Of a DNA stretch of 64,000 bases, positions 1 to 64,000 are shown one piece after another. How positions within the stretch are numbered: position 1 is the stretch's first letter; the number at the start of each line of letters is the position of its first letter. Source of the DNA: Haloarcula halophila (GTDB lineage Archaea; Halobacteriota; Halobacteria; Halobacteriales; Haloarculaceae); assembly GCF_029278565.1 (NCBI RefSeq), contig NZ_CP119559.1, positions 2,356,001 through 2,420,000 on the forward strand, in the 5' to 3' direction. The position numbers and the translations under genes were made by a program. The notes beneath the pieces were generated by a model. It had not been told where the DNA came from. It was given only the letters and a program-made list of their open reading frames with translations, and ran no database searches.

Positions 1-306
1 CATCAGCATGAAGTCCTCGCTGATCTCGTCCTCGACAGTGAGGAGGGCGTGGGCCAGCCCCTTCTGTTCGCGCTGGTGGGTGTAGGTGATCGGGACGCCT
101 TCGAACTCGTCTTCGAAGTGGTTGATGATGACCTGCTTCTTGTAGCCGACGACGACGAGTAGTTCGTCGGCACCGAGTTCGATGAGTTTCTCGAAACAGT
201 GGGCGAGGATGGGTTTCCCGGCGACTTCGACCATGCCCTTGGGCTTGTCTTCGGTGAGGGGGCGGAGTCGGGTGCCCTCACCGGCGGCGAGTACAACAGC
301 TTTCAT
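1..306 (-). CDS. Sugar-phosphate nucleotidyltransferase, N-terminal part (runs off window)
   Basis: The ATG is at 306 on the minus strand and the frame stays open to the window edge, giving 102 visible residues. The N-terminus MKAVVLAAGEGTRLRPLTEDKPKGM (read at 306-232) carries the nucleotide-binding GxGTRLRP loop and the following PK of the RmlA/GalU/AglF nucleotidyltransferases, which join a sugar-1-phosphate to UTP or dTTP. It is divergent from the AglB-like gene, with a 119-bp shared upstream region, so a role in supplying activated sugar for N-glycosylation is likely. Substrate cannot be told from this fragment; the C-terminus is outside the window. Confidence 0.88.
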   Translation of the reverse strand, partial: MKAVVLAAGEGTRLRPLTEDKPKGMVEVAGKPILAHCFEKLIELGADELLVVVGYKKQVIINHFEDEFEGVPITYTHQREQKGLAHALLTVEDEISEDFMLM

Positions 307-425
307 ACAATACTCTGCTGTGGTGACCGGTAAAACCTTTATTGCTTTGAACGGTCCAGAGCCGGAACGAGCACCCAAACCGCACAGCTATTAGGCTACC
401 GTGCTGTACGGCCGGGCACTGACAG

Positions 426-2849
426 ATGGACGACCAGGTTCGGGACGCGACCGAGGCCCTGATCGAACGCAAGCCCGCCCTCCGGGACGACATCGAAACG
501 CTGCTCGAACGCGACGGGGACGGCGTCTGGGCGTTCGATGAGGTCGCCGTCGATTCGGGTGCGTTCGGCGAAATCGTGGGTTCCGGCTTAGTCGAGGAGA
601 CCGACGATGGCTACCGGCTCAGCGATCGTGCGGCGATCCGGGCGGCTATCGAGCCGCCGTCCGGCGACGACAGCGACGACGCCCCTGCGTCGGTCAGCGT
701 TCAGTCGTCCTTAGAGTCCGTTTCGTTCCCGAACCGTCGACGAACGCTCGCGCTCGGCGCGGCGCTGTTGGCGCTTGCGTTGGTTCGTATCCTCCTGATG
801 GCCCCGGCCGTCTTCCGTCCGACGGGGATCGTCCTGGCCGGTAACGATCCCTACATGTACCATCACATCGTCGAACAGCTGACGACGAGCGGCCCCGCGG
901 CGTTCAGCCCGAGCGCGCTCGGACAGTTGGACATTGATTTCCTCCAGTTCGAGGTTCGAACCCACGATACGCTGCTGATCGTCGTCTTGTGGTGGGTGGC
1001 AGCGTTGCTGGGCGGCGAGAGCGCGGTGGGGACCGTCGTCGCGTGGTACCCGGTCCTGGCCGCCCTCGGCTGCGCGATCTGTGTGTATCTGCTGACGGTG
1101 CGGCTGACCGACGATATCCGCTGTGGGCTTGCAGCGGTCCTCCTGTTGGCGATAACGCCCGCTCACGCGTACCGCACTGCGCTTGGATTCGGCGATCACC
1201 ACGCGTTCGACTACCTCGTGCTTGGGGTCACTGCCCTCGCGGTGGCCGTTGTCGCGACCGAACGGGTCAGCCGAACGGACGATCGACTCGGTGTCTCGCC
1301 TACTGGTTGGCTCGCCGTCGGCGTCGGTGGGGCCGGGATCGCGGCACAGACTGCCGCTTGGCGTGGTGGTCCGCTGCTCGTCTTGCCCATTGCACTCTAC
1401 GTCGTCGCCCGGACCTACGTCGATGTCCGGGACGACGTGGACCCATTCGCGACCAACGCGCTGCTACTCGCGTTGACTGGCGTCGGTGCGGTGCTGTCGT
1501 TGGTCCCGCACCTGGCGTTCGACTGGTTCCAACCGGCCCGGGCGTTCGCGCCGCTGTTGCTCTTTGTCGGGGCGGTCGGTGTCGTCGGCTTCGCAGCGCT
1601 CGTGGGCCGCTTTGACGTCCCGGCCTGGACGACGCTTGCCGGCGAGGCTGCGGGTGTTCTCGCTGCCCTCGTGGTCCTCCCCGCTGTGTTTCCACCGATC
1701 GCCGATGCGGCGACCGAGGCCATCAGCTACTTCCAGACCTACGGCGGGAGCGGTATCGCCGAGACTCAGTCGCTGTTCAGCGGGAACCTCGGTGCGACAA
1801 TCGCACCCATCTTCCTGTTCGGGTTCGTGCTCTTCCTGGCGCTGCCGTACATGGCGTGGGCGGCCTGGGTACAGGGCGGCCAGCGCGGTCGGCCCGACTG
1901 GCTGGCCGTCTCGGCGTACGCCTGGTGGTTCTTCCTGTTGGCGATCGTCCAGAACCGCTTTAGCGGGGAACTGTCGCTCTTCACTGCTGTCTTCGCCGGG
2001 ATCGGCTTCCTCCACGTCGCGGTTTGGGTCGATATGGCCCGGCCGCTGAATCTCGGTACAGGGGAGACGGACCCACGCTCGCGGGCTGACGGCGGTACTA
2101 CGTCGTTGCCCGGGCTTGACGCAGTTGATGGCCGAACCGTTGCCCAGTTCGCCGTCCTCTTCTTGCTCATCGGTTCCCTCGGCGGGGTCCAGACAGTCGT
2201 GAAGACACAGCAGATCTCGGTCACCGACGCCGCCTACGAGACAGGGATAGCTGTCGACGCGTACGCCGACGAACACGACATGGGCTACCCCGAGAACTAC
2301 GTCATCAGCCGCTGGGGGAACAACCGAGCGGACAACTACCTCGTCAACGGGGAGACCGAGTCCTACGAATACGCCCAGAACAACTACGGCGGGTTCATCG
2401 GATCCTCGGACGCCAGCGGCTGGTACGACCAGTTCGCGGGGGATGACGTCGGCTTCGTGGTCGTCAGGGCGGAGACGCCAGCCCCGGAGGAGTCCGTCCA
2501 CAGCCAGTTGCTGGCCGACTACGGCAGCGCGACCGAATCGAGCCCCGCGCTGGAACACTACCGCGCGATATACGAACACGAGAGCGGGCAACTCGTGGCT
2601 TTCGCTGTCGTTCCGGGGGCGACGGTGACCGGGACCGCCGAGGCCGGGACGACGATCACCGCCGAGACGACGGTGATGCTTCCGCCGACAGGCGAGGAAG
2701 TGACCTACACACAACAGGCCGATGTCGGCGAGGACGGTCGATATACGTTCACGACGCCGTATCCGGGGACCTACAGCGTCGGCGGGAACGAAGTCACCGT
2801 TCCGGAGTCGGCGGTCCTCGATGGCGGGAACGTCACCGAAAACGGCTGA
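426..2849 (+). CDS. aglB: AglB/STT3-like oligosaccharyltransferase, divergent catalytic motif
   Basis: 807 residues. Residues 1-100 are cytosolic and look like a winged-helix domain. About a dozen membrane segments follow, then an exterior C-terminal domain from about residue 590. STT3-type acidic motifs are visible in the external loops: GNDPY near 139-143 and GFGDHH near 255-260. The protein therefore belongs to the archaeal oligosaccharyltransferase family that moves lipid-linked glycan onto Asn of surface proteins. At the start of the exterior domain, where AglB has WWDYG, this protein reads SRWGNNRADNY (about 626-636). So it may be a divergent paralogue rather than the housekeeping enzyme. 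Neighbouring glycosyltransferases and a nucleotidyltransferase support a glycosylation role. Family membership is firm; activity is uncertain. Confidence 0.85.
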   Translation: MDDQVRDATEALIERKPALRDDIETLLERDGDGVWAFDEVAVDSGAFGEIVGSGLVEETDDGYRLSDRAAIRAAIEPPSGDDSDDAPASVSVQSSLESVSFPNRRRTLALGAALLALALVRILLMAPAVFRPTGIVLAGNDPYMYHHIVEQLTTSGPAAFSPSALGQLDIDFLQFEVRTHDTLLIVVLWWVAALLGGESAVGTVVAWYPVLAALGCAICVYLLTVRLTDDIRCGLAAVLLLAITPAHAYRTALGFGDHHAFDYLVLGVTALAVAVVATERVSRTDDRLGVSPTGWLAVGVGGAGIAAQTAAWRGGPLLVLPIALYVVARTYVDVRDDVDPFATNALLLALTGVGAVLSLVPHLAFDWFQPARAFAPLLLFVGAVGVVGFAALVGRFDVPAWTTLAGEAAGVLAALVVLPAVFPPIADAATEAISYFQTYGGSGIAETQSLFSGNLGATIAPIFLFGFVLFLALPYMAWAAWVQGGQRGRPDWLAVSAYAWWFFLLAIVQNRFSGELSLFTAVFAGIGFLHVAVWVDMARPLNLGTGETDPRSRADGGTTSLPGLDAVDGRTVAQFAVLFLLIGSLGGVQTVVKTQQISVTDAAYETGIAVDAYADEHDMGYPENYVISRWGNNRADNYLVNGETESYEYAQNNYGGFIGSSDASGWYDQFAGDDVGFVVVRAETPAPEESVHSQLLADYGSATESSPALEHYRAIYEHESGQLVAFAVVPGATVTGTAEAGTTITAETTVMLPPTGEEVTYTQQADVGEDGRYTFTTPYPGTYSVGGNEVTVPESAVLDGGNVTENG

Positions 2850-2890
2850 GCCGCCGGTACACTGAACCTCCCGGGACGAGAAACGCGGGT

Positions 2891-3199
2891 ATGGACCGCC
2901 GACGCGCGCTGGGCTACGGTGTGAGCGTCTCCGTCGTCGTCTTCGTCGTACTCGCGCTGCCGACACTCAGAGATGTCTACGGCCCGGAGGCGGTGCTGGC
3001 TGCCTACGCCGTCGTTTCACTGCTGGCGGGTGCGCTGACGTGGTCGCTGCTCTCGAATCTGGGGACGTCGACTGACGACGCCGACGAGGAGGCGACGATC
3101 CAGGTGGTCGCGCCGGAGGAGATCGAGGGAGCGACAGTGCCGGTCGACGGGGAACTGGAGACGCTACGTGAGCAGGTCGACGAGCACACGGAGGAGTGA
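2891..3199 (+). CDS. Small two-helix membrane protein, unknown function
   Basis: 102 residues starting 41 bp after the AglB-like gene on the same strand. Two hydrophobic segments lie at about residues 10-27 and 35-55 (GVSVSVVVFVVLAL and VLAAYAVVSLLAGALTW). They are followed by a strongly acidic soluble tail rich in Asp and Glu. I do not recognise a family. Its place directly behind the AglB-like gene suggests co-transcription and a possible accessory role in the same glycosylation locus. It could equally be an unrelated membrane protein. Confidence 0.65.
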   Translation: MDRRRALGYGVSVSVVVFVVLALPTLRDVYGPEAVLAAYAVVSLLAGALTWSLLSNLGTSTDDADEEATIQVVAPEEIEGATVPVDGELETLREQVDEHTEE

Positions 3200-3203
3200 C
3201 TCT

Positions 3204-4244
3204 TCAGTCGAGGACCGATCTCGTGCGTTCGAGCGTCTCCGTGGCGACCCGCTTCCAGGTGTGGTCGCTCGCGAGTGCCACACAGGCCTCGCTGTCGAGG
3301 TCACGGGCGGTCTCGACACCTGCGGCCACGTCGTCGGTGACGACGCCTGTCGCCGGCGTCAGCAGTTCGCTGGCCCCACAGTCCGCCGTCGTTACGACGG
3401 GTGTTCCACACGAAAGGGACTCCAGCACCACGTTCCCGAACGCCTCGAACTTCGCCGGGTGGATGGTCGCGACGGCGTCGCTGTACAGCGAGGCCAGTCG
3501 CTCCTGTGAGACGCGTCCGAGCGTCTCGACGTTCGGTTCGGGAACCTCGGTATCGCCGACGAGAACGACCGGGAGTGATCCGATTCTAGCGTAGGACCGG
3601 ACAGCCGAGAGCCCCTTGCGCTCGGAGTCGCCGACGAACAGGACGTATTGATCATCTCGTTGTGGATTTCGCGGGTAGAACATGGATCGGTCGACGCCGT
3701 TGTGGATCACCGTTGACGGCGTCTCGAACGTGTAGTGGTCGGCCCACGCCTGCCGACAGCGTTCGCTGTTGAATATCGCGTGGTCGGTGCGGGTCAGCGA
3801 CCGCCGTTCGACGACGCGCCGCGTCGGGTCCAACAGCGAGTCGGCGAGTTTCACCGACAGCGAGAACTCCCGTCGGAAGAACGGTCGCTCGGCCCGCGGG
3901 CAGTCGTGGTACTTGGTGATCGTCGGCAACGGAAGGTCGTAGGGGAGTTGCGTGTGAGCTATCGCGACGTCGAAACGCGAGAGATCGACCGACCTGAGCC
4001 GTCGCCACAGCGCCAGCGGATAGCGGAGGTGATGCCCGTGGAAGCTCCCGTACCGGACCGGTTGGACGCTGATCGCGTCGTCGACGAGGTCGCCGGCGGC
4101 TTCACGCGCCTGCTCGCAGACGCCGGCCAGGACGGTCACCTCGTGACCACGTTGGGCCATCTCCGAGTAGAGGTATCCGAGGTGGTAGGCCATTCCGCCG
4201 ACGACGTGGGGCGGGAACTCGCGAGTGAGGACGAGGATGCGCAC
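3204..4244 (-). CDS. GT4-family glycosyltransferase
   Basis: 346 residues from a GTG start at 4244. The frame runs on upstream without a stop, but homology begins at RILVLTREFPPHVVGG, the usual GT-B N-terminus with its glycine loop. The C-terminal half has NGVD (acceptor/donor cleft) and the E-x7-E region ending KFEAFGNVVLESLSCGTPVV, the nucleotide-sugar binding signature of family GT4. Acts in the cytoplasm, retaining mechanism, adding a sugar to a growing lipid-linked glycan. It follows a second GT4 gene on the same strand by 43 bp and ends 4 bp from the convergent small membrane protein. Sugar specificity unknown. Confidence 0.88.
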   Translation of the reverse strand: MRILVLTREFPPHVVGGMAYHLGYLYSEMAQRGHEVTVLAGVCEQAREAAGDLVDDAISVQPVRYGSFHGHHLRYPLALWRRLRSVDLSRFDVAIAHTQLPYDLPLPTITKYHDCPRAERPFFRREFSLSVKLADSLLDPTRRVVERRSLTRTDHAIFNSERCRQAWADHYTFETPSTVIHNGVDRSMFYPRNPQRDDQYVLFVGDSERKGLSAVRSYARIGSLPVVLVGDTEVPEPNVETLGRVSQERLASLYSDAVATIHPAKFEAFGNVVLESLSCGTPVVTTADCGASELLTPATGVVTDDVAAGVETARDLDSEACVALASDHTWKRVATETLERTRSVLD

Positions 4245-4287
4245 GGTCAGGTGGCCTCCGTTCGGAACGCATCGGGCTGGCGTCGTC

Positions 4288-5442
4288 TCACCTGTCGGCC
4301 CCCACTTCGCGATATAGCTCGACCAACTGATCGACGCTCTCGGCCCAACTGTACTCGCGTTCACAGAGCCGACGCCCGCGATGGCCCTGGTCAGCGGGCG
4401 CGTCGGCCAGTAGCGTGCTGATCCCGTCGGCCAGTGCCGTGGAATCAGCTTTCTCGACGACGATACCCGCTCTTTCCCGTTCGATTGCCTCGGCGACGCC
4501 GACGATGTCGGTCGTGACGACGGGCGTCCCACAGGCCAGCGCTTCCAGTGCGACAAGGCCGAACCCTTCCTGGTCGGTACTGGTCGACGGGAGGACGAAC
4601 GCGTCTGCCGCGCTGTAGGTCGGACCCAGATCGGCGTCGGGAATGCGACCGGCGAACGTGACGTGTTCGTCGAGACCACGCTCGCGGACCTGTCGCTCGT
4701 ATCGCTTGCGGAGCGGACCATCGCCGCCGACGAGGAGGTGTGGCGGTGTCCCGGACTCGGTGAGTCGCTCGACGGCAGCCAGCAGTACGTCCAAGCCCTT
4801 GTACTCGTGATAGGCGTCGAGCACCGAGAGGAAGAAGACGTTTGGCCGATCCGTCGCGAACCCGAGACGCTTGCGCTCGCCGGCGTCGACCTCGACGGGC
4901 GCGAACTGGCTGGTGTCGACGCCGTTGCGGACGACATCGACCTCCCGAGCGGCCGAAAGGTGATCGGATTCGTCGAGGTACGCCTCGCGTGTAACGAGTA
5001 CGTGATCGACCAGCGAGAGCGTGGCCCGGAGCGCGGTCGCGTTGTACGCCTCCGCGACGTAGCTCGCCAGGCCGTCCCCGACGATGTCGTTGTGGTAGGT
5101 CAGCACCGTCGGCGTCCCGGTGAGCGCCCCGACGACGGCGCTGATGTCGGCACACCACGGCGTCGGGAGGTGCGTGTGGATGACGTCTACCTCACGGGCC
5201 AGACGGCCCAACGCGACCGGTAACGCCGGCGTGACGTTCGTATTCGCGATACTGAACGGGCTCGACAGCCGTCGGACGGTGATCCCGTCGATGCGTTCGA
5301 CGCGCTCGTAGCCGCGGGTGTTCGCACAGACGACAGTGACCTCGTGCCCGCGTTCGACGAGAGCTGACGAGACATCCTGCACATACGACTCCACACCGCC
5401 GATATCGGGCGCGAACCGAACCGGGGTCTGGAGGACGTGCAT
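4288..5442 (-). CDS. GT4-family glycosyltransferase
   Basis: 384 residues; ATG at 5442 begins MHVLQTPVRFAPDIGGVESY, the natural GT-B start, although the frame is open further upstream. Motifs include GGVESYVQ (N-terminal loop), VVRNGVD, a VGGDGPLRKRYE core and EGFGLVALEALACGTPVV near the C-terminus, all typical of GT4 retaining transferases such as mannosyl- and glucosyltransferases. It is transcribed ahead of the next GT4 gene (43-bp gap, probably one operon) and is divergent from another GT4 gene at 5570, sharing a 127-bp promoter region. Sugar and acceptor unknown. Confidence 0.9.
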   Translation of the reverse strand: MHVLQTPVRFAPDIGGVESYVQDVSSALVERGHEVTVVCANTRGYERVERIDGITVRRLSSPFSIANTNVTPALPVALGRLAREVDVIHTHLPTPWCADISAVVGALTGTPTVLTYHNDIVGDGLASYVAEAYNATALRATLSLVDHVLVTREAYLDESDHLSAAREVDVVRNGVDTSQFAPVEVDAGERKRLGFATDRPNVFFLSVLDAYHEYKGLDVLLAAVERLTESGTPPHLLVGGDGPLRKRYERQVRERGLDEHVTFAGRIPDADLGPTYSAADAFVLPSTSTDQEGFGLVALEALACGTPVVTTDIVGVAEAIERERAGIVVEKADSTALADGISTLLADAPADQGHRGRRLCEREYSWAESVDQLVELYREVGADR

Positions 5443-5569
5443 TGACTCGACTGTCGGGACTTTTGCAGTCACTGATTTATACTCTGTGGACGAACCCACC
5501 GGACACGTCGATGAGATACCGTCGCTGGCAGCGCCTCTCGATCGGTCGTCCGCAGCCGATGGGCCACCG

Positions 5570-6697
5570 ATGAACATCGCGTTCGTCTCGAACGTCGTCT
5601 ACCCGTTCGTTACCGGCGGTGCCGAGAAACGGATCTACGAGATCGGGACTCGACTCGCCGAGCGAGGCCACACGGTGACGGTGTACGGCCGGCATTTCTG
5701 GGACGGCCCAGCGGAGATGGAACACGATGGGCTCCAGTTGCGCGCGGTCGCCGACGAGCGCGATATCTACGCCGACGATCGGCGATCGATCACCGAGGCA
5801 ATCGAGTTCGCGGTGCGGCTCTACCGTCCGCTCGCGGCCCACTTGGACGAACACGACCTCGTCGACGCGTCGGTGTTCCCCTACTTTCCGGTGCTCGCGG
5901 CGGCGGCAGCCACCTGGCGAACGGACGTTCCGCTCGTGACGACGTGGCACGAAGTCTGGCGCGAGTACTGGTGGGAGTACCTCGGCGCGCTCGGGCCGGG
6001 TGGAATGGCGATCGAGCGTGCGGCCGCCGCTGTCCCACAACACCCCGTCGCGGTCTCGAGTGTCACTGCCGACCGATTGGCCGGTCTCGGGCCTGAGCGC
6101 AGCGCCGTCGATGTCGTCCATAACGGCGTCGACGCCACCCGAATAAACTCGATCGAGCCCGTGTCTGAGGGGTTCGACGCGCTGTTTGTCGGCCGACTCG
6201 TCGAGGCCAAGCACGTCGATCGGCTCCTGCGGGCGGTCGCTCAACTCGACTGCGAGCCGACAGTCGGAATCGTCGGCGACGGCCCCGAACGCGACCGGTT
6301 GGAAGCGCTCGCCGCCTCGCTCGGTGTGGCCGACAGCGTCACATTCCCCGGGTTTCTGGAGGAGTACGACGACGTGCTCGCACAGCTCCGGGCGGCCGAC
6401 GTGTTCGTGACTGCCTCGACGCGTGAAGGCTTCGGCATCACGCTCGTCGAAGCGATGGCCGCCGGCTGTACCGTCGTTGCGACCGATCACCCCAACTCCG
6501 CCGCTGCCGAGGTCGTTGACGGTGCGGGTTTTCTCGTCGAACCGGATACCGACTCACTCGCCGACGGAGTCGACCGTGCGCTCGCCGGCCAGCAGCCCGA
6601 GACGCCGCCACAGGCGCGTGCCAGGACCTTCGACTGGGAACAGATCACTGACGAGGCCGAATCGGTCTACGAACGTGTCTGTGGCCGACAGGACTGA
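5570..6697 (+). CDS. GT4-family glycosyltransferase
   Basis: 375 residues. Start chosen at ATG 5570 (MNIAFVSNVVYPFVTGGAEK), because the reading frame upstream overlaps the divergent gene. The GGAEKR loop, HNGVDATRI, VGDGPERDRLE and REGFGITLVEAMAAGC motifs place it in GT4. One of three GT4 enzymes within 3.5 kb beside the AglB-like gene, implying a glycan of several different sugars. Its stop codon lies 1 bp from the convergent stop of the next gene, so read-through of either transcript would run antisense into the other. Confidence 0.9.
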   Translation: MNIAFVSNVVYPFVTGGAEKRIYEIGTRLAERGHTVTVYGRHFWDGPAEMEHDGLQLRAVADERDIYADDRRSITEAIEFAVRLYRPLAAHLDEHDLVDASVFPYFPVLAAAAATWRTDVPLVTTWHEVWREYWWEYLGALGPGGMAIERAAAAVPQHPVAVSSVTADRLAGLGPERSAVDVVHNGVDATRINSIEPVSEGFDALFVGRLVEAKHVDRLLRAVAQLDCEPTVGIVGDGPERDRLEALAASLGVADSVTFPGFLEEYDDVLAQLRAADVFVTASTREGFGITLVEAMAAGCTVVATDHPNSAAAEVVDGAGFLVEPDTDSLADGVDRALAGQQPETPPQARARTFDWEQITDEAESVYERVCGRQD

Positions 6698-6698
6698 C

Positions 6699-7877
6699 TT
6701 ACTGTTCGTCCCGGACCGATCCGAGGAAGAAGGAACCGAACACCGTCTGGATGCCCAGGACGATGATCGTGAAGGCGAGAATGTCGTGGGTCAGTGCCGG
6801 CAGTGCTCCGTAACCGTCAGTGAGCCACTGCAGAACGATCGCTCCGGCGTACGCGGTACCCGTACCGACGAGAGCCAACCCTGCAGCTAGCCCCCGTTCC
6901 AGCCTGAGATGTTTCAGGACCCACTCTGTGGGCGGGTCGGCCGGCCGTCGGATCGGGTCGGTCGTCATCGTCGCGAACACACCCAGGCTCGCCACTTGGT
7001 AGCCAGCGATGGTCAACAGGCTGCCCGCGACCATCGACCGCGTTCCGAAGATGATCGGCCCGGCAGCAATGCCGATGAACGTCGCGTTGCCGAACGCTAA
7101 GAGCATGACGGCGATTCCGACCGCCGCCAATACTGCGCCGGGAACCGAGAAGAGATAGCCCGGCGCGTTGACGAGCATGAACCGGAGGTGTTCCCAGCCG
7201 TCACGGAAACTGTCCAGCGTCGCCTCGCCGACCCGCTCGTGATAGGTGATCGGGACCTCCGCGATGTCGTAGCCTTGGGCGCTGGCGGCCATGATCATCT
7301 CGCTGGCGAACTCCATGCCGTCCGTTTCCAATGCTAGTTCTTCGAGGACATCGCGTCGGATCACGCGAAAGCCGCTGTGAGCGTCAGTGACGCCAGCACC
7401 GTAGAATCGATTGAGGAACGCCGTCAGTGCCGGGTTACCGACGTACTGGTGGAGTCGGGGCATTGAACCCGTTTTGATGTCGCCGGCGAAACGACTGCCC
7501 AAGACGAGGTCAGCACCTTCGCTGGCTCGCTCGAATAGTTTCGGGAGCTCTCGGAAGTCGTAGGTGGTGTCAGCATCACCCATGACGACGTACTCGCCGC
7601 GTGCTCGCTCAAAAGCGTAGCGGTAGGCGTAGCCGTATCCCTGCCGGTCGGGTTCAACGACGATGGCGCCGTGATCGCGGGCGATTTCGGGTGTACCGTC
7701 GGTCGAGCTGTCGCTGACGATCACCTCGGCGGTGACGCCCAGTTCGGCGACGGCGTCTTCGATGGCATCCAGACATTCCTCGATACCCGCCTCCTCGTTC
7801 ATCGTCGGAAGGACGACGCTGAGGGTTGGGGTCTCTTCGCTGTCGGTGGGCGCGGCCGTCGGCGTGTCTGTCGCCAT
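6699..7877 (-). CDS. GT2 dolichol-phosphate-type glycosyltransferase with C-terminal membrane domain
   Basis: 392 residues from ATG 7877 (MATDTPTAAP). Residues 25-240 form a GT-A domain: SVVLPTMNEEAGIEEC, then the DADTTYD metal-binding region and the SGFRV/RVGEA elements of dolichol-phosphate mannose/glucose synthase relatives. Four hydrophobic segments follow to the C-terminus. The family transfers sugar from a nucleotide donor to dolichol phosphate at the cytoplasmic membrane face. The fused membrane part resembles AglD-like haloarchaeal enzymes. The N-terminal 20 residues are low-complexity Thr/Pro/Ala. Likely makes a dolichol-linked monosaccharide used by a GT-C enzyme; sugar not predictable. 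Confidence 0.87.
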   Translation of the reverse strand: MATDTPTAAPTDSEETPTLSVVLPTMNEEAGIEECLDAIEDAVAELGVTAEVIVSDSSTDGTPEIARDHGAIVVEPDRQGYGYAYRYAFERARGEYVVMGDADTTYDFRELPKLFERASEGADLVLGSRFAGDIKTGSMPRLHQYVGNPALTAFLNRFYGAGVTDAHSGFRVIRRDVLEELALETDGMEFASEMIMAASAQGYDIAEVPITYHERVGEATLDSFRDGWEHLRFMLVNAPGYLFSVPGAVLAAVGIAVMLLAFGNATFIGIAAGPIIFGTRSMVAGSLLTIAGYQVASLGVFATMTTDPIRRPADPPTEWVLKHLRLERGLAAGLALVGTGTAYAGAIVLQWLTDGYGALPALTHDILAFTIIVLGIQTVFGSFFLGSVRDEQ

Positions 7878-8129
7878 CCGGGTGGTCCAATGTATTGGTG
7901 CTTCGGGGTATAGGCGTTCTGATACCACCGTTGGAGATTCGGGCGATATTCTGACTAAATGAAAAAGAATGAGAACAGCCAGAAAACCCCGACAGGCCCG
8001 GGTCGGGGGGCTCGCTGTGCGCACTCGCTTCGTTCGTGTGCTTTCGTCGCCCGTTTCAGTCCCGCCCTCGTTGATTGAGAAGTCGGTATAAGCAGCGGCG
8101 ACTGACTCTCCCCACGAAACACCGGCCGT

Positions 8130-8621
8130 TCAGTCGTCGGCACGTCGGCGTACGACATACCACGCGAAAAGCGCGAAGAGGGCACTGGCGACGAGCGGCC
8201 ACAGGTCCGTACTCAGGTACAGTCCGGGTGTCGGCGGCTGGTACATCGTCACCGGAAAGAACACCGACTGTGAGCGTCCCTCGGGGACACGAATGAGTGC
8301 GTCGGTGAACAGATGCGCAGCCGCACCCACCGTGAGCATCACGAAGGCGCGCCGTCGTTTGCCCCGTTCGACCAGCACCGTTCCGATGAGCAGTATGAGA
8401 AGGACGACGCCACCCGTCTGGAGGCCGCCCCAGTCGAAGGGGACGCCGAGAGCAGTTTCGACGGTCTGGCTCGGGATCAGTGTGGAGACGTGGTCGAGGT
8501 CCGGGACAAGCGTACCCACCATGGCGAGGGTCACATAAGCGGGGACGATCCAGGTATACCGGTAGCTCAGCGCGGTCGTGACGCCGTAGGCGAGTAGGAC
8601 GTGTGTAAGGAGATCAGGCAT
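8130..8621 (-). CDS. Membrane-bound metal-dependent hydrolase family protein
   Basis: 163 residues with four or five hydrophobic segments. Conserved His/Asp positions fit the YdjM/DUF457 family of predicted inner-membrane metal-dependent hydrolases: LTHVLLAY at the N-terminus, LVPDLDHV near residue 40, and AAHLFTDAL near 105. Substrate unknown in this family. Its start overlaps the end of the upstream gene by 8 nt (ATGCCTGA), so translation is probably coupled. It lies in the glycosylation locus but no specific link to glycans can be shown. Confidence 0.75.
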   Translation of the reverse strand: MPDLLTHVLLAYGVTTALSYRYTWIVPAYVTLAMVGTLVPDLDHVSTLIPSQTVETALGVPFDWGGLQTGGVVLLILLIGTVLVERGKRRRAFVMLTVGAAAHLFTDALIRVPEGRSQSVFFPVTMYQPPTPGLYLSTDLWPLVASALFALFAWYVVRRRADD

Positions 8622-9150
8622 CGGTATCCTCCGAATCAGACAGCGAGAGCGGTGAGTCCCGCCGCTGGATTAGCATGGTACGGATATCTGGCCGCCAGTG
8701 TCTGAGACCCCGACACAGGACCCACAGGCCCGCAAGTAGTGAGAGCGCCCGCGTTCGCCAGTAGCCCCCCGCGGGCTTTCGGACCGTCTCGATGGCTTCG
8801 ATACGTTGGCCTGGGTGCAGCGTGCCGTATACGGAGAGCACGTCACCCTCGGCGAGGGTTCTCCTAACACTGGTAACTTGGATGTCCATCATTTCGCCGC
8901 TTTCAGTGCTCACCCGTACTGTGAGTGGTTCGGTTTCGACGACAGGACCGGAGATAACGACTCGGCTATCGAGATGCTCCTCGTAATCCTGGACACTTTC
9001 TGTGTCCCCAGGAAAGACGCCGGCACTGGGTTCTATCGGGGCGCCACCAAACCAGATGAGGCAAACAAAAATGGTGCTAAGCAGGAATATCGCCGCGGCT
9101 ACTCGACGACCCCGGTTCTCAGACCTCCCGGACGGACTTCGATTTTTCAG
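8614..9150 (-). CDS. Membrane-anchored protein with unusual start, unknown function
   Basis: The conventional GTG at 8913 would give 99 residues, but coding-like sequence continues in frame upstream. It includes a membrane anchor (AAAIFLLSTIFVCLIWFGG) and a soluble stretch (DYEEHLDSRVVISGPVVETE) that joins smoothly to the rest. No ATG, GTG or TTG exists between 8914 and the upstream TGA at 9157-9159; CTG at 9150 is the only near-start. Predicted product about 178 residues: anchor, an exterior beta-rich OB-like domain (VLSVYGTLHPG) and a second hydrophobic segment. Alternatives are a short frameshift near the start, since VVRRPEKSKSVREV can be read in the next frame. It overlaps the hydrolase-like gene by 8 nt. 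Confidence 0.6.
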   Translation of the reverse strand: MKNRSPSGRSENRGRRVAAAIFLLSTIFVCLIWFGGAPIEPSAGVFPGDTESVQDYEEHLDSRVVISGPVVETEPLTVRVSTESGEMMDIQVTSVRRTLAEGDVLSVYGTLHPGQRIEAIETVRKPAGGYWRTRALSLLAGLWVLCRGLRHWRPDIRTMLIQRRDSPLSLSDSEDTDA

Positions 9151-9177
9151 GTCGTCTCACCACCTGTATATACCAGC

Positions 9178-9197
9178 AGATATAAGTTATAAGTTAC
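9178..9197 (+). promoter_or_regulatory. TATA-like promoter element for the 9213 gene
   Basis: An AT-rich block with two overlapping TATAAG/TTATAAG copies sits 16-35 nt upstream of the GTG at 9213, the usual position for a haloarchaeal TATA box serving a leaderless or short-leader transcript. Surrounding DNA is otherwise mixed. No BRE could be assigned with confidence. Confidence 0.5.
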
Positions 9198-9212
9198 GTA
9201 TCTACCCATAGC

Positions 9213-10199
9213 GTGATCGCTCCGTTTGCCTCAGGCATTCAGTCCGACCCCCCAATTCAACAACTAGAGTTATCTGTCGTTTTACCGGTGTACAATGAGC
9301 AAGAGAACCTCCGGCCCCTCGCCGATGAATTATCGATAGTCCTCGACAGGGCGTATGACCACTGGGAAGTCCTGTTCGTCGATGACGGCTCGACAGATCG
9401 GAGTTTCGAGGAGCTCAAGCGGATTCACGACGACGAACCGCGGTTCAAAATCATCAGATTCCGTGGCAACTTCGGTCAGAGTGCAGCTCTCGACGCAGGA
9501 CTGGACTATGCCTCTGGCGAGGTTGTCGTCCCGATGGACTCGGACGGGCAGAACGACCCTGCGGATATCCCAAAATTGGTTGAGAAACTCGAAGAGGGAT
9601 ATGACTGTGTCTCGGGCTGGCGTAAACAGCGAGACGATCCGTTGATGAAGCGTGTCTCCTCCCGGCTTGCCTCCGGGCTTCGTAAAGCGTTCCTCGGTAC
9701 GGATCTGCATGACTACGGCTGTACGCTGAAAGCGCTTCGTCGACCCGCTGCGAAGGATATCCACCTTGACGGCGAGATGCATCGATACATACCGGCGCTG
9801 TTGAGTTGGCGTGGCTATCAGATCGCTGAGGTGGAAGTAAATCATCGGCCGCGGAAGAACGGTGAGACAAAATACTCGTGGCAGCGGTTACCGAAAGGAT
9901 TTCTTGACCTTGTGAACGTCTGGTTCTGGCAGAAGTTCTCCGGACGACCGCTACACATCTTTGGAGGGCTTGGGGTACTTTCAGTTGGTATTGGGATGCT
10001 CAGTGGAGTTTATTCTGTTTGGTTGAAAATACTCTCAGATGCTAATCTTTCGGAAACGGCGCTACCATTGTTTGCGGTATTCATGATTATGATTGGTGTT
10101 CAATTTTTTATATCGGGAATTCTTGCAGACATCGGAATTAAGGGATATCAACATGCGAAAGACGAAGAACCTTATCGAATTGACAAAATATTGAAATAA
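9213..10199 (+). CDS. GT2 glycosyltransferase (GtrB/ArnC/DPG-synthase type) with two TM segments
   Basis: 328 residues from GTG 9213. GT-A core: LSVVLPVYNEQENL (near 20-33), FVDDGSTD (56-63), DSDGQNDP (metal-binding DxD, about 110) and the RKNGETKYSW loop. Two C-terminal hydrophobic hairpin segments follow (GGLGVLSVGIGMLSG and FAVFMIMIGVQFFISGIL). This is the polyprenyl-phosphate hexosyltransferase architecture of GtrB and ArnC, making dolichol-phosphate-sugar on the cytoplasmic face. The downstream GT-C gene is the natural consumer of such a donor. Base composition changes inside this gene: the first two thirds are GC-rich, the last part AT-rich, marking the edge of the transferred island. 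Confidence 0.88.
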   Translation: MIAPFASGIQSDPPIQQLELSVVLPVYNEQENLRPLADELSIVLDRAYDHWEVLFVDDGSTDRSFEELKRIHDDEPRFKIIRFRGNFGQSAALDAGLDYASGEVVVPMDSDGQNDPADIPKLVEKLEEGYDCVSGWRKQRDDPLMKRVSSRLASGLRKAFLGTDLHDYGCTLKALRRPAAKDIHLDGEMHRYIPALLSWRGYQIAEVEVNHRPRKNGETKYSWQRLPKGFLDLVNVWFWQKFSGRPLHIFGGLGVLSVGIGMLSGVYSVWLKILSDANLSETALPLFAVFMIMIGVQFFISGILADIGIKGYQHAKDEEPYRIDKILK

Positions 10200-10214
10200 G
10201 GACAAAGTTGTAAA

Positions 10215-12443
10215 ATGAACGAAAAACCAAACATAAACCGGATTCCTAATACGATGAACAACGAGAAAATCTATGCAGTAAGTTCTGTGCTATTGATTCT
10301 ATTCTCCATTTTATATGCCTTATTTAATAATCCAGCCCCCGGATGGGTGGGGTTTATTTTGAGGAATAGTGTATTGTTTATTATCATCGTTCTACTCACA
10401 ACTTATGTTCAGTCGAACGCTACCTCAGTCGGGAAGCGAGTGTTATCCAGTCTATTTTATATTTCACTCCTTGGGACCTTATTAAACACGGTAGGTATTT
10501 TTCCCATAATTAGCAAGTCGATTTTTGTACCAAAGTGGGAAGAATTACTGTTAGTATTCTCCCTCCCATATATGTTGATTATTAATGGCCAGGAAAAAAC
10601 TCTAAACGAAATAGGACATATAAGATCCCGATTGGATGAAGCGATAGAATCTGGGATCACATTAAATAGTAATGATTATGAAAATAAAGAGAGATCATTG
10701 AGGAATTTCGTTGTCTACCCTGCAATCACAGTGATGGCAATTATGCTCATTTACTTAAGTATTCGCATACCTCTCATATCAAAGACGTTCGGGGGAGTTG
10801 TTCACAGTGATAAATATGTCACATATGTTCCGAACGCTGTGAACATGTTTCGAGCTGGTGACCCGTTCCTAAATCGAAACTTAGCATATATTCAGGCATC
10901 AGAAAGTAGCATATCACAACAAAGCTTTGACACTTTTGGCCATTTCCCATTATTGACCTGGATGCTAGCCGGTCTAATGGTGTACAGAGACGCTGTAGGG
11001 CTTGAAATTGTGGTTAGAGGTATGCTGACAGTATGGGGCTTAGTAGCCCTCTTAATAAACTATTTGTTTGTTAGAAAGGTACTGGGGATCTGGACAGCTG
11101 CTTTGGCAACGCTATTGTTAGCTGTAAATCAGCTATTTAACCTAATCACATATGTAACCGTTCTGGACTTGCCTGCCTTCTTTTTCCTTCTAATATCGAT
11201 GTATTTTTACAGTGTCGATCGTCACCAATTATGTTATGTTGCGTGTGGCCTCTCTGTACTATCTAAATATTCATTCATACTGATTTCGCCGGTTGTTATA
11301 GCCACACTCATACTAATCACAAAAAAATATAAGATATCTGAACTTTTAGAACTGAGCTCAGCGATAGGCCTCCTAATGATTGTACAAGAATTATTTATTG
11401 CAAGGATACCATCAACCAGTTTTCCAACCGATTACTTGTTAGTATCGACCCCTGCGTTAGTAATTATTTTCCAATATTATTCGTTCAAAAAGTATAGACA
11501 TTTTGTAGAAACCTGGGAGGATGGACTTTCCCCTCAACAGACTTTTGCTTTGGTATGTTCAATTCCTGGTATAGCACTGATCTTAACTTACCCATTGATA
11601 TCAAAATTCGCCAGCGGATTCCTGACAACGCCAAAACTATTATTTCATCTGCCAATGTATCAGGAAATTATAGACGATACTGGTTTGCTAATGCCAGATT
11701 TCGCATTCTTATTCTTCCCCGTGGGGATTATACTATCTATAATATTCGGCAAAAAGAGCGAATATCTAATCGGGATATTAGTAGCATGTTTCGTTTATTT
11801 GGTCGTTGCATCCAAGGTGATCTATTTTCATGAATACTATAAGATGATTTTTGTTTACATGGCTATCCTCACTGTCGCTTACTCGTTTGATACTCTTATG
11901 CGCTATACCCACAATAGGAAAGGTGATATTAATAAGATGGTAGTCCTAATTCTGCTGGTTATTTCGACTCTGATTATTGTTCCAATATCCGCTACGAACA
12001 CGACCGATAAACTTGACAATGAGTTTCAGGGTACAGCTGAGATGGCCACATATATCGATACAAATCTTCAGGATAATGAACGAAGATTACTCCGAACTCA
12101 TTTCAGAGCGAAGATTATGATACTCTACGCTGATATTTCATTCCCAATAGGTTATGGAAACGAAATAAGCCCGACTGGCGCTCGTGATAATCTGGGTAAG
12201 GAATTCCACAAATTGGATATGTATTATTACCTTTCCCATGGTGAACCAAATCTTCAAGTCTTCATGGATTTAATGGACCGTACACCGGGAACACAAACCA
12301 CACGTGAAGATCTGATATTATCACAGACTGGGCAAAGGACTGCAGACAGACAAGAGACTGGTATAAACAAAACTATGGTAGATCAGCATCTTGAACTCGA
12401 GAAAAAAATCGGCGCTTGGCGATTATATAAAATCACAAAATGA
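10215..12443 (+). CDS. Polytopic GT-C (GT39/ArnT-like) glycosyltransferase
   Basis: 742 residues, very hydrophobic, about 13 membrane segments, 15 bp after the GT2 gene. An exterior loop contains HSDKYVTYVPNAVNMF and then DTFGHFPLLTWMLAGLM, and a later segment has VLDLPAFFFLLISMYFYS, the layout of PMT/ArnT-type enzymes that use polyprenyl-phosphate sugars outside the cell. The C-terminal 130 residues are soluble. The sequence is strikingly AT-rich compared with the flanks. It overlaps the next gene by 4 nt (ATGA), so one operon. Family by architecture; donor and acceptor unknown. Confidence 0.72.
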   Translation: MNEKPNINRIPNTMNNEKIYAVSSVLLILFSILYALFNNPAPGWVGFILRNSVLFIIIVLLTTYVQSNATSVGKRVLSSLFYISLLGTLLNTVGIFPIISKSIFVPKWEELLLVFSLPYMLIINGQEKTLNEIGHIRSRLDEAIESGITLNSNDYENKERSLRNFVVYPAITVMAIMLIYLSIRIPLISKTFGGVVHSDKYVTYVPNAVNMFRAGDPFLNRNLAYIQASESSISQQSFDTFGHFPLLTWMLAGLMVYRDAVGLEIVVRGMLTVWGLVALLINYLFVRKVLGIWTAALATLLLAVNQLFNLITYVTVLDLPAFFFLLISMYFYSVDRHQLCYVACGLSVLSKYSFILISPVVIATLILITKKYKISELLELSSAIGLLMIVQELFIARIPSTSFPTDYLLVSTPALVIIFQYYSFKKYRHFVETWEDGLSPQQTFALVCSIPGIALILTYPLISKFASGFLTTPKLLFHLPMYQEIIDDTGLLMPDFAFLFFPVGIILSIIFGKKSEYLIGILVACFVYLVVASKVIYFHEYYKMIFVYMAILTVAYSFDTLMRYTHNRKGDINKMVVLILLVISTLIIVPISATNTTDKLDNEFQGTAEMATYIDTNLQDNERRLLRTHFRAKIMILYADISFPIGYGNEISPTGARDNLGKEFHKLDMYYYLSHGEPNLQVFMDLMDRTPGTQTTREDLILSQTGQRTADRQETGINKTMVDQHLELEKKIGAWRLYKITK

Positions 12444-13321
12444 GCTGTAAATCGTTTAGTAATAGTCCGAAAATATCGGTAGTGATACCCACGTATAATC
12501 GGCCTAAAAAATTGGAGAGAGCAATTGAGAGCGTTGAAAAGCAAACATACAATAACATCCAATTGATTGTTGTAAATGATTACCCGGAGGACAAACTAAA
12601 ACGATCTAACTTGCCCCCTTTTGTTGATAAGATAATAAATCATAATAGTAACCAAGGTGCCTCTGCCGCTAGAAATTGTGGAATAAAACATGCCGGAGGT
12701 GAATACATCGCTTTTCTTGATGATGATGATGAGTGGTGCGAACAAAAGTTGGAAAAACAAATTAAAACCGCTATCTCAACAGAGTGCTTAGCAATTTACT
12801 GCGGTTATAAAACGAAGAGAGAAAGTGGGAAACTAGAATCGTCTAAACAAAAACAGGAGGTTCAAGTGCGTGATCTATTAGCATATAATTGCATAGGAAC
12901 AACGTCAGTGGCACTGATTAAGGCAGAAGTGTTTGAAGATGTTGGAAATTTTGATACCGAACTTCCAAGCTGCCAAGACTGGGACCTATGGATTAGAGTT
13001 GCCACTGAATACAAGTGGAAATGTATAAATGAGCCTTTGGTTATATATCATGCAGAGAATAGCAATCGGATCTCAGAGAATCAATCTGATGTCCTCATTG
13101 GACATAGAATGCTAATGATCAAACATTCTGAACTTCTAGTCGACACGGATAGAACTACTAAGTCAAGACACTACTATACAGTTGGAAAAAAATACTATCT
13201 AGCTGAAGAGCAGTGTACAGCAAGCAAACTATTCTTCAAATCTATCAGATTTTTTCCTCCGATATTGATAAAAACAGTTTTATTTGTCTTAAACCAAGAA
13301 AGAAAAAAAAATAACAGATGA
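12440..13321 (+). CDS. GT2-family glycosyltransferase
   Basis: 293 residues. GT-A signature: ISVVIPTYNRPKKLERAIES at residues 12-31, NQGASAARNCGI and the metal-binding FLDDDDEW near 95. A Q/D-rich acceptor segment LPSCQDWDLWIRV follows, typical of inverting GT2 transferases of polysaccharide clusters. Cytoplasmic. Overlaps both neighbours by 4 nt (ATGA), so translation is coupled through the trio 10215-14250. AT-rich codon use unlike the flanking chromosome. Confidence 0.9.
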   Translation: MSCKSFSNSPKISVVIPTYNRPKKLERAIESVEKQTYNNIQLIVVNDYPEDKLKRSNLPPFVDKIINHNSNQGASAARNCGIKHAGGEYIAFLDDDDEWCEQKLEKQIKTAISTECLAIYCGYKTKRESGKLESSKQKQEVQVRDLLAYNCIGTTSVALIKAEVFEDVGNFDTELPSCQDWDLWIRVATEYKWKCINEPLVIYHAENSNRISENQSDVLIGHRMLMIKHSELLVDTDRTTKSRHYYTVGKKYYLAEEQCTASKLFFKSIRFFPPILIKTVLFVLNQERKKNNR

Positions 13322-14250
13322 GTGACCCAGACCCTCTTGTCTCAGTTGTTATTCTCTGTTGGAATAGTGAAAATAAAGTTGATAAAACACTCAACAGTGT
13401 ATTATCTATTGACAATATAGATCTTGAAGTGATTATAGTTGATAATAATTCATCAGATAGAACTACGGACATTTGTAAACAGATCCTGACCAAATCTGAT
13501 TGCCGTTATAATATTGTTAAAAATAAAACAAATATTGGATATTCTGCTGGAAAAAATCTGGGTGGAAACTTGGCAACAGGCAAGTATATTCTATTACTAG
13601 ATGATGATGTTATCGTTGATGGGGATGTATTAACAAAACTAGTTCATAACTATAATAAAGAACCAAAATCAGGATTATTAACTCCAAAAACTTACGATAG
13701 AGAGACAAATCAGTACCTTGGAGGTTGCTTCACCAAATTTGGCACAACTACTAATTATTCGAAAAACAAATTAGAAACTAGTTGTGAGATGGTAGAAGCT
13801 CCATTTGTGACGGGTGCAACCCTATTTACATCTAAGAAGTTCTGGGATGAATTAGGTGGTTTCGATGAATTTGCAAAGTTCAATCTTGATGACTTTGATA
13901 TTTCCATTCGAAGTTATTCACGAGGGCAAAAAAATTACATTATTTCTACTACAGAGGCGATCCATATTGGAGATATGTCGGAAAATCTAGCTCGTCGATA
14001 TAGGTCCTACTATTACTCTAGACAATATATATTTTGTAAGAACCTTCCTACTCTCCGGTTATTTAAGGTCTCTGTACTATTCTTTCTTTCATCATTATAT
14101 TTTTCAATGAGAGATTCTGTATCTGAAGGCGATATTTGGATACTTATTAACCATATAGTTTCTATCCTATCGTTCATTCACAAATTACCCCATATTCTGG
14201 AGAAGCGCAAAGCCACAGATCACATATCAGAGTTTCCTATATTTCAGTAA
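13318..14250 (+). CDS. GT2-family glycosyltransferase (rhamnosyltransferase-like)
   Basis: 310 residues. VSVVILCWNSENKVDKTLNS at the N-terminus, VDNNSSDRT, NIGYSAGKN and LLLDDDVIVD are the GT2 motifs of rhamnosyl- and other deoxyhexosyltransferases; the ED-like element is replaced by NLDDFDISIR. A hydrophobic stretch near residue 250 may associate with the membrane. Last gene of the AT-rich trio; an imperfectly terminating hairpin follows. A deoxyhexose acceptor step would fit with the dideoxyhexose operon 2.4 kb downstream, but that is inference. Confidence 0.87.
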   Translation: MSDPDPLVSVVILCWNSENKVDKTLNSVLSIDNIDLEVIIVDNNSSDRTTDICKQILTKSDCRYNIVKNKTNIGYSAGKNLGGNLATGKYILLLDDDVIVDGDVLTKLVHNYNKEPKSGLLTPKTYDRETNQYLGGCFTKFGTTTNYSKNKLETSCEMVEAPFVTGATLFTSKKFWDELGGFDEFAKFNLDDFDISIRSYSRGQKNYIISTTEAIHIGDMSENLARRYRSYYYSRQYIFCKNLPTLRLFKVSVLFFLSSLYFSMRDSVSEGDIWILINHIVSILSFIHKLPHILEKRKATDHISEFPIFQ

Positions 14251-14262
14251 AGCAATGATTTT

Positions 14263-14281
14263 TTGACAGAAACACTGTCAA
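14263..14281 (+). terminator. Short hairpin after the GT operon
   Basis: A perfect 7-bp inverted repeat, TTGACAG and CTGTCAA around a 5-nt AACAC-like loop, begins 13 bp after the stop codon at 14250. A short T-run precedes it rather than follows it. It could be a transcript end or processing hairpin; no classical archaeal oligo-T terminator is present directly after it. Confidence 0.3.
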
Positions 14282-14345
14282 GTTCTGAATGACCTCAGCT
14301 GGCGTCTTGCTGTCGATTGCTTAATTAGGTCATTCGTGGTTGTAG

Positions 14346-15037
14346 GGTCGCGTTAAGTTGGAGAATGAAGCGGACGAGTTCTGAGTGCTTATGTCCGAAT
14401 TCGACCGCCTCAGTGGATGTATCGAGTGGATCGACTTGTCGTTTGTGGAGCGATGCCGGACTCCTGAATGGGCGATTCAAGTAGGCATCCGGTGTCACTT
14501 GGCAGGTATATCACTTCGATATTCAAGTCAATTTCTCGATGGGTTGGGAGTCCAACGTAGTCCTGTCTCGATCCACGAGTGGGTTCACAAGGCCGACCTA
14601 CAGCCGATCTCGACGGTGACCGCGGATCACCTCGCGGTTGACGAAAAGATGATCCGCCTTCACGGGCAGAAATTTTGGTTGTACGGTGCTGTCGATCCCC
14701 CAAAGGAACGAAATCCTGCACGTTAGCCTCTTTTAGACGGCGACGAAACAGACCATGCGGTAGTTTCTGACCTGGCTTCACCGCCGATACCAGCTTATTG
14801 ACGTACTGTTTCTTGTCGACGATGCTGATTATCTCGGTCCAGTTCAGGCTGAAGATGGCTACCGATTGCAGACACTCGCACATGGAAATCGGAATGCTAT
14901 CGAACGTGTATTTTGAAAAGTAGAACGGCGAACATCCTCATTTGCAAATAGTTTCAGCCATGTCGAACTAGAGACAGCTCAAGAGTGGCTCGAAGCCTTC
15001 GCCGTCTACCACAACTCACGCCAAAATTAACGCGATG
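14346..15037 (+). mobile_element. Decayed IS6-family element
   Basis: A 692-bp element with the same terminal inverted repeats as the intact copy at 19876-20566: GGTCGCGTTAAGTT at the left and the complement of CATCGCGTTAATT at the right. The flanking 8-mers (14338-14345 and 15038-15045) differ, so no target duplication remains; this fits loss of one flank or recombination with another copy. It is in the opposite orientation to the intact copy. Confidence 0.82.
14391..15030 (+). pseudogene. IS6-family transposase, frameshifted
   Basis: The first 103 residues match the intact transposase closely (SEFDRLSGCIEWIDL through KFWLYGAVDP), after which the frame breaks at a run of C (gatcccccaaagg). 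The remainder can be followed in other frames (VDDADYLGPV and SHVELETAQEWLEAF equivalents), and a TGA follows at the FE position near 14917. At least one frameshift and one stop make it inactive. Confidence 0.85.
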
Positions 15038-15136
15038 GCCTCGTTGGGTTTGCTGTTTCAGCGTCGCAAGATCGGGGATGAGACGATGCTTGAACTATTC
15101 GTTGTGTCGACTCCAGCATCCTTCCACCGGGCATTC

Positions 15137-16528
15137 GTCTTTAGCTAAGACTCACACCTCGGTTGTGTAGCGGTGGCGAGCGTCTCTTGTAAGATCGGTC
15201 GTTGTTGGTGGGTCTTCTGAGCATCCTCGATCAGCCGCTACAGCAACGGCGGTGGCGAGTAGCCAGGGTACCTTCTGAGTTCGTGGAGGATGAGCTGGGC
15301 GTGCGACCGGAAGGTCGCCGCCCAGCGTTCCGGCGGAAACACGATCTCATCATCGGCCTGCTCGGTGACCAGATCCAACAACTCAAGACTCACCAGCAGT
15401 GACAGCAACGCCGCGTACAGTAGAATCTTCACGACATCTGGGTTGCTCGTATCGAACTCGTCCAGTTCATACTGCGTCTTCAACTCACGGAACAGCGTTT
15501 CTACTTCCCATCGACACCGGTACAGCGTCGCTAGATCTGACGGCAGGAACTCCTCTCTCAACAGATTCATTATGTAGAGATGGTAGTCGTCGGCGTCCTC
15601 GTTGCGGACGCCGACGACACGGAATCGCTTCGTGTCCAGTGACCGTGTTCCCTTGTACTGGCCCCGCTTGAACTTTGCTTCGACCTCTACGTGGATTTAC
15701 TTCCGCGAGAGGTCATCGACCACATCGTGGATCTGCTTGCCCTCCAAGGGAATGGCGCGGCCGCGCCATTCCCATAATTCCTCCATTATCAGTGGATTCG
15801 CGTTCTCTTTCAGCGACTCACGAAGTAGCCGTCGTTCTCATCAATCAACGCGAAGCGGCGGTACTTGATGTACGCTCGATCAAACAGAACTAGCCGTCCT
15901 CGCAACCACGATCCCGTTTTGAATAGCGTGCTGTCGTGCGTTTTCTCGTCCGTTACATCGATCCGTTCAATTGTCTGGTCGGTGGCGTTGTGGAGCAGGT
16001 GGAGCTTCGCTCCAGCCTGCTTCTCGTAACGGGGTTGGAACTCATCAGAGAGGAACTCGTGCAACCGCAACACTGTTCCATCAGCGATCATCATGTCCCT
16101 GAATCGGCCGATATCAGCGTCAACAGCGTCTGGAACAGCGACCTCGTCGAGTCCACGCTCGACGAGGTCGCGGAGATACTCTGCCAGCGTCGGTGTCAAC
16201 CGGTGATAGAAACCGACAGAAGAGATTGGTTCGTCAGCTGTGGCGTTGTAGCAGCGTCTGAACCCAGCGAGTGTTCGGCTCTCGCCTATGGCGAAGCCGA
16301 ACACGAGCGCCCACACGAGGACAGGAATCTGAAGCTTGCCTTCTCGCTCGACCACCCCGAGTTCCTCGGCGTGCTCTTTGAGGAACTCGGAGGGAAGCAG
16401 TGTAGTGAGCCGACGCATGATTCTCGATGAGGTGGCTCTGTTGGACACAGCTATCGCCTCTTCATTCCTCTCGAAAAGAAGCCTCGATAAGCCGCTGCTG
16501 TCACGCGGTTTCTCTCTTAGCTAAAGAC
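15137..16528 (-). mobile_element. ISH8-type IS4-family element, decayed
   Basis: The ends carry the inverted repeat GTCTTTAGCTAAGA (15137 onward and complement ending 16528). The span of 1392 bp is close to the known length of ISH8 (about 1.4 kb). It encloses a broken IS4 transposase on the minus strand. No clear target duplication was seen next to the ends. It lies between the two IS6 copies, upstream (on the map) of the dideoxyhexose operon. Confidence 0.8.
15238..16418 (-). pseudogene. IS4-family (ISH8-like) transposase, frameshifted
   Basis: The N-terminal half reads MRRLTTLLPSEFLKEHAEEL with catalytic MIADGTVLRL (first Asp) and RLVLFDRAYIKYRRF (second Asp). The C-terminal half, in another frame, has YRCRWEVETLFRELKTQYEL (YREK-type motif with catalytic Glu). 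The two halves are separated by about 240 bp (15571-15810) where the frame is lost, so the enzyme is not made. Intact relatives are about 400 residues. Confidence 0.85.
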
Positions 16529-16660
16529 GGATGATATTCAACGAATTACGGGTGAAAAAGTTCTAAGGATTACCATAGAAAGTGCCCCGTGGTCAACTCG
16601 TTGATTCAATCTTACTGATTACATCCTTCGTGAAGTACTATGTGTAACAATGCGCTCAGT

Positions 16661-17929
16661 TCACGCGTACTCGGAGACGAACTCTTCAATACTCTCAAGG
16701 ATATACTCTATCTGGGCGTCACCCATCTTGTGGTGATTACCGACGAACAGCCCGTTCTCGTGAATCAAATCTGCATCTTCAAGCTTCCCGACCTGCCGGT
16801 AGTCTATCTGCTTGAGTGCTGGTTGACGGGCCAGGTTCCCGGCGAGTATCGGTCGGGTCTCGATAAGTTTCGACTCAAGATGTTCTCGTAACTCGTCCTG
16901 GGTAAATGGCGCTTCGTCCCGGATAAGTATTGGATAAGCGAACCATGAACACCGGGTATCCGGCCGCTCGTGGAGTATATCGAACAGGTCGTCGAACTGA
17001 TCCATTTCAGCGTTCAGTTTGCGTGCGTTTGCCCGACGAATATCAATGAACTTCTCTAAGCGATTCAGCTGGTGAATACCGAAGGCTCCCTGAATCTCAG
17101 TTGGCCGGAGGTTGTAGCCGTGGGAGACGAACAGGTACCGCTCGTCAATTTCGGGTGACTCTCGGACATACTCATCCTTACTCTCCATCTCTCGAACCCA
17201 CCCGTGAGCCCGTCCGGCCCTGTTTCGGTCCAAATACTCTTCGGAGTCTGTAGTAATCATTCCTCCTTCGATCGTCGAGATGTGATGCGAGAAGAAGAAA
17301 CTGAACGTGCCGATGTCGCCGAATGAGCCCACCTTCTGACCGTCGTATTCCGCACCGTGAGCCTCACACGAGTCCTCAATGACTGCGATATCGTGCTCTT
17401 TACAAATGTCCATAATCGGACCCATCTCGCAGGGATTACCGAGCAAATGGACGAGTACAACGGCCGCAGTATCGTCCGTAACCGCCTCTTTAAACGCTTC
17501 CACATCGATAGTGTATGTTGATGGGTCCACGTCAACTAACACTGGTTTGGCGTTCACGTCCACGATGGGAAAGACACTAGTCGACCACGATACGGCCGGT
17601 ACAATCACTTCATCACCGGGCTTGATGATGTCGCCCTCGAGGGCTTTTAATGCGAGCAGGTTCGCCGACGAGCCGGAGTTTACCATTGTCGAGTGATTAG
17701 TGCCGATGTAGTCTGCCCACTGGCCCTCAAACGTCTCGACCTTCTCACCCATAGTGACCCACGTCGACAGAAGTGAGTCCAGTGATTCGATTACTTCTTC
17801 AGTGCCATAAGTTGGGCTGCTCAACCGGACAGGCGTTTCGCCAGGTTGGAATTCATCGTCGCTACGGTTCTCGAAGACAGTTCGAATCTCCTCTTCGATT
17901 GAATTGGGTACGTCGTTACAGTCAGTCAT
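16661..17929 (-). CDS. Sugar 3-dehydratase of the DegT/aminotransferase fold (ColD-like, Lys replaced by His)
   Basis: 422 residues, DegT/DnrJ/EryC1/StrS family. Residues around 75-90 (NSGSSANLLALKAL) and 180-200 (VIEDSCEAHGAEYDG) bind PLP/PMP. The active-site segment is GTFSFFFSHHISTIEGG: aligned with family members (FSFHxxKxITTGEGG), the PLP-lysine is His215. The same Lys-to-His change defines ColD and E1 (RfbH), which remove the C3 hydroxyl of a 4-keto-6-deoxyhexose instead of transaminating. After the HH motif only one cysteine is present, so the E1-type [2Fe-2S] site is absent and the glutamate-dependent ColD type is favoured. It overlaps the SDR gene by 8 nt in an operon with gmd. Predicted step: GDP-4-keto-6-deoxymannose to GDP-4-keto-3,6-dideoxymannose. 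Confidence 0.85.
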   Translation of the reverse strand: MTDCNDVPNSIEEEIRTVFENRSDDEFQPGETPVRLSSPTYGTEEVIESLDSLLSTWVTMGEKVETFEGQWADYIGTNHSTMVNSGSSANLLALKALEGDIIKPGDEVIVPAVSWSTSVFPIVDVNAKPVLVDVDPSTYTIDVEAFKEAVTDDTAAVVLVHLLGNPCEMGPIMDICKEHDIAVIEDSCEAHGAEYDGQKVGSFGDIGTFSFFFSHHISTIEGGMITTDSEEYLDRNRAGRAHGWVREMESKDEYVRESPEIDERYLFVSHGYNLRPTEIQGAFGIHQLNRLEKFIDIRRANARKLNAEMDQFDDLFDILHERPDTRCSWFAYPILIRDEAPFTQDELREHLESKLIETRPILAGNLARQPALKQIDYRQVGKLEDADLIHENGLFVGNHHKMGDAQIEYILESIEEFVSEYA

Positions 17930-18836
17930 GGTTATGCTCAAATCGTTCCAGGGTCGCTTCAATACCGCGTTTGAAATCGTATTCCGGCTTCCATCCGAAT
18001 TGCCGGAGCTTCGATACATCAGCCACCATCCGCTCGATTTCAATGTTTGACGCACGCCCGGTAGAGTCTGAGTTGACCGTAATATCGCTATCACTTTGAT
18101 CGATAATCTCGTCAACGAAGTCACGAACGCTGGTTTCGCGACCGCTACCGACATTGAACACGTCGTACTGGTTCCAAGATTTGTCGAGGACTGTCAGTAC
18201 CGCTGATGTCAGGTCTTCGACATACGTAAAATCTCGTGTCGGCTCGAGATTCCCGAGCGAAACGGTATCTGTCTCAGCTTCAATCTGTTCAATTACTGTC
18301 GGGACCAGATTGTCTGTATCTTGTCCGGGGCCGTATAGAGTGAACCCGCGTAGCGTCACGACCGACAGGTCGTAGCTGTTGGCGTATGTCTCTGCGAGGT
18401 TCTCACCTGCGAGTTTGCTCGATGCGTACGGGTGGAGACACTCTGTCGCGTGAGACTCATCTATTGGGAGATAGTCGGGCGTTCCGTATACTGCTCCGCT
18501 GCTGAGGTAGACAAACCGGTCGACGCCGTCTTCGCGCGCTTGCTCGAGGACATGCTGCGTTCCGAGGGCGTTTGTCCGAAATGTTCCGACTGGATTATCA
18601 ACCGAGCCCTGCACCGAGACAACGCCGGCGAGGTGGACGACGGTGTCGTAGCTACCGAACGACGGGAGCGACTCGAGATCGGTCACATCGGCGACGTGGA
18701 CATCAACATCCTCTGGAATCTCCCCTTGGACAGAGTGTGCCAGAACGTCGACCTCGTAGTCGGCATCTGCAAGTGCTGGGACGAGATTGGATCCGACGAA
18801 CCCGGTTCCGCCCGTGACCAGAATCGAATTACGCAT
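17922..18836 (-). CDS. Nucleotide-sugar epimerase/reductase, extended SDR family
   Basis: 304 residues from ATG 18836 (MRNSILVTGGTGFVGSNL), chosen because it gives the 8-nt overlap (ATGCGTAA) with gmd and starts at the Rossmann strand. TGGTGFVG is the NAD(P)-binding GxxGxxG loop; LSSGAVYG and YASSK supply the Ser/Tyr/Lys catalytic triad. In the operon it would reduce, and perhaps epimerise, the 4-keto-3,6-dideoxy sugar made by its neighbours, the role of ColC in colitose synthesis. The YASSKLAGE motif is more GalE/RmlD-like than Fcl/ColC-like, so the final sugar may not be colitose. Confidence 0.85.
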   Translation of the reverse strand: MRNSILVTGGTGFVGSNLVPALADADYEVDVLAHSVQGEIPEDVDVHVADVTDLESLPSFGSYDTVVHLAGVVSVQGSVDNPVGTFRTNALGTQHVLEQAREDGVDRFVYLSSGAVYGTPDYLPIDESHATECLHPYASSKLAGENLAETYANSYDLSVVTLRGFTLYGPGQDTDNLVPTVIEQIEAETDTVSLGNLEPTRDFTYVEDLTSAVLTVLDKSWNQYDVFNVGSGRETSVRDFVDEIIDQSDSDITVNSDSTGRASNIEIERMVADVSKLRQFGWKPEYDFKRGIEATLERFEHNHD

Positions 18837-19794
18837 CTTTCCGGATTTCTTCGAGGTCAACTTGCACCATCTCCCTAATCAGTTCCTCAAAACTGATTTC
18901 CGGTTCCCAGTCCAATTTCTTCTTTGTTTCAGAGATATCTGCCCTAAGAGCGTCGACCTCCGCCGGGCGGAAGAACTTCTCGTTGACTTCGACATACTCA
19001 TTCCAGTCTAACCCCACCTCGTCGAAGGCAATCTGGGCGCACTCCCGCACCGTGTGGTGCTCCCCGGTCCCGATAATGTAGTCGCCGGGCTCATCCTGCT
19101 GGAGCATGAGGTGCATGGCTTTGATGTAGTCTTTGGCATGGCCCCAATCACGCTTCGCGTCGAGATTGCCGAGCTCGAGCGTGTTCTGTTGCCCTTCCGC
19201 TATTCTGGCCGCACCACGGGTAATCTTCCGAGTGACGAAGTTCTTTCCACGGCGGGGCGATTCGTGGTTAAACAGGATTCCGTTCGTCGTGTACATATCG
19301 TAGGCTTCCCTGTAATTAACTGTGGACCAGTACGCGTATAGTTTGGAGACGCCGTAAGGGCTCCGTGGCTGGAACGGCGTATCCAGGGATTGTGTATCGT
19401 CTGGCGCGTTCCCGAATATTTCACTGGTGCTCGCCTGGTAAAATTTCGCGTCCATCTTGTACTTCCGGACGGCTTCCAGCACCCGGGTGGCACCCAGGCC
19501 CGTGATGTTACCCGTGTTCACCGGCTGGTTGAAGCTCTCAGGGACGAACGACAGTGCTGCGAGGTTGTAGACTTCGTCCGGCTCGGCTTCTTTGACTGCC
19601 CGGTCGAGCGAGGATTGGTCGGCCAGGTCACCATTAAGTATATTGACATCGTCTATGAAATCGTCAATTCGAATGTGATTATTAGTGCTATTCCATCGCT
19701 GTAGCCCATATACTTGATAGTCTTGTTGTAATAAGTATTCGGCTAGGTAGCTCCCATCTTGCCCGGTAACTCCAGTAATCAATGCACTAGGCAT
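18829..19794 (-). CDS. gmd: GDP-mannose 4,6-dehydratase
   Basis: 321 residues. ITGVTGQDGSYLAEYLL at residues 5-21 is the diagnostic Gmd NADP loop. YQASTSEIFG, SPYGVSKLYAYW, LFNHESPRRGKNFVTRKI and GNLDAKRDWGHAKDY are near-invariant Gmd segments giving catalytic Thr/Ser, Glu, Tyr and Lys. It converts GDP-mannose to GDP-4-keto-6-deoxymannose in the cytoplasm. First gene of a three-gene operon with 8-nt overlaps to the SDR and that gene to the 3-dehydratase. The length is slightly short of bacterial Gmd (about 350-370), mainly at the C-terminus, but all motifs are present. The intact IS6 element ends 73 bp upstream of its start. Confidence 0.95.
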   Translation of the reverse strand: MPSALITGVTGQDGSYLAEYLLQQDYQVYGLQRWNSTNNHIRIDDFIDDVNILNGDLADQSSLDRAVKEAEPDEVYNLAALSFVPESFNQPVNTGNITGLGATRVLEAVRKYKMDAKFYQASTSEIFGNAPDDTQSLDTPFQPRSPYGVSKLYAYWSTVNYREAYDMYTTNGILFNHESPRRGKNFVTRKITRGAARIAEGQQNTLELGNLDAKRDWGHAKDYIKAMHLMLQQDEPGDYIIGTGEHHTVRECAQIAFDEVGLDWNEYVEVNEKFFRPAEVDALRADISETKKKLDWEPEISFEELIREMVQVDLEEIRKDA

Positions 19795-19816
19795 TTCCTC
19801 GATGTTCGCACGGATA

Positions 19817-19827
19817 GGTTAAAAAGT
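19817..19827 (-). promoter_or_regulatory. TATA-like element for the gmd operon
   Basis: On the minus strand CTTTTTAACC is centred about 28 nt before the gmd ATG, the spacing of a leaderless haloarchaeal promoter. It lies between the gene and the IS6 insertion, which therefore left the promoter in place. Confidence 0.45.
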
Positions 19828-19875
19828 CGCCGTTAGAATAACTCCCACGATTTGACCTAAGACCTGAGACCGCAT

Positions 19876-20566
19876 CATCGCGTTAAGTTTGGCGTGAGTT
19901 GTGATGGACGGCGAAGGCTTCGAGCCACTCTTGAGCTGTCTCTAGCTCGACATGGCTGAAACTATTTGCAAATGAGGATGTTCGCCGTTCTATTTCCCAA
20001 AAAACACGTTTGATAGCATTCCGATTTCCATGTGCGAGAGTCTGCAATCGGTAGCCATCTTCAGCCAGAACTGGACCAAGATAATCAGCATCGTCGACGA
20101 GAAACAGCACGTCGTCAAGCTGATACTGGTGATGAAGCTCGGCCAGAAACCACCGCGTCGTCTGTTTCGTTGCTGTCGGAAAGAGGCTGAGGTGGAGAAT
20201 TTCGTTCGTTTTGGGATCGACAGCGCCGTACAGCCAAAATTTCTGGCCATGGAGGCGGATCATCTTTTCGTCAACCGCGAGGTGATCCGCGGTCACCGTC
20301 GAGATCGGCTGTAGGTCGGCCTTGTGAACCCACTCGTGGATCGAGACATGACTGCGCTGGGCTCCCAACTCATCGAGAAACTGACTGGCATCCCGAAGTG
20401 ATATACCTGCCAGATGACACCGGATGCCCACTTGAATCGCCCACTCGGGAGTCCGCTGGCGCTCCACAAATGACAAGTCGATCCACTCGATACACCCACT
20501 GAGGCGGTCGAATTCGGACATAGACACTCAGAACTCGTCCGCCTCATTCTCTAACTTAACGCGACC
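19876..20566 (-). mobile_element. Intact IS6-family insertion sequence with 8-bp target duplication
   Basis: 691 bp bounded by imperfect inverted repeats CATCGCGTTAAGTT (left) and the complement of GGTCGCGTTAAGTT (right). The 8-mer GACCGCAT is present directly outside both ends (19868-19875 and 20567-20574), a perfect target duplication of the size IS6 elements make. This shows a fairly recent insertion. It carries one full transposase gene. Confidence 0.93.
19883..20521 (-). CDS. IS6-family transposase
   Basis: 212 residues from ATG 20521 (MSEFDRLSGCIEWIDL); a GTG two codons upstream is also possible. DDE residues are visible in LAVDEKMIRL (first D), VLFLVDDADYL (second D) and KRVFWEIERR (E), with the ERQRTPEWAIQVG and HEWVHKAD helix-turn-helix-like N-terminal parts. 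Length and motifs match complete haloarchaeal IS6 transposases. The stop codon TAA lies inside the left terminal repeat. It should be active by sequence and could mobilise the decayed copy at 14346. Confidence 0.93.
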   Translation of the reverse strand: MSEFDRLSGCIEWIDLSFVERQRTPEWAIQVGIRCHLAGISLRDASQFLDELGAQRSHVSIHEWVHKADLQPISTVTADHLAVDEKMIRLHGQKFWLYGAVDPKTNEILHLSLFPTATKQTTRWFLAELHHQYQLDDVLFLVDDADYLGPVLAEDGYRLQTLAHGNRNAIKRVFWEIERRTSSFANSFSHVELETAQEWLEAFAVHHNSRQT

Positions 20567-20697
20567 GACCGCATAGGCAAAATATTTAAATTGGATGGCT
20601 TTAGTGTTCCCAACGGCCTTCAGGTTCAGATAGACAGAATACAAAAATAGGTTCATGCGTGGTTATACTTCGTAGTGTAGAAATTCCACCATTAAGT

Positions 20698-21729
20698 ATG
20701 AAAGTATGGCATAAAGTTCCCAGCGATAATCATATTGTTCATCCATTCAAGGATAGTGAGCAAGTTATAGCATGCGATTTACCGTTACCGTGGTCGGAAT
20801 TTTGGTCGATTCACTGCGTTCGGAAGGGCTACAATATAGTGCATTTGCAATATCTTCAGACAAATTTATTCTTCAACGGCCATCCTATTCTGTCAATTTT
20901 CCGGACAATACTTTTCATTTTGAATGTAATCATATTGAAACTCACACGTACAAGGATTGTGTGGACTGCACACCACACTACAGGCCATGAAAGTGAAATA
21001 GAACTCCTCGACCGGATTGGTCGTCAAACTCTTTTTATTCTCGCAGACCACATTTTCGTATTATCGCCCCCTATCAGGCAGCAAATAGAATCGGAGTATT
21101 CAGTACGTGCTCCAATTTCCGTCGCCGAACTCGGCAACTATAGAATATTACATGAAGAGCGGCAGCGGGGAGGGGACCCATCATCCAAATTCCCAAGTGC
21201 TGGTCCTGTTGTCTCAATGATTGGGTTAATTCGTCGATACAAGCGTGTACCGTTGGGTATCCAAGCTTTTGACCATTCTAACGTGGCAACTAACATGCTC
21301 ATCGCAGGAAAACCAATGGATACCTCAATCCATACAGAGGTGCAGGACGCTATTACAACGACTTCTAAACCTGTGACAACTCATCCAAAATTCATAAGTG
21401 ATGCTGGGCTGGTAGAATACGTCGACAAAAGTGATGTAGTACTCATTTTGAATGATCAATCGACTGTCCCTGCGACAGCATACTTAGCTGCAGCATGCCG
21501 CACGCCCGTCGTTTCTGCTCCGGGTGGGATAAAAGAGTATTTGATTACCGAATACGACATCGGTATTGTATCCGACTCAACTTCAGAATCTGATATAGGA
21601 GCTGCAATTGACGAAGCACTCTCCGATTCAGATGAGTTTTGCTGGGAGAAATTTGATCAGGACCACCAATGGGATGATTACAAATCGACTCACTTCGAAG
21701 TATACACCTCTCTGATTAGAAACACATGA
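20698..21729 (+). CDS. GT-B glycosyltransferase, divergent GT4-like
   Basis: 343 residues from ATG 20698 (MKVWHKVPSDNHIVHPF); the frame is open 13 codons further up but no better start is seen. The N-terminal half has IVWTAHHTTGHESE and LADHIFVLSPPIRQQI. The C-terminal half has MIGLIRRYKRVPLGIQAF, MLIAGKP and AAACRTPVVSAPGGIKEYL, the core and glycine-rich tail of GT-B transferases; the usual E-x7-E is weak. A hydrophobic stretch near 75-95 (ILSIFRTILFILNVIILK) suggests membrane contact, as in GumK/WcaI-like enzymes. AT-rich. Function in surface glycan assembly is inferred. Confidence 0.7.
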   Translation: MKVWHKVPSDNHIVHPFKDSEQVIACDLPLPWSEFWSIHCVRKGYNIVHLQYLQTNLFFNGHPILSIFRTILFILNVIILKLTRTRIVWTAHHTTGHESEIELLDRIGRQTLFILADHIFVLSPPIRQQIESEYSVRAPISVAELGNYRILHEERQRGGDPSSKFPSAGPVVSMIGLIRRYKRVPLGIQAFDHSNVATNMLIAGKPMDTSIHTEVQDAITTTSKPVTTHPKFISDAGLVEYVDKSDVVLILNDQSTVPATAYLAAACRTPVVSAPGGIKEYLITEYDIGIVSDSTSESDIGAAIDEALSDSDEFCWEKFDQDHQWDDYKSTHFEVYTSLIRNT

Positions 21730-21821
21730 AACGCTCTTGCGTAGGAGATTGTTGATACTGTTAAGCGGTAGCTGCTGAGTCGAATAGGACAAGGGCACCG
21801 CGGTAGCGGTGCCCAACACGT

Positions 21822-23705
21822 ATGATTCCGCTAGATGTGTTTGGGTCGGAATCGGTCGCAGCGGATCTATTTGAGCAGATTCGCTGGTGTGACGGTGTTA
21901 CCTGTCTTCGCTGCCGTTTCTGACCGTTAATGGTCAAGATAACTTCTGAAAGCTAAGGAACTTCTCACACCACTTTTTTGCGTTGCCGACTCTCTGCGTC
22001 ACTTGTTGAAACACGTCTTTGACGAGTTCGTGAAATTTGTCCTTGTCATCGACGATAATCGGCGACATCGTCCATTTCAGCTGTTTCCAGACTTGCTCGA
22101 TTGGATTGAGATTGGGCGAGCCTGACGGAAGAAAGATGAGGTCAACACCGAGTTGATGGGCACGCCTGCGCGTGTATTCACAGATGTGCGATCCGTGCTT
22201 GTCCAAGACGAGCAGAATCCGCTGCTCTAGATTCTGCTCGCGGACCGTCTCTAAGACGCTGCAAATCTTTTCTTTCTCCTCTGTTTCAGTCCAGCGAACC
22301 AGACTTCCTCCGTTCAATGCGTAGAATCCGACCGCTGAGTCCTCGGTCTTGACTAGCGGCCGTTCAACGTGAGGATCATCAACGTACCACACCCGCCGCG
22401 AATTATCGTACGGTTGCGGGTGTGAAGCATCTAAAAAGCCGATAACTGTCCCGCCGTCTGTACAAGTATCGTCGTCGACAACCCAGCCATCCTCTTGATC
22501 ACCGTCCTCTTTGTTGTGGGGTTCGTCGTCAGCCTCGTGGAGGAGTTCCTCGGGATTCTCCGGTCTATTCGGCCGTTTCGGCCGGGGTTTCGCGTACGAC
22601 AACCAAGATCTCGGAGAAACTTCCCGAGGTAATCTGGGTGGTACTCGACACCGAACTCCTCAGCCAAGAGATGTCGTATCCCTTGTGATTTCCATGGCTG
22701 CCCCTCTTGGAGCAGTTCGAGCAGTTCTTCCTGTTCATCTTCGTCGAGTTTCGGGGGCCGACCGCCCCCGAAACTCGGCATCAATTCTTCGATCCCGCCC
22801 TCGTTCCACGCATCTGCCCATCGGCAGCCGGTCGCTGCCGACCGTGCTTCCCGGTCGGCAGCTTCCGCAATCGTATCGCCTTGGTAGAGATTCTTCACGA
22901 ACCTGAGACGCCGAATTCTGTGCTTATCTTCGGCGGCGCGGAGAAGCTCGTCGAGCTTCTCCTCCGAGAGGTAACGCTTGATCTCTTTGCGTCGCTCGCG
23001 TCCCATTGCCAGCACATCGAACCGACCCCACAAAAGATTCCTCACTCATTAACTCGAAGATTGCGCTCCGACGGTAGTTGTTCTCAATTTCCGCGTCCTT
23101 CCGGTTTAATACGAGTCTTCGCCAACTACAGGGCGAAATTGAGGTGACACACAAAACGATGCACCAGCCTATTGAGCCCTTTGCCAGAGCACTCGATGCA
23201 CTTTCCCTCGAACTCGTCAGCTCGGTCGAAATCAACGAAGTGTATATTTCTGCCGGAAAGAAAGGCCACGAGCGCGGCTGGCAGTCGAGCTCGCATGGCC
23301 TGTCCACGCGCGGGCGTGGTTCGTAATAGCGGTGACAAACCACCAATCTTCATTATCGCTGACTGTGGTACCGGGCAGCGATACGTGAATCCAGCGAAAG
23401 CCGCAGATGAATCGACGATTCGACTCCTGCTGGCCGACCGCCAGCAGGAGTCGCTCACTGTCTATACTGACGGCTTTCGAACATACGAACCGCTCGAAGA
23501 GGACGAAGCATTCAACCGCGAATACGTCGTCCACGGCGACGGCGAATACGCAGACGATGAGGTACACGTCAACACTTGCGAGAGCCACCGAGGTATCTCC
23601 AAAGACAAGTTGACACAGTATCTCAGAGCGTTTCAACTACGTTGGGAACTGTTTCGGAAAACCGGCCGAGACGCTCTTAAACACGCTGTTCGAGCGACGC
23701 TATGA
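21822..23705 (+). pseudogene. IS1595-family transposase split by an IS630 insertion
   Basis: The 5' fragment (21822-21923) reads MIPLDVFGSESVAADLFEQI then RWCDGVTCLRCRF, the zinc-ribbon start of IS1595 transposases, and ends in TGA. The 3' fragment resumes near 23057 with KIALRR-stop-LFSISASFRFNTSLRQLQ, then VEINEVYISAGKKGHERG, a frameshift near 23320, and TVYTDGFRTYEPLEEDEA with HVNTCESHRGISKDKL, the ISXO2 catalytic domain. About 35 codons are missing at the junction and about ten more in the ESH...RGISK segment. A minus-strand IS630 transposase fills the gap (about 21934-23045). Thoroughly inactive. Confidence 0.85.
21934..23045 (-). pseudogene. IS630-family transposase, 1-nt frameshift
   Basis: Two overlapping minus-strand frames make one IS630 transposase. 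23006-22600 encodes the helix-turn-helix part (MGRERRKEIKRYLSEEKLDEL through YLGKFLRDLG). 22602-21934 encodes the DDE part: VIGFLDASHPQ (D), LLVLDKHGSHIC (D) and NPIEQVWKQLKW (E). The frames meet at CTTGGTTGTCG; restoring one T (GGTTTG) would give DLG-LSYAKPRP continuous. So a single-base deletion, or less likely programmed slippage, separates them. It lies inside IS1595 remains; I could not find matching terminal repeats on the right side. Confidence 0.8.
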
Positions 23706-23814
23706 AATCAATAATTTTATACGGATGGGCGTACGTATGAAAAATTCTATGGGGTGGTACTGTGTTAGGTCACAGCCGGGTTGCGGAAGAAATTTCTCTT
23801 TGAATTATAGTGTG

Positions 23815-25269
23815 TTACTCGACTAGATCCATAAAGACGGCTTTCAGATCGGATAACCGAATATATCCGGCGAAGACGTTGGTTCCAAGAAATACTAACA
23901 ACCCAAACGGAGGGAATATGAGCAGCGAGACTATCGGTGAGGAATCGCAAACGAAAACGGTACCCAGGAATATCGCTGCAAAAATTGCTTGAGCTGCAAT
24001 CAGTTTTGCGAACCATTCAATCGGTACTATGTCAATAGAAGATCGGTTCCAAATAACTATGTTCCCGACGAATATCGAAGTGTAAGATATCATTGTCCCG
24101 ATTCCAGCACCGAATATTCCATATCGAGGAATTAACACTACGTTCAGAGCGATGTTGATAATTAGCGCTATTAGCGTTGCGAATTCGGTCGCCCGTATCC
24201 AGCCAATCGCTTGGAAGACCGGCATAGTGACCCGGCTCAATCCAAAAAAGAATGTACCTAATATTAAGACCTGGAGAGTAGTAGCCGCACCGACGTACTC
24301 TTGTCCGAAGTAGACACTAAGCAACGGTTCTGCTAAGCCGAACAGTCCTACACCGAACAGCGCAAGTGAAAGGGTTCCATACTTGATACCTGTTTTAACA
24401 GTTTCATTTATTTTCTCAATTTCACCTTCACTCCAGAGATTTGCGGTATGTTGAAGAAATGAGAGTTGGATAACAGATGGTATAAACCAAATCATCTCTG
24501 CAGGAACGATCGCGCTATTATACAGTGCAGTTGATGAGGCACCTTGGAATAACTCAACGAGTAGTATATCAGCTTTATACAGAAAAGCCGCACTCATGCC
24601 TCCGATGAGCTGGTACCCTCCGTAAGTGGCGATATGTTTACCTTGCGTCCGGAAATCGTCCGATGTCGGAAGCTGGAACGAAAATTCCCTCATAATTAGA
24701 GCACTACTTATAAAAGTAATAATTATAAACGAAAGTGTGTACCCAGCGAATACACCCGATAATCCGTGGCCTACGTAGGCCAGAATCAGTCCTGTTATCA
24801 CGTAAACTAATTGCCGTGACACTCCCAGAAATTCACCCCAGAGTTCACGCTGAATACCGAAGAAAACACCTCGAATCACACTGAATACATTAGTGAATAT
24901 GATTGAAACCAACAGAACCAGAACGTATGGTCGATAGATTTGCGGAAGTATTCCAGAGAATAGCAGAACCGACACCAGAGCTGTTCCAATGGCACCGTAG
25001 AGCAGACTAAAAACGAGTGAGAGAGAGATTACTTTCTGTATCTCTGCAGAGTCCGAAGTTGCTTCTGCGACTGTCTTTCTGCAAGCATCAAACAAACCAC
25101 CTTTGGATAGAAGTGTAATTAAACTAAATGCAGCTAGGATACTCGCATACAACCCGTACTGCTCTTGTGATATCACTCGGACGAGTATTGGAGTAAATAT
25201 GAGTTTTATGAGGATACTAAAGGACTTTCCGGCGAGGATGGAAAGAATGGAGCGGAGTAGAGTGTGCAT
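23815..25269 (-). CDS. Flippase of the MOP/Wzx family (oligosaccharide exporter)
   Basis: 484 residues with about 14 membrane segments. The N-terminus ILAGKSFSILIKLIFTPILV and following QYGLYASILAAFSLITLLSKG match the polysaccharide biosynthesis/flippase family (Wzx, AglR-like). GYQLIGGMSAAFLYKADILL and the repeated GIFGAGIGTMISYTSIF elements recur in both halves. Expected role: turning lipid-linked glycan from the cytoplasmic to the outer membrane face. AT-rich, flanked on both sides by broken insertion sequences, with a leaderless TATA promoter 28 nt upstream. A second flippase occurs at 32241. Confidence 0.9.
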   Translation of the reverse strand: MHTLLRSILSILAGKSFSILIKLIFTPILVRVISQEQYGLYASILAAFSLITLLSKGGLFDACRKTVAEATSDSAEIQKVISLSLVFSLLYGAIGTALVSVLLFSGILPQIYRPYVLVLLVSIIFTNVFSVIRGVFFGIQRELWGEFLGVSRQLVYVITGLILAYVGHGLSGVFAGYTLSFIIITFISSALIMREFSFQLPTSDDFRTQGKHIATYGGYQLIGGMSAAFLYKADILLVELFQGASSTALYNSAIVPAEMIWFIPSVIQLSFLQHTANLWSEGEIEKINETVKTGIKYGTLSLALFGVGLFGLAEPLLSVYFGQEYVGAATTLQVLILGTFFFGLSRVTMPVFQAIGWIRATEFATLIALIINIALNVVLIPRYGIFGAGIGTMISYTSIFVGNIVIWNRSSIDIVPIEWFAKLIAAQAIFAAIFLGTVFVCDSSPIVSLLIFPPFGLLVFLGTNVFAGYIRLSDLKAVFMDLVE

Positions 25270-25290
25270 CTATCCTGTCAGTACGCGTCT

Positions 25291-25302
25291 ACCGTTATAT
25301 AT
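25291..25302 (-). promoter_or_regulatory. TATA box for the flippase gene
   Basis: TATATAACGG on the minus strand is centred 28 nt before the ATG at 25269, consistent with a leaderless haloarchaeal transcript. Confidence 0.5.
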
Positions 25303-25483
25303 GAATGTTTCTATCGAATATAGATAGTAGCCGGCGTCCGCATCGCAAAGTCAAGGATGCAGGATTGCTTCCATCTGTATTCGGTTAAGCTCAGAAACCG
25401 CTGCATAGCTCTGCAGTCACCTCCCCAAGCAGCGTAGACCGAGATGGAGCTGGTTGCTGTGCCTCACAATACAAGAACTCGGC

Positions 25484-26540
25484 TATAGTAGTCGTTAGAA
25501 CTATTTGCTAGGAGATTATTATAGTAGCTGGTGGAACACCTCGACGAGATCTCCATCGAAGAGCTGCAAGATGCTCTCGACAACGTGGAGAAGAAGAAGC
25601 CAACAGAACGGTTGTTAGCGGCTATTGCGTACAAGAACGGTGTCGCGCAAGATGAGCTAGCCGAGTGGCACGGCGTTCACCAGAAAACAATCTACAATTG
25701 GCTCAAGCGACTCGACACCAACGAGTCGCTTGAGCACGCCGTCTCTAATACTTATCGTTCTGGAAGAAATCAAAAACTTTCAGAATCACAGCAACAAGAG
25801 TTCGAAGAAACCGTTCACGACCCACCCAAAGAAGTCGGGATCGACGCGCCGGCGTGGACGCCGGCGCTCGTCCGGCAGTTTCTCGAAGAAACGTACGGCG
25901 TTGAGTACTCACTCCCGAGTTGCCGGCGGTTGCTGAAAGAAGCAGGATTGAGTTATCAGAAACCACGCTGTTCAGCCGCTGAAGCTGATGAAGACGAGCA
26001 AGAGGAGTTTCACGATGACCTCAAAAAAAGCAGCGGGAGATGGATGCCACCGTAGTCTGTATCGACCAAACCAAGAAATCCGTGCAAGTTGAGCCGCGTG
26101 CCGCGTGGTTTCCGCGCGGCACGCAGCTCTCCGTCGAACTATCCTGACAGCGCGATTGGACGTCTTTGCTGCGCGCGATCACCGAGAACGGTGATCGCTC
26201 TTTCCCGATTCGAAGAGTACGTGACCGCTGAAGACGCGAAACATTTCACTCTCGCATTATGTGAAGAGTTCGAAGATGACTTGCTCGTCGTGCTGGACAG
26301 AGCGCCGTACTTCCAGGCGTCGGCCGTCACTGACTTGGTGGCCCGTGACGACCTCGCCTTCGTCACGCTTCCACCATACTCACCGGAATTAAACCCTATC
26401 GAGGAGTGCTGGAGACAGCTCCAAACCGCTCTGAGCAACCGCTTTTTCGACTCGCTCGACGAACTGACAACGGCGATCGACACCGCCCTCCAACAACTTT
26501 CGGTACCCGAGATACGCAATTACTTCTAACTAGTACTATA
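25484..26540 (+). mobile_element. IS630-family element with recognisable ends, decayed
   Basis: Left end TATAGTAGTCGTTAGAA (25484 on) and right end, read on the minus strand, TATAGTACTAGTTAGAA form an imperfect terminal repeat starting with the TA used by IS630/Tc1-type elements. The element is 1057 bp with a broken plus-strand transposase. Its right end cuts into an ISH8-like transposase tail, so it is a nested insertion. Confidence 0.7.
25531..26529 (+). pseudogene. IS630-family transposase with several frame defects
   Basis: The N-terminal part (25531-26040) reads MEHLDEISIEELQDALDNVE, with a HTH (QDELAEWHGVHQKTIYNWLK) and a Pro-rich second HTH. The frame breaks near a 7-A run at 26026; the next frame gives MDATVVCIDQTKKSVQVEPR (first Asp) and then a TGA at 26147. 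A further shift leads to LLVVLDRAPYFQ (second Asp) and LNPIEECWRQLQ (Glu) up to the normal end EIRNYF. Three defects make it inactive. Confidence 0.85.
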
Positions 26541-26806
26541 GATTTGGCCGGAGATACCCGTACCCGGCTGCGATTTCCAGGAGGACAAGCTGGGCGACGA
26601 CCTTCCGGTCGGTCGCCCAGCGTTCTGGTGGAAACGTCGCGCTATCTTGGCATTCACTGGTCTGGTCGACGAACACCCGCAAAAGGGCTCTGCTGACCAC
26701 TAGGGTCAGCAGAGCTGCCAACACCTGTATTCGAACGATATGCTCTTTCTCGGACTGGAACGCCCCGAATTCGTACCGAGATTTCAACTCACTCACTATT
26801 GAGTAT
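26536..26806 (-). pseudogene. C-terminal remnant of an IS4-family (ISH8-like) transposase
   Basis: The minus-strand frame SELKSRYEFGAFQSEKEHIV through ALLRVFVDQT and FPPERWATDRKVVAQLVLLE aligns by eye with the tail of the ISH8-like transposase at 15238 (RELKTQYELDEFD, FPPERWAATFRSHAQLILHE). Only the last 85 or so residues remain; the upstream edge abuts the end of the GT4 gene at 26789, and the other edge is the IS630 terminal repeat, which supplies its stop codon. Confidence 0.8.
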
Positions 26807-27904
26807 ACTTTTGTACAGTTGTATCGTTTCGTTAGCTGCCTTCTCCCAGGTAAATTTATGCGCTCTATCAAGTCCTTTTTTTTGCATTTGCTCATGTAGA
26901 GTGTCGTTTTCTAGTACTCTCTGTATTTCTTCAGTCAGCTGGTCTGTATCATTTGGGTCTATTTTGATACCTGCATCTCCGACGACTTCTGGTAAACTTG
27001 AAACATTGGACGTTATAACTGGAGTCCCACAAGCCATCGCTTCCAACGGCGGAAGGCCAAATCCTTCATAGAGAGAGGGATAGACAAAAACATCAGCTCT
27101 TTTATATAAGTGGGGTAGAACATATTCCGGCACAAACCCAAGTAAATGTATATCATCACGATATTCAGATTTTTTTGTTTTTTCGATAATGCTATTTGTT
27201 TTCCAACCTTCTCTACCAGCGATCAACAACTTTGTGTGCTCGTTGCTGTTGGTTTTGATAGACTCAAACGAATCTATCAATGTCGTATAGTTCTTTCTTG
27301 GACTTATTGTCCCAACTGAAAGAATAACACGCTGGTCTGACTGTATTTCTATTTCACTGGATTGGAGATATTCCTTCAACATATCCCCATCGTAGCTCTG
27401 GTTGAAAAGTTCTTGATTCACTCCTTCATAAATCACTGTAATCTGCTCAGATTTCACCCCCAGTTGGTTTTCAAGATCCTTCTTAGTTGACTTCGAAACA
27501 GCGATTATTCTGTCTGCTTGGTTCACGTACTGTCGCTTGAAGACATAATTGTATGCACGTTGTTTTGTGTTGTACAGATCTCCTAACTTGACGCCTGTAA
27601 CATCATGATAGGTTACAACTTTGGGAATCTGAGAGATATAGGGGATAACATCCTTGACACCATGCAGAATATCTATGTCATCTCTAATACATTTAACAGG
27701 CAAATAGACATTTTCCCAAAATACTCTCAATATCGAGTCCCGGATGGAAATAATGCCGTTGTCATCCTTACCATATAAAACCACCTCTATCTCTTCACTT
27801 TCCTCAAGTTTATTTATGAGGTTTTGCGCATATGTTCGTGAACCACCATGTATAGACAATGTTCTTGCATCGATACCGACTTTGATAGTATCATTACTTT
27901 TCAT
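26789..27904 (-). CDS. GT4-family glycosyltransferase (mannosyltransferase-like)
   Basis: 371 residues from ATG 27904. VGIDARTLSIHGGSRTYAQN at the start, VTYHDVTGVKLGDLYN, DRIIAVSKSTKKDLE, VGTISPRKNYTTLIDSF and YPSLYEGFGLPPLEAMACG are the motifs of the WbdA/WbaZ-type mannosyl and other GT4 retaining transferases. Cytoplasmic. AT-rich. The gene is complete although IS4 transposase debris begins at its very last codons, so an insertion landed at its 3' end without truncating it. Divergent from the GT4 gene at 28064. Confidence 0.92.
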   Translation of the reverse strand: MKSNDTIKVGIDARTLSIHGGSRTYAQNLINKLEESEEIEVVLYGKDDNGIISIRDSILRVFWENVYLPVKCIRDDIDILHGVKDVIPYISQIPKVVTYHDVTGVKLGDLYNTKQRAYNYVFKRQYVNQADRIIAVSKSTKKDLENQLGVKSEQITVIYEGVNQELFNQSYDGDMLKEYLQSSEIEIQSDQRVILSVGTISPRKNYTTLIDSFESIKTNSNEHTKLLIAGREGWKTNSIIEKTKKSEYRDDIHLLGFVPEYVLPHLYKRADVFVYPSLYEGFGLPPLEAMACGTPVITSNVSSLPEVVGDAGIKIDPNDTDQLTEEIQRVLENDTLHEQMQKKGLDRAHKFTWEKAANETIQLYKSILNSE

Positions 27905-28063
27905 TTTTTCTTATTAAGCTATGAACGGATATGTATTTGACGACAGGAGCTGTATAGTGGTATTTAAATATAAAAAGGACGAAGATAGGCATTGTTCAGA
28001 TGGGGTGCTTATGTATGGTCTCTTACCGTCATTATTATCAACAGTAACGACAAGTCATGGCCA

Positions 28064-29161
28064 ATGCGAGTTCTAATGTTGAATTACGAGTTTCCCCCTC
28101 TAGGAGGAGGGGCAGCAAACGCGAACCAATATCTTCTACAAAAATTTGCCAATCGACATAATCTCTATGTGGATCTTATTACGTCTTCGGCTTCAAACGA
28201 AAAAATAATTCAATTTGCTGAGAATATCACTATTCATAAGCTCGATGTCGAAAAGCAAGACATTCACCATTGGACTCAGATAGAAATCCTCCGTTACAGC
28301 TGGCAGGCATTCCAGCGTGCTCGGAAGTTGATCAAAAAAAATGAATACGATGTGGTGCATGCGTGGTTCGGCGTCCCAAGTGGTGTACTTGCGAGAGTGA
28401 TAGATATCCCATTCTTAGTGGCCCTCCGTGGTAGTGACGTACCAGGATACAATGAGCGGTTCACAGCACAATACACTTTGCTTCGACCAATAATACGTCA
28501 TGTCTGGCAAGAGGCGGAGGCAGTCGTCGCAAATTCAGAGGGGCTACGAGAATTAGCTCGCGAAACAGCCACGCCTGGTATCGAAGTGATACCAAACGGT
28601 GTCGCAATCTCAGAGTTTACCCCAGAATACCCGCGTTCAGGACGCCTATCAGTGCTTTGTGTTGCTCGATTAGTAGAGCGTAAAGGGATTAAGTATCTAA
28701 TAGATGCTATCAGTTGTGTATCTGAGACAGAGTTGACTGTAGTAGGTGAAGGTGAGCGAGAGAGTGAACTAAAAAACTGTGTCGAACGACTGGGTATTAC
28801 TGATAGAGTGAATTTTACTGGTTACGTCCCACATGATGAAATCCATGAGTATTACGAACGGGCAGATGTCTTCGTTCTACCATCGTTCAACGAAGGAATG
28901 AGTAATACAGTACTCGAAGCAATGGCCGCTGGCCTCCCCATTGTAACAACAAATACCGGCGGAACGGCAGAATTACTGGACGGAAATGGAGTAATAGTAG
29001 AAAAACGAAGTTCTGATGCAATCAAAGATGCTCTACAAGAATATATGAGGAATGAAGAGAAAAGAGAATCAGATGGACGAAGATCAAGGAAACTCGCAGA
29101 AAACATGAGCTGGGAAACAGTCGCAGATCAGTATTATTCACTCTACAAACAGATATGCTAA
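28064..29161 (+). CDS. GT4-family glycosyltransferase
   Basis: 365 residues from ATG 28064 (MRVLMLNYEFPPLGGGAANA), preferred over an in-frame TTG at 27992 because the family starts here. Motifs: PPLGGGAAN loop, ALRGSDVPGY, NGVAISEF, VARLVERKGIKYLIDA and FNEGMSNTVLEAMAAGLPIV. A TATA-like TTTAAATATAAAA lies at 27962-27974. Its stop overlaps the start of the next gene by 7 nt, so the two are co-translated. AT-rich island gene; sugar unknown. Confidence 0.92.
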   Translation: MRVLMLNYEFPPLGGGAANANQYLLQKFANRHNLYVDLITSSASNEKIIQFAENITIHKLDVEKQDIHHWTQIEILRYSWQAFQRARKLIKKNEYDVVHAWFGVPSGVLARVIDIPFLVALRGSDVPGYNERFTAQYTLLRPIIRHVWQEAEAVVANSEGLRELARETATPGIEVIPNGVAISEFTPEYPRSGRLSVLCVARLVERKGIKYLIDAISCVSETELTVVGEGERESELKNCVERLGITDRVNFTGYVPHDEIHEYYERADVFVLPSFNEGMSNTVLEAMAAGLPIVTTNTGGTAELLDGNGVIVEKRSSDAIKDALQEYMRNEEKRESDGRRSRKLAENMSWETVADQYYSLYKQIC

Positions 29162-30492
29162 ATTGGAGAAAACCTTTACTTCTGTTGGGGCTTCACTTAA
29201 CCGGCAACAACATTCCGAGTAATCTATATAAAATTAGACAAATAGAGAACTCCTCAGAGGCAATTAGAGAACTTCAGCAACAAAAACTCAAATCGCTTTT
29301 AGAACATGCCTCAGAGACCGTACCATACTATAATGCCCTACTGAAAGAAAACGATGTAGTTTCTGATGGAGGCATAAAATTAGATAATTTTGAAAAGTTA
29401 CCACTATTAACGAAAGAGGACATCCGTTCAGCGGATGGGGACTTGCATTCGAGCGCTCCCGGACCGAATCCATATTCTAATACCTCCGGTGGTACCACTG
29501 GGGAGCCCGTGGAATTCCTTCAAGATGACCGGTACTGGCAATGGAACGTCGCAAACAAAATATACTATCACTCGCTAGCTGGGAAAGGACTCGGTGAACC
29601 GGAAATAAAACTTTGGGGGAGTGAACGTGATATACAGAAGGGCAGTCGGTCGCTAAAGACCCGCATCCGGAATTTCTTATACAATCGACAGGCACTGAAT
29701 AGTTTTAAAATGAGTGAAGAAGATATGGAGCAGTATATCAGAGAAATAAATCAACACCAGCCTAAATCTATCTGGGCATATGTCGAGTCAATGCATCAAC
29801 TTTCCCAATATGCAAAAAAGAACAATTTGAAGGTATATTCACCAGCAGGCATCGTTACGACGGCAGGTACATTACACGAACCTGTTCGAGAAACAATTGA
29901 GGACGTGTTTGACACTAAGGTCCACAATCAATATGGCTCCCGGGAAGTTGGTGATATCGCCTGTGAGTGTCCCCATCAAGAGGGACTACATATTTTCACT
30001 CATTCCAACTATGTCGAAATAGTTGATGAAGATGGAAACCCGGTTCCGAGCGGCGAAGAAGGGTACGTGGCAGTGACTAATTTAACGAACTATACAATGC
30101 CACTTATAAGATACAAGATTGGTGATATGGCAGTCGGCTCTGACGAATCCTGTAGTTGTGGCCGCGGTTTCCCACTATTAAAGAAAGTGACGGGGCGAGA
30201 ATCCGATCATTTCGTAACTCCTACCGGAGAACTGATTCACGGAGAATATTTCACTCATTTATTTTATAACAAAGATTGGGTGCGAAAATTCCAAGTGCAT
30301 CAAATATCACGGGAAAGCTTGGTAATTAAGATTGTAAAAAGAGAACCAGAGGACGGAGCTGACTTGGAAGCGATTAAATCTGAGATACGCAATGTCATGG
30401 GTGAAGAAGTAGAGATAGAAGTCGAATTCAAGGAAGAGATCTCCCCTTCTTCTTCCGGAAAGTTTCGGTACATTGTTTCTGAAGTGCTCTAA
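29155..30492 (+). CDS. CapK/PaaK-like adenylate-forming enzyme
   Basis: 445 residues. The adenylate-binding loop NTSGGTTGEPVEFLQ is at about 108-122. Other phenylacetate-CoA-ligase-family motifs are YGSREVGDIACECPHQ (about 262-277), MPLIRYKIGDMAV and CSCGRGFPLLKKVTGR. Cysteines in the last two segments resemble the zinc site of the PaaK group. In polysaccharide clusters such CapK proteins are common, presumably activating a carboxylate for attachment to sugar or lipid, but no CoA or acyl acceptor is established. It overlaps the GT4 gene by 7 nt and is AT-rich. Family call firm, substrate unknown. Confidence 0.82.
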   Translation: MLNWRKPLLLLGLHLTGNNIPSNLYKIRQIENSSEAIRELQQQKLKSLLEHASETVPYYNALLKENDVVSDGGIKLDNFEKLPLLTKEDIRSADGDLHSSAPGPNPYSNTSGGTTGEPVEFLQDDRYWQWNVANKIYYHSLAGKGLGEPEIKLWGSERDIQKGSRSLKTRIRNFLYNRQALNSFKMSEEDMEQYIREINQHQPKSIWAYVESMHQLSQYAKKNNLKVYSPAGIVTTAGTLHEPVRETIEDVFDTKVHNQYGSREVGDIACECPHQEGLHIFTHSNYVEIVDEDGNPVPSGEEGYVAVTNLTNYTMPLIRYKIGDMAVGSDESCSCGRGFPLLKKVTGRESDHFVTPTGELIHGEYFTHLFYNKDWVRKFQVHQISRESLVIKIVKREPEDGADLEAIKSEIRNVMGEEVEIEVEFKEEISPSSSGKFRYIVSEVL

Positions 30493-30587
30493 TTTCGCTT
30501 TAGCCATGTTTTTATACCACATACCACATGATTTCTATCGCCCGAGTATATGAGTGAAAAACTGACTAACTATCACAATACTTCCGT

Positions 30588-32183
30588 TTATTCCTGTGTA
30601 GAGTTCCCATTTTGATAATATAGTTCTATATTTCTCCATGACTCACTCCCGCGCCGTTCGAACTCCTCTTGTACAAGCGCTCTCGCCTCAGAATCAGTAA
30701 AATTCAATTCGAACTTCTTTCCGGCAATCAACCACACATCCTGCTCTCCTTCAAGCAACACCTGAACATCCTCAGTATCGTTCAGATACACAGCCCCAGT
30801 CCGTGGATGCACGTACTCCCCGTCCCGTTCCACCACAGGCCCAAGCCCGTTCTGCCTGAAAAAGTAGTCCGTCTCGCCGTAGTACCACATTGACAACTCG
30901 GGCCGGGTCGACACAATCACATCGTCCTCATCTGCATGCTCGGTAACGTACGCACTTGCTTCCCGCCACTCAGACACGCCCGGATGATACGGACTGTCGT
31001 TCACCGACTCCGTCGCGGCAAACCCCGCCAGCGGCGACGCCACGATGAGCAATACAACCACCGGAACCGCATACACCACACCCTGCGAAATCATACCTAG
31101 CTCGTCATCACCCTCCGTGACTTTCCGCCACAGCACGGTCAACACCTCCGCAATCGCGTACAGTCCGGGAATAGCCACCAGTGGCAGAAGATGGTATACG
31201 TATCGGGGTGCCTTCCGCGGCGTCACCGAGGCAACGACAAACGACACCACAAAGGCCAACACAAGCAACCGCGCATCTGGCCGTTGCACCCACAGGTACA
31301 TCGCACCGGCGACAAACAGGTAGCGAAGCACGGGATAGGCCTGCCCGAACAGCTTCCAGTAGTACATCAGGTCCCGGTCGGGCCAGGTACTCGGCGGCGA
31401 CGCCGTTACGATACCAGGGAAACCCCTGAGCACGACGTACAGCCCTGCGACGAGAACCCCACCGACAATCAGCACCGCCAACCGCTTCGAGGTCGAATCC
31501 ACCGCGTCCACAGACAGCGTTTCCAGGACCCACAATCGGCCAGCAAGCAACATAGCGAGAAACAGCACGGTACTCGCACCCAGCGCCAGATACGCCTGCT
31601 GGGCATTCTGGCCAAGATACACCAACACCACGAGCACAAACGGATACGGGCTACGGAACTGGAACTCTTGGTCGTACCATCGTAGGATAACATAAATAGA
31701 TGCGAAAAAGAAGAACCCAAGCGCCGTGTACATGCGGGCGACCCGGCCCCATATCAGGAAGAAGGGGTCCACGGCCAGGAAGCCGGCCGTCAACAGCCCA
31801 CCCAGACGGTTGTACCGAACAGCGATGAAATAGCCGACCCCAACTGTCCCCAAACTGTAGAGAACACTGGGTAGCCGTGCAGCGAACTCGGTGCGCCCGA
31901 AGAGTTCGAACGACGCCGCAATCGGGAGCGAGGTTGTCAGCCACGCGCGGCGATACGGCGATGAGGGGCCAATTGGGTCGGAAAAACCGTTCCCGGTCAG
32001 GAAGTTCCAGGCGGCCCAACTGGAGAAGGCCTCGTCGATCCATAGCGACGCGACGCCGAGCCGGCGGAATCGGAGTGCCACCGCGATTAGGACGATGGCC
32101 CCGAGCGCTCCGTAGTAGAGCTGTCGTTGCCGATTCCAGTCCCTGATACGGCCGATTCGCTGGGATGCCCACGTGAGTTCCAT
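30588..32183 (-). CDS. GT39/ArnT-like membrane glycosyltransferase
   Basis: 531 residues with about 11 membrane segments. The first exterior loop has LWIDEAFSSWAAW (Asp-Glu motif of GT-C enzymes), followed by PSSPYRRAWLTTSLPIAASF and RTEFAARLPSVLYSLGTV, which are classic ArnT/PMT elements. TPRKAPRYVYHLLPLVAIPG matches the PRY segment near the C-terminal helices. An exterior soluble domain of about 130 residues ends the protein. It would transfer a sugar from dolichol phosphate outside the cell. GC-rich, unlike the neighbouring AT-rich genes, so it marks the return to resident-type sequence. Confidence 0.8.
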   Translation of the reverse strand: MELTWASQRIGRIRDWNRQRQLYYGALGAIVLIAVALRFRRLGVASLWIDEAFSSWAAWNFLTGNGFSDPIGPSSPYRRAWLTTSLPIAASFELFGRTEFAARLPSVLYSLGTVGVGYFIAVRYNRLGGLLTAGFLAVDPFFLIWGRVARMYTALGFFFFASIYVILRWYDQEFQFRSPYPFVLVVLVYLGQNAQQAYLALGASTVLFLAMLLAGRLWVLETLSVDAVDSTSKRLAVLIVGGVLVAGLYVVLRGFPGIVTASPPSTWPDRDLMYYWKLFGQAYPVLRYLFVAGAMYLWVQRPDARLLVLAFVVSFVVASVTPRKAPRYVYHLLPLVAIPGLYAIAEVLTVLWRKVTEGDDELGMISQGVVYAVPVVVLLIVASPLAGFAATESVNDSPYHPGVSEWREASAYVTEHADEDDVIVSTRPELSMWYYGETDYFFRQNGLGPVVERDGEYVHPRTGAVYLNDTEDVQVLLEGEQDVWLIAGKKFELNFTDSEARALVQEEFERRGSESWRNIELYYQNGNSTQE

Positions 32184-32240
32184 GGAGCGGTTACCATCTG
32201 GCAGGACCGTCGAAAATAAAAGCTATTCCATTGGCCCGAC

Positions 32241-33767
32241 TCACGAACTCACACGGCCTACGATTCGTTCGAGTGGGTCAGCGACACGCGATGGCAATCG
32301 CATAAAAATGGGTTCGAGCTCTGCCGGCCGAACGACCCCCAGTCGGAGGAGGCCAACCGCATACAGCACTGCCCCGACGGGCGGGACGACACCGAGCGCG
32401 AGGATTGGCGTGTCGATGAGCCTCGCAAGCCCGAAGACGGCCACTCCGGCGCCGATACCGACCAGACCGAGTCTCACGAGGCGCAGATCAGCAATCGGAT
32501 TGAATCCGATGCGTCTGGCACTTACTACATGCAAAACGACCATCAACCCGTACCCGATACTGGTCGCGACGGCTGCCCCTCGCATCCCGTAGGGAGGAAT
32601 CAAGAGCAGGTTCAACACGAGATTGAGAACGGCAGCTGTTCCGGTCGCAACAATTAGAATACGCAGGTCCCCCTTGCCCTGCCCGATTGCGAATATCGGA
32701 CGTGCCACCGCAAGCCCGAACGCGCCGGGGAGCAGTAACAACACGATGGGGCCCGTGGCGACGAACTCCGCCCCGAAGTATAGCGGGACGAATGCATCGA
32801 CGAGGGCAGCGATACCCAGCGCCACGATGAGCGTCAGCGCCAGCGTATAGCGGGTGGCTTTCGCAGCGAGGGCTGAGAGTTCCTCGAGACGACCCTCGGC
32901 CCACAACTCCGACGTGGAGTGTAGTAGCGCCATCTGCAGGGCGAAGGGCGCAAACCAGACGAACTCGGCGACCAGCAGCGCTGCACGGTAGTAACCCGTC
33001 GCCGCCCCGCCTTCGAGGGGGCGCAACAGGAGAATATCGACGTGATACAGCGACATCATCAACAGAGTCAACACGACACTCAGCGCATTGAACGAGAGTA
33101 GTTCCCGTGGTTCGGTCTGCAGTGTCGTTGGCGCCCGTTGCCAGAGAGCACGGAGGTCAAGCCGGCGACCCAGCACCGTGACCGCGACAATCGTCCCGAG
33201 GCTGCTAGCGAGGATGTGTCCGACGAGGACGCCCGTAACGCCGTAGCCCAACAGCGCGAGCATGACACCAAAGATACCGAACAGCATCTTCCGGAGAACA
33301 GTGAGCGGTTCGCTGTAGTGTTCGTACCCCAGGCCCATCAGGGTGCTCCGGAGTGTGAGGAACAGCTGTCGAGCCCCGACAAGGATGGCGAGCAGGTAGA
33401 AGTACTGCCGGAACGCCGGGCCCGCAACGGCGTCGACGAGTCCCGCTTTGACGGCGGCGAAAATACAGAGTCCGGTCACGCCGGCGAGCGCGATCGCCAC
33501 GCGGGTATAGAAGCCGAACACGTACTCGGCCCATTCCGTACCACGGTCTTCGGCGATGAATTTGCGGACGCCATCGCTGATACCGGCGTTAGTGAGCACC
33601 ACCAGGACACTGAGTGCTGACAGCATGAACGCGTAGTCACCGTACTGGCCGCTGCCGAGTGCTCTGACCAGCAATGGTGTCACGATAAGGCCGACGAGGA
33701 CCCCGCCGACATCGCCCGAGAGTACGGAGATGAACCCCCGAAGCAGGTTCCGATTTAATTCGCTCAT
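32241..33767 (-). CDS. Flippase of the MOP/Wzx family (second copy)
   Basis: 508 residues with about 14 membrane segments; N-terminus LLRGFISVLSGDVGGVLVGL then TPLLVRALGSGQYGDYAF is the typical start of haloarchaeal oligosaccharide flippases. It resembles the 23815 gene in layout (VDILLLRPLEG versus ADILLVELFQG; YGMRGAAVATSIGYG versus YGIFGAGIGTMISY) but is GC-rich and clearly diverged, so it is not a recent duplicate. Likely exports the lipid-linked glycan made by the GC-rich set of transferases. Next to FkbM methyltransferase and GT39-like genes, all minus strand. Confidence 0.9.
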   Translation of the reverse strand: MSELNRNLLRGFISVLSGDVGGVLVGLIVTPLLVRALGSGQYGDYAFMLSALSVLVVLTNAGISDGVRKFIAEDRGTEWAEYVFGFYTRVAIALAGVTGLCIFAAVKAGLVDAVAGPAFRQYFYLLAILVGARQLFLTLRSTLMGLGYEHYSEPLTVLRKMLFGIFGVMLALLGYGVTGVLVGHILASSLGTIVAVTVLGRRLDLRALWQRAPTTLQTEPRELLSFNALSVVLTLLMMSLYHVDILLLRPLEGGAATGYYRAALLVAEFVWFAPFALQMALLHSTSELWAEGRLEELSALAAKATRYTLALTLIVALGIAALVDAFVPLYFGAEFVATGPIVLLLLPGAFGLAVARPIFAIGQGKGDLRILIVATGTAAVLNLVLNLLLIPPYGMRGAAVATSIGYGLMVVLHVVSARRIGFNPIADLRLVRLGLVGIGAGVAVFGLARLIDTPILALGVVPPVGAVLYAVGLLRLGVVRPAELEPIFMRLPSRVADPLERIVGRVSS

Positions 33768-33821
33768 CAGCTCATAGACGTTGAGAGGGTTTCAACGAGG
33801 CCAACACGGTAGCGATCCCAC

Positions 33822-34628
33822 TCATTGTCTTTTTGCTGCCTTGACAAACGACTCACGCTCCCTGTTTTTGAGTGCCTTCAGTTCGAAGCCGTATGATTCG
33901 AGCGTAGCTTCGACGGCGGCGACGGAGTCGCCGAATGAACGCAATCGGTCGGGATGTAGTTCGACGTAACAGCATCGACACGACGGACGTGAGAGGGTGT
34001 CGGTAAACCCCTCTAGGACCTGTTGCTCCGCCCCTTCGACGTCGATTTTGAGTATCGTCGGCACTGGGGCCCGGTCTTCGATCAGTCTGTCACCGGTTTC
34101 GACTGGGACAGTAATCGTCTTGCTTTCCTCACCAGTCGCCAGCGCGTGGGCGCCCTCGCCCGACGCTTCCGACGCAACGGCGAGGTCCGTCGTGCCTGTT
34201 TTCGCAGCCAGTGCTTGCTCCCGGACGGTTGCCTCCAGACCGTTGTACTCGAGGTTCCGCCGGAGCGCACCGGAATTACTTGGGTGCGGTTCGAAGGCGA
34301 CTACCTGTTCAGGCGGGAGTCGCTGGGCGAGGAAACACGTGTACGTCCCGATGTTCGCACCGACATCGTACACTACGTCATCAGCCACCAGTTCGGTGAG
34401 CATGTCCTCGATGATCGGCATTTCCCCCATCAGTTCCGACACCCGCTTACACTCGGTCGGGTTTGTGACGGTAAAGTGGGCCGTTGTTCCCGCTATCTCG
34501 TGGGACTCAACGCCCGAATGTCTGGCAAATTGCACTCGCCAATACAGGTCCTCAATGACTGCGTGGAGGCCAAGTCGCTCCGTCACCGGTCGCAACACCG
34601 TATTGTAGAGTGACGGAGGGCGAGGCAT
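33822..34628 (-). CDS. FkbM-family SAM-dependent methyltransferase
   Basis: 268 residues. VVYDVGANIGTYTCFLAQ (about 86-103) is the SAM-binding motif I, VAFEPHPSNSGALRRNL the motif-II acidic loop and ILKIDVEGAEQQVLEGF the FkbM hallmark (about 195-211). Such enzymes O-methylate sugars in glycan clusters; in Haloferax N-glycosylation AglP is a methyltransferase acting on a glycan hexuronic acid, so a comparable step is plausible here. Last gene of the GC-rich glycan block before the T4SS operon. Confidence 0.88.
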   Translation of the reverse strand: MPRPPSLYNTVLRPVTERLGLHAVIEDLYWRVQFARHSGVESHEIAGTTAHFTVTNPTECKRVSELMGEMPIIEDMLTELVADDVVYDVGANIGTYTCFLAQRLPPEQVVAFEPHPSNSGALRRNLEYNGLEATVREQALAAKTGTTDLAVASEASGEGAHALATGEESKTITVPVETGDRLIEDRAPVPTILKIDVEGAEQQVLEGFTDTLSRPSCRCCYVELHPDRLRSFGDSVAAVEATLESYGFELKALKNRERESFVKAAKRQ

Positions 34629-34927
34629 CTATATCGCATACAGTGTGGCCCTCATGAAAAACGCACCTATCCATTATTTCGGAACGTATCATGCCGAGGT
34701 CAGCACGTCTCGGGGACCATCCGTGAGAATAGCACACGCCTCTTGACATCCTTCTCCACGATACGCGGAGGATGAAGGTTGAGGGCTGTACGAGAGCGGA
34801 GCTCTCGTGAACGCCGAGTGGCGGATTCACTGCCCACCCGGACGGGTTTGAGGCCGAGTCCACGGACAAGCCCCCTCCTCAACGAGCGACCCTCTCAGGG
34901 TGAGGTAGTTGACTAGAAAAGATTGCC
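34629..34927. other. Intergenic junction between glycan and T4SS blocks, possible IS1341/tnpB 3'-end relic
   Basis: 299 bp without a convincing gene. A perfect inverted repeat CGAGAGCGGAGCTCTCG lies near 34791-34807. On the minus strand a short frame (LKPVRVGSESATRRSRELRS) followed by CCTCACCCTGAGAGGG looks like the terminal debris of haloarchaeal TnpB elements, whose 3' ends carry similar hairpins. This is a visual impression only; it marks the boundary between the surface-glycan genes and the conjugation operon. Confidence 0.35.
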
Positions 34928-36847
34928 TCAGCCCAGCAGGTCAGCCTCGTACTCGCTGGCGCGAACCCGTACTGGGAACCATCCTTCTTCGTCGACACCC
35001 AGCAAGGCCTCCGAGTAGCCATCGTCGTCGTTCCCGGCCTTCGCCGATCGCACCCAATTAGCCTCACGCTCGCTTAGGCCGAACCACTCGGCCAGTTCTG
35101 ATGCCGCCTCGTCCACTCGATGAATAAGCGTCATTGAACAGAGATTCGCGATCGTCTGAGCCTCCGGTGTTAACGCGAACTCGCCGCCAGTCTGGGTAAC
35201 GAATTGCAACGAGAGATCGTAGTGCCGACTGTGACGAACGGCCGTCTCCAAGAAGCCGAGTGACGTAGAATCATTCATCAGATAGTGTGCTTCGTCGATG
35301 ACGAATAGCACACGCTTGTCGGTCTGTTTCGCGCGTTCGTACACGGGGTTGAACAGCACCTGCATCATGAGACTCGTCTCCTGGCGTCCGCGGCTCCCTT
35401 CGTCTTGGTGGAGGTCAATGTAGATGACGTCGCTCTCGAAGTCGAACGCAGTCGCTTCTGCCAGATTCGCCAGGTCGCCGCCGTCGCGGAACGACGGGCG
35501 CAAATCGATGAGCAGCGACTGGACATCCGAGCGAACCCGTTCCTGCTCGCCCTCGGTAACGTACTCGAAGTCCCCAGGGTCAGCCAACATCGCTTCGAGA
35601 ACCGCAATGACATCGCGAACCGTCGGCGAGGGATTCTCGTGTGTATCGGGATCCTGCGTGATACCCTGTCGCTCATAGGCCTCCTGCACGGCTCGCCGAA
35701 GCGTCTGCTTGCGCGCCTCCAGCGGGCTACTGGCAACCGTCTTGAAGAACGTCTCGAAGAAGGTGAGCACCCAGGCGATCTGTTCGGCCCAAGGGTCCAT
35801 ATCTGGCACCGAATCGAGGACGTGCTGGGGGGTCGCTTTCAACTCCAGTGGATTGACGCCACGAGAACCACCGACGGTGATGCGTTCGCCACCGAGCGCG
35901 TCGTTCACGCTGGCAAAGCCTTCCAGTGGATCGAGCATCACAAGCATAGTGTCGGCGTCGTACATCGCACGACGGACCAACTGCAACTTTGTCGAGAAGG
36001 ATTTGCCTGCGCCGAGTTTGCCGATGACCATCGCACAATACCCCGTCTCGCGGGCGAAGCGATCGAGGATGAGTGGACTCTCGTTGAGCGCGTACGTACC
36101 GTACTCGATACCGGGTTCGGCCAGTGCACCGGCGACGAAGGGGAACATCGCGCCGACGGCGCCGCCGAGCATCGGTGTCGTCGCGTGTAGTGACTCATCG
36201 AGACGGTCGACACCCATCGGACTTGCTGAGATCAGCGTGTCCATCTGTGCCCACCGTGGCGTTACGGGAGTGAGATTCGCCGGTGAGCGACGGGCGGTGT
36301 TAGCGACGGCATCCGTATCGAGTTTCTCGCGAGCGGGTCCGCGGACGGTGAGATACATCGACGTATCGAAGGCTCGCATCGACGTGTTCCGTAGCGTATC
36401 GTAGAGTTGACGGTAGTCGTGTAGATCTTTCTCGACGCCGCGGGCGCCAGCCCGGCGTTTCTCCGAGAGGTATTCGAAGTCGGCTTCGAGGTCCTCGATC
36501 CGGTTCTCCAGCGAGTCGAGCGTCTGGTGGGTATCCCGCGGATCGAGGTGGATCGAGATATCCGTCGTCCGGGTCTCGGCCGTCGAGTACAGCGTCTCGA
36601 AGAGGCCGTTCTGTGGTGTGTCGGGATAGCCACCGACCCACAGCGTCCGCGCCCAGGTGTCGCCGGTCCGGACGGCGTTCGGTACCTCCTCGATACTCGA
36701 CGGTGTCACGAGCGTCTGGTGAACGTCCGCAGTCGAGTCGAGGGCGGTCCCAGTCGGCTCGTAGGCGACGATCGCGTCGTCGGCCTCCGACTGCTCCGCT
36801 GTCTCGTCTGTCTCTCGTCGCCAGAACGCTAACCATGAAGGGATCAT
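34928..36847 (-). CDS. VirB4-family conjugation ATPase
   Basis: 639 residues from ATG 36847 (MIPSWLAFWRRETDE); it overlaps the upstream gene by 4 nt (ATGA). An N-terminal domain of about 250 residues is followed by MVIGKLGAGKSFSTKLQ (Walker A, about 275-290) and RVLFVIDEAHYLMND (Walker B, about 505-520), with a HYDLSLQFVTQT sensor-like motif. This is the VirB4/TraC-type ATPase that powers pilus assembly and DNA transfer in type IV secretion. Last gene of a six-gene minus-strand operon. HerA-type ATPases share the motifs but not this neighbourhood. Confidence 0.9.
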   Translation of the reverse strand: MIPSWLAFWRRETDETAEQSEADDAIVAYEPTGTALDSTADVHQTLVTPSSIEEVPNAVRTGDTWARTLWVGGYPDTPQNGLFETLYSTAETRTTDISIHLDPRDTHQTLDSLENRIEDLEADFEYLSEKRRAGARGVEKDLHDYRQLYDTLRNTSMRAFDTSMYLTVRGPAREKLDTDAVANTARRSPANLTPVTPRWAQMDTLISASPMGVDRLDESLHATTPMLGGAVGAMFPFVAGALAEPGIEYGTYALNESPLILDRFARETGYCAMVIGKLGAGKSFSTKLQLVRRAMYDADTMLVMLDPLEGFASVNDALGGERITVGGSRGVNPLELKATPQHVLDSVPDMDPWAEQIAWVLTFFETFFKTVASSPLEARKQTLRRAVQEAYERQGITQDPDTHENPSPTVRDVIAVLEAMLADPGDFEYVTEGEQERVRSDVQSLLIDLRPSFRDGGDLANLAEATAFDFESDVIYIDLHQDEGSRGRQETSLMMQVLFNPVYERAKQTDKRVLFVIDEAHYLMNDSTSLGFLETAVRHSRHYDLSLQFVTQTGGEFALTPEAQTIANLCSMTLIHRVDEAASELAEWFGLSEREANWVRSAKAGNDDDGYSEALLGVDEEGWFPVRVRASEYEADLLG

Positions 36848-37863
36848 CGCGATCCTCCGACGAGCGGGCGCGTCCGTAGCTGCTGGTCCGCCGCCACGCG
36901 TTCGCGTGGTTCGCCGTTCCAGAACTCTGCGACGAGGGTGGTCGCGTCCTCGACATCCACGGTGCGTGCCGTACAGCCCTCGATATCGCGAAGGCCAGCC
37001 TCGACGCGGTGCAGGCGCTCGGCGAGCGCGTCGAACATGGCTGCCCGCTCGTCGCCGGCCCGTGGAGCGAGCCACGCGTCGACGAACAGCCCCACGACGG
37101 GAAGCGTCGCCAGTTTCTCGGTGAGACTCTCCCGTTCGAAGTGGACCTCTTCGGGTGTGACCGAGACGACGACGTAGTGATCCCGGATCGTCATCCGACG
37201 AGTTTCGAGATCCGTCGCGTACCACGAGAGATACTCCTCGATGAGGGTCGACAGGCGTGGATTCGCCTTCACGTCAGGATCGTCGAGTCGGCTCCGGTAC
37301 TGCGCCAGATATTCCTCGACGGGGAAGGGCTGGGTCGTCGAGTAGATCTGGATCGGGAACTCGACGACGGTGTTACAGAAGTCTCGGAAGGCGTCGGTCT
37401 TGGCCGCCCACTCCGCGTCAGTCGCCAGCGCCATCGGCGGTGGACCGACTTGGATCAGCCCGACGAGCGCACCGTCGGTCCGTTCGATCGCGCCGTGTTC
37501 CGGGTGGACGCGTTCGACCTGTGTGTGTTGCTTCGCTGCGTCGTGGTTGAGGCGCTTCTCTCGTCGGGCGAACCCGACGAACGTCTCTATCCACTCCAGA
37601 CTCGTGGTATAGGCTGGCGTCAGGAAGACGAATATGCCACCACAGACGATGGCGACGAGAACGACAGGCAGCGTAAGCGTCTGGAGTCGGTAGCCAGCCA
37701 CCATCAGCGAGGGTGGGAAGACGACCTGGATCAACAGGACGACCGCGACACCCGGAACGAGTGCAACGGCGATGTCGGTCAGCGTGTAGTTGCCGAACAG
37801 TTTGGTTTCGGTCCCGAGTGCTTTCGGGACCCGCTTGGAAGGATCGGTATCGTGCATAATCAC
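36844..37863 (-). CDS. PrgI-type membrane protein with VirB4-N-like domain
   Basis: 339 residues. GTG 37863 gives a 4-nt GTGA overlap with the preceding gene as elsewhere in this operon; ATG 37857 is the alternative. Two membrane segments (about 28-48 and 58-80: LTDIAVALVPGVAVVLLIQV and LTLPVVLVAIVCGGIFVFL) form the PrgI/TrbD-like anchor. A soluble domain with VHPEHGAIERTDGALVGLIQV follows, resembling the N-terminal part of VirB4-type proteins. It therefore looks like the membrane half of a split VirB4 assembly, acting at the inner face of the conjugation channel. Confidence 0.75.
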   Translation of the reverse strand: MIMHDTDPSKRVPKALGTETKLFGNYTLTDIAVALVPGVAVVLLIQVVFPPSLMVAGYRLQTLTLPVVLVAIVCGGIFVFLTPAYTTSLEWIETFVGFARREKRLNHDAAKQHTQVERVHPEHGAIERTDGALVGLIQVGPPPMALATDAEWAAKTDAFRDFCNTVVEFPIQIYSTTQPFPVEEYLAQYRSRLDDPDVKANPRLSTLIEEYLSWYATDLETRRMTIRDHYVVVSVTPEEVHFERESLTEKLATLPVVGLFVDAWLAPRAGDERAAMFDALAERLHRVEAGLRDIEGCTARTVDVEDATTLVAEFWNGEPRERVAADQQLRTRPLVGGSR

Positions 37864-39107
37864 TGGATGTAGCGCGGAGCGTCGTCGATCGCCGTCCCAT
37901 CGGAGTCGGTCCGCGTGCCCGATCCTCGGGATGTTCCGTCCGGTCGCGAACGGAGATTCGAGAAGTCCGCGTCTCGTTCCGCCCTCGACCGGTCGGTGCT
38001 GTCTGCGAGCGAGCCACCACCGCCACCACGACCGCCGCCACGCCGTTCGAACGTCTCTGTCACGCTCGTCGCCGCCGAATGCAGTCGAGAGCCAGCGGTG
38101 TGGGCACGGGAGTTCCCAGAATGGAGGACGGTCTGTCCGTCAGATCGAACTGCGGGCTGGCCCCGAGCGCCGCGGACGAAGTTCTGCCCGCCCTGGACGC
38201 CGGTCTTTCCCGCCTCACTACCGCGAGCTAACCGATCGCTCGCACGCTGTGACGAGAGGCGCTGTGAGGCGCGGTCAGCCATGAAGAAGATCGCGCCAGC
38301 CTGCCAGAACAGGACGAACGGCGCGGCGATGGCGACGATCGGGATGACAAGCGCCATCAGCCACTGCCCGAATCCCTGCATCGAGAGGTCGACGCTCCCG
38401 CCGATGAGTTCCCCCAGCCGGAACAACAGCGCGACGGGTATAGTCATGAAGAGGAACGGTGTGTAGAAGCCCGCTAATCGGCTCATCAACCGCGAGACCT
38501 GAACGAACGGACCAACGCCGGGAATCCAGAAGACGATCAGCAGCGGCATCAACACGACGAAGAGGTAGAGAACCACTTGGCGGATGAAGTACAGCAGTGC
38601 GATCAGGACGAACAACAGCAGGTCTGTCAGGAGTGCGATAGCGATTCCCAGGACGCTCATCGCTCCGAACGAGAGCGTCTCGAAGAGCGTGATGTCCGAG
38701 AGGTCGGGCAATAGAAAGCCAGTAAGTACATTCACGAACTGCAGCGAGAGCGCAGCGACCCACCACCACATCAGAATGCCAAGGAGCCCGGCGAACGCCC
38801 GCCGCTTGAGCTTCGCCTGGTGATAGCTCCCGAAGAGGTGACTCGTCGATTCCAGAAAGATGACCAGGCCAATCGACAGTGCCCAGAGGAACAGACTGAG
38901 CGGGATCATGGTGTCCCAGTAGAAGTCATACACTGCGGGCCAGGGGTCGTTCGTCGGCTGGCCGAATACTGTATCTGGGGTCGGTGTGCCGACGACAATT
39001 TTCAACAGCGGGTCGACATAGTCCTCAATCAAACTCTCAATCGGGATCACAAGGATTCGGATGAGATCCTTCAGTGACTCGATAATGACATCTCCGATAG
39101 TGCTCAT
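37860..39107 (-). CDS. VirB6/TrbL-like polytopic channel protein
   Basis: 415 residues. About seven hydrophobic segments lie between residues 60 and 280 (for example MIPLSLFLWALSIGLVIFLE and IALLYFIRQVVLYLFVVLM). They are followed by a long Gly/Arg/Ser-rich disordered tail containing RRGGGRGGGGGS. This is the layout of VirB6/TrbL inner-membrane channel subunits of type IV secretion systems; sequence similarity cannot be judged by eye. It overlaps both neighbours by 4 nt. Tail may contact DNA or partner proteins. Confidence 0.72.
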   Translation of the reverse strand: MSTIGDVIIESLKDLIRILVIPIESLIEDYVDPLLKIVVGTPTPDTVFGQPTNDPWPAVYDFYWDTMIPLSLFLWALSIGLVIFLESTSHLFGSYHQAKLKRRAFAGLLGILMWWWVAALSLQFVNVLTGFLLPDLSDITLFETLSFGAMSVLGIAIALLTDLLLFVLIALLYFIRQVVLYLFVVLMPLLIVFWIPGVGPFVQVSRLMSRLAGFYTPFLFMTIPVALLFRLGELIGGSVDLSMQGFGQWLMALVIPIVAIAAPFVLFWQAGAIFFMADRASQRLSSQRASDRLARGSEAGKTGVQGGQNFVRGARGQPAVRSDGQTVLHSGNSRAHTAGSRLHSAATSVTETFERRGGGRGGGGGSLADSTDRSRAERDADFSNLRSRPDGTSRGSGTRTDSDGTAIDDAPRYIQ

Positions 39108-39982
39108 AATCCTGTCTCCGCATTCTCGGGCTGCGGGGAGATTGCTACCCTAGAGCAGACAAAGTCGTTCACCAGACCAACTGATGTCTGTTCCCCGCCG
39201 GCCTTGATTCGGACTGTTTGTTCAAGGGGCTCACCTACGGCTGTCCCGACGATTACCGTCATATCCCTCTCGATATCGCAACTATCCCAGTCGTTGCTCG
39301 TAAAGAGGAGAGGACCAATTCCTTCGACGTAGGTCTGTTGACCTCCTGGGGGAAGGAGTATGTCATCAAGATTGCTCGGCTCAGCAAAGGATGGCAACCC
39401 AGGTCCACGTAAGTAATCATTGTTGACTGTCCAGTTCGGTGCGTCTTGATACGTGAAGTCTGATACCCACGTCGGGCCGGTTCCCACGTTCTCGATTCGA
39501 ACTACGATCTGTGCGAGATCCGCAGTCCATTCACCGTCCCGATACTGCGAGATATCGAGGATTCGGAGTTCCGGGACCAGATCAACGGGAACCGACACGG
39601 GATCGGCATCGGATTCGGGGACCGTAACGAGGGTGTACTGCCCGGGCTCGTAGTGGTCGTAAGAGGCGAGTCCCCACTCGATATCGAGAATCTCGATCCG
39701 GGCGGTAGTCGCACCAGTCGGGATCGTCGCGCTCCCGAAGAGCGTCCCGTCGGGGGCGATCAGGTTCAGCCGTGAGACAGTGTGATCGTCAACCAGTCGA
39801 ACCACGAGGGCGTTCCCTTCTGTCCCGATGTCCTCGAAGACGGACGGAAGCGGTGTTGTTGTCGGGGTTGGCGTCGGTGTCGTGACTGCCGATGGAGTCT
39901 CGGAACCCCTACAGCCAGCGAGGGCAGCGACACCCGCCAGCAAGCCCGAACGGAGTAACGCTCGCCTGGTAATCGAGGCCAT
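39104..39982 (-). CDS. Tat-type lipoprotein in T4SS operon
   Basis: 292 residues from ATG 39982, which overlaps the upstream stop as TGATG. Residues 1-24 (MASITRRALLRSGLLAGVAA then LAGC) form a twin-arginine-type signal ending in a lipobox Cys. A Thr/Pro-rich linker follows (TTPTPTPTTTPLP) and then a beta-rich exterior domain. By position it would sit on the outer face of the membrane as a surface part of the conjugation apparatus. No family recognised. Four-nt overlap with the VirB6-like gene. Confidence 0.75.
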   Translation of the reverse strand: MASITRRALLRSGLLAGVAALAGCRGSETPSAVTTPTPTPTTTPLPSVFEDIGTEGNALVVRLVDDHTVSRLNLIAPDGTLFGSATIPTGATTARIEILDIEWGLASYDHYEPGQYTLVTVPESDADPVSVPVDLVPELRILDISQYRDGEWTADLAQIVVRIENVGTGPTWVSDFTYQDAPNWTVNNDYLRGPGLPSFAEPSNLDDILLPPGGQQTYVEGIGPLLFTSNDWDSCDIERDMTVIVGTAVGEPLEQTVRIKAGGEQTSVGLVNDFVCSRVAISPQPENAETGL

Positions 39983-41661
39983 CAGAGGCCCCTCCAGGGT
40001 GGCCACAGCCGCCAGCCAGTGGCACGGTCGACGATGAAGACGGCGAACAGGAACAACGAGACCGGAACCGCGAACTCGAAGAGGATCGCGAGCACGGCAA
40101 TGGTGGGACTATCGAGAGCGACCACATCGGAATCACCACGGTAACCAGGGATATCGACCCACCAGTGGCCGGGTTCATACCGGGCTGTGATGCCACCGAC
40201 TGGTCGGGTAATCGTAAGAATCGCCATACCTACACCGTTCGTTTGGATCTGGCGACCCTGGACGAAGACTGATCCATCCCGTCCGGTGGTGTTGATCGGT
40301 GCGCCGGTCTGGGCGTCCCGAAGCCACACTCGGACGGTGACGCGCTGACTTGTCTCGTTCTGGACCGTCAGCGTGAGGTTACTTCGCCGAATCGGCACTC
40401 GCGCAAACGATGTGTTCGGGACGGTCGTGTCGGTCCCCCGAACGAGCCCGAAGGCGGTGACGTTCTCCAGAGTCGTACCATCCGTCTGCGTTCGTGTCGC
40501 GATCCCGTAGCTGGCGACGTACCGTCCTTCGAGCACGTCGAGGTGGATGTGTTCCGGAAGCTCCGGAGAGTCCATCCGCACGCCGTAGGTGTCTACGAGC
40601 TGTATCGTCGACCGGTTCGACGGGGTCGGCCCGGATTCGACCGGAAACGCTGCGGCCTGTACTGGGACGGCCGGCGATGGTGCGCTCGTCTGGCCACGCT
40701 CGGTACTCGTCACCAGCGTGTCCCATTCGCCATCACGAGCGGCGTAGAACCGCCAGACGCCTCGAACCGAGCCACCGGGAACAGCGTAGCCCAGCCACGG
40801 CTGGTTCTTGTAGACCACGAGACCGAGGTCGCCATCGAGATAGGTGGCTCGATACCCAGAGACCGAGAGTTCGTAGCGGACGACCTCGACCTCGTCGGAG
40901 ACGGTGACTGTCTCGTTCACTTCCGTGAGAGTCCGATTCACAGCCGTGCAGGTCCCGTTTCGATCCCAGGCAAGACAGGTCTCGGTACGTTTCGTCAGTG
41001 AAACGTCGACATCGGCTTCCAATCGGAGGGTGGAGGGCTGGCCACCGTACCCGCCGAGGGTGTATGGCAGTTCTACCAACCGGGTCCCGCTGGCGTTCGC
41101 AATCTCGGTCTCGTTGGCGAGTAACCGAACGCGTCGGATCTCGTGCGTGGTCAGATTCCAGGATTCGCTCCGGTTCGTTGTCGTAGTCGCCGGTGGGAGG
41201 GCGATTCGATAGTCAATCATCCCCAGAACGCTTCCGTTGGGCGCGACGTAGAGCGGTTGGTCCGTCGGCGAGAGCCGAGCACGCGTCGACGGCTGGATAG
41301 CGAACACCGAGACGTGGGCGTCGCGGATGAATTTTTCGTCGGTTAACGTCGCGTTCTCCCGGTAGACCGATCGGTTCGTGTCGGTCACTGGAACGTCCCG
41401 GAGATCGCCACGGTTCCACCGCTCGACAGCTTCGGGTGGTGAGTCGAGTGGGATATCTGTCGCAGCGGCCAGCGTACACACGTCGGTCGCGTTCTCGGTC
41501 TGGTTCATCCAGCGAGTCAGGTTCGAGACGTCCTCGTCGCCCGCCCAGAGGGTGCAGTACGTGGTCTCGTCGACCCCGTGGTCGGCGCCGTCGGGAGGCT
41601 GGCTCGCCGAGTACCCCGTCACCGCAACGGCGAGTGCAAGCGCTGCCATACAGATAGTCAT
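39982..41661 (-). CDS. Secreted, membrane-anchored, sequon-rich surface protein of T4SS operon
   Basis: 559 residues from ATG 41661 (MTICMAALALAVAVTGYSAS, a signal-like helix); a TTG at 41688 would add nine residues. A long exterior region with about 19 N-x-S/T sites (NLT, NQT, NAT, NRS, NGS, NVT and others) precedes one C-terminal membrane segment (AVLAILFEFAVPVSLFLFAVF) and a short basic-aromatic tail. The sequon density suggests heavy N-glycosylation outside the cell. Role inferred from the operon: an exposed part of the conjugation machinery, perhaps for cell contact. No family recognised. Confidence 0.78.
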   Translation of the reverse strand: MTICMAALALAVAVTGYSASQPPDGADHGVDETTYCTLWAGDEDVSNLTRWMNQTENATDVCTLAAATDIPLDSPPEAVERWNRGDLRDVPVTDTNRSVYRENATLTDEKFIRDAHVSVFAIQPSTRARLSPTDQPLYVAPNGSVLGMIDYRIALPPATTTTNRSESWNLTTHEIRRVRLLANETEIANASGTRLVELPYTLGGYGGQPSTLRLEADVDVSLTKRTETCLAWDRNGTCTAVNRTLTEVNETVTVSDEVEVVRYELSVSGYRATYLDGDLGLVVYKNQPWLGYAVPGGSVRGVWRFYAARDGEWDTLVTSTERGQTSAPSPAVPVQAAAFPVESGPTPSNRSTIQLVDTYGVRMDSPELPEHIHLDVLEGRYVASYGIATRTQTDGTTLENVTAFGLVRGTDTTVPNTSFARVPIRRSNLTLTVQNETSQRVTVRVWLRDAQTGAPINTTGRDGSVFVQGRQIQTNGVGMAILTITRPVGGITARYEPGHWWVDIPGYRGDSDVVALDSPTIAVLAILFEFAVPVSLFLFAVFIVDRATGWRLWPPWRGL

Positions 41662-41675
41662 GTAACTCTGTGGCC

Positions 41676-42086
41676 TCAGAAGCCGCAACTCGCGCCTCCG
41701 GCAACGACGTTGTCGAGCAGGAACGCGACGATCGCGGTTCCGAGCGGTGCGGCGATGATACCCCAGACGACGGCCTGGTTACGCGTCTCTTTCAGCTCTT
41801 TCTTCAGGTCGGCCCGGCGCACGGCTGGCAGCGCCACGGTAGTCCCCAGCGCGATCACGCCGCCGATAAGCGGCCCACCGAACTGGATGAGGGTAAAGAG
41901 GTTCTTGATCGTCTGAGCGATGTCGGTCCCACAGAAGTCCGTCCCGGTGGTCTGTGCGAGTGCAGGTTGGCTCGCCAGCAACGTCACGGCGAGAACGGTG
42001 AGCAACGGGAGTCGGAGGTCGGCAACGCGAACAACTGTACTGTCTGGTTTCTTCGGGGCAATCCCCGAGTCGGCATCGGTTGACAT
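41676..42086 (-). CDS. Small membrane protein, candidate VirB2-like pilin
   Basis: 136 residues from ATG 42086; upstream frame is open but non-coding in character. Residues 30-50 (LPLLTVLAVTLLASQPALAQ) form a cleavable signal with an AxA site. Two hydrophobic segments follow, LIQFGGPLIGGVIALGTTVA and AVVWGIIAAPLGTAIVAFL, separated by a charged loop (RRADLKKELKETR). A signal peptide plus two helices with a basic loop is the VirB2/TrbC pilin plan. First gene of the operon, as expected for a major subunit. Two Cys (FCGTD and SCGF) could pair outside. Confidence 0.65.
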   Translation of the reverse strand: MSTDADSGIAPKKPDSTVVRVADLRLPLLTVLAVTLLASQPALAQTTGTDFCGTDIAQTIKNLFTLIQFGGPLIGGVIALGTTVALPAVRRADLKKELKETRNQAVVWGIIAAPLGTAIVAFLLDNVVAGGASCGF

Positions 42087-42176
42087 GTTTCTCTGGATCG
42101 TCGCCAGACACCGCATCCGAAGCCGGACAACCCGACAGCGGTGGTTTGAGGGCGAGGTAATCCACCTGACAGAGCT

Positions 42177-42202
42177 ACGTAAACCCATATAAACGTTTAC
42201 GT
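42177..42202 (-). promoter_or_regulatory. Inverted repeat around a TATA box upstream of the T4SS operon
   Basis: A perfect 8-bp inverted repeat, ACGTAAAC (42177-42184) and GTTTACGT (42195-42202), brackets a 10-nt spacer. The minus strand reads TTTATATGG here, a TATA box. A repressor bound here would block the promoter of the conjugation operon, whose first start codon is about 90 nt downstream. Confidence 0.55.
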
Positions 42203-42370
42203 AATTGGTACTAATCAAATATAATTAGATATAATAACGGGATCACGGCCTCCAGTCGCTGCGTCGCTGCAGATGTAGAATAGTCATTAAGTATGAAATA
42301 TTGATAGTACAGGCACGGTGCTGTCTGAGATACCGACGAATCGCGGTGAATCTCTCACCTGCTCCCAGCG

Positions 42371-43540
42371 TTACTCGCGTGCCGCTGCGAACCGCTCACG
42401 CAGTGTGGCTTCGCGGCGCTCGAACTGGGCAGCCTTCGCCTTCACATCCTGACTCACGCGTTCGAGTTGTGCTAAGGCGACCTGACTCGCCAGATCGGTC
42501 TGTCCGTCAGCCTCGGTGTCGGCGGCTGCCTGTTCCTCGTAAGCTCGTTCCACCGTCTCGATGGTCGCCTCCGGATTGAACAGGATGTCGTTCGCCACGC
42601 GGACGTAGCGATCCAGCGCCGCCCCCTCCTTCCCGTCGAAGAAGTGCGTCAGGGCGTACGTCGCCCCCGAATGCAACGTCCACATGTCGATCTCGTGTAG
42701 ATCGGTCGCCTCTGCCCTCGCATCCTCGGCCGCCCGTGCTGCCAGGTAGGCGGGAACGTCCAATAACTCGAAAAACTCCTCGACACCGAAGGGCACTGCC
42801 GGGAACTCGATCGTGATCTCGCCGGCGTCCTCGATGAACGCCAGTAAGTCGTTCGCGACGAGCCCGATCTGTTCGAGCGTGGCTTCCCACCACTCCCGGA
42901 AGTCGCCGACCTCGCCGACGTGTTTGACCGTCTCGCGGGCGGTCAGCTGTCGAATCGAGTTCGCACAGTAGCTGTCACGAGCCAGGCCTTCCACGTAGAC
43001 GGCGTGCCCACCGAAGAAGTCGTAGCCCGAGGAGACGCCCATCGTGATCGGCTCTGCCCGGTCGGGCAGCGTCACGGAGAGCCCGTCGAAGAGGATGTCC
43101 ATGTGTACCTCGCCGCCGCCGCGATACCGTCTGATCTCGCCGAAGACCACGTCGCCGAGCTGGTGGCCATCGATCGACTCCTCTCGAAGCACCGCTTCGA
43201 GCGGACCGTAGACGTCGACCGGGTTGATGACCGCATACGACGTCGTCGGGATGTGATACAGCGGGTCCGCACTCTGCTCTTCGGTCGTTTCCTGGTGCTC
43301 CTGGTTGTGGGTCTTCGCCGGGTCGACCAGCGCGTTGAACCGATCGGTCGGCACCCACTCGCCCGTCCGTGGGTCGTTATATGCGACTGTCGTCTCGATG
43401 GCTCTAGGGAGGCTCCGGATCGCCTCGGCGAAGGAAATCGGGTCGCCACCGTCGGTCCGTCGTGCGTACCACGACGGGAGTCCGCCGTTCGTTCGTCCGT
43501 CGACACCTGCAAACAGGGTGGTCGTCTCTGGTGGTTGCAT
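42371..43540 (-). CDS. Mobile-element-associated protein of unknown function (DUF932-like)
   Basis: 389 residues from ATG 43540 (MQPPETTTLFAGVDGRTNGG). Features include TTSYAVINPVDVYGPLEAVL, GYDFFGGHAVYVEGLARDSY and SIRQLTARETVKHVG, and a glutamate/alanine-rich, probably helical C-terminus (residues 330-389). The arrangement recalls DUF932 phage/plasmid proteins, but similarity is faint. Placed just upstream of the T4SS operon on the same strand, it may be part of the element's maintenance or transfer functions. No catalytic motif seen. Confidence 0.6.
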   Translation of the reverse strand: MQPPETTTLFAGVDGRTNGGLPSWYARRTDGGDPISFAEAIRSLPRAIETTVAYNDPRTGEWVPTDRFNALVDPAKTHNQEHQETTEEQSADPLYHIPTTSYAVINPVDVYGPLEAVLREESIDGHQLGDVVFGEIRRYRGGGEVHMDILFDGLSVTLPDRAEPITMGVSSGYDFFGGHAVYVEGLARDSYCANSIRQLTARETVKHVGEVGDFREWWEATLEQIGLVANDLLAFIEDAGEITIEFPAVPFGVEEFFELLDVPAYLAARAAEDARAEATDLHEIDMWTLHSGATYALTHFFDGKEGAALDRYVRVANDILFNPEATIETVERAYEEQAAADTEADGQTDLASQVALAQLERVSQDVKAKAAQFERREATLRERFAAARE

Positions 43541-43673
43541 CGTTGGTTCCACGGACACACATTCTGGTGCGCCCGCACCCTCGGGAGGGCGCCAATAAAC
43601 GCGGTACGGAGGAGTTCTCCTGTATTGAGCTGAGAATATAACTCGGCTTGGTATACGACTCGCTAGCGTCCGG

Positions 43674-45080
43674 TCAGTCAGCGACGGTCGACCCGGATGT
43701 GATGAGATCGTCCATCTTCGAGAGAGTATAGAGTGACCAGTGCTCGCCGAGGTCGTCTTCGAGGCCATCGATAAACCCGCTTTTCGAGAACAGTACGAAC
43801 CGTTCGTCTCTGTCCTCGGGCCCCCACCGAACGTTCGGCGCTTTCGCTCGCAGACTCTCGACGAGTGGTTTCCCAACGGGATCAGTCGTCCATTTGCACT
43901 CGGCGAGCAGTATCCGGTCGTCGGCCGGGGCGAGGCCGACGATATCTATCTCGTCTTCCCCGTACCACCACCGACCGACCTCCGAGTACGGCTCGAAGTC
44001 ACCGCGTCGAATACCTTCCCAGATTGCTTCTTGGCAGATATCCTCGAACGTCGTTGCAACATGAGTCGGCAGATCAGGGGCAATCGTCCCGTCGTAGACG
44101 ACACCCGGCGCTTCCTCGATACTGGAGCGATTCGGCTCGACGTACCGGAACCAGAACCGGAGGAACTCGTCCGCGACGCGGTACCGCGACCGTTTCGACT
44201 TCTTGTCTGTGGCAGTCACTGGGACTTCCCGGTCGATCAGCCGGAGCCGTCGAAGCGTTTGCAGATACTTCGACAACGGGCCGACATCGATTCCAGTCGC
44301 TCCAGCGATCTCGTTCGGTGTCGTGTGCCCCAGTGCAACGGCTTCGAGAATGCTCATGTACCGAGCCGGATTCCGGAGTTCCGTCCGAAGCAAGAACTCC
44401 GGCTCGTTGTACAACACTGCCGACGGCGACAGCACCTGATCTCTGATGTTCTCCGTAAGCGATTGTTGGTAGTCGAACAACGTGAGATACATCGGCGTCC
44501 CGCCGGTGATCGAATAGGATCGAATTGCATCCGCTATCCCATACGTGATAACTTCACGGGCGTCCTGAAACGAGAACGGTTGTACGTCGAGTTGTGCGGT
44601 ACGACGCCCATATAACGGACTCTCGTGACCAAGCACTTCCGACTCCATCGTACTGACACTCGATCCGCAGAGAACCAACATCGATTCGGTCTGCTGGAGG
44701 TGCTCGTCAACAAACCCCTGTACGTAGGACGGAACCGAGTCATTCTCCTCGACGAGATACGGGAACTCGTCGATCACAACCACGACTTCTTCGGAGCGGA
44801 GTTTCTCCCCGAGGTACTCGAACGCCTCGTCCCATCCATCGATTCGCGGTACGCGTTCATCGAAATACGCAGCGACTTGATCGATGAATTTCTCGCGCTG
44901 TCGATTCTCGGCCTCCTGTGCCGCCAGGAAGTAAATGTGTGGCCGGTCAGCACAAAACTCCTTCAGCAACTCCGTCTTACCGACCCGCCGCCGCCCATAG
45001 ACGACGAACACGTCCGACCCAGTCGACTCGAACGCAGACACCAGCGCATCCAACTCTTCCGTCCGGTCGTGAAAGGTCAT
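43674..45080 (-). CDS. Archaeal ATPase with C-terminal DUF234 nuclease-like domain
   Basis: 468 residues. FVVYGRRRVGKTELLKEF (Walker A, about 25-42) and VVVVIDEFPYLVEEN (Walker B, about 98-112) define the archaeal AAA ATPase family, followed by a winged helix (GHTTPNEIAGATGIDVGPLS). The C-terminal part has RWWYGEDEIDIVGLA and ILLAECKWT, the D...ExK pattern of a PD-(D/E)XK nuclease as in DUF234. These proteins are common in archaeal accessory DNA, and some act in defence; role here unknown. Stands alone on the minus strand. Confidence 0.88.
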   Translation of the reverse strand: MTFHDRTEELDALVSAFESTGSDVFVVYGRRRVGKTELLKEFCADRPHIYFLAAQEAENRQREKFIDQVAAYFDERVPRIDGWDEAFEYLGEKLRSEEVVVVIDEFPYLVEENDSVPSYVQGFVDEHLQQTESMLVLCGSSVSTMESEVLGHESPLYGRRTAQLDVQPFSFQDAREVITYGIADAIRSYSITGGTPMYLTLFDYQQSLTENIRDQVLSPSAVLYNEPEFLLRTELRNPARYMSILEAVALGHTTPNEIAGATGIDVGPLSKYLQTLRRLRLIDREVPVTATDKKSKRSRYRVADEFLRFWFRYVEPNRSSIEEAPGVVYDGTIAPDLPTHVATTFEDICQEAIWEGIRRGDFEPYSEVGRWWYGEDEIDIVGLAPADDRILLAECKWTTDPVGKPLVESLRAKAPNVRWGPEDRDERFVLFSKSGFIDGLEDDLGEHWSLYTLSKMDDLITSGSTVAD

Positions 45081-45158
45081 ACTCTGAATAATGATTACTT
45101 GGATAATGACTTACCGGTTCGGGAGTGGTGTCCTTTGTTCGCACTCAATCAGCCACAG

Positions 45159-45353
45159 CTATTTGATCCAGAACGCGCGCTGCCGACCCTCTCTTTCACT
45201 GACGGCCATCGACAGCACCTCACGCCAGTCCGCTGGATGTGACTCGTTGTCGCCGGGCGTTGGTGCATCCGGATCTGGGTGGACATGGTCTCGTGTATTG
45301 TGCTCCGACGGGTGTCGATCCCACCGGTAATCGAACGTGTGCCCTTCGGACTT
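45159..45353 (-). pseudogene. C-terminal remnant of a paralogue of the 62902 protein
   Basis: On the minus strand, directly after the stop of the DUF5615 gene, the frame reads HTFDYRWDRHPSEHNTRDHV then HPDPDAPTPG and ends SEREGRQRAF-WIK before TAG at 45159. This matches the C-terminal half of the 62902-63333 protein (CRWDRHPSSHNSRDHFHPSP). No start codon precedes it in frame, so only a 3' fragment survives. The rest of the 45081-45360 gap holds nothing recognisable. Confidence 0.75.
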
Positions 45354-45360
45354 TTCGATA

Positions 45361-45705
45361 TCATAACCAGTCAGCCGTAACGTACGTTACTGTATCCATT
45401 GCCTCTCGATTGGGAATCGCTTCGATAACGCGCTGGATGATATGGTAGAGTTCGTGTGAGGGAAGCGACTGGTTTGGGACGTAGAACACCCCACTGTGTG
45501 AGTCGGCTGGCATCTGGACGAAGTCGTCGTCGCTGGTGACGATAATCTGATTGTTCTCAACTGCGTACAGTCGAATCGCGGTATCGTCAACGCCTTCGCC
45601 TAACTCGCTCACGTCAACGACACGCTCTACATCGTGGCCTGCTTTGTCGAGTTTGTCAGCCAGCGGAGCCGCGATGTTCTCATCGAGAAGAAACGAGACT
45701 TGCAT
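45361..45705 (-). CDS. DUF5615 PIN-like toxin candidate
   Basis: 114 residues. FLLDENIAAPLADKLDKAGH at the N-terminus and IIVTSDDDFVQMPADSHSGV supply the conserved Asp/Glu set (LDENI, TSDDDF) of the Mut7-C/DUF5615 PIN-like fold, predicted ribonucleases. It lies 2 bp after the DUF433 gene, its usual partner, so this is a probable type II toxin-antitoxin pair. A second pair is at 51030-51670. Confidence 0.85.
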   Translation of the reverse strand: MQVSFLLDENIAAPLADKLDKAGHDVERVVDVSELGEGVDDTAIRLYAVENNQIIVTSDDDFVQMPADSHSGVFYVPNQSLPSHELYHIIQRVIEAIPNREAMDTVTYVTADWL

Positions 45706-45707
45706 AC

Positions 45708-46013
45708 TTACGCTTCCGGCAGATCATCTGGCCCGGTGATGGTCCTTGGGTCAGATTCTGCGGCTTCGTGAACCTCTTGACGGCGTTCTTTGACTGCCCG
45801 CATCTCTTCGGGGTGGTCGTGATAGTACGCCAGTGCGTGGTAGACGTCTGAGATGGGAAGGTCAAACCGGTCCGCAACCGTCTGTGCATTGAGGCCACGC
45901 TCTTCGACCAGTGCGTGGATGTGGCTCACGGTGATTCGCCGGCCTCGAATGTGGGGCTCGTCGTGAATATCTGACTCGTCACCTGAGATGACGGTGTTCA
46001 TCTGCTCAGACAT
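45708..46013 (-). CDS. DUF433 antitoxin candidate
   Basis: 101 residues from ATG 46013 (MSEQMNTVISGDESDIHDEP). HIRGRRITVSHIHALVEERG and VADRFDLPISDVYHALAYYH are the beta-strand and helix-turn-helix signature of DUF433, the DNA-binding antitoxin partner of DUF5615. It overlaps the MazF-like gene by 8 nt (ATGTCTGA), placing two different toxin families in one operon. Confidence 0.85.
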   Translation of the reverse strand: MSEQMNTVISGDESDIHDEPHIRGRRITVSHIHALVEERGLNAQTVADRFDLPISDVYHALAYYHDHPEEMRAVKERRQEVHEAAESDPRTITGPDDLPEA

Positions 46014-46380
46014 AAAGCAGACTACCATTGCAGTGGACTTCAGTCTTTGCCGGTACAGGCAACCAACTGCGGCTGTTTTGCAAGGTATTGACGATCTGTT
46101 TGCTGCGAGCAGTGCCTGCAGGAGTCAGAAGCAAAAATATCCGATCAATGACCCACGGCGAGCAGTACGATTCCTTGTCGGGATTCCGGCCAGTTTCCCA
46201 GTTCTCGCCGACCCTGTCGTTGGCTGGAAGGTCGCTCGTAGTGAGCACAGCACAAATATACTCTTCACCTTGATACGGCAGTCCCTCAGCACTCAGGACG
46301 AGCCAGAGTCGTGGATTCTGCCCCTCCCTGAACGGATCTGGAGCCCAGACCACATCACCCTTCTTGAATGTTTCACTCAC
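46006..46380 (-). CDS. PemK/MazF-like toxin, haloarchaeal type
   Basis: 124 residues from GTG 46380 (SETFKKGDVVWAPDPFREGQ). GDVVWAPDPF, RLWLVLSAEG, LTTSD and ESYCSPWVIDRI form the MazF-like beta-barrel with its Arg/Thr-Ser RNase surface, as in haloarchaeal PemK/MazF toxins. The last 30 residues (NSRSWLPVPAKTEVHCNG) are unlike the family and the 3' end runs into the DUF433 start, so the tail may have been altered by recombination. Paired with the upstream winged-helix gene, overlapping by 8 nt (GTGAGTGA). Confidence 0.75.
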   Translation of the reverse strand: MSETFKKGDVVWAPDPFREGQNPRLWLVLSAEGLPYQGEEYICAVLTTSDLPANDRVGENWETGRNPDKESYCSPWVIDRIFLLLTPAGTARSKQIVNTLQNSRSWLPVPAKTEVHCNGSLLYV

Positions 46381-46735
46381 GGTCGTCGCGGGGATCAGAC
46401 GCGTGTTCCTGCCACGTTTTGTAGGCCATCGGCTCGGTTTCGTAGCTCGCGGCAGTTTCACTCGCGTGAGCCGTAGCTTCGTCTACACTCTGGACGTGAT
46501 CGCTCACGCGCCAATATTTGCCCTTGTGGTCGACCCGCCCGGCTTCCCGTAACCGAACGAGCGTCGGTCCGACCGAGCCGCCGGTGACGTTGGTGGCTTC
46601 GGCAATTTCGCTCTGGGTGAACGCCTGATCGGCATGCGAGTCGAGAAATGTGAGTATCTCCGCTGCGTTTGTCCCCGGTGTCGGCCCGTCGCCCTCGTCG
46701 TCGATCTCTTCGAATCGATCGGTGCTGATCGGCAT
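46373..46735 (-). CDS. Winged-helix antitoxin/regulator
   Basis: 120 residues from ATG 46735 (MPISTDRFEEIDDEGDGPTP). NAAEILTFLDSHADQAFTQS then EIAEATNVTGGSVGPTLVRL and GRVDHKGKYWRV form a MarR/IclR-like winged helix. Immediately ahead of the PemK/MazF-like toxin with an 8-nt overlap, it is most likely the cognate antitoxin and operon repressor. Confidence 0.8.
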   Translation of the reverse strand: MPISTDRFEEIDDEGDGPTPGTNAAEILTFLDSHADQAFTQSEIAEATNVTGGSVGPTLVRLREAGRVDHKGKYWRVSDHVQSVDEATAHASETAASYETEPMAYKTWQEHASDPRDDRE

Positions 46736-46813
46736 ATGTATCTTTTGTACTGGATGTATCAAGAGGGTTTGGTCCCCGTTGTCGCAGGTGCGGATCGGTC
46801 ACTCCGGATCTGC

Positions 46814-47167
46814 TCACGGCAGACCCGCCTTTGGTGCTCGTTCCTCGTCCCGTTGCGTCTGTGACTGACCTCCATCCGCGCCTGGTGGTTCTCCAGCCTG
46901 CTGGCAGCGCAACACGTCCAGCAGTGGTCGCTGGATGGCGACAGCAACGCGGTGCTTGCAGGCCCCATCGAAGCTAGTGTCGGCAGGACAGGAACACGAC
47001 ATTGGCAGGCCGTCCTCGACTGTCACGAGGTATTCGTGATCGGAGGGGGTCGCATGGCTCTCGTTTCGAACTAGTATATTCGTCCCGAAAATCGAGAGTG
47101 CGAGTGCTTCGTACTGGGCGCGCTTTGCGACGGTCGTACTGAACTGTAGTTCTTCGAGTGGATGCAT
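46814..47167 (-). CDS. SWIM zinc-finger protein (copy 1)
   Basis: 117 residues from ATG 47167 (MHPLEELQFSTTVAKRAQYE). The SWIM motif CxC-xn-CxH is seen as CSCPADTSFDGACKH at about 75-89. Such fingers bind nucleic acid or protein; the family role in haloarchaea is unknown. Nearly identical over residues 1-100 to the SWIM gene at 51667, but with a different C-terminus (GGQSQTQRDEERAPKAGLP). It precedes the HTH/MazF/DUF433/DUF5615 cluster on the same strand. Confidence 0.85.
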   Translation of the reverse strand: MHPLEELQFSTTVAKRAQYEALALSIFGTNILVRNESHATPSDHEYLVTVEDGLPMSCSCPADTSFDGACKHRVAVAIQRPLLDVLRCQQAGEPPGADGGQSQTQRDEERAPKAGLP

Positions 47168-47216
47168 GGGTTCCGGACGCTCTGAACAGAGCGCCCGCAC
47201 CAGTGTGGGCGCTTAG
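46870..47216 (-). repeat. Duplicated segment, copy 1 (with 51838-52190)
   Basis: About 345 bp covering most of the SWIM gene and roughly 50 bp upstream of it recur at 51838-52190. Identity is very high over the SWIM N-terminal half (for example 47010-47160 against 51980-52130 with only a few differences) and falls off at both edges. Both copies end upstream in a GCGCCCGCACC...GTGTGGGCGC hairpin. Confidence 0.85.
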
Positions 47217-47306
47217 TAAAACACTCTATCAGGATTTGCTCCTCTAAAATCTTCGAGGGCGAGTTCCCCGACCCACCGGGGTCGGGGGTGAAGCCCGACA
47301 CTCGGC

Positions 47307-47705
47307 CTAGTGTTCCGTCTCTTCGATATACCGTTCAACCACTTCCTCCGACACTGCGCCCGTCGTCCCCACGTAGTACCCGACCTTCCAGAAACCACCA
47401 CCCCAGAAATACGACTCCCGAATCTCAGGATACCGCTCCAGCAAGTGCTTGCCCGAGTACGACTTGAACTGTCGAGCGATGTCGGCAGGACTGTGATTCG
47501 GGTCGGACTGAACAAACAGGTGTACGTGGTCGTCCGCTATCTCCAGCGCCAGAATCTCATGCCCGAAGTGGTCGGCAGTCTCCGCAAACAACTCTCGCAC
47601 ATCGTCCTCCACTACATCGAGAACCGGGTGTCGGTACTTCGGACACCACACGAAATGATACTTGCAGGAACTAACCGAATGTGCATGACTGCGGTACCCC
47701 TCCAT
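47307..47705 (-). CDS. tnpA: IS200/IS605 TnpA, Y1 HUH transposase
   Basis: 132 residues. YKYHFVWCPKYRHPVL-type start (SSCKYHFVWCPKYRHPVLDV), the HUH motif as ADDHVHLFVQS and the catalytic Tyr region GYYVGTTGAVSEEVVERYIE are all present, so the enzyme looks intact. It cuts and joins single-stranded DNA at the element's hairpins. Divergent from tnpB 45 bp away, the arrangement seen in IS605-type elements. Second copy at 49158. Confidence 0.95.
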   Translation of the reverse strand: MEGYRSHAHSVSSCKYHFVWCPKYRHPVLDVVEDDVRELFAETADHFGHEILALEIADDHVHLFVQSDPNHSPADIARQFKSYSGKHLLERYPEIRESYFWGGGFWKVGYYVGTTGAVSEEVVERYIEETEH

Positions 47706-47749
47706 TCCTACACCCTACATTTATGACCAATTGGAACAACCATCAAAGC

Positions 47750-49054
47750 ATGGGCGAAGAAGCCACGAAAACCATTCAGACGCGCCTCCACGTAGCGTCT
47801 GGTGAGCGGTCGTGGCTTCACGACGCCCGCCTCGCGTCACGCGAGATATTCAACGACACCATCCACCTCAAACAGCAAGGGTACAATCGCACCGAGATAC
47901 AGCGAGAGGTTGACCGCGACGACTTCTTGCGGAACAACAAGTGTGCGGTCGTCGGCAAAGCCCTCCAAACGTGGGACTCCTACCAATCGCTCAAAGACTG
48001 GTGGGAGAACCAAGACGACCCTGACGGCGGGAAGCCGACGCCGCCGAGTACGGACAAATCCGGTGCGTACCCGCTCGTAATGGCACACACGGAGGGCTAC
48101 CGCCTCACCGTGGAGGACGACACGAATCGCGTCCAGTTCCGTATCAGCCCGAAACCCTACAAGAAGGTGAACGGACACCTGCGCGGCGACCCGGACGCGA
48201 TGGACGAACTTCGAGATGCCATCACGTCGGATGAGGTGGATGTGGGGCAGGCTGAACTCCTGTACCGCGATGGCGTGTACTACCTACACGTCACGGTCAC
48301 ACGCGAGTTCGACGTGCCCGAACCCGATACTGCCGATACGGTAGTCGGTGTAGACATCAACGAGCGCAACGTCGCGCTCACCGCCCTCGACCGCGAGACG
48401 ATGCGGACTAAAGGCACGCTCGTCCTCGACTACGGACGAGTGAAGCAAGAACGCCAACGCTACCACACAATCACCACTCGCTGTCAGGAATACGGCAAGA
48501 CGAGCATCCACCAGAAACTCGGTGACAAGGAAGAGCGATTCACCGAATGGATGCTGCACCGTCTCTCTCGTGCTGCCGTGGAGTTCGCGGAGCAGTTCAC
48601 GAACCCGGTTATCGTGTTCGAGGATATGGGCGGCATCCGTGACGAAATCAAGTACGGGACGTATATGAACCGCCGATTGCACAAACTGCCGTTCCACAAG
48701 TTCGAGAAGTTCGTCTCGTACAAGGCGACGTGGCGAGAGATTCCGACGGACACGGTGGACGCCTATCATAACTCGAAGATGTGTTCGTGCTGTGGTGAGC
48801 GTGGGTCTCAGCAGGGGCGGCGGTTCCGCTGTACGAACGACGAGTGTGATGTGGCGCAAGACCACGCCGACCGGAACGCGTCGGTGAACATCGCGTGGCG
48901 CGAGACGGCGAAACTCGACGGTAATACGACGAATTACCGGACTCACAAAACCCAGCCACAGGTTCGGTTGGTGCGTCTGTCCGGGTCGGGGCGTGTAAGC
49001 CGCCCAACCTCATCCCGCTCGCTTGCCGAGCAGGGAGTGCTAGCGCACGGCTGA
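47750..49054 (+). CDS. tnpB: TnpB RNA-guided nuclease-family protein
   Basis: 434 residues from ATG 47750 (MGEEATKTIQTRLHVASGER); in-frame ATG at 47723 is possible. RuvC residues: VVGVDINERNVAL (Asp), IVFEDMGGIRDE (Glu) and QDHADRNASVNIAWR (Asp). The zinc finger is CSCCGERGSQQGRRFRCTND followed by C (four Cys). TnpB proteins are ancestors of Cas12 and cut DNA guided by an RNA from the element's 3' end. Intact. Usually helps retain the element at its site. Confidence 0.95.
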   Translation: MGEEATKTIQTRLHVASGERSWLHDARLASREIFNDTIHLKQQGYNRTEIQREVDRDDFLRNNKCAVVGKALQTWDSYQSLKDWWENQDDPDGGKPTPPSTDKSGAYPLVMAHTEGYRLTVEDDTNRVQFRISPKPYKKVNGHLRGDPDAMDELRDAITSDEVDVGQAELLYRDGVYYLHVTVTREFDVPEPDTADTVVGVDINERNVALTALDRETMRTKGTLVLDYGRVKQERQRYHTITTRCQEYGKTSIHQKLGDKEERFTEWMLHRLSRAAVEFAEQFTNPVIVFEDMGGIRDEIKYGTYMNRRLHKLPFHKFEKFVSYKATWREIPTDTVDAYHNSKMCSCCGERGSQQGRRFRCTNDECDVAQDHADRNASVNIAWRETAKLDGNTTNYRTHKTQPQVRLVRLSGSGRVSRPTSSRSLAEQGVLAHG

Positions 49055-49157
49055 GGGAACCAACAAAAGCCTCGGGCCACCGCGCCCGAGGCTGTTTACA
49101 GGTAACAGCGAGAGTTCCACGGGTCACCTGACCCGTGGGTGAATCGCGTACGCTCGC

Positions 49158-49556
49158 CTAATGTTCCGTCTCCTCGATGTACCGACGAACCACGTCCTCG
49201 GAAACAGCACCAGTCGTCCGGACGTAGTAGCCATCCTTCCACAGGCCACTTCCCCAGAAGTACCGCTGTTTGAGTTCAGGGTGGCGTTTCAGAATCATTC
49301 GGCCCGAATAGCCTTTGAATTGCTTAGCAATCTCGGCAGGACCCCATTTCGGGTCGGCCTCCACGAACAAGTGAACGTGGTCGGTGGCGATCTCCATCGA
49401 CACAATCTCGTGACCGATCCGCTCGGCAGTCCCCCGGAACAACTCCGCAAGTTCGTCCCGAACTAACTCCAACATCCCGTGTCGATACTTCGGGCACCAC
49501 ACGAAATGATACTTACACAAACTAATCGAATGTGCATGACTCCTGTATTCACCCAT
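49158..49556 (-). CDS. tnpA: IS200/IS605 TnpA, Y1 HUH transposase
   Basis: 132 residues from ATG 49556 (MGEYRSHAHSISLCKYHFVW). HUH motif in ATDHVHLFVEA and catalytic Tyr in GYYVRTTGAVSEDVVRRYIE. Clearly related to the 47307 copy but diverged along its length (for example ELAELFRGTAERIG against VRELFAETADHFG), so not a recent duplication. Appears intact; 43 bp from its divergent tnpB. Confidence 0.95.
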   Translation of the reverse strand: MGEYRSHAHSISLCKYHFVWCPKYRHGMLELVRDELAELFRGTAERIGHEIVSMEIATDHVHLFVEADPKWGPAEIAKQFKGYSGRMILKRHPELKQRYFWGSGLWKDGYYVRTTGAVSEDVVRRYIEETEH

Positions 49557-49599
49557 CCGAATCCCTACGTTTATTATCATTTGATTCGATAGTCAAGGT

Positions 49600-50916
49600 A
49601 TGGGTATCGAAGAAGTCACGAAGACCGCACGTACTCGACTCTGCATAGAGTCTGGTGAGCGGTCGTGGCTCAAAGATGCCCGTTACACCGCACGAGACAT
49701 CGCCAATGACACGCTTCGTCTCAAACAAGACGGGTACACCAAGACCGAGATTCAACGCGAGGTTGACCGCGACGACTTCTTGCGGAACAACAAGTGTGCG
49801 GTCGTCGCCAAGGCTCTGCAAGCGTGGGACTCCTACAAAGAACTCCTCAACTGGTGGCACGACCAAGACGACACCAACGTCGGGAAACCGTCGCCACCGG
49901 CCACGGACAAGCAGGGAACATACCCGCTCGTCATGGCGCACACCGAAGGCTACCGACTCACCTACAACGACGAGACTGACCGTATCCGATTCCGTGTGAG
50001 TCCGAAGCCGTACAGGAAGGTGAAAGGACACCTTCGAGGACGACCGGAAGACCTCAACCTCATCGAGTCGGCCTTGACTGAAGATGAGTGGTCGTTGGGG
50101 CAGGCTGAACTTCTGTACCGAGATGGCGTGTACTACCTACACGTCACGGTCAAAACAGAAGTCGAAGTGCCTGAACCGGAAGACGGTGACACGCTCGTCG
50201 GCGTGGACATCAACGAGCGAAACATCGCCCTCACTGCGCTTAACCGTGAGACGATGGACACGCTTGGAACACTCGTGCTTGACTACGGCTCTGTGAAAGC
50301 CGAACGCCAACGCTACCACACCATCACGAAACGCTGTCAAGAACACGGCCAACACTCCATCCACCACCAACTCGGGGAGAAAGAAGAACGCTACACCGAG
50401 TGGATTCTTCACCGAATGTCCCGAGTTGTGGTGGAGTTCGCCCAACAGTTCTCGAATCCAGTTCTCGTGTTCGAGGACTTGAGTGGGATTCGAGACGCCA
50501 TCAAGTACGGCACGTACATGAATCGCCGTCTGCACAAACTGCCGTTCCACAAATTCGAGCAACAGGTTCGATATAAAGCGACATGGAACCAGATTCCGTG
50601 TGAGAGGGTCGAGTCGCCGTACAACTCGAAGGCCTGTTCGTGTTGTGGTCATCGGGGATACCGTCAGAGTCGGCGGTTCCGCTGTACGAATGATTCGTGT
50701 GAAGTTCAGCAAGACCATGCTGACCGGAACGCGAGCGTGAACGTGGCGTGGCGAGCGTGGGCGAAACACGCTGGCGTAGACGTTGAATCGGTTAATTACC
50801 GGACTCGCAAAACCCAACCGTTTGTTCGGAAGGTGAGCCTGTCTGGGTCGGGGCGTTCTGTAAACCGCCCATCCTCATCCCGCGACATCGCGTCGCGTGG
50901 AGTGCTATCGGCATAG
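49600..50916 (+). CDS. tnpB: TnpB RNA-guided nuclease-family protein
   Basis: 438 residues. RuvC motifs LVGVDINERNIAL (Asp), LVFEDLSGIRDA (Glu) and QQDHADRNASVNVAWR (Asp) are intact, with a four-Cys zinc finger beginning CSCCGHRGYRQSRRFRC. It is parallel to the 47750 protein throughout but with many substitutions, so the two elements have separate histories. The 3' region with hairpin 50936-50957 is where the guide RNA would end. Confidence 0.95.
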   Translation: MGIEEVTKTARTRLCIESGERSWLKDARYTARDIANDTLRLKQDGYTKTEIQREVDRDDFLRNNKCAVVAKALQAWDSYKELLNWWHDQDDTNVGKPSPPATDKQGTYPLVMAHTEGYRLTYNDETDRIRFRVSPKPYRKVKGHLRGRPEDLNLIESALTEDEWSLGQAELLYRDGVYYLHVTVKTEVEVPEPEDGDTLVGVDINERNIALTALNRETMDTLGTLVLDYGSVKAERQRYHTITKRCQEHGQHSIHHQLGEKEERYTEWILHRMSRVVVEFAQQFSNPVLVFEDLSGIRDAIKYGTYMNRRLHKLPFHKFEQQVRYKATWNQIPCERVESPYNSKACSCCGHRGYRQSRRFRCTNDSCEVQQDHADRNASVNVAWRAWAKHAGVDVESVNYRTRKTQPFVRKVSLSGSGRSVNRPSSSRDIASRGVLSA

Positions 50917-51029
50917 GCTGAGGGAATTACAAAAGCCACGGGTCACCCGACCCGTGGTCGTTTACTTCTTCGATCAGAATGCGTGGCTAGGCGATCAGTA
51001 TAGATGAGTGACGCAACGACGATCGAATG

Positions 51030-51395
51030 TCACTCGTGGAGCCATTCGTACCACTCACCGAGATCCACGAGTTGGTTTTCGACTCCATCAATCCCATACT
51101 GAGTGAGTACCTCGTCGACGGTTCGAGCAAGTCCTTCCGGGTCGGTGTCTGGAAGAGTCTGCTCATGGTAGAGAAAGATTCCTGCGTGGTCGTACTCGTG
51201 GTGCAATGGTTCGAAATCCTTTGCATTGTTGGTCACAAGGACGGTCCCAGACTCACCACACCGCATCACCAGTTCATCGTCATTTGTGTGTTCTCCGAAC
51301 CGATCTTTCGCCTGTTCGACGTCGTGACTGCGCTCTCGGAGCAGTCGTTCGAAGACTCGACCGACATGCTCGTCAAGGAGGATTTGAGCCCCCAT
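51030..51395 (-). CDS. DUF5615 PIN-like toxin candidate (second pair)
   Basis: 121 residues from ATG 51395, reading MGAQILLDEHVGRVFERLLR; TGATG joins it to the preceding DUF433 stop. ILLDEHVG and VTNNAKDFEPLHHEYDHAGI give the PIN-like acidic residues (LDEH, TNNAKDF). Same family as 45361 but only distantly similar. Predicted ribonuclease toxin. Confidence 0.83.
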   Translation of the reverse strand: MGAQILLDEHVGRVFERLLRERSHDVEQAKDRFGEHTNDDELVMRCGESGTVLVTNNAKDFEPLHHEYDHAGIFLYHEQTLPDTDPEGLARTVDEVLTQYGIDGVENQLVDLGEWYEWLHE

Positions 51396-51670
51396 CACTT
51401 CACGGTCTCTTTGGGTTTGAGTGATAACTCCTGCACTCTTTCGAACGCTGCTTCGTTCTCCGCTTCGAGTTCGCGTATCTCGTCGATGTGGGCGTAGTAG
51501 TAGGAGAGGGACTCGTACACGTCTGCAAGAGCAACATCCAGTTGATCCGCGACATGAGCGGGAGATTGTCCTCTATCAATCACCCGTGCAGCGACGTGAC
51601 GAACGCCGATACGCGTACCGTCGATTCGTGGCTCGCCACCGAGTACATCGTCATCCCGGGCGATATTCAT
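51395..51670 (-). CDS. DUF433 antitoxin candidate (second pair)
   Basis: 91 residues from ATG 51670 (MNIARDDDVLGGEPRIDGTR). PRIDGTRIGVRHVAARVIDR and VADQLDVALADVYESLSYYY are the DUF433 core. The start overlaps the stop of the SWIM chimera by 4 nt (ATGA), so SWIM, DUF433 and DUF5615 are translated together. Probable antitoxin of the following DUF5615 gene. Confidence 0.85.
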   Translation of the reverse strand: MNIARDDDVLGGEPRIDGTRIGVRHVAARVIDRGQSPAHVADQLDVALADVYESLSYYYAHIDEIRELEAENEAAFERVQELSLKPKETVK

Positions 51671-52137
51671 ATGCTTCGGTAGACACTCTCGTGGGTTATA
51701 TCTTTCTGGCGGTCGATTCGACCACACTCGATGCGCACAGTTAACGAGTGGCTGTTCCAGCATCGAATGGCGTTTTCGAACATCCGTTCGACAGCCCGTT
51801 GTTCGGTTGTACTCTCCAGAAATTCAGTGCGTGACCGACCTCTATCCGCGCCTGGTGGTTCTCCGGCCTGCTGGCATCGCAACACGTCCAGCAGTGGTCG
51901 CTGGATGGCGACGGCAACGCGGTGTTTGCAGGCATCGCCGAATCGAGCGTCGGCAGGACAGGTACATGACACTGGCACCCCCTCCTCGACTGTCACGAGG
52001 TATTCGTGGTCGGAGGGGGTCGCATGGCTCTCGTTTCGAACTAGTATATTCGTCCCGAAAATCGAGAGTGCGAGTGCTTCGTACTGGGCGCGCTTTGCGA
52101 CGGTCGTGCTGAACTGTAGTTCTTCGAGTGGATGCAT
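51667..52137 (-). CDS. SWIM zinc-finger protein (copy 2) fused to a HEPN fragment
   Basis: 156 residues from ATG 52137. Residues 1-100 nearly match the SWIM gene at 46814, with the finger CTCPADARFGDACKH. The C-terminus then switches to RTEFLESTTEQRAVERMFEN followed by AI (encoded 51766-51832), which is the middle of a DUF86 HEPN toxin (HepT), before ending in unrelated sequence. So this gene is a chimera made by recombination into a HEPN gene, whose N-terminal piece lies at 52540-52621. Whether the hybrid works is unknown. Confidence 0.8.
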   Translation of the reverse strand: MHPLEELQFSTTVAKRAQYEALALSIFGTNILVRNESHATPSDHEYLVTVEEGVPVSCTCPADARFGDACKHRVAVAIQRPLLDVLRCQQAGEPPGADRGRSRTEFLESTTEQRAVERMFENAIRCWNSHSLTVRIECGRIDRQKDITHESVYRSI

Positions 52138-52252
52138 TGGGTTTCGGACGCTGTGAAAAGAGCGCCCGCACCTGTGTGGGCGCGTAATAAACTGAGCCAA
52201 AGAGCAGGTGACACCCCGAAGTGCTTTACTGCGCTCTCGTGTACGATAGTGT

Positions 52253-52534
52253 ATGGCTCAGGCCGACCCTGGCGATTCAGACTCCCCGCAACGTGAAATT
52301 CGCCTGGTACAAGAGGACGATGGCCGGTGGTCCGCTATCGACGAGGGAGTTGGTGTGGCAAGTCACGGTGACACACGGTCTGAGGCGCTGGAAAACTTAG
52401 ACGAGGCCGTCGCACTACATACTGGAGAGATCGGCGAGCCGGTCACGGACGCCGATTTGCGTGATTTGGGACTCGACCCAGAGACGGTTCCCGACGAGCC
52501 TCGGGAACCCGAGGCACCCTGGTTCTCTCAGTAA
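52253..52534 (+). CDS. HicB-like antitoxin, no HicA partner seen
   Basis: 93 residues. REIRLVQEDDGRWSAIDEGV then ASHGDTRSEALENLDEAVAL is the HicB partial RNase-H-like fold, with a haloarchaeal acidic C-terminal tail. HicA toxin genes normally adjoin, but the downstream 80 bp hold only a HEPN fragment on the other strand and upstream is the SWIM copy, so this HicB seems to be an orphan. Carried inside the insertion that split the HEPN gene. Confidence 0.8.
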   Translation: MAQADPGDSDSPQREIRLVQEDDGRWSAIDEGVGVASHGDTRSEALENLDEAVALHTGEIGEPVTDADLRDLGLDPETVPDEPREPEAPWFSQ

Positions 52535-52539
52535 CTGTG

Positions 52540-52621
52540 CTGGCGTTTGTTTCTCACTCGACTCGCCGTGGTACTGCTCGATTTGTTCGAGTGTGACCGA
52601 TACGACCCGTTCGTCAGCCAC
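52540..52621 (-). pseudogene. N-terminal fragment of HEPN (HepT/DUF86) toxin
   Basis: From a GTG at 52621 that overlaps the MNT stop by 8 nt (GTGGCTGA), the frame reads ADERVVSVTLEQIEQYHGES then SEKQ, the standard start of DUF86 HEPN toxins. Homology stops after about 27 residues. The continuing middle part of the same family (TEFLESTTEQRAVERMFENA) is found 0.7 kb away inside the SWIM chimera. Confidence 0.75.
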
Positions 52622-53045
52622 GCAGGCCGTCCGCCGCGATACGGTCAATGGTCTCTCGCTGCTGACGGTGAATCGTCTTCCGGTGTTCGCTGAACCCAGC
52701 CTCGATTTCGGCTCTGAATTGCTCGAACGCTTTCTTATCACCACAAACAAACTCTCCGTTGACCGCGTCATGGGCGACCGCTAGCGGGAGTGTCTCAATG
52801 TCGGCGACATCGACGAATGGGGCGTCCTCACGTTGGAGATCTCCAGAGAGGAAACACCACTTCTCGAACCGCTCTTGATCGGAGAGAGCGTCGACGAACT
52901 TGACGGCGAGGTCTAGATCGGACGCTGCTGTCGGCTCTCCCGAGACCTGCGAACCGAAGGCGATCACGTACTCGATATCGGGGTCCGGACAGAGCGACGC
53001 AGCGAGATCATCAAGAACCCCGGAACGCTCGCCGTGGGTGGTCAT
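52614..53045 (-). CDS. MNT-family nucleotidyltransferase (MntA-type antitoxin)
   Basis: 143 residues from ATG 53045 (MTTHGERSGVLDDLAASLCP). FGSQVSGEPTAASDLDLAV is the GS-x10-DxD motif of minimal nucleotidyltransferases (about 32-50). In MntA-HepT systems this enzyme AMPylates the HEPN toxin. Here the gene is complete but the partner directly downstream is truncated, so the module is broken. Confidence 0.88.
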   Translation of the reverse strand: MTTHGERSGVLDDLAASLCPDPDIEYVIAFGSQVSGEPTAASDLDLAVKFVDALSDQERFEKWCFLSGDLQREDAPFVDVADIETLPLAVAHDAVNGEFVCGDKKAFEQFRAEIEAGFSEHRKTIHRQQRETIDRIAADGLRG

Positions 53046-53204
53046 AGGTGGAATGGTGCCGATTCGCCACAAAAGATTTCCGCCGACCGTCGTTGTCTGG
53101 GGGCTAGCGTCATGGGTTTGGCGATGGTCGTTTGTCAGATTTGGGAGATTCTTCACCAAGCGACTCACGGACATCGGTTCGGAACAGGGTCATGTTCTGT
53201 GTCG

Positions 53205-53564
53205 TCAAATTTCGGTGAGGCCGAGACTGTACTCGAGTGCGGTATCGACCTCGTCCAGCCGCTCTTGTGGAATCGAGCCGAGATTCTCGGTGATTCGGTG
53301 CTCGATAGAGATGGTTCGAATCTGGCTACAGAGTGCAACTGAGTCTTCCTGGAGCGCACACTCCTCCGCTGGGACGAGCACTTCGAACGGGTAGCGTTGC
53401 TCGCCGAACGAGGTGGTAAACGGAACGACGATCGTTGTTGGCGCGTTTGCATTCCCGACGTCGTTCTGTACGACGAGACACGGACGTGTTCCCCGTTGTT
53501 CGGACCCCTGGGTCGGGTCGAGTTCGACGATAACGACGTCTCCACGACGGACAGACGTGGCCAT
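53205..53564 (-). CDS. mazF: MazF endoribonuclease toxin
   Basis: 119 residues. VRRGDVVIVELDPTQGSEQR then GTRPCLVVQND, TTIVVPFTTSF and LCSQIRTISIEHR are the canonical MazF/PemK motifs, including the conserved Arg of the RxxRP-type loop and the TS pair. Cleaves mRNA unless bound by MazE. It starts 3 bp after mazE. Confidence 0.93.
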   Translation of the reverse strand: MATSVRRGDVVIVELDPTQGSEQRGTRPCLVVQNDVGNANAPTTIVVPFTTSFGEQRYPFEVLVPAEECALQEDSVALCSQIRTISIEHRITENLGSIPQERLDEVDTALEYSLGLTEI

Positions 53565-53567
53565 CCG

Positions 53568-53834
53568 CTACCACTCTGGGGCATCGCCCAGGTGGTCGTC
53601 AGCCTCCGTCGAGACCCCCGCAAGTTCGTCAGCGAGCTCTCGGCTCCGTTGAGCACGCTGACGATATCCCTCAGCCAACTCTTCACGGGTGACCGGTCGC
53701 TCGATAACGATCTTTCCGGCCTCTTCGTGGATCACGATGTCGTCTCCGCCCGAGATTCCGAACCGTTCTCGGAGCTCCTTGGGGATCGTCACTTGGCCGC
53801 GTTTCCCGACCTTCCGACGTTCGGCCTCACTCAT
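53568..53834 (-). CDS. mazE: MazE/AbrB-type antitoxin
   Basis: 88 residues. RRKVGKRGQVTIPKELRERF at the N-terminus is the SpoVT/AbrB swapped-hairpin DNA-binding domain, followed by a helical, acidic C-terminal tail (QRSRELADELAGVST) that would bind MazF. Directly upstream of its start are two copies of a 10-bp direct repeat, a likely site for autoregulation. Confidence 0.93.
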   Translation of the reverse strand: MSEAERRKVGKRGQVTIPKELRERFGISGGDDIVIHEEAGKIVIERPVTREELAEGYRQRAQRSRELADELAGVSTEADDHLGDAPEW

Positions 53835-53835
53835 A

Positions 53836-53856
53836 CGTATTCATATCGTATTCATA
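53836..53856 (-). promoter_or_regulatory. Direct repeats upstream of mazE (putative operator)
   Basis: CGTATTCATA occurs at 53836-53845 and again at 53847-53856, an 11-bp period placing both copies on one helix face, starting 2 bp before the mazE ATG. Typical place for binding by a MazE/AbrB protein; the first copy sits within the 5' end of the transcript or start site. Confidence 0.55.
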
Positions 53857-54102
53857 CTAGTAAACCCTTCGGGTAGCAGGCAGTCAGTACGACCCCCTGT
53901 CTGACCGACCGTGATGAAACCCGTATCGTTCGATATACTGCCCGAGGGATATCCGGCATCAGCAGAGCTGGCGTTCTGGAGTGGTTCCGATCCGGCCGTA
54001 ACACGCCTCACGTCCGGAAACCGGTTCGACCAACCCACACACCTACAGCGGAGCTCCCGCACTCGAATGGGTATCTGGACGGGACTGTGGCCCTCTTGGC
54101 TC

Positions 54103-55041
54103 CTATATCGACGCTGCCAGCTCGCGCACTGACTCACGGTTGTTACGCACAGTAACCGCACAGACGCCCGCAGCAGCCGCAATCTCGGCTTGCTGGACGG
54201 CCACACCATGCTCAGTCGCCGCCGAGAGGAGACAGGCTGCGGCGAATCCCGCGGGATGTTTCCCCGCGCTCACCCCCGTTTCGTGGGCACGCACAGCGAC
54301 CTCCGTTGCTCGGGAGACGACTGCCTGGGGTAGCTTGATATCGGCTGCGATGGGACCAATGAACTCACTCGGAGAGCGGGGTGGAATCGGCAACCCGAGT
54401 GTCTCGTTGAGTGTGCGATAGCAGTTCAGCACCCGGCGCTCGGAGACGTGCGCGCATTCGGTTAGCTCCGCTAGCGAGCGGGTGATACCTGCGAGGCGAC
54501 AGCAGGCATACACACAGCCGGCGGCCATTCCTTCGATCGAGCGCCCACGGAGGAGGTCTTCCCCCTGCGCACGCCGGAACAGCGTACTGGCCTGTTCTCT
54601 GAGTGAGCGGGGCAGATCAAGTGCGGCAGTCAGCCGGGCGATATCGACCAAGCCGTGAGTGAGGTTCCGTTCGGCTTTCGATCCCCATCGCCCGCGGCTG
54701 TGCTGTCGCCGGAGCCGAGAGAGCTGTCGTCGTTTCTTGTCGGACAGGTGGGTACCACGGCTATCAACTGCCCGCCCGATCTCCGAGGAGATACCTCTGT
54801 CGTGGCGCGTTGCCGTTGACGGGGGCCCAGTCCGCTTTCCCGAGCGGTCAGCCTCCGAGTCTGTCCACGCCGTTGCACCGTGATCGAGATAATAGCTATC
54901 GACGATGAGGCCACATGCCTGACAACTTGTCTCTCCGCCATCTGTTTCTAGCTCGCCGGGACACTCTGGACAGGTTGTCCCCGTAATCGTTTGCCCGGTC
55001 CCTTCGTCGAAGCCGCGTTCGTAGACGTTTCTGGTACTCAT
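54103..55041 (-). CDS. tfb: Transcription initiation factor B (TFB paralogue)
   Basis: 312 residues from ATG 55041. The zinc ribbon is CPECPGELETDGGETSCQAC (two CxxC pairs, about 24-43), followed by the linker/B-reader region. Two cyclin repeats come next, including RSIEGMAAGCVYACCRLAGI and KHPAGFAAACLLSAATEHGV. Haloarchaea keep several TFBs with different promoter preferences; this copy lies in accessory DNA beside toxin-antitoxin genes and is divergent from a winged-helix regulator. The linker is unusually rich in Arg/Ser. 227-bp gap on the far side (53876-54102) shows nothing convincing. Confidence 0.93.
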   Translation of the reverse strand: MSTRNVYERGFDEGTGQTITGTTCPECPGELETDGGETSCQACGLIVDSYYLDHGATAWTDSEADRSGKRTGPPSTATRHDRGISSEIGRAVDSRGTHLSDKKRRQLSRLRRQHSRGRWGSKAERNLTHGLVDIARLTAALDLPRSLREQASTLFRRAQGEDLLRGRSIEGMAAGCVYACCRLAGITRSLAELTECAHVSERRVLNCYRTLNETLGLPIPPRSPSEFIGPIAADIKLPQAVVSRATEVAVRAHETGVSAGKHPAGFAAACLLSAATEHGVAVQQAEIAAAAGVCAVTVRNNRESVRELAASI

Positions 55042-55196
55042 TGGACTCACGCAAGGCCGTGTTGTTCGTGCAGGCCCCGCACCCGTCAGGGGCCAAAAAA
55101 TACGGGCGGTGCGTTACCGGGGGCTGTGGGATGCATAGCAACGAGTCAGTCGCTTCCGTGGGTATGCGGACCCACCGGAACAGCTTTATGACACAA

Positions 55197-55215
55197 TTGA
55201 TTACATTTGATTACA
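55197..55215 (+). promoter_or_regulatory. Tandem TTGATTACA repeats before a winged-helix gene
   Basis: TTGATTACA is present at 55197-55205 and 55207-55215, a 10-bp period, ending 2 bp before the ATG at 55218. A TATA-like CTTTATGA lies at 55183-55190, about 30 nt before the start. The layout suggests an autoregulatory operator downstream of the TATA box. Confidence 0.55.
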
Positions 55216-55217
55216 AC

Positions 55218-55622
55218 ATGCCAGTCCTCCTCGAAGATTACGACGCAGAGATAGACCTTCGACCAGGCACGACGAAGTCAGACATCGTGGTGTACCTGTA
55301 TCAAAACCCCGAGTGGGGGTACTCGCCACAAGAAATCAAAGAAGCGCTTGATATTCCCCGAGGGACCGCTACAACCACGCTCAAACGTCTCTATGATGAG
55401 GACTACATCGGAAAAACTGACGACGGGTACTACCATGCCCTCGGTGAACGAGACGACATCCGACGGTATGTCGCAAATCTGAATCAAGCACACCGGATGT
55501 TCGGTCACCACCGCGATACGGATGCCCAACCCGAAGAACCCGAAACAAAAATCGGTGAGGATCGCACCGACGAGGAACTTGACGCAGAACTCGCAGAGCT
55601 GGAAGACAGCGTCGATAAATAA
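55218..55622 (+). CDS. Winged-helix regulator, possibly an orphan antitoxin
   Basis: 134 residues from ATG 55218 (MPVLLEDYDAEIDLRPGTTK), preferred over upstream in-frame starts because of the operator and TATA spacing. SDIVVYLYQNPEWGYSPQEI then KEALDIPRGTATTTLKRLYD and YIGKTDDGYYHALG form a MarR/IclR-type winged helix with an acidic C-terminal tail. Similar proteins precede MazF-like toxins (as at 46373), but no toxin gene follows here in the 90-bp gap. DNA-binding role likely; partner unknown. Confidence 0.75.
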   Translation: MPVLLEDYDAEIDLRPGTTKSDIVVYLYQNPEWGYSPQEIKEALDIPRGTATTTLKRLYDEDYIGKTDDGYYHALGERDDIRRYVANLNQAHRMFGHHRDTDAQPEEPETKIGEDRTDEELDAELAELEDSVDK

Positions 55623-55712
55623 AGCATTTGGCTGTATCGGTCACGGTAGCGCTGCTAGGCATTGAGCGGGTATTGCTGAATACACAGTACGTTTTGCTCA
55701 CGTGGAGAGAGA

Positions 55713-55997
55713 CTAATCGTCATCAGCGGTGTAGGCCCCTCCGCGTCGCTTGGTTCGAGCGACGACGAGCTGTTGGTCGCTCTGTCGAAAGATCACAGAG
55801 AGCCGGAATTCGCCGATACGGATCTTCTTGTAGGGGCTGTTTTCCAGTGGTTCGCCGTAGTCTGGCGGATCCCGCCACGGGGAAGTAACGATTTCGTCGA
55901 GTTTGTCGAGGATACGGTCTTGCTCTGCGGCTGAGAGTGCGTCAAGGTCGGCCTGTGCTTTCGAAGAGAGTTCCCATGTCCACTCCTCGTCACTCAT
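55713..55997 (-). CDS. RelE/ParE-family toxin
   Basis: 94 residues. WTWELSSKAQADLDALSAAE at the start, NSPYKKIRIGEFRLSVIFRQ and VVARTKRRGGAY at the end follow the RelE beta-sheet core (YKxRxGxxRxxF). Predicted ribosome-dependent mRNA interferase or gyrase toxin. Its start overlaps the RHH antitoxin gene by 8 nt (ATGAGTGA). Confidence 0.87.
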   Translation of the reverse strand: MSDEEWTWELSSKAQADLDALSAAEQDRILDKLDEIVTSPWRDPPDYGEPLENSPYKKIRIGEFRLSVIFRQSDQQLVVARTKRRGGAYTADDD

Positions 55998-56271
55998 CGT
56001 CCGTCCCGAACCGCTCGCGGGCCTCGTCGGCGCTCATTGTCTTCCCCTCGCGGATGTCCCCTTCGGCTTCGAGGAGAGCGATAAGTTCGTCGCGGTCGAA
56101 CGTCGGAAACTCGATGGCATCTCGGAGCGTATAGCGAATGAATTCGCTTCGACTGTTGAAGCCACGGCCTTGCCAGGTGTCGTCGATCTGTTCGAGGAAC
56201 GATTCAGTGGCTTTGAAATTCACCGTCACGATATCGTCCTCACCGTTTCCTTCTGTAGTTGTTTCAGACAC
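55990..56271 (-). CDS. Ribbon-helix-helix antitoxin
   Basis: 93 residues from GTG 56271 (SETTTEGNGEDDIVTVNFKA). VTVNFKATESFLEQIDDTWQ then NSRSEFIRYTLRDAI is the CopG/MetJ ribbon-helix-helix, and SADEARERFGTDDE the toxin-binding tail also seen in the antitoxin at 60611 (STDEARDRLGLDEE). Forms a type II pair with the RelE gene that it overlaps by 8 nt. Confidence 0.85.
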   Translation of the reverse strand: MSETTTEGNGEDDIVTVNFKATESFLEQIDDTWQGRGFNSRSEFIRYTLRDAIEFPTFDRDELIALLEAEGDIREGKTMSADEARERFGTDDE

Positions 56272-56451
56272 ACCATGGTAACACGTTCGTCTTACCAATA
56301 GTCGTTTCGACGAAATCCGCTTTCGTGACTCGGTGCTGCATCTACCCCCGTATCTCATCGGACGAACCTGCAGTCTTCTACAGAGACTTCATTCGAAAAC
56401 CCCCTAGCGGGCGACTCTCGCGCGTTCGTATCCAATAAGGGCACTCAGGTG

Positions 56452-57024
56452 CTACGGCAGCATTGAGAGTTCGGCGATCGTCACTGTTGCCGCGTCCGTG
56501 ACGGTCCGCCAGTCAGCACCCCCCTGGACTCGAAACGAGAGGAGCGGTGGCTCGAAGTACCCCCGCAGGTCGTGGATACCGGTCCGGCGCACCCGGTCGC
56601 CGTCGAGGCGATACGTGACTGTCAGGGACGTCTCGGGGTCGAGCGAGTCGACGAGTGGCTCGTTGTTGCTCTCCGTGCCATTGCGGGTGACTTCGACGCG
56701 ATCGGTCTCAGCGTAGGCGTCGGTGAGGAGCAACGAGCGCGCCATCGAGTCGCTCCCCTGTGGCGAGAGCGCGAGCAGTCCCAGGGGCCAGATCCCCGTG
56801 TTCCGGATCTGTATGGCACGGTCGCCGTCGTTGTCGATCGTCAGCGCCAGTTCGCCTGGGCTGTCGACGGTGACCGACGGGTCGGTGCGCTCGATATCGA
56901 GAGCGAGTGGGCCGTCGATCGAGACGACCGATGTCGACTCTATCTTGTATTCGGTCCGTCCCAGACAGCCGGCCGTCCCCAGCACCGACGCGCTCGCAAG
57001 CCCCAGGAACGCTCTGCGGTTCAC
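56452..57024 (-). CDS. Tat-type lipoprotein next to ABC exporter
   Basis: 190 residues. MNRRAFLGLASASVLGTAGC has a twin-Arg-like start and a lipobox ending in Cys20. The rest is beta-rich exterior domain, with IDGPLALDIERTDPSVTVDS and DNDGDRAIQIRNTGIWPLGL. Its ATG overlaps the ABC ATPase stop by 4 nt (ATGA), so it belongs to the exporter operon and may be its exterior or substrate-contacting part. Family not recognised. Confidence 0.75.
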   Translation of the reverse strand: MNRRAFLGLASASVLGTAGCLGRTEYKIESTSVVSIDGPLALDIERTDPSVTVDSPGELALTIDNDGDRAIQIRNTGIWPLGLLALSPQGSDSMARSLLLTDAYAETDRVEVTRNGTESNNEPLVDSLDPETSLTVTYRLDGDRVRRTGIHDLRGYFEPPLLSFRVQGGADWRTVTDAATVTIAELSMLP

Positions 57025-57770
57025 GACTCTGCCCCCCTTGCCCCGATCGCGTCGTCAGTCAGTTCGAGGAAGATATCTTCGACCGTCGCGTCGCCCTCGA
57101 GGCCGGCGTCGGCCCTGAGCGCCTCGGGTGTCCCCTCGGTGACGAGGTGACCCTGATGGAGGATGCCGAGTCGGTCACAGACCAGTTCGACCTGGCCGAG
57201 CACGTGACTGGAGAAAAAGACCGTCGCGCCGCGGTCGGCCTTTGCGTGGACGACCTCTCGGACCATCTCGACGCCGTGGGGGTCGAGCCCGGTGAATGGT
57301 TCGTCGAGGATCAACAGCTCCGGGTCGCCGACGAGCGCCATCGCGAGGGCGAGTCGCTGCTCCATGCCCTGTGAGAAGCTGCCGGCGGCGTCGTCGACGA
57401 CATCGCCGAGTCCGACCCGCTCCAGCAACGTTTCTGGTGCCGTCTCGACGCCCTTGGTGTCGGTCACGAGCGCGACGTGCCGGCGTGCCGAGAGACCATC
57501 GTACGTCTCGAAGCGGTCGGGGAGGATGCCGACGCGCTGGTGGAGCGAAACGACCTCGTCCCACGGATCGTAGCCGAGGACGGTCGCTTCGCCGGCCGAC
57601 GGACGGAGGTAGTTCATCAGGAGGTTGATCGTCGTCGACTTCCCTGCGCCGTTCGGGCCGAGAAAGCCATAGACGGTCCCGGACTCGACGGTGAGGTCAA
57701 GGCTGTCGAGTGCGACTGTCGAGCCGTAGCGCTTCGTCAGGCCGGCACACTCGATCGCGGGTGCGGTCAC
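57021..57770 (-). CDS. ABC transporter ATP-binding protein
   Basis: 249 residues. FLGPNGAGKSTTINLL (Walker A, about 36-51), SFSQGMEQRLALAMAL (signature), LLILDEPFTGLDP (Walker B) and FFSSHVLGQVE (H-loop) are all intact. Closest in style to ABC-2-type drug/NosF-like exporters. Overlaps the permease gene and the lipoprotein gene by 4 nt each, forming an operon. Confidence 0.95.
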   Translation of the reverse strand: MTAPAIECAGLTKRYGSTVALDSLDLTVESGTVYGFLGPNGAGKSTTINLLMNYLRPSAGEATVLGYDPWDEVVSLHQRVGILPDRFETYDGLSARRHVALVTDTKGVETAPETLLERVGLGDVVDDAAGSFSQGMEQRLALAMALVGDPELLILDEPFTGLDPHGVEMVREVVHAKADRGATVFFSSHVLGQVELVCDRLGILHQGHLVTEGTPEALRADAGLEGDATVEDIFLELTDDAIGARGAES

Positions 57771-58657
57771 ACCAGATCACCCCGTTCGAACGCGTAGCGA
57801 GCCAGGCCGAGCGGTCCGAGAAGCCAGGCAACCAGCACGAGGAGGGCGACCCACTCCTGGAGATAGAACGGGACCGCTCCTGGGTCGAACGCCGTCTCGA
57901 CGACGAGGGCGTTGATATTCGATCCCGGCGCGCGCTTGGTCAGGACACTGGAATACGGTGCCGCAGAGTTGCCAACACCCAGCAGCCAGTTGCTGACGAC
58001 GTTGTAAGCGCCAGTGGGCGACAGCCGATGGAGCAAGAACAGTGGCCCACTCGCGGGGGGATTATATGGATTGACCGGCTGTCCGGTCAGTTGTCCGTAG
58101 AGGGAGTTAGCGAGCAGACTCCAGAACAGGACAAACGGGAGGAAGAACCCGCCGATCAGCGCGCCCGTCGCCCGGACGGCAGTGGTGCTCACAGCCGAGA
58201 GCGCCACGGCTACCGAGACGAGGACGGCGACGTACAGCAGCGTCACGAGGACGACGCTGACGTAGGTGAGGACGTCGAACAGCCCGAACCTGAACAGTCC
58301 GACGGCGGTCAGTACGCCGATACCGAGCAGGACGACACCGCCGATCCCGGCGGCCCGCCCGACGACCTTTCCGGTGAGGACGTCCGTCCGCGTCAGTGGC
58401 AACCCGAGGACGAACTTGAGGCTGCCGGTGGTTCGCTCACCGACGATCGACTGGAAACTCAACAGTAAGATCCCAAGTGGTGGGATCGCCAGCGCGACGT
58501 ACTGGACGAACGCGATCGTCAGGCCGGGGCCGAGCCCGTCCCAACCGACGTACGAGGGGCGATAGCCCCAGAGAGCGATCAGGACGACCAGCGCCCACGA
58601 CCCCTTGGAGGTGAGGATCGTGCGACACTCCTTGCGAGCAAGCGGGAACCAACGCAT
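57767..58657 (-). CDS. ABC-2-type transporter permease
   Basis: 296 residues with six hydrophobic segments, starting MRWFPLARKECRTILTSKGS. SIVGERTTGSLKFVLGLPLT at about 70-89 is the NosY/ABC-2 permease signature (E-R-x-G-S/T-x4-L-x-LP). Partner of the ATPase downstream. Substrate unknown. Probably resident chromosomal-type genes (GC-rich). Confidence 0.9.
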   Translation of the reverse strand: MRWFPLARKECRTILTSKGSWALVVLIALWGYRPSYVGWDGLGPGLTIAFVQYVALAIPPLGILLLSFQSIVGERTTGSLKFVLGLPLTRTDVLTGKVVGRAAGIGGVVLLGIGVLTAVGLFRFGLFDVLTYVSVVLVTLLYVAVLVSVAVALSAVSTTAVRATGALIGGFFLPFVLFWSLLANSLYGQLTGQPVNPYNPPASGPLFLLHRLSPTGAYNVVSNWLLGVGNSAAPYSSVLTKRAPGSNINALVVETAFDPGAVPFYLQEWVALLVLVAWLLGPLGLARYAFERGDLV

Positions 58658-58729
58658 CGTCTCGGGCGTTCTCTACGGCTGCCATTAGTAGTGATGATCT
58701 CCTGACCTGTCGCGACGCCCGCTTGCGGA

Positions 58730-59359
58730 TCACCGGCCTCGACCACCATCTTTCTCCTTCCGCGCGATGACGGCAATGAGTGGGTCGCTTCCTGGGGTCT
58801 CGCTGACGACATCTACGACCGGCAACCCGCCCGCCTCGCAGTAGGATTCGACCAGTGACCGACGCTCGTCCATGCTGGCAGCCCGCCAGGCCCGGATCGC
58901 TTTCGTCGGGAACAGCCGGTTGGTGAAACTCACTACCAGGACGCCGCCTGGTGTGAGGACTCGGGCGAACTCCGCGAACACGGCAGCGGGATACTGGAGG
59001 TACTGGACCGACAGCGCACAGAGGACAGCATCGAAGGCCTCGTCGGTCAGGGGGAGCGTCTGGTCCGTATTGAGATCCTGGACGAACCATTCGTCGAGTG
59101 CGTCGTTCGCGGCGAGTTCGGCCTCGTTGAGTCCGTGGCCGACGACGCGTTCGAACTGGATATCCGGGAGGTGAGACACCCAGCTTCCCATCGCGTCGAA
59201 GACGTGGTCGCCGGGCGAGAGGACCGATGCGTACACGTCGGTGAGGCGAGCCAGGAAGGCACCGTCGGCGTGAGTCACGAACCGCGGGCTGTCGTAGAAG
59301 ACGTCGTCCGGGCCCGAATCGAGCTTGGATCGGTCACTGTCCGAGAGCACACTCTCCAT
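58730..59359 (-). CDS. Class I SAM-dependent methyltransferase
   Basis: 209 residues from ATG 59359 (MESVLSDSDRSKLDSGPDDV). DHVFDAMGSWVSHLP resembles motif I, with an unusual MGSW in place of the Gly-rich loop. FDAVLCALSVQYLQYPAAVF (motif IV/post) and LTPGGVLVVSFTNRLFPTKA are typical of UbiE-like methyltransferases. Substrate unknown. Confidence 0.82.
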   Translation of the reverse strand: MESVLSDSDRSKLDSGPDDVFYDSPRFVTHADGAFLARLTDVYASVLSPGDHVFDAMGSWVSHLPDIQFERVVGHGLNEAELAANDALDEWFVQDLNTDQTLPLTDEAFDAVLCALSVQYLQYPAAVFAEFARVLTPGGVLVVSFTNRLFPTKAIRAWRAASMDERRSLVESYCEAGGLPVVDVVSETPGSDPLIAVIARKEKDGGRGR

Positions 59360-59432
59360 AGGAGCGCCACGGCCATGAGCCACTCGCCGCCTCAGTATGA
59401 CCGTATTTGTGTACTGAAGTCCAACTACGCGT

Positions 59433-59606
59433 ATGGGACTCACGACCGACCTCGTCAACGGCATCGTCTCACTGGTCATCAGCGTCGCCATCACCGTCGC
59501 GATGGCCGACGAAGACGACGGCCCCTACGACCTGAGTGACATGGCACTGGCTGTCGCGATCACGGGATTCCTCTCGGGCTTCTTTACCAGTTATTCCGCG
59601 AAGTGA
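59433..59606 (+). CDS. Small two-helix membrane protein
   Basis: 57 residues, reading MGLTTDLVNGIVSLVISVAI through MADEDDGPYD and ending FLSGFFTSYSAK. Two hydrophobic segments (8-24 and 36-52) are joined by an acidic loop. It starts 73 bp from the divergent methyltransferase. Haloarchaeal-style acidic composition and membrane plan make it a credible small gene; function unknown. Confidence 0.55.
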   Translation: MGLTTDLVNGIVSLVISVAITVAMADEDDGPYDLSDMALAVAITGFLSGFFTSYSAK

Positions 59607-59710
59607 GCCTCACCCATAGACCTGTCCGAGTGCTGCGAGCGTCCAGACGAGGACGTGCGCACCAACGACTGGGACGAACGTCAGCCGTCGTCGGCACACC
59701 GCGGAGGTAT

Positions 59711-60127
59711 TCACTCGACCGGATCTGAGACGGTGAGCCAGTCGACCTGATCGCCAAGTCGTTTGAGACCTGTATCGTGGGTCCATAGTTTACAGATTCC
59801 GTGTCGATCCATCGCTGCGACGACTGTCGCATCACGACCACCGATTCCTGTGTCTGAGTGAGTGTCGAGAAGGTCCGCAGCAACGGCGACATCCTTCTCT
59901 GTCAGGTCTGTCACCTTGGTATCCTCGATATTGAGAAACCGGTCGATCGCTGTCTGGCTCTCGGCAAGTTGTTTCCGGAGGTAGTGAACGACCTCCATCT
60001 GTAGGACAGTGGTCATAAACAGTGGTTCGTCGGCGAGGAGAGAGCTAATGGGATCACGAACCATCTCGTGTTCGGCCAGTTCTGCGTCCAGATAGTAGAT
60101 CCAAATATTTGCGTCGAGGCAGTGCAT
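59711..60127 (-). CDS. vapC: VapC PIN-domain toxin
   Basis: 138 residues. CLDANIWIYYLDAELAEHEM (first Asp), TTVLQMEVVHYLRKQL (Glu) and IGGRDATVVAAMDRHGICKL with WTHDTGLKRL (remaining Asp residues) form the PIN RNase site. It follows the AbrB-type antitoxin by 3 bp. Typical VapBC module. Confidence 0.92.
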   Translation of the reverse strand: MHCLDANIWIYYLDAELAEHEMVRDPISSLLADEPLFMTTVLQMEVVHYLRKQLAESQTAIDRFLNIEDTKVTDLTEKDVAVAADLLDTHSDTGIGGRDATVVAAMDRHGICKLWTHDTGLKRLGDQVDWLTVSDPVE

Positions 60128-60130
60128 CGC

Positions 60131-60406
60131 TCAGGACGAGTTGGGCAGATCAGATGTCCAGTCAGATTTGATATCTTCGGGAGTGAGTGTTCCCGCCGAT
60201 TCACGCCTGGTTTCGTCGTCGATGCAGCCCTGCATCGTCTGTATGAACTCCTCACGCGAAATCTGCGGACGGATCACCACTGCCTCGTCTTCGATGTCGA
60301 TATCGACCTGTTCGCCGGGATCGATGTTGAGCCGGTCTCGAATCGATTTGGGGATCGTGATCCTGCCTTTCCTGTCGATTCGACGCTTGTCGTGTTCTGA
60401 ACTCAT
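60131..60406 (-). CDS. vapB: VapB antitoxin, AbrB-type
   Basis: 91 residues from ATG 60406. KRRIDRKGRITIPKSIRDRL is the SpoVT/AbrB DNA-binding hairpin; the helical tail QISREEFIQTMQGCIDDETR would bind VapC. A palindrome 8 bp upstream of the start is the likely operator. Confidence 0.9.
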   Translation of the reverse strand: MSSEHDKRRIDRKGRITIPKSIRDRLNIDPGEQVDIDIEDEAVVIRPQISREEFIQTMQGCIDDETRRESAGTLTPEDIKSDWTSDLPNSS

Positions 60407-60413
60407 CCTGTAT

Positions 60414-60431
60414 TTCCCACTACGGTGGGAA
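60414..60431 (-). promoter_or_regulatory. Palindrome upstream of vapBC
   Basis: TTCCCAC (60414-60420) and GTGGGAA (60425-60431) form a perfect 7-bp inverted repeat with a 4-nt spacer, centred about 17 nt from the vapB ATG. A TATA-like GTATATGTC (minus strand) follows at 60434-60442. Fits repression by VapB/VapC. Confidence 0.5.
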
Positions 60432-60610
60432 TTGACATATACATTGGTACCGAACACAGCTCGGATCCCTGTTGTCGAACGTGAGCATGAGCCTGCGAGT
60501 CTTGCGGTTTCCGTGACTTCGACCTTCGGTGGGGGAAATCCTGCGGTTTTCGAATGGGAAGCATGGAATGCGGCGACAGGTCTTTGAGTACCACTGGCGT
60601 ACCACAGCAC

Positions 60611-60880
60611 ATGGGGACGGACGCAGGCGACGACGGCGATATGGTCAAGTTGAATGTCAAGGTCCCAAAGCGACTGTTAGAGGAACTGGACGAACTGGCC
60701 GACGAGCTGAACTACACGAACCGCTCGGAGTTCGTTCGTGAGGTGTTGCGCGATACCACGGAACCGATATTGACGCCCGGCGCGCAGGAAGGCGTCTCGA
60801 AGGGCTACGCGGACGTTGCAGCGGGGCGGACGATGTCGACGGATGAAGCTCGCGACCGCCTCGGTCTCGACGAGGAGTGA
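60611..60880 (+). CDS. Ribbon-helix-helix antitoxin
   Basis: 89 residues from ATG 60611 (MGTDAGDDGDMVKLNVKVPK). VKLNVKVPKRLLEELDELAD then YTNRSEFVREVLRDT is the RHH fold, and STDEARDRLGLDEE the toxin-contacting tail. Ten bp upstream of a RelE gene on the same strand. Related in layout to the pair at 55713-56271. Confidence 0.87.
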   Translation: MGTDAGDDGDMVKLNVKVPKRLLEELDELADELNYTNRSEFVREVLRDTTEPILTPGAQEGVSKGYADVAAGRTMSTDEARDRLGLDEE

Positions 60881-60890
60881 GGACCGACCA

Positions 60891-61214
60891 GTGGCTCACG
60901 AGGTCGTCCTGACGGAGACGGTGGTCGAAACGCTGGAGCAGTTCGAACCGACGGATACCGATCGAATCATCACCAAACTGGAGGAGATCGGCGACTTTCC
61001 GGACTATTTTCTCGACCGGCTGAAGAACCATCCTGGGTACAAGCTCCGCGTCGGTGACTTCCGAATTCTGATAGATTGGGATAAGGAAAACGAGGTTCTC
61101 TATGCTATCGATGCGTTCAAGCGGAAAACCGAGTACCGCGAACTCGGCAAATACCGTGAGGTATGGGGATCGTGGCGAGACGATCTGGAGGAGACGAAAG
61201 ACGGTGACGACTGA
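60891..61214 (+). CDS. RelE/ParE-family toxin
   Basis: 107 residues from GTG 60891 (AHEVVLTETVVETLEQFEPT). HPGYKLRVGDFRILIDWDKE then VLYAIDAFKRKTEYREL is the RelE core with its basic C-terminal strand. It is 10 bp from the RHH antitoxin. Two RHH/RelE pairs in 6 kb differ enough to be independent modules. Confidence 0.87.
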   Translation: MAHEVVLTETVVETLEQFEPTDTDRIITKLEEIGDFPDYFLDRLKNHPGYKLRVGDFRILIDWDKENEVLYAIDAFKRKTEYRELGKYREVWGSWRDDLEETKDGDD

Positions 61215-61358
61215 GAAAGATGACGAAGCTGACCTGATGTCTTCGTGGCGCGCGTGTGGAACGGCCAGTAGGCCGTGACCACGTGCGAGGGGCGTCCGAG
61301 CGCAGCGAGGACGACGGCTGGGGAGGGACTGGCGAATAAAAAAGAGAGACCGCTGTAC

Positions 61359-62210
61359 CTATCTCCCCGAGTTCTCTCGCTCCGGGAACTCGATGCGACT
61401 CCAGCCCGTCAGCGCCACCGAGAGGCGTCCTTCGTACCAACTCATGGCGACCGCCCGGAATCTGACGCGCTCGCCGTCTCGAACCCGCGGCTGCTTCGAG
61501 GCCCGCCAGACCGTGAACTTCGTCGTCCCGGACTCGTCTTCGATCAGTCCCACCTGAGCGATCGCTCGCGTGCTCGGCTTCCAGAGCGTCGTGATTCGCC
61601 CCTCGATGCACACTTCCTGTTGGTTCACGTCGCCCAGTTTCCCGATCGGAACGATGGTTCCCGGTGCGAGCCACTCAGCTTCGGTGACTGCTACCGATGC
61701 ATCCACGAGATCCGCGCCGTCTGCCAGCCGCCGAGCCAGTCGCTTCGAGAGCGCCGCCGGGGTCGTTCCCGTCCTGATTCGTTTGCTGATTCTCGCTGCC
61801 TGTTCGTTCACTGCTGCTAACTCCGCTTGTGCCATCTCTGCTCGGGGGTCCACCCTCTCTGGGTCCACCCACGGGTCCACGCTCGCTGCACGCTTGCCGA
61901 ACGCCCGCCGTCGTGCCTGCTGTCCAGCCGCGACACGCTCTCGCGTCCGAACCTCTCTGTCCGAGTCCTGCCTGTGGTCCCACCGGCGTCGCGTCCGCTC
62001 GATCTCCGCCTCGCGTGCTGCCAGTCGTTCCTCCGTCTCCAGGGTCAGTCCCCGTCCACACGCTTCGAAGTGGTTCGTGTCCACCGTCGCCTGTCGCTCC
62101 TGGATCACTGAGGGTCGGAGTTCCACCCGCTCCGCTCTGGTGATCTCTTCCCCATCCGCCGTTTGTTCGTCGTGCGAAACTTCATATCGAATCGAGTTCT
62201 CAGTACTCAT
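61359..62210 (-). CDS. OB-fold nucleic-acid-binding protein
   Basis: 283 residues from ATG 62210 (MSTENSIRYEVSHDEQTADG). The N-terminal 170 residues are charged and probably helical (ETEERLAAREAEIERTRRRW). Residues 195-280 form an OB-fold: QEVCIEGRITTLWKPSTRAI, GLIEDESGTTKFTVWRASKQ and GERVRFRAVAMSWYEGRLSV resemble single-strand-binding RPA-type domains. Such proteins are common on haloarchaeal plasmids. It is followed upstream by a 690-bp structured GC-rich region, suggesting a replication or transfer role, which is inference. Confidence 0.75.
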   Translation of the reverse strand: MSTENSIRYEVSHDEQTADGEEITRAERVELRPSVIQERQATVDTNHFEACGRGLTLETEERLAAREAEIERTRRRWDHRQDSDREVRTRERVAAGQQARRRAFGKRAASVDPWVDPERVDPRAEMAQAELAAVNEQAARISKRIRTGTTPAALSKRLARRLADGADLVDASVAVTEAEWLAPGTIVPIGKLGDVNQQEVCIEGRITTLWKPSTRAIAQVGLIEDESGTTKFTVWRASKQPRVRDGERVRFRAVAMSWYEGRLSVALTGWSRIEFPERENSGR

Positions 62211-62901
62211 TGCAATCCTCGAAGGCGCCCACTCAGCGTCTTCACTGCTTTCCACGACTCTCCAGCCGTGGCTCTCCATCTCGCGACAGGCTCTCGCGTG
62301 CTGGCCGCGCCTTCATGCGCCCGGAGGGCGCGGCCAGCGCGCGCCGTCGAGAACTACCCTACCAGCACCGCGCGCCCGGCCAGCCCGGCCGAGCGGCCAG
62401 TTTCACGCCGCTTTCGCGTCTGAGGCCCGGTCGAGCCGGTGCGAGGCCGGGCGAGGACCGAAAGCGCACGTGATACTGGCGTCCCGAAAGGGCGAGCGAG
62501 GAGCACAGCGAACGCGTTCGCTGTGACCCGGGCGTCGGCTGGGCGAGCGGGGCGGACCGTGACGTCTGTTTTGGGACTCTCTGTTTCTAGTGCCTACCCA
62601 CGAGGATTCCATTCTGCACGGACAGGAAGCCACGCTCACTGCCGGTCATACAACTGGCTATGGGTGGGGATGAAAGGGGCGGCTGGCTCCGGGAAGACGG
62701 CCGATGCAAGGACCGCAACGTAGTGAGGACCGCAGCGAGGCCCTCGACCGGAGCCAGCCGGGGCTTTCTGGCTGTTTGAGCGTCGATCAGCTCACCTAAA
62801 CACCACCTTCCAGGTAAACGAGAGTTATGCAGTCGATAATATGATCTTGCACATAGCGATGAGTCTCCACACCGAACGATGGCGAGGACGGCTGCGTCGA
62901 C
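62211..62901. other. Long GC-rich non-coding region with inverted repeats
   Basis: 690 bp with no convincing gene. The part at 62300-62480 is extremely GC-rich with GGCCGCGCC/GGGCGCGGCC and CGGCCAG-type repeats in both orientations. The part at 62672-62768 is a long stem-loop described separately. Candidate roles are an origin, transfer origin or structured RNA locus; nothing decides between them. Confidence 0.5.
62672..62768. repeat. Long stem-loop with 13-bp perfect arms
   Basis: CGGCTGGCTCCGG (62680-62692) pairs perfectly with CCGGAGCCAGCCG (62748-62760). Outside it, across GGG bulges on both sides, GAAAG (62672-62676) pairs with CTTTC (62764-62768). The 55-nt loop contains a tandem repeat GAGGACCGCAACG-like unit (AGGACCGCAACG and AGGACCGCAGCG). 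Confidence 0.7.
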
Positions 62902-63333
62902 CTACTGTCGTTCCCACAACGATTCGATGCGTTCCTCTACCCGGCCAAGGACGAGTCGGCACATGTCGCGATGGTCTACCGGCCACTGTGCATCCGTTGC
63001 GTCGGAGCGGCTGGCGTTTGGCGAGGGGTGAAAGTGATCGCGTGAGTTGTGGCTGCTTGGATGGCGATCCCACCGACACTTCCAGACGCCGTCCTCGCGC
63101 TCTTCTTGATACTGGAAATTGAAATCATCGTTGCGGTACCAGCGAATCTCCACCCAGGCAGCTGTCTCCCCTGGATAGTACTCACTGGCGAATTCAGCAC
63201 GGAGACAGAGCTTCCCCTCCTCGATAACCGCTACTGATTCGAACAATCGATGGCCACGGAAGCGAGACCGTATCCGCTCCACCACCGACCGGTCAATTGG
63301 CGCGGGACTCGCACCATCGCCTGCGGGCACCAT
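62902..63333 (-). CDS. Conserved haloarchaeal protein, partner of a winged-helix gene
   Basis: 143 residues. Conserved-looking segments are GKLCLRAEFASEYYPGETAA, WVEIRWYRNDDFNFQYQEER and CRWDRHPSSHNSRDHFHPSP. The His-rich DRHPSSHNSRDHFHP block suggests metal binding. It starts 2 bp after the winged-helix gene, so the two are surely co-expressed. A C-terminal fragment of a paralogue survives at 45159-45353. Function unknown; a toxin-like or effector role beside a regulator is possible but unproven. Confidence 0.8.
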   Translation of the reverse strand: MVPAGDGASPAPIDRSVVERIRSRFRGHRLFESVAVIEEGKLCLRAEFASEYYPGETAAWVEIRWYRNDDFNFQYQEEREDGVWKCRWDRHPSSHNSRDHFHPSPNASRSDATDAQWPVDHRDMCRLVLGRVEERIESLWERQ

Positions 63334-63335
63334 CG

Positions 63336-63854
63336 TCAGCCCAGCGAGGAAGCGGCCGCACTGGCTGCTTTCCTCCGGGCGCGTTCGTGGAGCCGACGCT
63401 CCTCGATAGCGGTGGCCCAGTCACCCAAATCAACGTATACCTCGTTGACTTGCTCCGCGTCGAATTCGAGGACATCGACTTCGGCGGGCGAGTCAACGCC
63501 GTAGGTCGTACGGTATGTCTCGATCTTCTCAGTCAGTTCCGACACTCTGGTCTGTAACTCCTCAACAGTGTGGCTCTTTGCTAACTCGTTCACTCGCCGC
63601 CACTCGAAGTAGTCATCATTGCGCTCGTATCTGACCGGCCGACCGTCGTGCTGGATGACGATGCCGAGATCAGTGTAGAAGGAGAGGTGTGTCCGGGCTG
63701 CCTCCTCCGAACAGTCTGCCCGCTCGGCGATCTCGGCTGCCGTCATCGAGTCGCGAGCATGCAACACTGCACCGTATATCCGCTGTTTCGTATCTTCGCC
63801 TTCGAACGGAGTGTCAAACGGCGGTGGGCCGTCGTGGCTCGCGTTGTCCGTCAT
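63336..63854 (-). CDS. Winged-helix transcriptional regulator (TrmB/ArsR-like)
   Basis: 172 residues from ATG 63854 (MTDNASHDGPPPFDTPFEGE). DTKQRIYGAVLHARDSMTAA then EIAERADCSEEAARTHLSFY and HDGRPVRYERNDDYFEWRRV make up a winged helix, followed by a coiled-coil-like segment ELQTRVSELTEKIETYRTTY and a basic Ala-rich end. TATA-like ATATATTGG (minus strand) lies near 63890. Immediately precedes and probably regulates, or acts with, the 62902 gene. Confidence 0.8.
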   Translation of the reverse strand: MTDNASHDGPPPFDTPFEGEDTKQRIYGAVLHARDSMTAAEIAERADCSEEAARTHLSFYTDLGIVIQHDGRPVRYERNDDYFEWRRVNELAKSHTVEELQTRVSELTEKIETYRTTYGVDSPAEVDVLEFDAEQVNEVYVDLGDWATAIEERRLHERARRKAASAAASSLG

Positions 63855-63908
63855 AGGTGAACTACCGGCCGCCACACACATATATCTTCTTTATCCAATA
63901 TATATGGT

Positions 63909-64000
63909 TCACTCGCTCAGCGCGGTGACGACATCCCCAACGGAGAAGAGCCGAAGGTCGTCGCGGTCTGTGGCCGCCTCTTCGACGGATGGGTTGAACC
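63909..64000 (-). CDS. C-terminal end of an unidentified gene (runs off window)
   Basis: The minus-strand frame entering from the window edge reads FNPSVEEAATDRDDLRLFSV then GDVVTALSE and stops with TGA at 63909-63911. The acidic composition fits a haloarchaeal coding sequence. Only about 30 residues are visible, so no family can be assigned. Confidence 0.55.
   Translation of the reverse strand, partial: FNPSVEEAATDRDDLRLFSVGDVVTALSE

Follow-up and report, generated by a model that had tools for sequence, protein, structure and literature searches.

A three-gene haloarchaeal operon predicted to produce a GDP-linked 3,6-dideoxyhexose

A stretch of 64,000 nucleotides from Haloarcula halophila (contig NZ_CP119559.1), hereafter the window, has an operon in which gmd is followed by the genes for an SDR and for a DegT-fold enzyme, called SDR and DegT below (Table 1). 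Each frame is a clean translation from ATG. The 8-nt overlaps claimed in the first-pass annotation are borne out by the frame coordinates, at positions 18829-18836 (gmd/SDR) and 17922-17929 (SDR/DegT). The same gene order is found at four more haloarchaeal loci (L013, L014, L023 and L024), two of which (L013 and L024) also have an 8-nt overlap at both joints. In 391 genomes of the class, with scoring of the top 4-5 candidates in each, the gmd type (E ≤ 1e-100) was matched in four, the SDR type (E ≤ 1e-60) in the identical four, and DegT was present in all four.

The operon lies between two IS6-type copies in inverted orientation (inverted repeat I1/I2, 92% and 89%). The frame of the right copy scores 145.6 bits against the IS6 transposase model NF033587 (cut-off 125), with no Pfam match at 0.001. 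The glycosyltransferase past this copy shares 45% identity with the product of a gene 99 nt downstream of the L014 operon, and has matches in two of the 391 genomes (E ≤ 1e-50), both of which contain the operon.

Table 1. Features of the window that bear on the predicted pathway
Feature	Position	Strand	Remark
AglB/STT3-like oligosaccharyltransferase	426..2849	+	TIGR04154 146.6 bits, below cut-off 450; ~14 kb from operon
IS6-type copy left of operon, without full-length frame	14346..15037	+	inverted repeat I1/I2; longest + frame 113 aa
DegT-fold, ColD-type GDP-4-keto-6-deoxymannose 3-dehydratase (predicted), 422 aa	16661..17929	-	last operon gene
His215 codon, predicted catalytic His in place of PLP Lys	17285..17287	-	alignments; invariant in 25 sequences
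SDR, predicted C4-reductase without C5-epimerase dyad, 304 aa	17922..18836	-	operon gene 2
Asn176 codon, replaces C5-epimerase His	18309..18311	-	alignment with GDP-fucose/colitose synthases
Ala115 codon, replaces C5-epimerase Cys	18492..18494	-	alignment with GDP-fucose/colitose synthases
gmd, GDP-mannose 4,6-dehydratase, 321 aa	18829..19794	-	operon gene 1
IS6-type copy right of operon, inverted orientation	19876..20566	-	214-aa transposase frame open, 19883-20527
Candidate transferring glycosyltransferase, PF00534, 356 aa	20659..21729	+	beside operon, opposite strand, past right IS6-type copy

Gmd passes the curated cut-off of TIGR01472 (418.8 bits against 415). Its best structure matches are GDP-mannose 4,6-dehydratases at 371 bits, compared with 129 bits for a GDP-heptose dehydratase, and GDP-heptose was rejected as the substrate on these scores. 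The conversion of GDP-D-mannose to GDP-4-keto-6-deoxy-D-mannose, which would be the first step of the pathway, is well supported by family membership. The genome contains a single gmd-like match (the next best has 30% identity, E 8.6e-21) and a mannose-1-phosphate guanylyltransferase-like gene scoring 225 bits, where the cut-off for the bifunctional family is 373.

The active-site motif of DegT is TFSFFFSHHISTIEGG, in which residue 215 is the first His of SHH. As previously annotated, the PLP lysine is replaced: His215 aligns with the His altered in the H188N/H188K chains of ColD and with His220 of E1. Judged by alignment A2, this is more than chance, because His215 is invariant in 25 of 25 sequences (DegT and 24 relatives picked as His-type) and no lysine is invariant or nearly so at any position. 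Among sequence matches in the PDB, ColD is the best with 290 bits, followed by E1 with 236 and perosamine synthase with 171. Membership of the DegT superfamily and this last match could point to a 4-aminotransferase making GDP-perosamine, the more so as perosamine synthase uses the same Gmd product. Such a function is highly unlikely, as the Schiff-base position is without lysine and the SDR reductase would have no use, and it was rejected for want of the lysine.

The distinction between ColD and E1 is finer. The best NCBIfam model of DegT is RfbH/E1 (357 bits, missing the cut-off of 423), it resembles E1 in length and can be aligned with it in the N-terminal region, from residue 25, and the fold search is close to a tie: ColD ranks first narrowly (7.4e-41 against 8.8e-41 for E1), but by query TM-score E1 is ahead with 0.93 to 0.85 for ColD. 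These similarities would suit an E1-type dehydratase that acts on a CDP-sugar and depends on an E3-like reductase as well as on an Fe-S cluster. Cysteines 193, 251, 253 and 261 of E1, which we take to be its cluster-binding residues, correspond in DegT to Cys188, Met248 and two gaps, so that one of four is kept, as in ColD. The Fe-S site of E1 has four cysteines (PMC8987622); such a site is absent from DegT, in agreement with the earlier reading of the sequence. A careful tree of 44 rows (ColD, E1 and 42 DegT rows out of 88, aminotransferases being left out and the reductase label set by hand on 26 rows) places DegT on the side of ColD and E1 on the other with support of 100/99, ColD being on a long branch. 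In a quick tree of 90 rows, the placement of ColD is weakly supported (76). In both trees, E1 groups with the AHN and SHV classes, apart from DegT. As the operon moreover encodes a GDP-mannose dehydratase, an E1-type enzyme is extremely unlikely, and it was rejected on the missing cysteines.

Sequence, tree and fold together suggest that DegT works like ColD, as had been proposed. In the second step, the 4-keto sugar would be bound by its PMP cofactor as a Schiff base, the C3 hydroxyl would leave with His215 as acid/base, and hydrolysis would release GDP-4-keto-3,6-dideoxymannose and ammonia, PMP being regenerated from glutamate. Neither an Fe-S cluster nor a reductase partner would be required. 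A ColD-type, Fe-S-free C3-dehydratase fed with GDP-mannose would lead to a GDP-linked 3,6-dideoxyhexose, and the prediction of such a product for the operon is supported at the level of sequence.

Relatives of DegT were collected from genome contigs by a profile search with alignment A1; out of 106 found, the 80 best were retained, and a search with the single DegT protein gave no relatives. One of the 80 (L098) has Lys at the position of His215 and is probably an ordinary aminotransferase. Neighbours were compared over 88 DegT rows, after L015 and L017, whose contigs agree in length with those of L023 and L025, were dropped as duplicates of these. Within 4.5 kb, gmd is found in at least 21 of 40 rows of the SHH/GHH class and at least 5 of 48 in other classes (Fisher 1.9e-5), and a synthase with the C5-epimerase Cys/His pair in at least 21 of 40 and 1 of 48, respectively (Fisher 2.1e-8), these counts being lower bounds because short contigs may hide neighbours, and the Fisher values not being independent because the rows are related. 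The SHH class has no strict tie to gmd, which was not found within 4.5 kb in 19 of the 40 SHH/GHH rows, including the haloarchaeon L025. Among the best 80 of the 106 relatives, ColD-type genes are scattered in archaea, in Asgard, Thaumarchaeota, DPANN and haloarchaeal records. The three Thaumarchaeota (L028, L037 and L038) have no gmd within 4.5 kb of the ColD-type gene; the Cys/His synthase is present within this distance in L028 and L038, and not in L037. Archaeal genomes have been surveyed for the colitose pathway, and the TACK group was reported to be without it (PMC7725333); the three thaumarchaeal genes can be set beside this reported absence.

The last step depends on the SDR. Colitose, the product named in the first-pass annotation, is an L-sugar and requires C5 epimerisation. 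In all five operon SDRs (window, L013, L014, L023 and L024), the column of the C5-epimerase Cys holds Ala or Ser and that of the His holds Asn. Both residues are present in 24 of 33 synthase-labelled neighbours and in none of 58 SDR-labelled ones. The five operon SDRs form one clade (99*) in the quick tree, outside the starred 28-row synthase clade. The search for another C5-epimerase covered two families. No synthase homologue (E ≤ 1e-40) was found in the four operon genomes searched; the window's genome has none. Six more SDR genes were read from the latter (L107/L115, L109/L118, L110/L119, L111/L117, L112/L116 and L113), and all of them lack the Cys/His pair; the ninth match of the gmd search in this genome, at E 5.6e-4, came with no locus and was left out. 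No RmlC-type epimerase (PF00908, E ≤ 0.001), the family to which the C5-epimerase of Campylobacter jejuni presumably belongs, was found in six of six genomes, including that of the window; as a control, the same search was positive in 11 of 14 genomes, including Haloferax volcanii.

Gmd with a ColD-type enzyme is the route to colitose, and the synthase neighbours of the SHH/GHH relatives include that of the sister haloarchaeon L016, which has the same DegT type and a synthase with both Cys and His (NCBIfam fucose-synthase 287, below the cut-off of 500). GDP-L-colitose would nevertheless require the SDR to be an unrecognised C5-epimerising synthase, or an unknown enzyme to epimerise C5, which is unlikely. 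Colitose is not supported, because the dyad is missing in five of five operons and no other epimerase was found; it was rejected within the families searched. The fallback of a C4/C5 variant, offered in the same annotation, fits if taken as a sugar of the D series.

Whether the SDR is a reductase or a 4-epimerase was considered from several sides. Tyr137 and Lys141 are invariant (alignment A4). The best sequence match is a UDP-GlcNAc 4-epimerase with 127 bits, followed by the GDP-4-keto-6-deoxymannose reductase 2pk3 with 112; among NCBIfam models LegB scores highest, with 206 bits, short of its cut-off of 475. The fold search, with GalE-type epimerases on top and 2pk3 at rank 10, does not separate reductase from epimerase. 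These top matches, and the existence of archaeal GDP-sugar 4-epimerases (Quispe et al., cited in PMC13098431), would fit an SDR acting as a GDP-sugar 4-epimerase, the 4-keto-3,6-dideoxy sugar being reduced by another enzyme of the genome, or by none. However, strand β2 of all five operon SDRs ends without Asp, in Ala, Ser or Thr followed by His or Arg, as in 2pk3, whereas the aligned NAD-binding 4-epimerases have Asp. The quick tree places the SDR on the side of 2pk3 (SH-aLRT 91, not starred), with the GalE and UDP-GlcNAc 4-epimerase references elsewhere, and linkage to gmd and DegT in four of four genomes suits a step following the 4-keto sugar. A 4-epimerase is unlikely. The SDR is tentatively predicted to be a C4-reductase, using NAD(P)H and leaving C5 alone, and this is the weakest step of the scheme.

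With a probability of roughly two in three, the operon makes a GDP-3,6-dideoxy-D-hexose through Gmd, the ColD-like DegT and the C4-reducing SDR, the chemistry being inferred. GDP-3,6-dideoxy-D-mannose (GDP-tyvelose) would result if the C4 hydroxyl were equatorial, and the D-lyxo isomer if it were axial. Instead of colitose, the end sugar is probably tyvelose or one closely related to it, and GDP-tyvelose would most simply be the product.

The predicted route can be compared with four known pathways. It has in common with the GDP-L-colitose pathway of E. coli and Yersinia O-antigens (Gmd, ColD, ColC) the use of Gmd and of a His-type, Fe-S-free C3-dehydratase on GDP-4-keto-6-deoxymannose, but the last enzyme is not ColC-like, belongs to another SDR clade without the Cys/His pair, and the host is an archaeon. 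With the CDP-tyvelose pathway (E1/RfbH with E3, CDP-paratose synthase and CDP-tyvelose 2-epimerase) it probably shares the end sugar, 3,6-dideoxy-D-mannose; it uses GDP instead of CDP and no Fe-S enzyme, and needs no 2-epimerase, since the mannose configuration at C2 is there from the start. The GDP-D-rhamnose pathway, consisting of Gmd and RMD, likewise reduces C4 of a GDP-4-keto sugar without inversion at C5; unlike it, the operon includes a C3-dehydratase, and the product is therefore without the C3 hydroxyl. The GDP-3,6-dideoxy-heptose pathway of C. jejuni HS:5/HS:11 (PMC10440746) also combines a GDP-linked sugar, a PLP/glutamate-dependent C3-dehydratase and a separate NADPH-dependent C4-reductase, but acts on a heptose instead of a hexose, and its separate C5-epimerase, whose counterpart (PF00908) was not found here, gives the L series.

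A GDP-linked route to tyvelose without 2-epimerase was not found in the literature searched. Nothing in that literature speaks against the earlier remark that no haloarchaeal glycan with a characterised 3,6-dideoxyhexose is known, although the archaeal colitose pathway had already been surveyed (PMC7725333). It is tentatively proposed, at somewhat less than even odds, that there is an archaeal route to tyvelose or its C4 epimer which proceeds through GDP-linked sugars, with neither an Fe-S enzyme nor a 2-epimerase, and in which a ColD-type dehydratase is combined with a plain C4-reductase in place of colitose synthase, and that haloarchaea swap reductases to make 3,6-dideoxyhexoses of the D or L series. 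Two residues of the last-step enzyme would then tell the stereo-series of a lineage. 3,6-Dideoxyhexoses are rare sugars known from the O-antigens of enteric bacteria; here one is predicted in a haloarchaeon, within a glycosylation region whose glycosyltransferases presumably put the sugar into a surface glycan.

The operon is real, conserved and rare. Its genes lie and overlap as the first-pass annotation had placed them (see the table), and the order gmd, SDR, DegT-fold gene is shared by the window and the loci L013, L014, L023 (Halorubrum tebenquichense) and L024 (Haladaptatus pallidirubidus). The DegT enzyme is matched at E ≤ 1e-60 in 10 of the 391 genomes of the class, the window's included; five matches are 54–64% identical, and four, at 36–37%, belong to a different His class. 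The 20 genomes listed for the window's genus all lack the enzyme at this threshold. With only the best four to five candidates per genome scored, 4 of 391 genomes contain the gmd type (E ≤ 1e-100); the SDR type (E ≤ 1e-60) is found in the same four, and all of them carry the DegT gene.

The active-site segment of the DegT enzyme reads TFSFFFSHHISTIEGG. The proposed replacement of the PLP lysine was confirmed. His215, the first histidine of the SHH motif, aligns with the histidine altered in the ColD (GDP-4-keto-6-deoxymannose 3-dehydratase) His188 mutants and with His220 of E1. His215 is invariant in all 25 sequences of an alignment of the window enzyme with 24 relatives selected as His-type, and no lysine is invariant or nearly so among them; a catalytic lysine elsewhere, which the annotation had named as a refuting outcome, is therefore unlikely. 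The four-cysteine Fe-S site of E1 is absent, as had been noted: only the first of cysteines 193, 251, 253 and 261, which we take to be the cluster ligands, is kept. By sequence, the solved relatives rank as ColD (290 bits), E1 (236 bits) and perosamine synthase (171 bits). By fold, ColD is also first for an AlphaFold model of mean pLDDT 94.1, with E1 practically level and higher in query TM-score. A second refuting outcome named in the annotation, best matches to true 4-aminotransferases, did not occur among the solved structures. In a careful 44-row tree, ColD and the SHH/GHH rows split from E1 and five rows of the AHN class (100/99). Such dehydratases are described in PMC8987622 as working with PMP, glutamate and a histidine acid/base; E1 and SpnQ also contain an Fe-S cluster, which ColD lacks. 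The DegT protein is very probably a dehydratase.

In a comparison set of 88 DegT rows, with neighbours counted within 4.5 kb, gmd accompanies 21 of the 40 SHH/GHH rows, a Cys/His synthase 21 and both 15, versus 5, 1 and 1 of the 48 rows of other classes, the p-values for these counts overstating significance because rows share ancestry. No gmd was found within 4.5 kb of L025 and 18 other SHH/GHH rows, and L041 and L045 combine the dehydratase with a non-synthase SDR, without gmd at that distance; these data therefore do not confine the class to GDP-mannose pathways. Locus L016, with DegT, synthase and another gmd (533 bits), is nested among SDR-type rows (98/89 for five rows excluding the window), its own sister placement being weak (85/59). 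Its synthase scores 287 bits, below the NCBIfam fucose-synthase cut-off of 500. Parsimony gives two reductase-type changes over 26 labelled rows.

The AHN class of His-type enzymes (L048, L050–L057, L059–L061 and others) comprises 22 rows, many from Patescibacteria/Parcubacteria. Only three of them have a gmd nearby (within 4.5 kb), and the class probably serves another nucleotide sugar. The closely related AHH class (L081–L086, L088, L089, L093), mostly from Verrucomicrobia, has neither gmd nor Cys/His synthase at that distance in any of nine. In a second haloarchaeal His-type class (L018–L021, in genomes G145, G126, G335 and G183), the motif resembles SFYGSHVIT and the Glu of EGG is replaced. 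This class groups with E1, not ColD (support 88, not starred); no gmd was present in the stretches examined around it.

Gmd (P0003) stands as the first enzyme, scoring 418.8 bits against the TIGR01472 cut-off of 415. It is the sole gmd-like match in the window's genome, the next being 30% identical. It resembles GDP-mannose dehydratases (371 bits) more than a GDP-heptose dehydratase (129 bits). A guanylyltransferase-like gene in the genome (225 bits, where the bifunctional family's cut-off is 373) could supply GDP-mannose.

Colitose, earlier proposed as the product, requires C5 inversion. This is performed by the Cys/His pair of a bifunctional synthase, as in GDP-fucose synthase. A total of 91 neighbouring SDRs were aligned (the L015 row is the same gene as L023), and the two columns were defined from the L016 synthase (best match GDP-L-fucose synthase, 228 bits). 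Both residues are present in 24 of the 33 neighbours nearest the L016 synthase versus 0 of the 58 nearest the window SDR. In all five operon SDRs, the Cys position is occupied by Ala or Ser and the His position by Asn (Ala115 and Asn176 in the window). The pair is absent from six further SDR genes read from the window's genome, no synthase homologue was found at E ≤ 1e-40 in the four operon genomes searched (G000, G012, G056, G177), and an RmlC-type protein was found in none of six genomes searched (control positive in 11 of 14). Colitose was thus not borne out, and a D-series product is the simplest reading, with a probability of about 0.65. Reduction at C4 would convert GDP-4-keto-3,6-dideoxymannose to the 3,6-dideoxy-D-mannose sugar or its C4 epimer. 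The former and tyvelose are synonyms in an excerpt of PMC13098431; tyvelose itself is a tentative assignment, at slightly under even odds.

Support is mixed for the SDR as the C4-reductase rather than a 4-epimerase. All five operon SDRs lack Asp at the end of β2 and have His or Arg after it; 2pk3, a GDP-4-keto-6-deoxymannose reductase, is alike, whereas the aligned 4-epimerases carry Asp. A quick tree also places the window SDR on the 2pk3 side (91, not starred). However, its top sequence match is a UDP-GlcNAc 4-epimerase (127 bits versus 112 for 2pk3), its best NCBIfam model is LegB (206 bits, cut-off 475), and GalE-type folds lead the structural matches, with 2pk3 at rank 10.

The operon stretch has lower GC. 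An STT3/AglB-like gene (score below its cut-off) is found about 14 kb away, and the operon is surrounded by glycosyltransferases and two flippase-like genes. The flanking IS6-type copies (each about 690 nt; complementary stretches 92% and 89%) are arranged like a composite transposon. The PF00534 glycosyltransferase occurs at E ≤ 1e-50 in only 2 of 391 genomes, the window's and that of L014, and is a candidate transferase. A PaaK-like enzyme without a Pfam match at 1e-5 sits inside the glycan island and perhaps adds an acyl or amino-acid decoration to the glycan.

Features of the operon and its surroundings (window coordinates)
Feature	Position	Strand	Remarks
IS6-type copy, left	14346-15037		inverted relative to right copy; without full-length frame
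IS4-family transposase	15810-16448		148 bits, cut-off 115; between left IS6-type copy and operon
DegT-fold gene	16661-17929	minus	8-nt overlap with SDR gene
SDR gene	17922-18836	minus	8-nt overlap on each side
gmd	18829-19794	minus	8-nt overlap with SDR gene
IS6-type copy, right	19876-20566		inverted relative to left copy; 214-aa IS6 transposase frame kept
PF00534 glycosyltransferase gene	20659-21729		45% homologue directly after operon in L014
PaaK-like adenylating enzyme	29155-30492		best NCBIfam match DVU_1553 family, 147 bits, cut-off 300

No title or abstract opening listed by the literature searches dealt with 3,6-dideoxyhexoses in archaeal glycans or with GDP-tyvelose. The closest worked-out parallel is that of PMC10440746, in which GDP-3,6-dideoxyheptoses are made with a PLP C3-dehydratase, a C4-reductase and, as a separate enzyme, a C5-epimerase. 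Three Thaumarchaeota loci (L028, L037, L038) carry ColD-type genes; two of them also have a Cys/His synthase no more than 4.5 kb away, and none has a gmd in that range. A survey of pathways in 303 archaeal genomes nevertheless reports L-colitose as absent in TACK (PMC7725333). The haloarchaeal operon is best read as the ColD-type pathway in a new form.

Follow-up and report, generated by a model that had tools for sequence, protein, structure and literature searches.

A chromosomal haloarchaeal type IV secretion operon with a split VirB4, very probably the MPF module of a conjugative element or its remnant

Introduction

Type IV secretion systems (T4SSs) of the MPF_FATA type occur in monoderm bacteria and archaea, with pCF10, CD, and pGO1 as prototypes. 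MPF_FATA-type archaeal T4SSs are already known, and the archaeal form of conjugation is considered distinct from the bacterial one. Elements with VirB4 and VirD4 have been reported in haloarchaea and thaumarchaea (PMC9259645, PMC6563490), and reports on archaeal conjugation describe typical relaxases as missing and double-stranded DNA as a possible substrate (PMC6563490, PMC11868833). Haloarchaeal integrated mobile elements encoding the fusexin Fsx1 carry genes for VirB4, TraG/VirD4, and HerA (PMC9259645). A split VirB4 has bacterial precedents in TrsD and TrsE of pGO1, where TrsD is recognised as distantly homologous to the VirB4 N terminus; PrgI is equivalent to VirB3 (PMC12102498). In the archaeal Ced system, CedB and CedD each account for a portion of the N-terminal domain of VirB4 (PMC11868833).

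Here, we describe an operon on the chromosome of Haloarcula halophila, located in a stretch of 64,000 nucleotides (the window). Nine type-B elements were compared, and linkage was judged in 10 elements with both parts on one contig. The alignments for structure models were made with plasmid-record rows left out.

Results

Comparison with described systems. The operon is probably a variant of the already known archaeal MPF_FATA-type T4SSs. In keeping with this type are a VirB4 whose nearest families are those of monoderm elements (conju_CD1110, Mbov_0397), a PrgI (VirB3) domain, the match for which is weak, a VirB6, and the lack of outer-membrane parts. As with TrsD of pGO1, the N-terminal piece of VirB4 is encoded separately (PMC12102498). 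Unlike in MPF_FATA systems, PrgI is here fused to that piece, a sequon-rich Ig-array surface protein and a Tat lipoprotein are present, no VirB1 hydrolase or VirB8 was recognised, the coupling protein is remote, and there is no relaxase. The same six genes with a split VirB4 are found on pNG600-type plasmids of Haloarcula marismortui and others, with 50 to 67% identity for VirB6, PrgI-VirB4N, VirB4, and the surface protein; these plasmids differ in having a homologous coupling protein of 1,456 aa directly downstream of VirB4 and an ExoVII-like xseAB pair nearby.

Operon organization. Six ORFs, all on the minus strand, occupy positions 34928 to 42086 of the window, at the coordinates first assigned to them (Table 1). 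The first-pass annotation had described them as joined mostly by 4-nt overlaps. Their tight coupling was borne out, but 4-nt overlaps are certain only at the lipoprotein/VirB6 junction (stop 39104, ATG 39107) and the PrgI/VirB4 junction (stop 36844, ATG 36847). The surface protein and lipoprotein genes overlap by 1 nt (TGATG at 39982), and the VirB6/PrgI junction is either a 4-nt overlap with start GTG 37863 or a 2-nt gap with start ATG 37857, the choice favoured by orthologues. The VirB2 and surface protein genes lie ~14 nt apart (ATG 41661) or overlap by 13 nt (TTG 41688). Gene order is kept in >20 loci, synteny spans many haloarchaeal genera, and dN/dS against the nearest homologue (L025) runs from ~0.11 for VirB4 to 0.37 for the lipoprotein, with all six genes under purifying selection. 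The conserved order, the low dN/dS, and the sequon enrichment of the surface protein argue that this gene set is not due to chance. Glycan genes lie near the VirB4 end of the operon, and the neighbour at 42371 to 43540 encodes a halovirus-type protein.

Table 1. Features of the operon and its surroundings, in window coordinates except where noted
Feature	Coordinates	Strand	Remarks
VirB4 motor ATPase without N-terminal domain	34928..36847	-	Walker A GKLGAGKS, Walker B VIDEAHY
PrgI (VirB3-like) two-TM domain fused to VirB4 N-terminal domain, TrsD-like	36844..37857	-	
VirB6/TrbL polytopic membrane channel protein	37860..39107	-	PF19590 TrbL_3
Tat-signal lipoprotein, accessory	39104..39982	-	TRRALLRSG...LAGC
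Sequon-rich surface protein	39982..41661	-	signal peptide, Ig-like ectodomain, C-terminal TM
VirB2-like pilin	41676..42086	-	weak TrbC/VirB2 match, topology, synteny
SWIM zinc-finger protein	46814..47200	-	linked to operon in relatives; 8/9 elements
TFIIB-family transcription factor of element	54103..55050	-	PF00382 1.1e-33; 8/9 elements
OB-fold (SSB-like) DNA-binding protein, element core gene	61359..62279	-	PF01336 E 0.0014
ATPase_2/DUF234-like gene, window end	63909..64000	-	adjoins, divergent from coupling-protein gene
VirD4/TrwB-like coupling protein	G000:C1:2421480-2425151 (window-equivalent 65480-69151; L047:1480-5151)	+	outside window

Gene identities. The gene identities were established computationally and uphold the operon as a T4SS, as first proposed, together with the linked TrwB/TraG-like coupling protein. 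VirB4 matched NF045971 (conju_CD1110) at 1.3e-40 over model positions 188 to 722 of 752 and PDB 4ag5, a VirB4 and its sole PDB match, at 3e-17 (9.2e-23 with a profile). GxGKS is invariant in the VirB4 family alignment (A1). VirB6 matched PF19590 at 1.9e-21, above the cut-off. For the VirB2-like pilin, the match to TrbC/VirB2 (E 0.0084) is weak alone, and a signal peptide (..ALA before Q) and the topology of two hydrophobic helices flanking a basic loop fit this family; the gene is syntenic in all nine type-B elements, and Cys residues occur near either end of the mature protein (family alignment A7).

A HerA-type placement of VirB4, which had been put forward as the outcome that would tell against a T4SS, is contradicted by the NF045971 and 4ag5 matches and by the lack of any DUF87/HerA match in the family profile scan. 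The broader proposal of a HerA/NurA-type DNA repair or virus-packaging ATPase operon could draw on a weak DUF87 (HerA) match of the coupling protein and on the halovirus-type neighbour. It is already contradicted by the sequence data and is extremely improbable: besides the VirB4 results, VirB6 and pilin genes lie within the operon, and TrwB (TrwB_AAD_bind) was matched by 13 of 15 members of the coupling-protein family, with a best value of 3.7e-10.

The split VirB4. The protein encoded next to VirB4 matched PF12666 PrgI with an E value of 0.15, weak on its own, and NF041427 TrsD at 1.4e-5. The ten best PDB matches of its AF2 model were all R388 T4SS structures of TrwK/VirB4, with an E value of 0.005 and a TM-score of 0.34 for the match to VirB4 (Foldseek). 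A single ORF of 1017 to 1160 aa replaces the last two genes of the operon in 17 related loci, two of which are on other contigs of the same genome. Because of these single-ORF relatives, the Foldseek matches, and the TrsD match, the split architecture noted in the first-pass annotation is real, with the N-terminal domain encoded by a separate gene.

Surface protein and lipoprotein. The surface protein consists of an all-beta Ig-like ectodomain (AF2 pLDDT 85.4), one C-terminal TM helix, and a cytoplasmic tail, WPPWR. It contains 19 N-x-S/T sequons versus 3.7 in shuffled sequence (0/2000 shuffles reached this enrichment), an excess not seen in the remaining five proteins of the operon; the protein is probably N-glycosylated. 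It is kept in 9/9 type-B elements and invariant in this clade. The archaeal surface parts proposed in the first-pass annotation are thereby upheld, with the lipoprotein, which was named there beside the glycoprotein, as an accessory: it is present in 5/9 type-B elements, occurs in many distant relatives, and has no gene between those for VirB6 and the surface protein in, e.g., L028-L030 and L086. It is dispensable, an accessory rather than a clade-specific part, and had no family match in profile scans.

Identification of the surface protein as a fusexin or class II fusogen was rejected, as Foldseek searches of PDB and viral structures returned only generic Ig/FnIII-like matches, with query TM-scores of ≤0.18 among the 50 matches listed. 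Flavivirus envelope proteins were among them with a TM-score of about 0.1, and there is no conservation of the hairpin tip closed by a disulphide. Unlike in the Fsx1 elements, no Fsx1 was recognised here, and no fusexin was among the listed matches.

Coupling protein and wider element. The VirD4/TrwB-like coupling protein lies 1.5 kb past the end of the window, which rules out a reading without one. The gene lies ~23 kb from the operon and divergent from it, a layout kept in 10/10 elements with both parts on one contig and conserved in other species. Four genomes of the same genus that lack the operon also lack this gene. The core genes for the OB-fold protein, TFB, and SWIM protein are common to related elements; the OB-fold protein occurs in 9/9 elements and has homologues on pNG600-type plasmids. 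TFIIB near archaeal T4SSs is a known association (PMC6563490). A near-duplicate of the SWIM gene at 51667 to 52200 matched PF04434 at 3.9e-8 and forms a 92% DNA repeat. IS605 insertions and duplications lie between the operon and the coupling protein, and toxin-antitoxin genes lie near the operon.

Of the other parts sought, no relaxase was found in the element with Pfam scans, PF03432, PF08751, or a local relaxase model, and no tyrosine integrase occurs within ~98 kb, the distance of the nearest PF00589 match. No tRNA was found at the element, and its ends gave no convincing direct repeats; a 91-bp, 81% repeat at 59614/78374 reads by hand translation as the stretch encoding the C terminus of a membrane protein and was rejected as att sites. 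Because integrase, tRNA, and convincing end repeats are missing, the element may be immobile, and because neither relaxase nor integrase is recognisable, we can only infer that the operon serves conjugation and not another kind of DNA export.

The operon is very probably the MPF module, of an MPF_FATA-like type, of a chromosomal haloarchaeal conjugative element or its remnant. The narrower and compatible version, in which an integrated conjugative plasmid has decayed to an immobile remnant, is possible but the less likely state. The missing integrase, the IS605 insertions and duplications, and the closeness of the glycan genes are as expected of decay, but all six genes of the pore are intact, as is the coupling protein, dN/dS is 0.11 to 0.37, and the layout is retained in other species; by contrast, the coupling protein of G013 is split over two frames.

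The chromosomal location and the lack of a relaxase and nearby integrase would also suit a domesticated T4SS that moves chromosomal DNA by exchange or import rather than its own element. Ced and Ted of Sulfolobales and Thermoproteales are such domesticated systems and likewise have VirB2, VirB4, and VirB6 homologues (PMC9905601). We consider this unlikely here: many plasmids carry close homologues, the distribution of the elements in a single genus is patchy, their cargo includes toxin-antitoxin, TFB, and IS genes, and every testable case retains a linked coupling protein. Ced and Ted are chromosomal import systems in which VirB4 is divided differently, and no comparable coupling protein linked to them has been described. 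VirB4 matched NF053655 CedD at 1e-4 over ~60 residues, versus 1.3e-40 for the VirB4 family, and no CedB match was reported in the family profile search.

Protein secretion or contact killing is more doubtful still. Co-option of a relaxase-less T4SS has been argued for Patescibacteria (PMC12102498), and the nearby toxin-antitoxin genes would be in keeping with it, but no effector or immunity candidates were seen conserved with the operon, and the genes conserved alongside it have to do with DNA (OB-fold, SWIM, TFB, and coupling protein).

Discussion

For the operon as an MPF module, DNA would be the substrate, which, like the direction of transfer, is inferred. By homology, the remote VirD4/TrwB-like ATPase would recruit element DNA with the OB-fold protein and pass it to the two-polypeptide VirB4 motor. 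PrgI-VirB4N may serve as a platform held in the membrane by its two TM helices, with the soluble VirB4 ATPase docked on top. The VirB6 channel would provide the DNA path, and VirB2 would form a pilus or the channel lining. The surface protein would have a role in transfer: its membrane-anchored Ig array may span the S-layer, making contact with the recipient or shaping the exit path, and could stand in for what diderm systems have in the periplasm and outer membrane.

Besides this chromosomal relaxase-less, split-VirB4 system, the same genome holds two systems with a fused VirB4 and a relaxase, on contigs C3 and C4 (L132-L151 type). The latter have a homologous pore with the same order of surface protein, lipoprotein, VirB6, and PrgI-VirB4, and differ in that PrgI-VirB4 is one protein and in that their operon continues with a NikA-like RHH pair, a relaxase, and VirD4. 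The surface protein family is common to all three. Tentatively, a single family of mating pores may serve haloarchaea, paired with either of two interchangeable modules for DNA processing. One would be the bacterial-style relaxase/NikA-like/VirD4 module, used where PrgI-VirB4 is fused; the other, a relaxase-less OB-fold protein plus giant coupling protein behind a split VirB4, might move double-stranded DNA. In both, the sequon-rich Ig-array surface protein would replace the envelope-spanning parts of bacteria. Since haloarchaea can be grown and genetically modified, both the question of single- or double-stranded DNA and the role of the surface glycoprotein in crossing the S-layer are open to direct test. 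As natural variants, the fused and split forms are also informative about how VirB3, VirB4-N, and the VirB4 motor are fitted to one another. In a tree of these forms, the fused ones lay on the outside, on a weakly supported and long-branched backbone.

Operon architecture and the split VirB4

The six minus-strand genes proposed in the first-pass annotation, encoding a VirB2-like pilin, a surface protein, a lipoprotein, VirB6, PrgI-VirB4N, and VirB4, were confirmed at positions 34928-42086 of the window, which spans C1:2356001-2420000 of the Haloarcula halophila genome (4.04 Mb, four contigs), and all six are under purifying selection (dN/dS of 0.11 to 0.37 against the nearest homologue). Their description as joined mostly by 4-nt overlaps was correct as to tight coupling, but only two such overlaps are certain; the other junctions are one 1-nt overlap, one of -4 or +2 nt, and a gap of ~14 nt between the pilin and surface protein genes.

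The split of VirB4 was also borne out, with single-ORF relatives, TrsD, and Foldseek matches all placing its first ~190 residues in the gene upstream. That gene product, PrgI-VirB4N, carries a PrgI-like (VirB3-like) segment with two transmembrane helices (PF12666; E, 0.15) followed by a TrsD-like domain (1.4e-5), TrsD being a remote homologue of the VirB4 N terminus (PMC12102498). The ten best PDB matches of its AlphaFold model (pLDDT 69) were R388 TrwK/VirB4 T4SS structures (E, 0.005 to 0.04; probability, 0.99 to 1.00; TM-score, about 0.3). PrgI and VirB4 are fused as one ORF of 1017 to 1160 aa nearly throughout 17 related loci, including those on contigs C3 and C4 of the same genome; two of the 17 have a shorter, possibly frameshifted ORF. 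On a tree of 77 VirB4 proteins, three to four switches between the fused and the split form are required, and the fused ones take the outer positions. Because its backbone is weak and its branches long, the tree only suggests that the split form arose by fission of a fused ancestor.

VirB4 was closest to the families conju_CD1110 (1.3e-40; model positions 188-722 of 752) and Mbov_0397 (3.5e-39), and its sole PDB relative was the VirB4-like 4ag5 (3e-17; 9.2e-23 with the profile). VirB6 matched PF19590 (TrbL_3) over cut-off at 1.9e-21. The pilin has a signal peptide, a basic loop between two hydrophobic helices, and Cys close to each terminus of the mature chain, but only a weak TrbC match (E, 0.0084). 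The lipoprotein starts with a Tat/lipobox sequence and matched none of the family models searched.

Features of the element and of related loci. Positions refer to the window unless prefixed; L047 is the C1 sequence beyond its right end, and L049 and L050 are regions of C3 and C4.
Feature	Position	Strand	Remark
VirB4	36847-34928	minus	Matches monoderm-element VirB4-like ATPase families
OB-fold DNA-binding protein	61359-62279		In all compared elements
Coupling protein	L047:1480-5151	plus	
Compact relaxase (PF03432), C3	C3:148680-149288 (L049:15681-16292)		Between NikA-like RHH pair and VirD4
Compact relaxase (PF03432), C4	C4:67619-68227 (L050:12620-13231)		Between NikA-like RHH pair and VirD4
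Relatives of surface-protein N-terminal ~200 residues outside the order	L165-L168 (genomes G278, G303, G082)		
ATPase_2/DUF234 gene	43674-45080		Inner edge, upstream of pore operon
ATPase_2/DUF234 gene	63909 to L047:~1300		Inner edge, divergent from coupling protein
Halovirus-family protein	42371-43540		Just upstream of operon
Flippase-like and membrane glycosyl-gene pair	30588-33767		Near VirB4 3' end
sot2652 RNAs (RF02657)	48933-49119; 50795-50983		TnpB 3' ends of IS200/IS605 elements
SWIM-protein gene copies	46861-47220; 51831-52191		Flank both IS605 elements
91-bp direct repeat	59614-59704; L047:14374-14464		Spans coupling-protein half of element

A remote coupling protein

A coupling protein, which the first-pass annotation had suggested seeking outside the window, was found 1.5 kb past the right end, as the one homologue returned when the pNG600 coupling protein was searched against the genome. 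It comprises 1223 aa with weak matches to TrwB, TraG-D_C, and DUF87; among 15 family members, these domains were matched in 13 (best, 3.7e-10), 8, and 12, respectively. In nine genomes and the Haladaptatus QDMS2 plasmid, the operon and the orthologous coupling protein are divergent and 11 to 86 kb apart wherever both lie on one contig. Since the elements are related, this is one conserved layout and not ten independent events. The coupling protein was absent from four same-genus genomes without the operon. In pNG600-type plasmids, the homologous gene directly follows VirB4. A large distance between virB4 and the coupling-protein gene is nothing exceptional (PMC12102498). The ATPase_2/DUF234 genes at the two inner edges are about 42% identical, and in QDMS2 an annotated ATP-binding protein adjoins the coupling protein.

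Sister systems and proposed function

A sister operon lies on each of contigs C3 and C4. Genes for the surface protein, lipoprotein, VirB6, and fused PrgI-VirB4 come first, and after them, in one orientation, stand those for a pair of NikA-like ribbon-helix-helix proteins, a relaxase, and VirD4 (PF10412, 2.2e-31). The relaxase (203 aa; PF03432, 1.2e-5, over cut-off in the C4 copy) retains Tyr18, His102, and His109-x-His111 in all nine homologues compared, and members of its family turned up in 25 of the 243 genomes sampled from the order. According to two papers, archaeal conjugation systems lack typical relaxases (PMC6563490, PMC11868833); matches of MOB type are on record for a haloarchaea-dominated plasmidome (PMC8563766). 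The pairing of a homologous pore with relaxase and VirD4 supports, by homology, the reading of the window operon as a conjugation pore.

Archaeal FATA-type T4SSs and haloarchaeal VirB4/VirD4 elements are already known (PMC12102498, PMC9259645); the main interest here is that relaxase-bearing and relaxase-less systems stand side by side and can be tested. Gene identities, the VirB4 split, and coupling-protein linkage are shown by the computational evidence, and the operon most likely exports the element's DNA, a substrate and direction that we infer. A VirB4 motor in two pieces, tethered to the membrane, would receive this DNA from the remote coupling protein and drive it out through the VirB6 channel; the probably glycosylated surface protein would act outside the membrane, at the S-layer.

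The surface protein

The surface protein has 19 sequons (3.7 expected by shuffling), a confident all-beta model (pLDDT 85.4) with only generic Ig/FnIII-like matches among those listed by Foldseek, and a single C-terminal transmembrane helix with a WPPWR tail conserved among close relatives. A profile search found it in 34 of 295 genomes of the phylum, of which 31 belong to the same order; in the remaining three, members of a single further family, the similarity is confined to the N-terminal ~200 residues. At L166, the one such locus checked, T2SSE/T2SSF (PilB/PilC-like) genes precede it, and the module may therefore have been shared between archaeal pili and T4SSs.

Element content and mobility

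The window element was compared with nine others, by region, as draft G004 lies on two contigs. VirB2, the surface protein, VirB6, PrgI-VirB4N, VirB4, the OB-fold protein, and the coupling protein are common to all; the SWIM protein and TFB occur in eight of nine and the lipoprotein in five of nine. A pattern of TFIIB genes lying close to archaeal T4SSs has been described (PMC6563490). The remainder comprises toxin-antitoxin, IS605, and transporter genes. No relaxase or tRNA was found in searches of the element, no integrase within about 98 kb, and no convincing repeats at its ends. The 91-bp direct repeat (81% identity) appears to encode the C-terminal end of a membrane protein.

The two sot2652-bearing IS200/IS605 elements are 74% alike at the DNA level, and the SWIM-protein gene copies are 92% identical. 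The halovirus-family protein, which matches phrog_13083 at 8e-127 and shares about 38% identity with tailed viruses of the HRTV-7/HSTV-2 type, also occurs in the elements of G026 and G033. In G026, too, VirB4 is directly followed by homologues (55-60%) of the flippase-like and glycosyl-gene pair, and T4SS genes may thus be passed on together with those for surface glycans.
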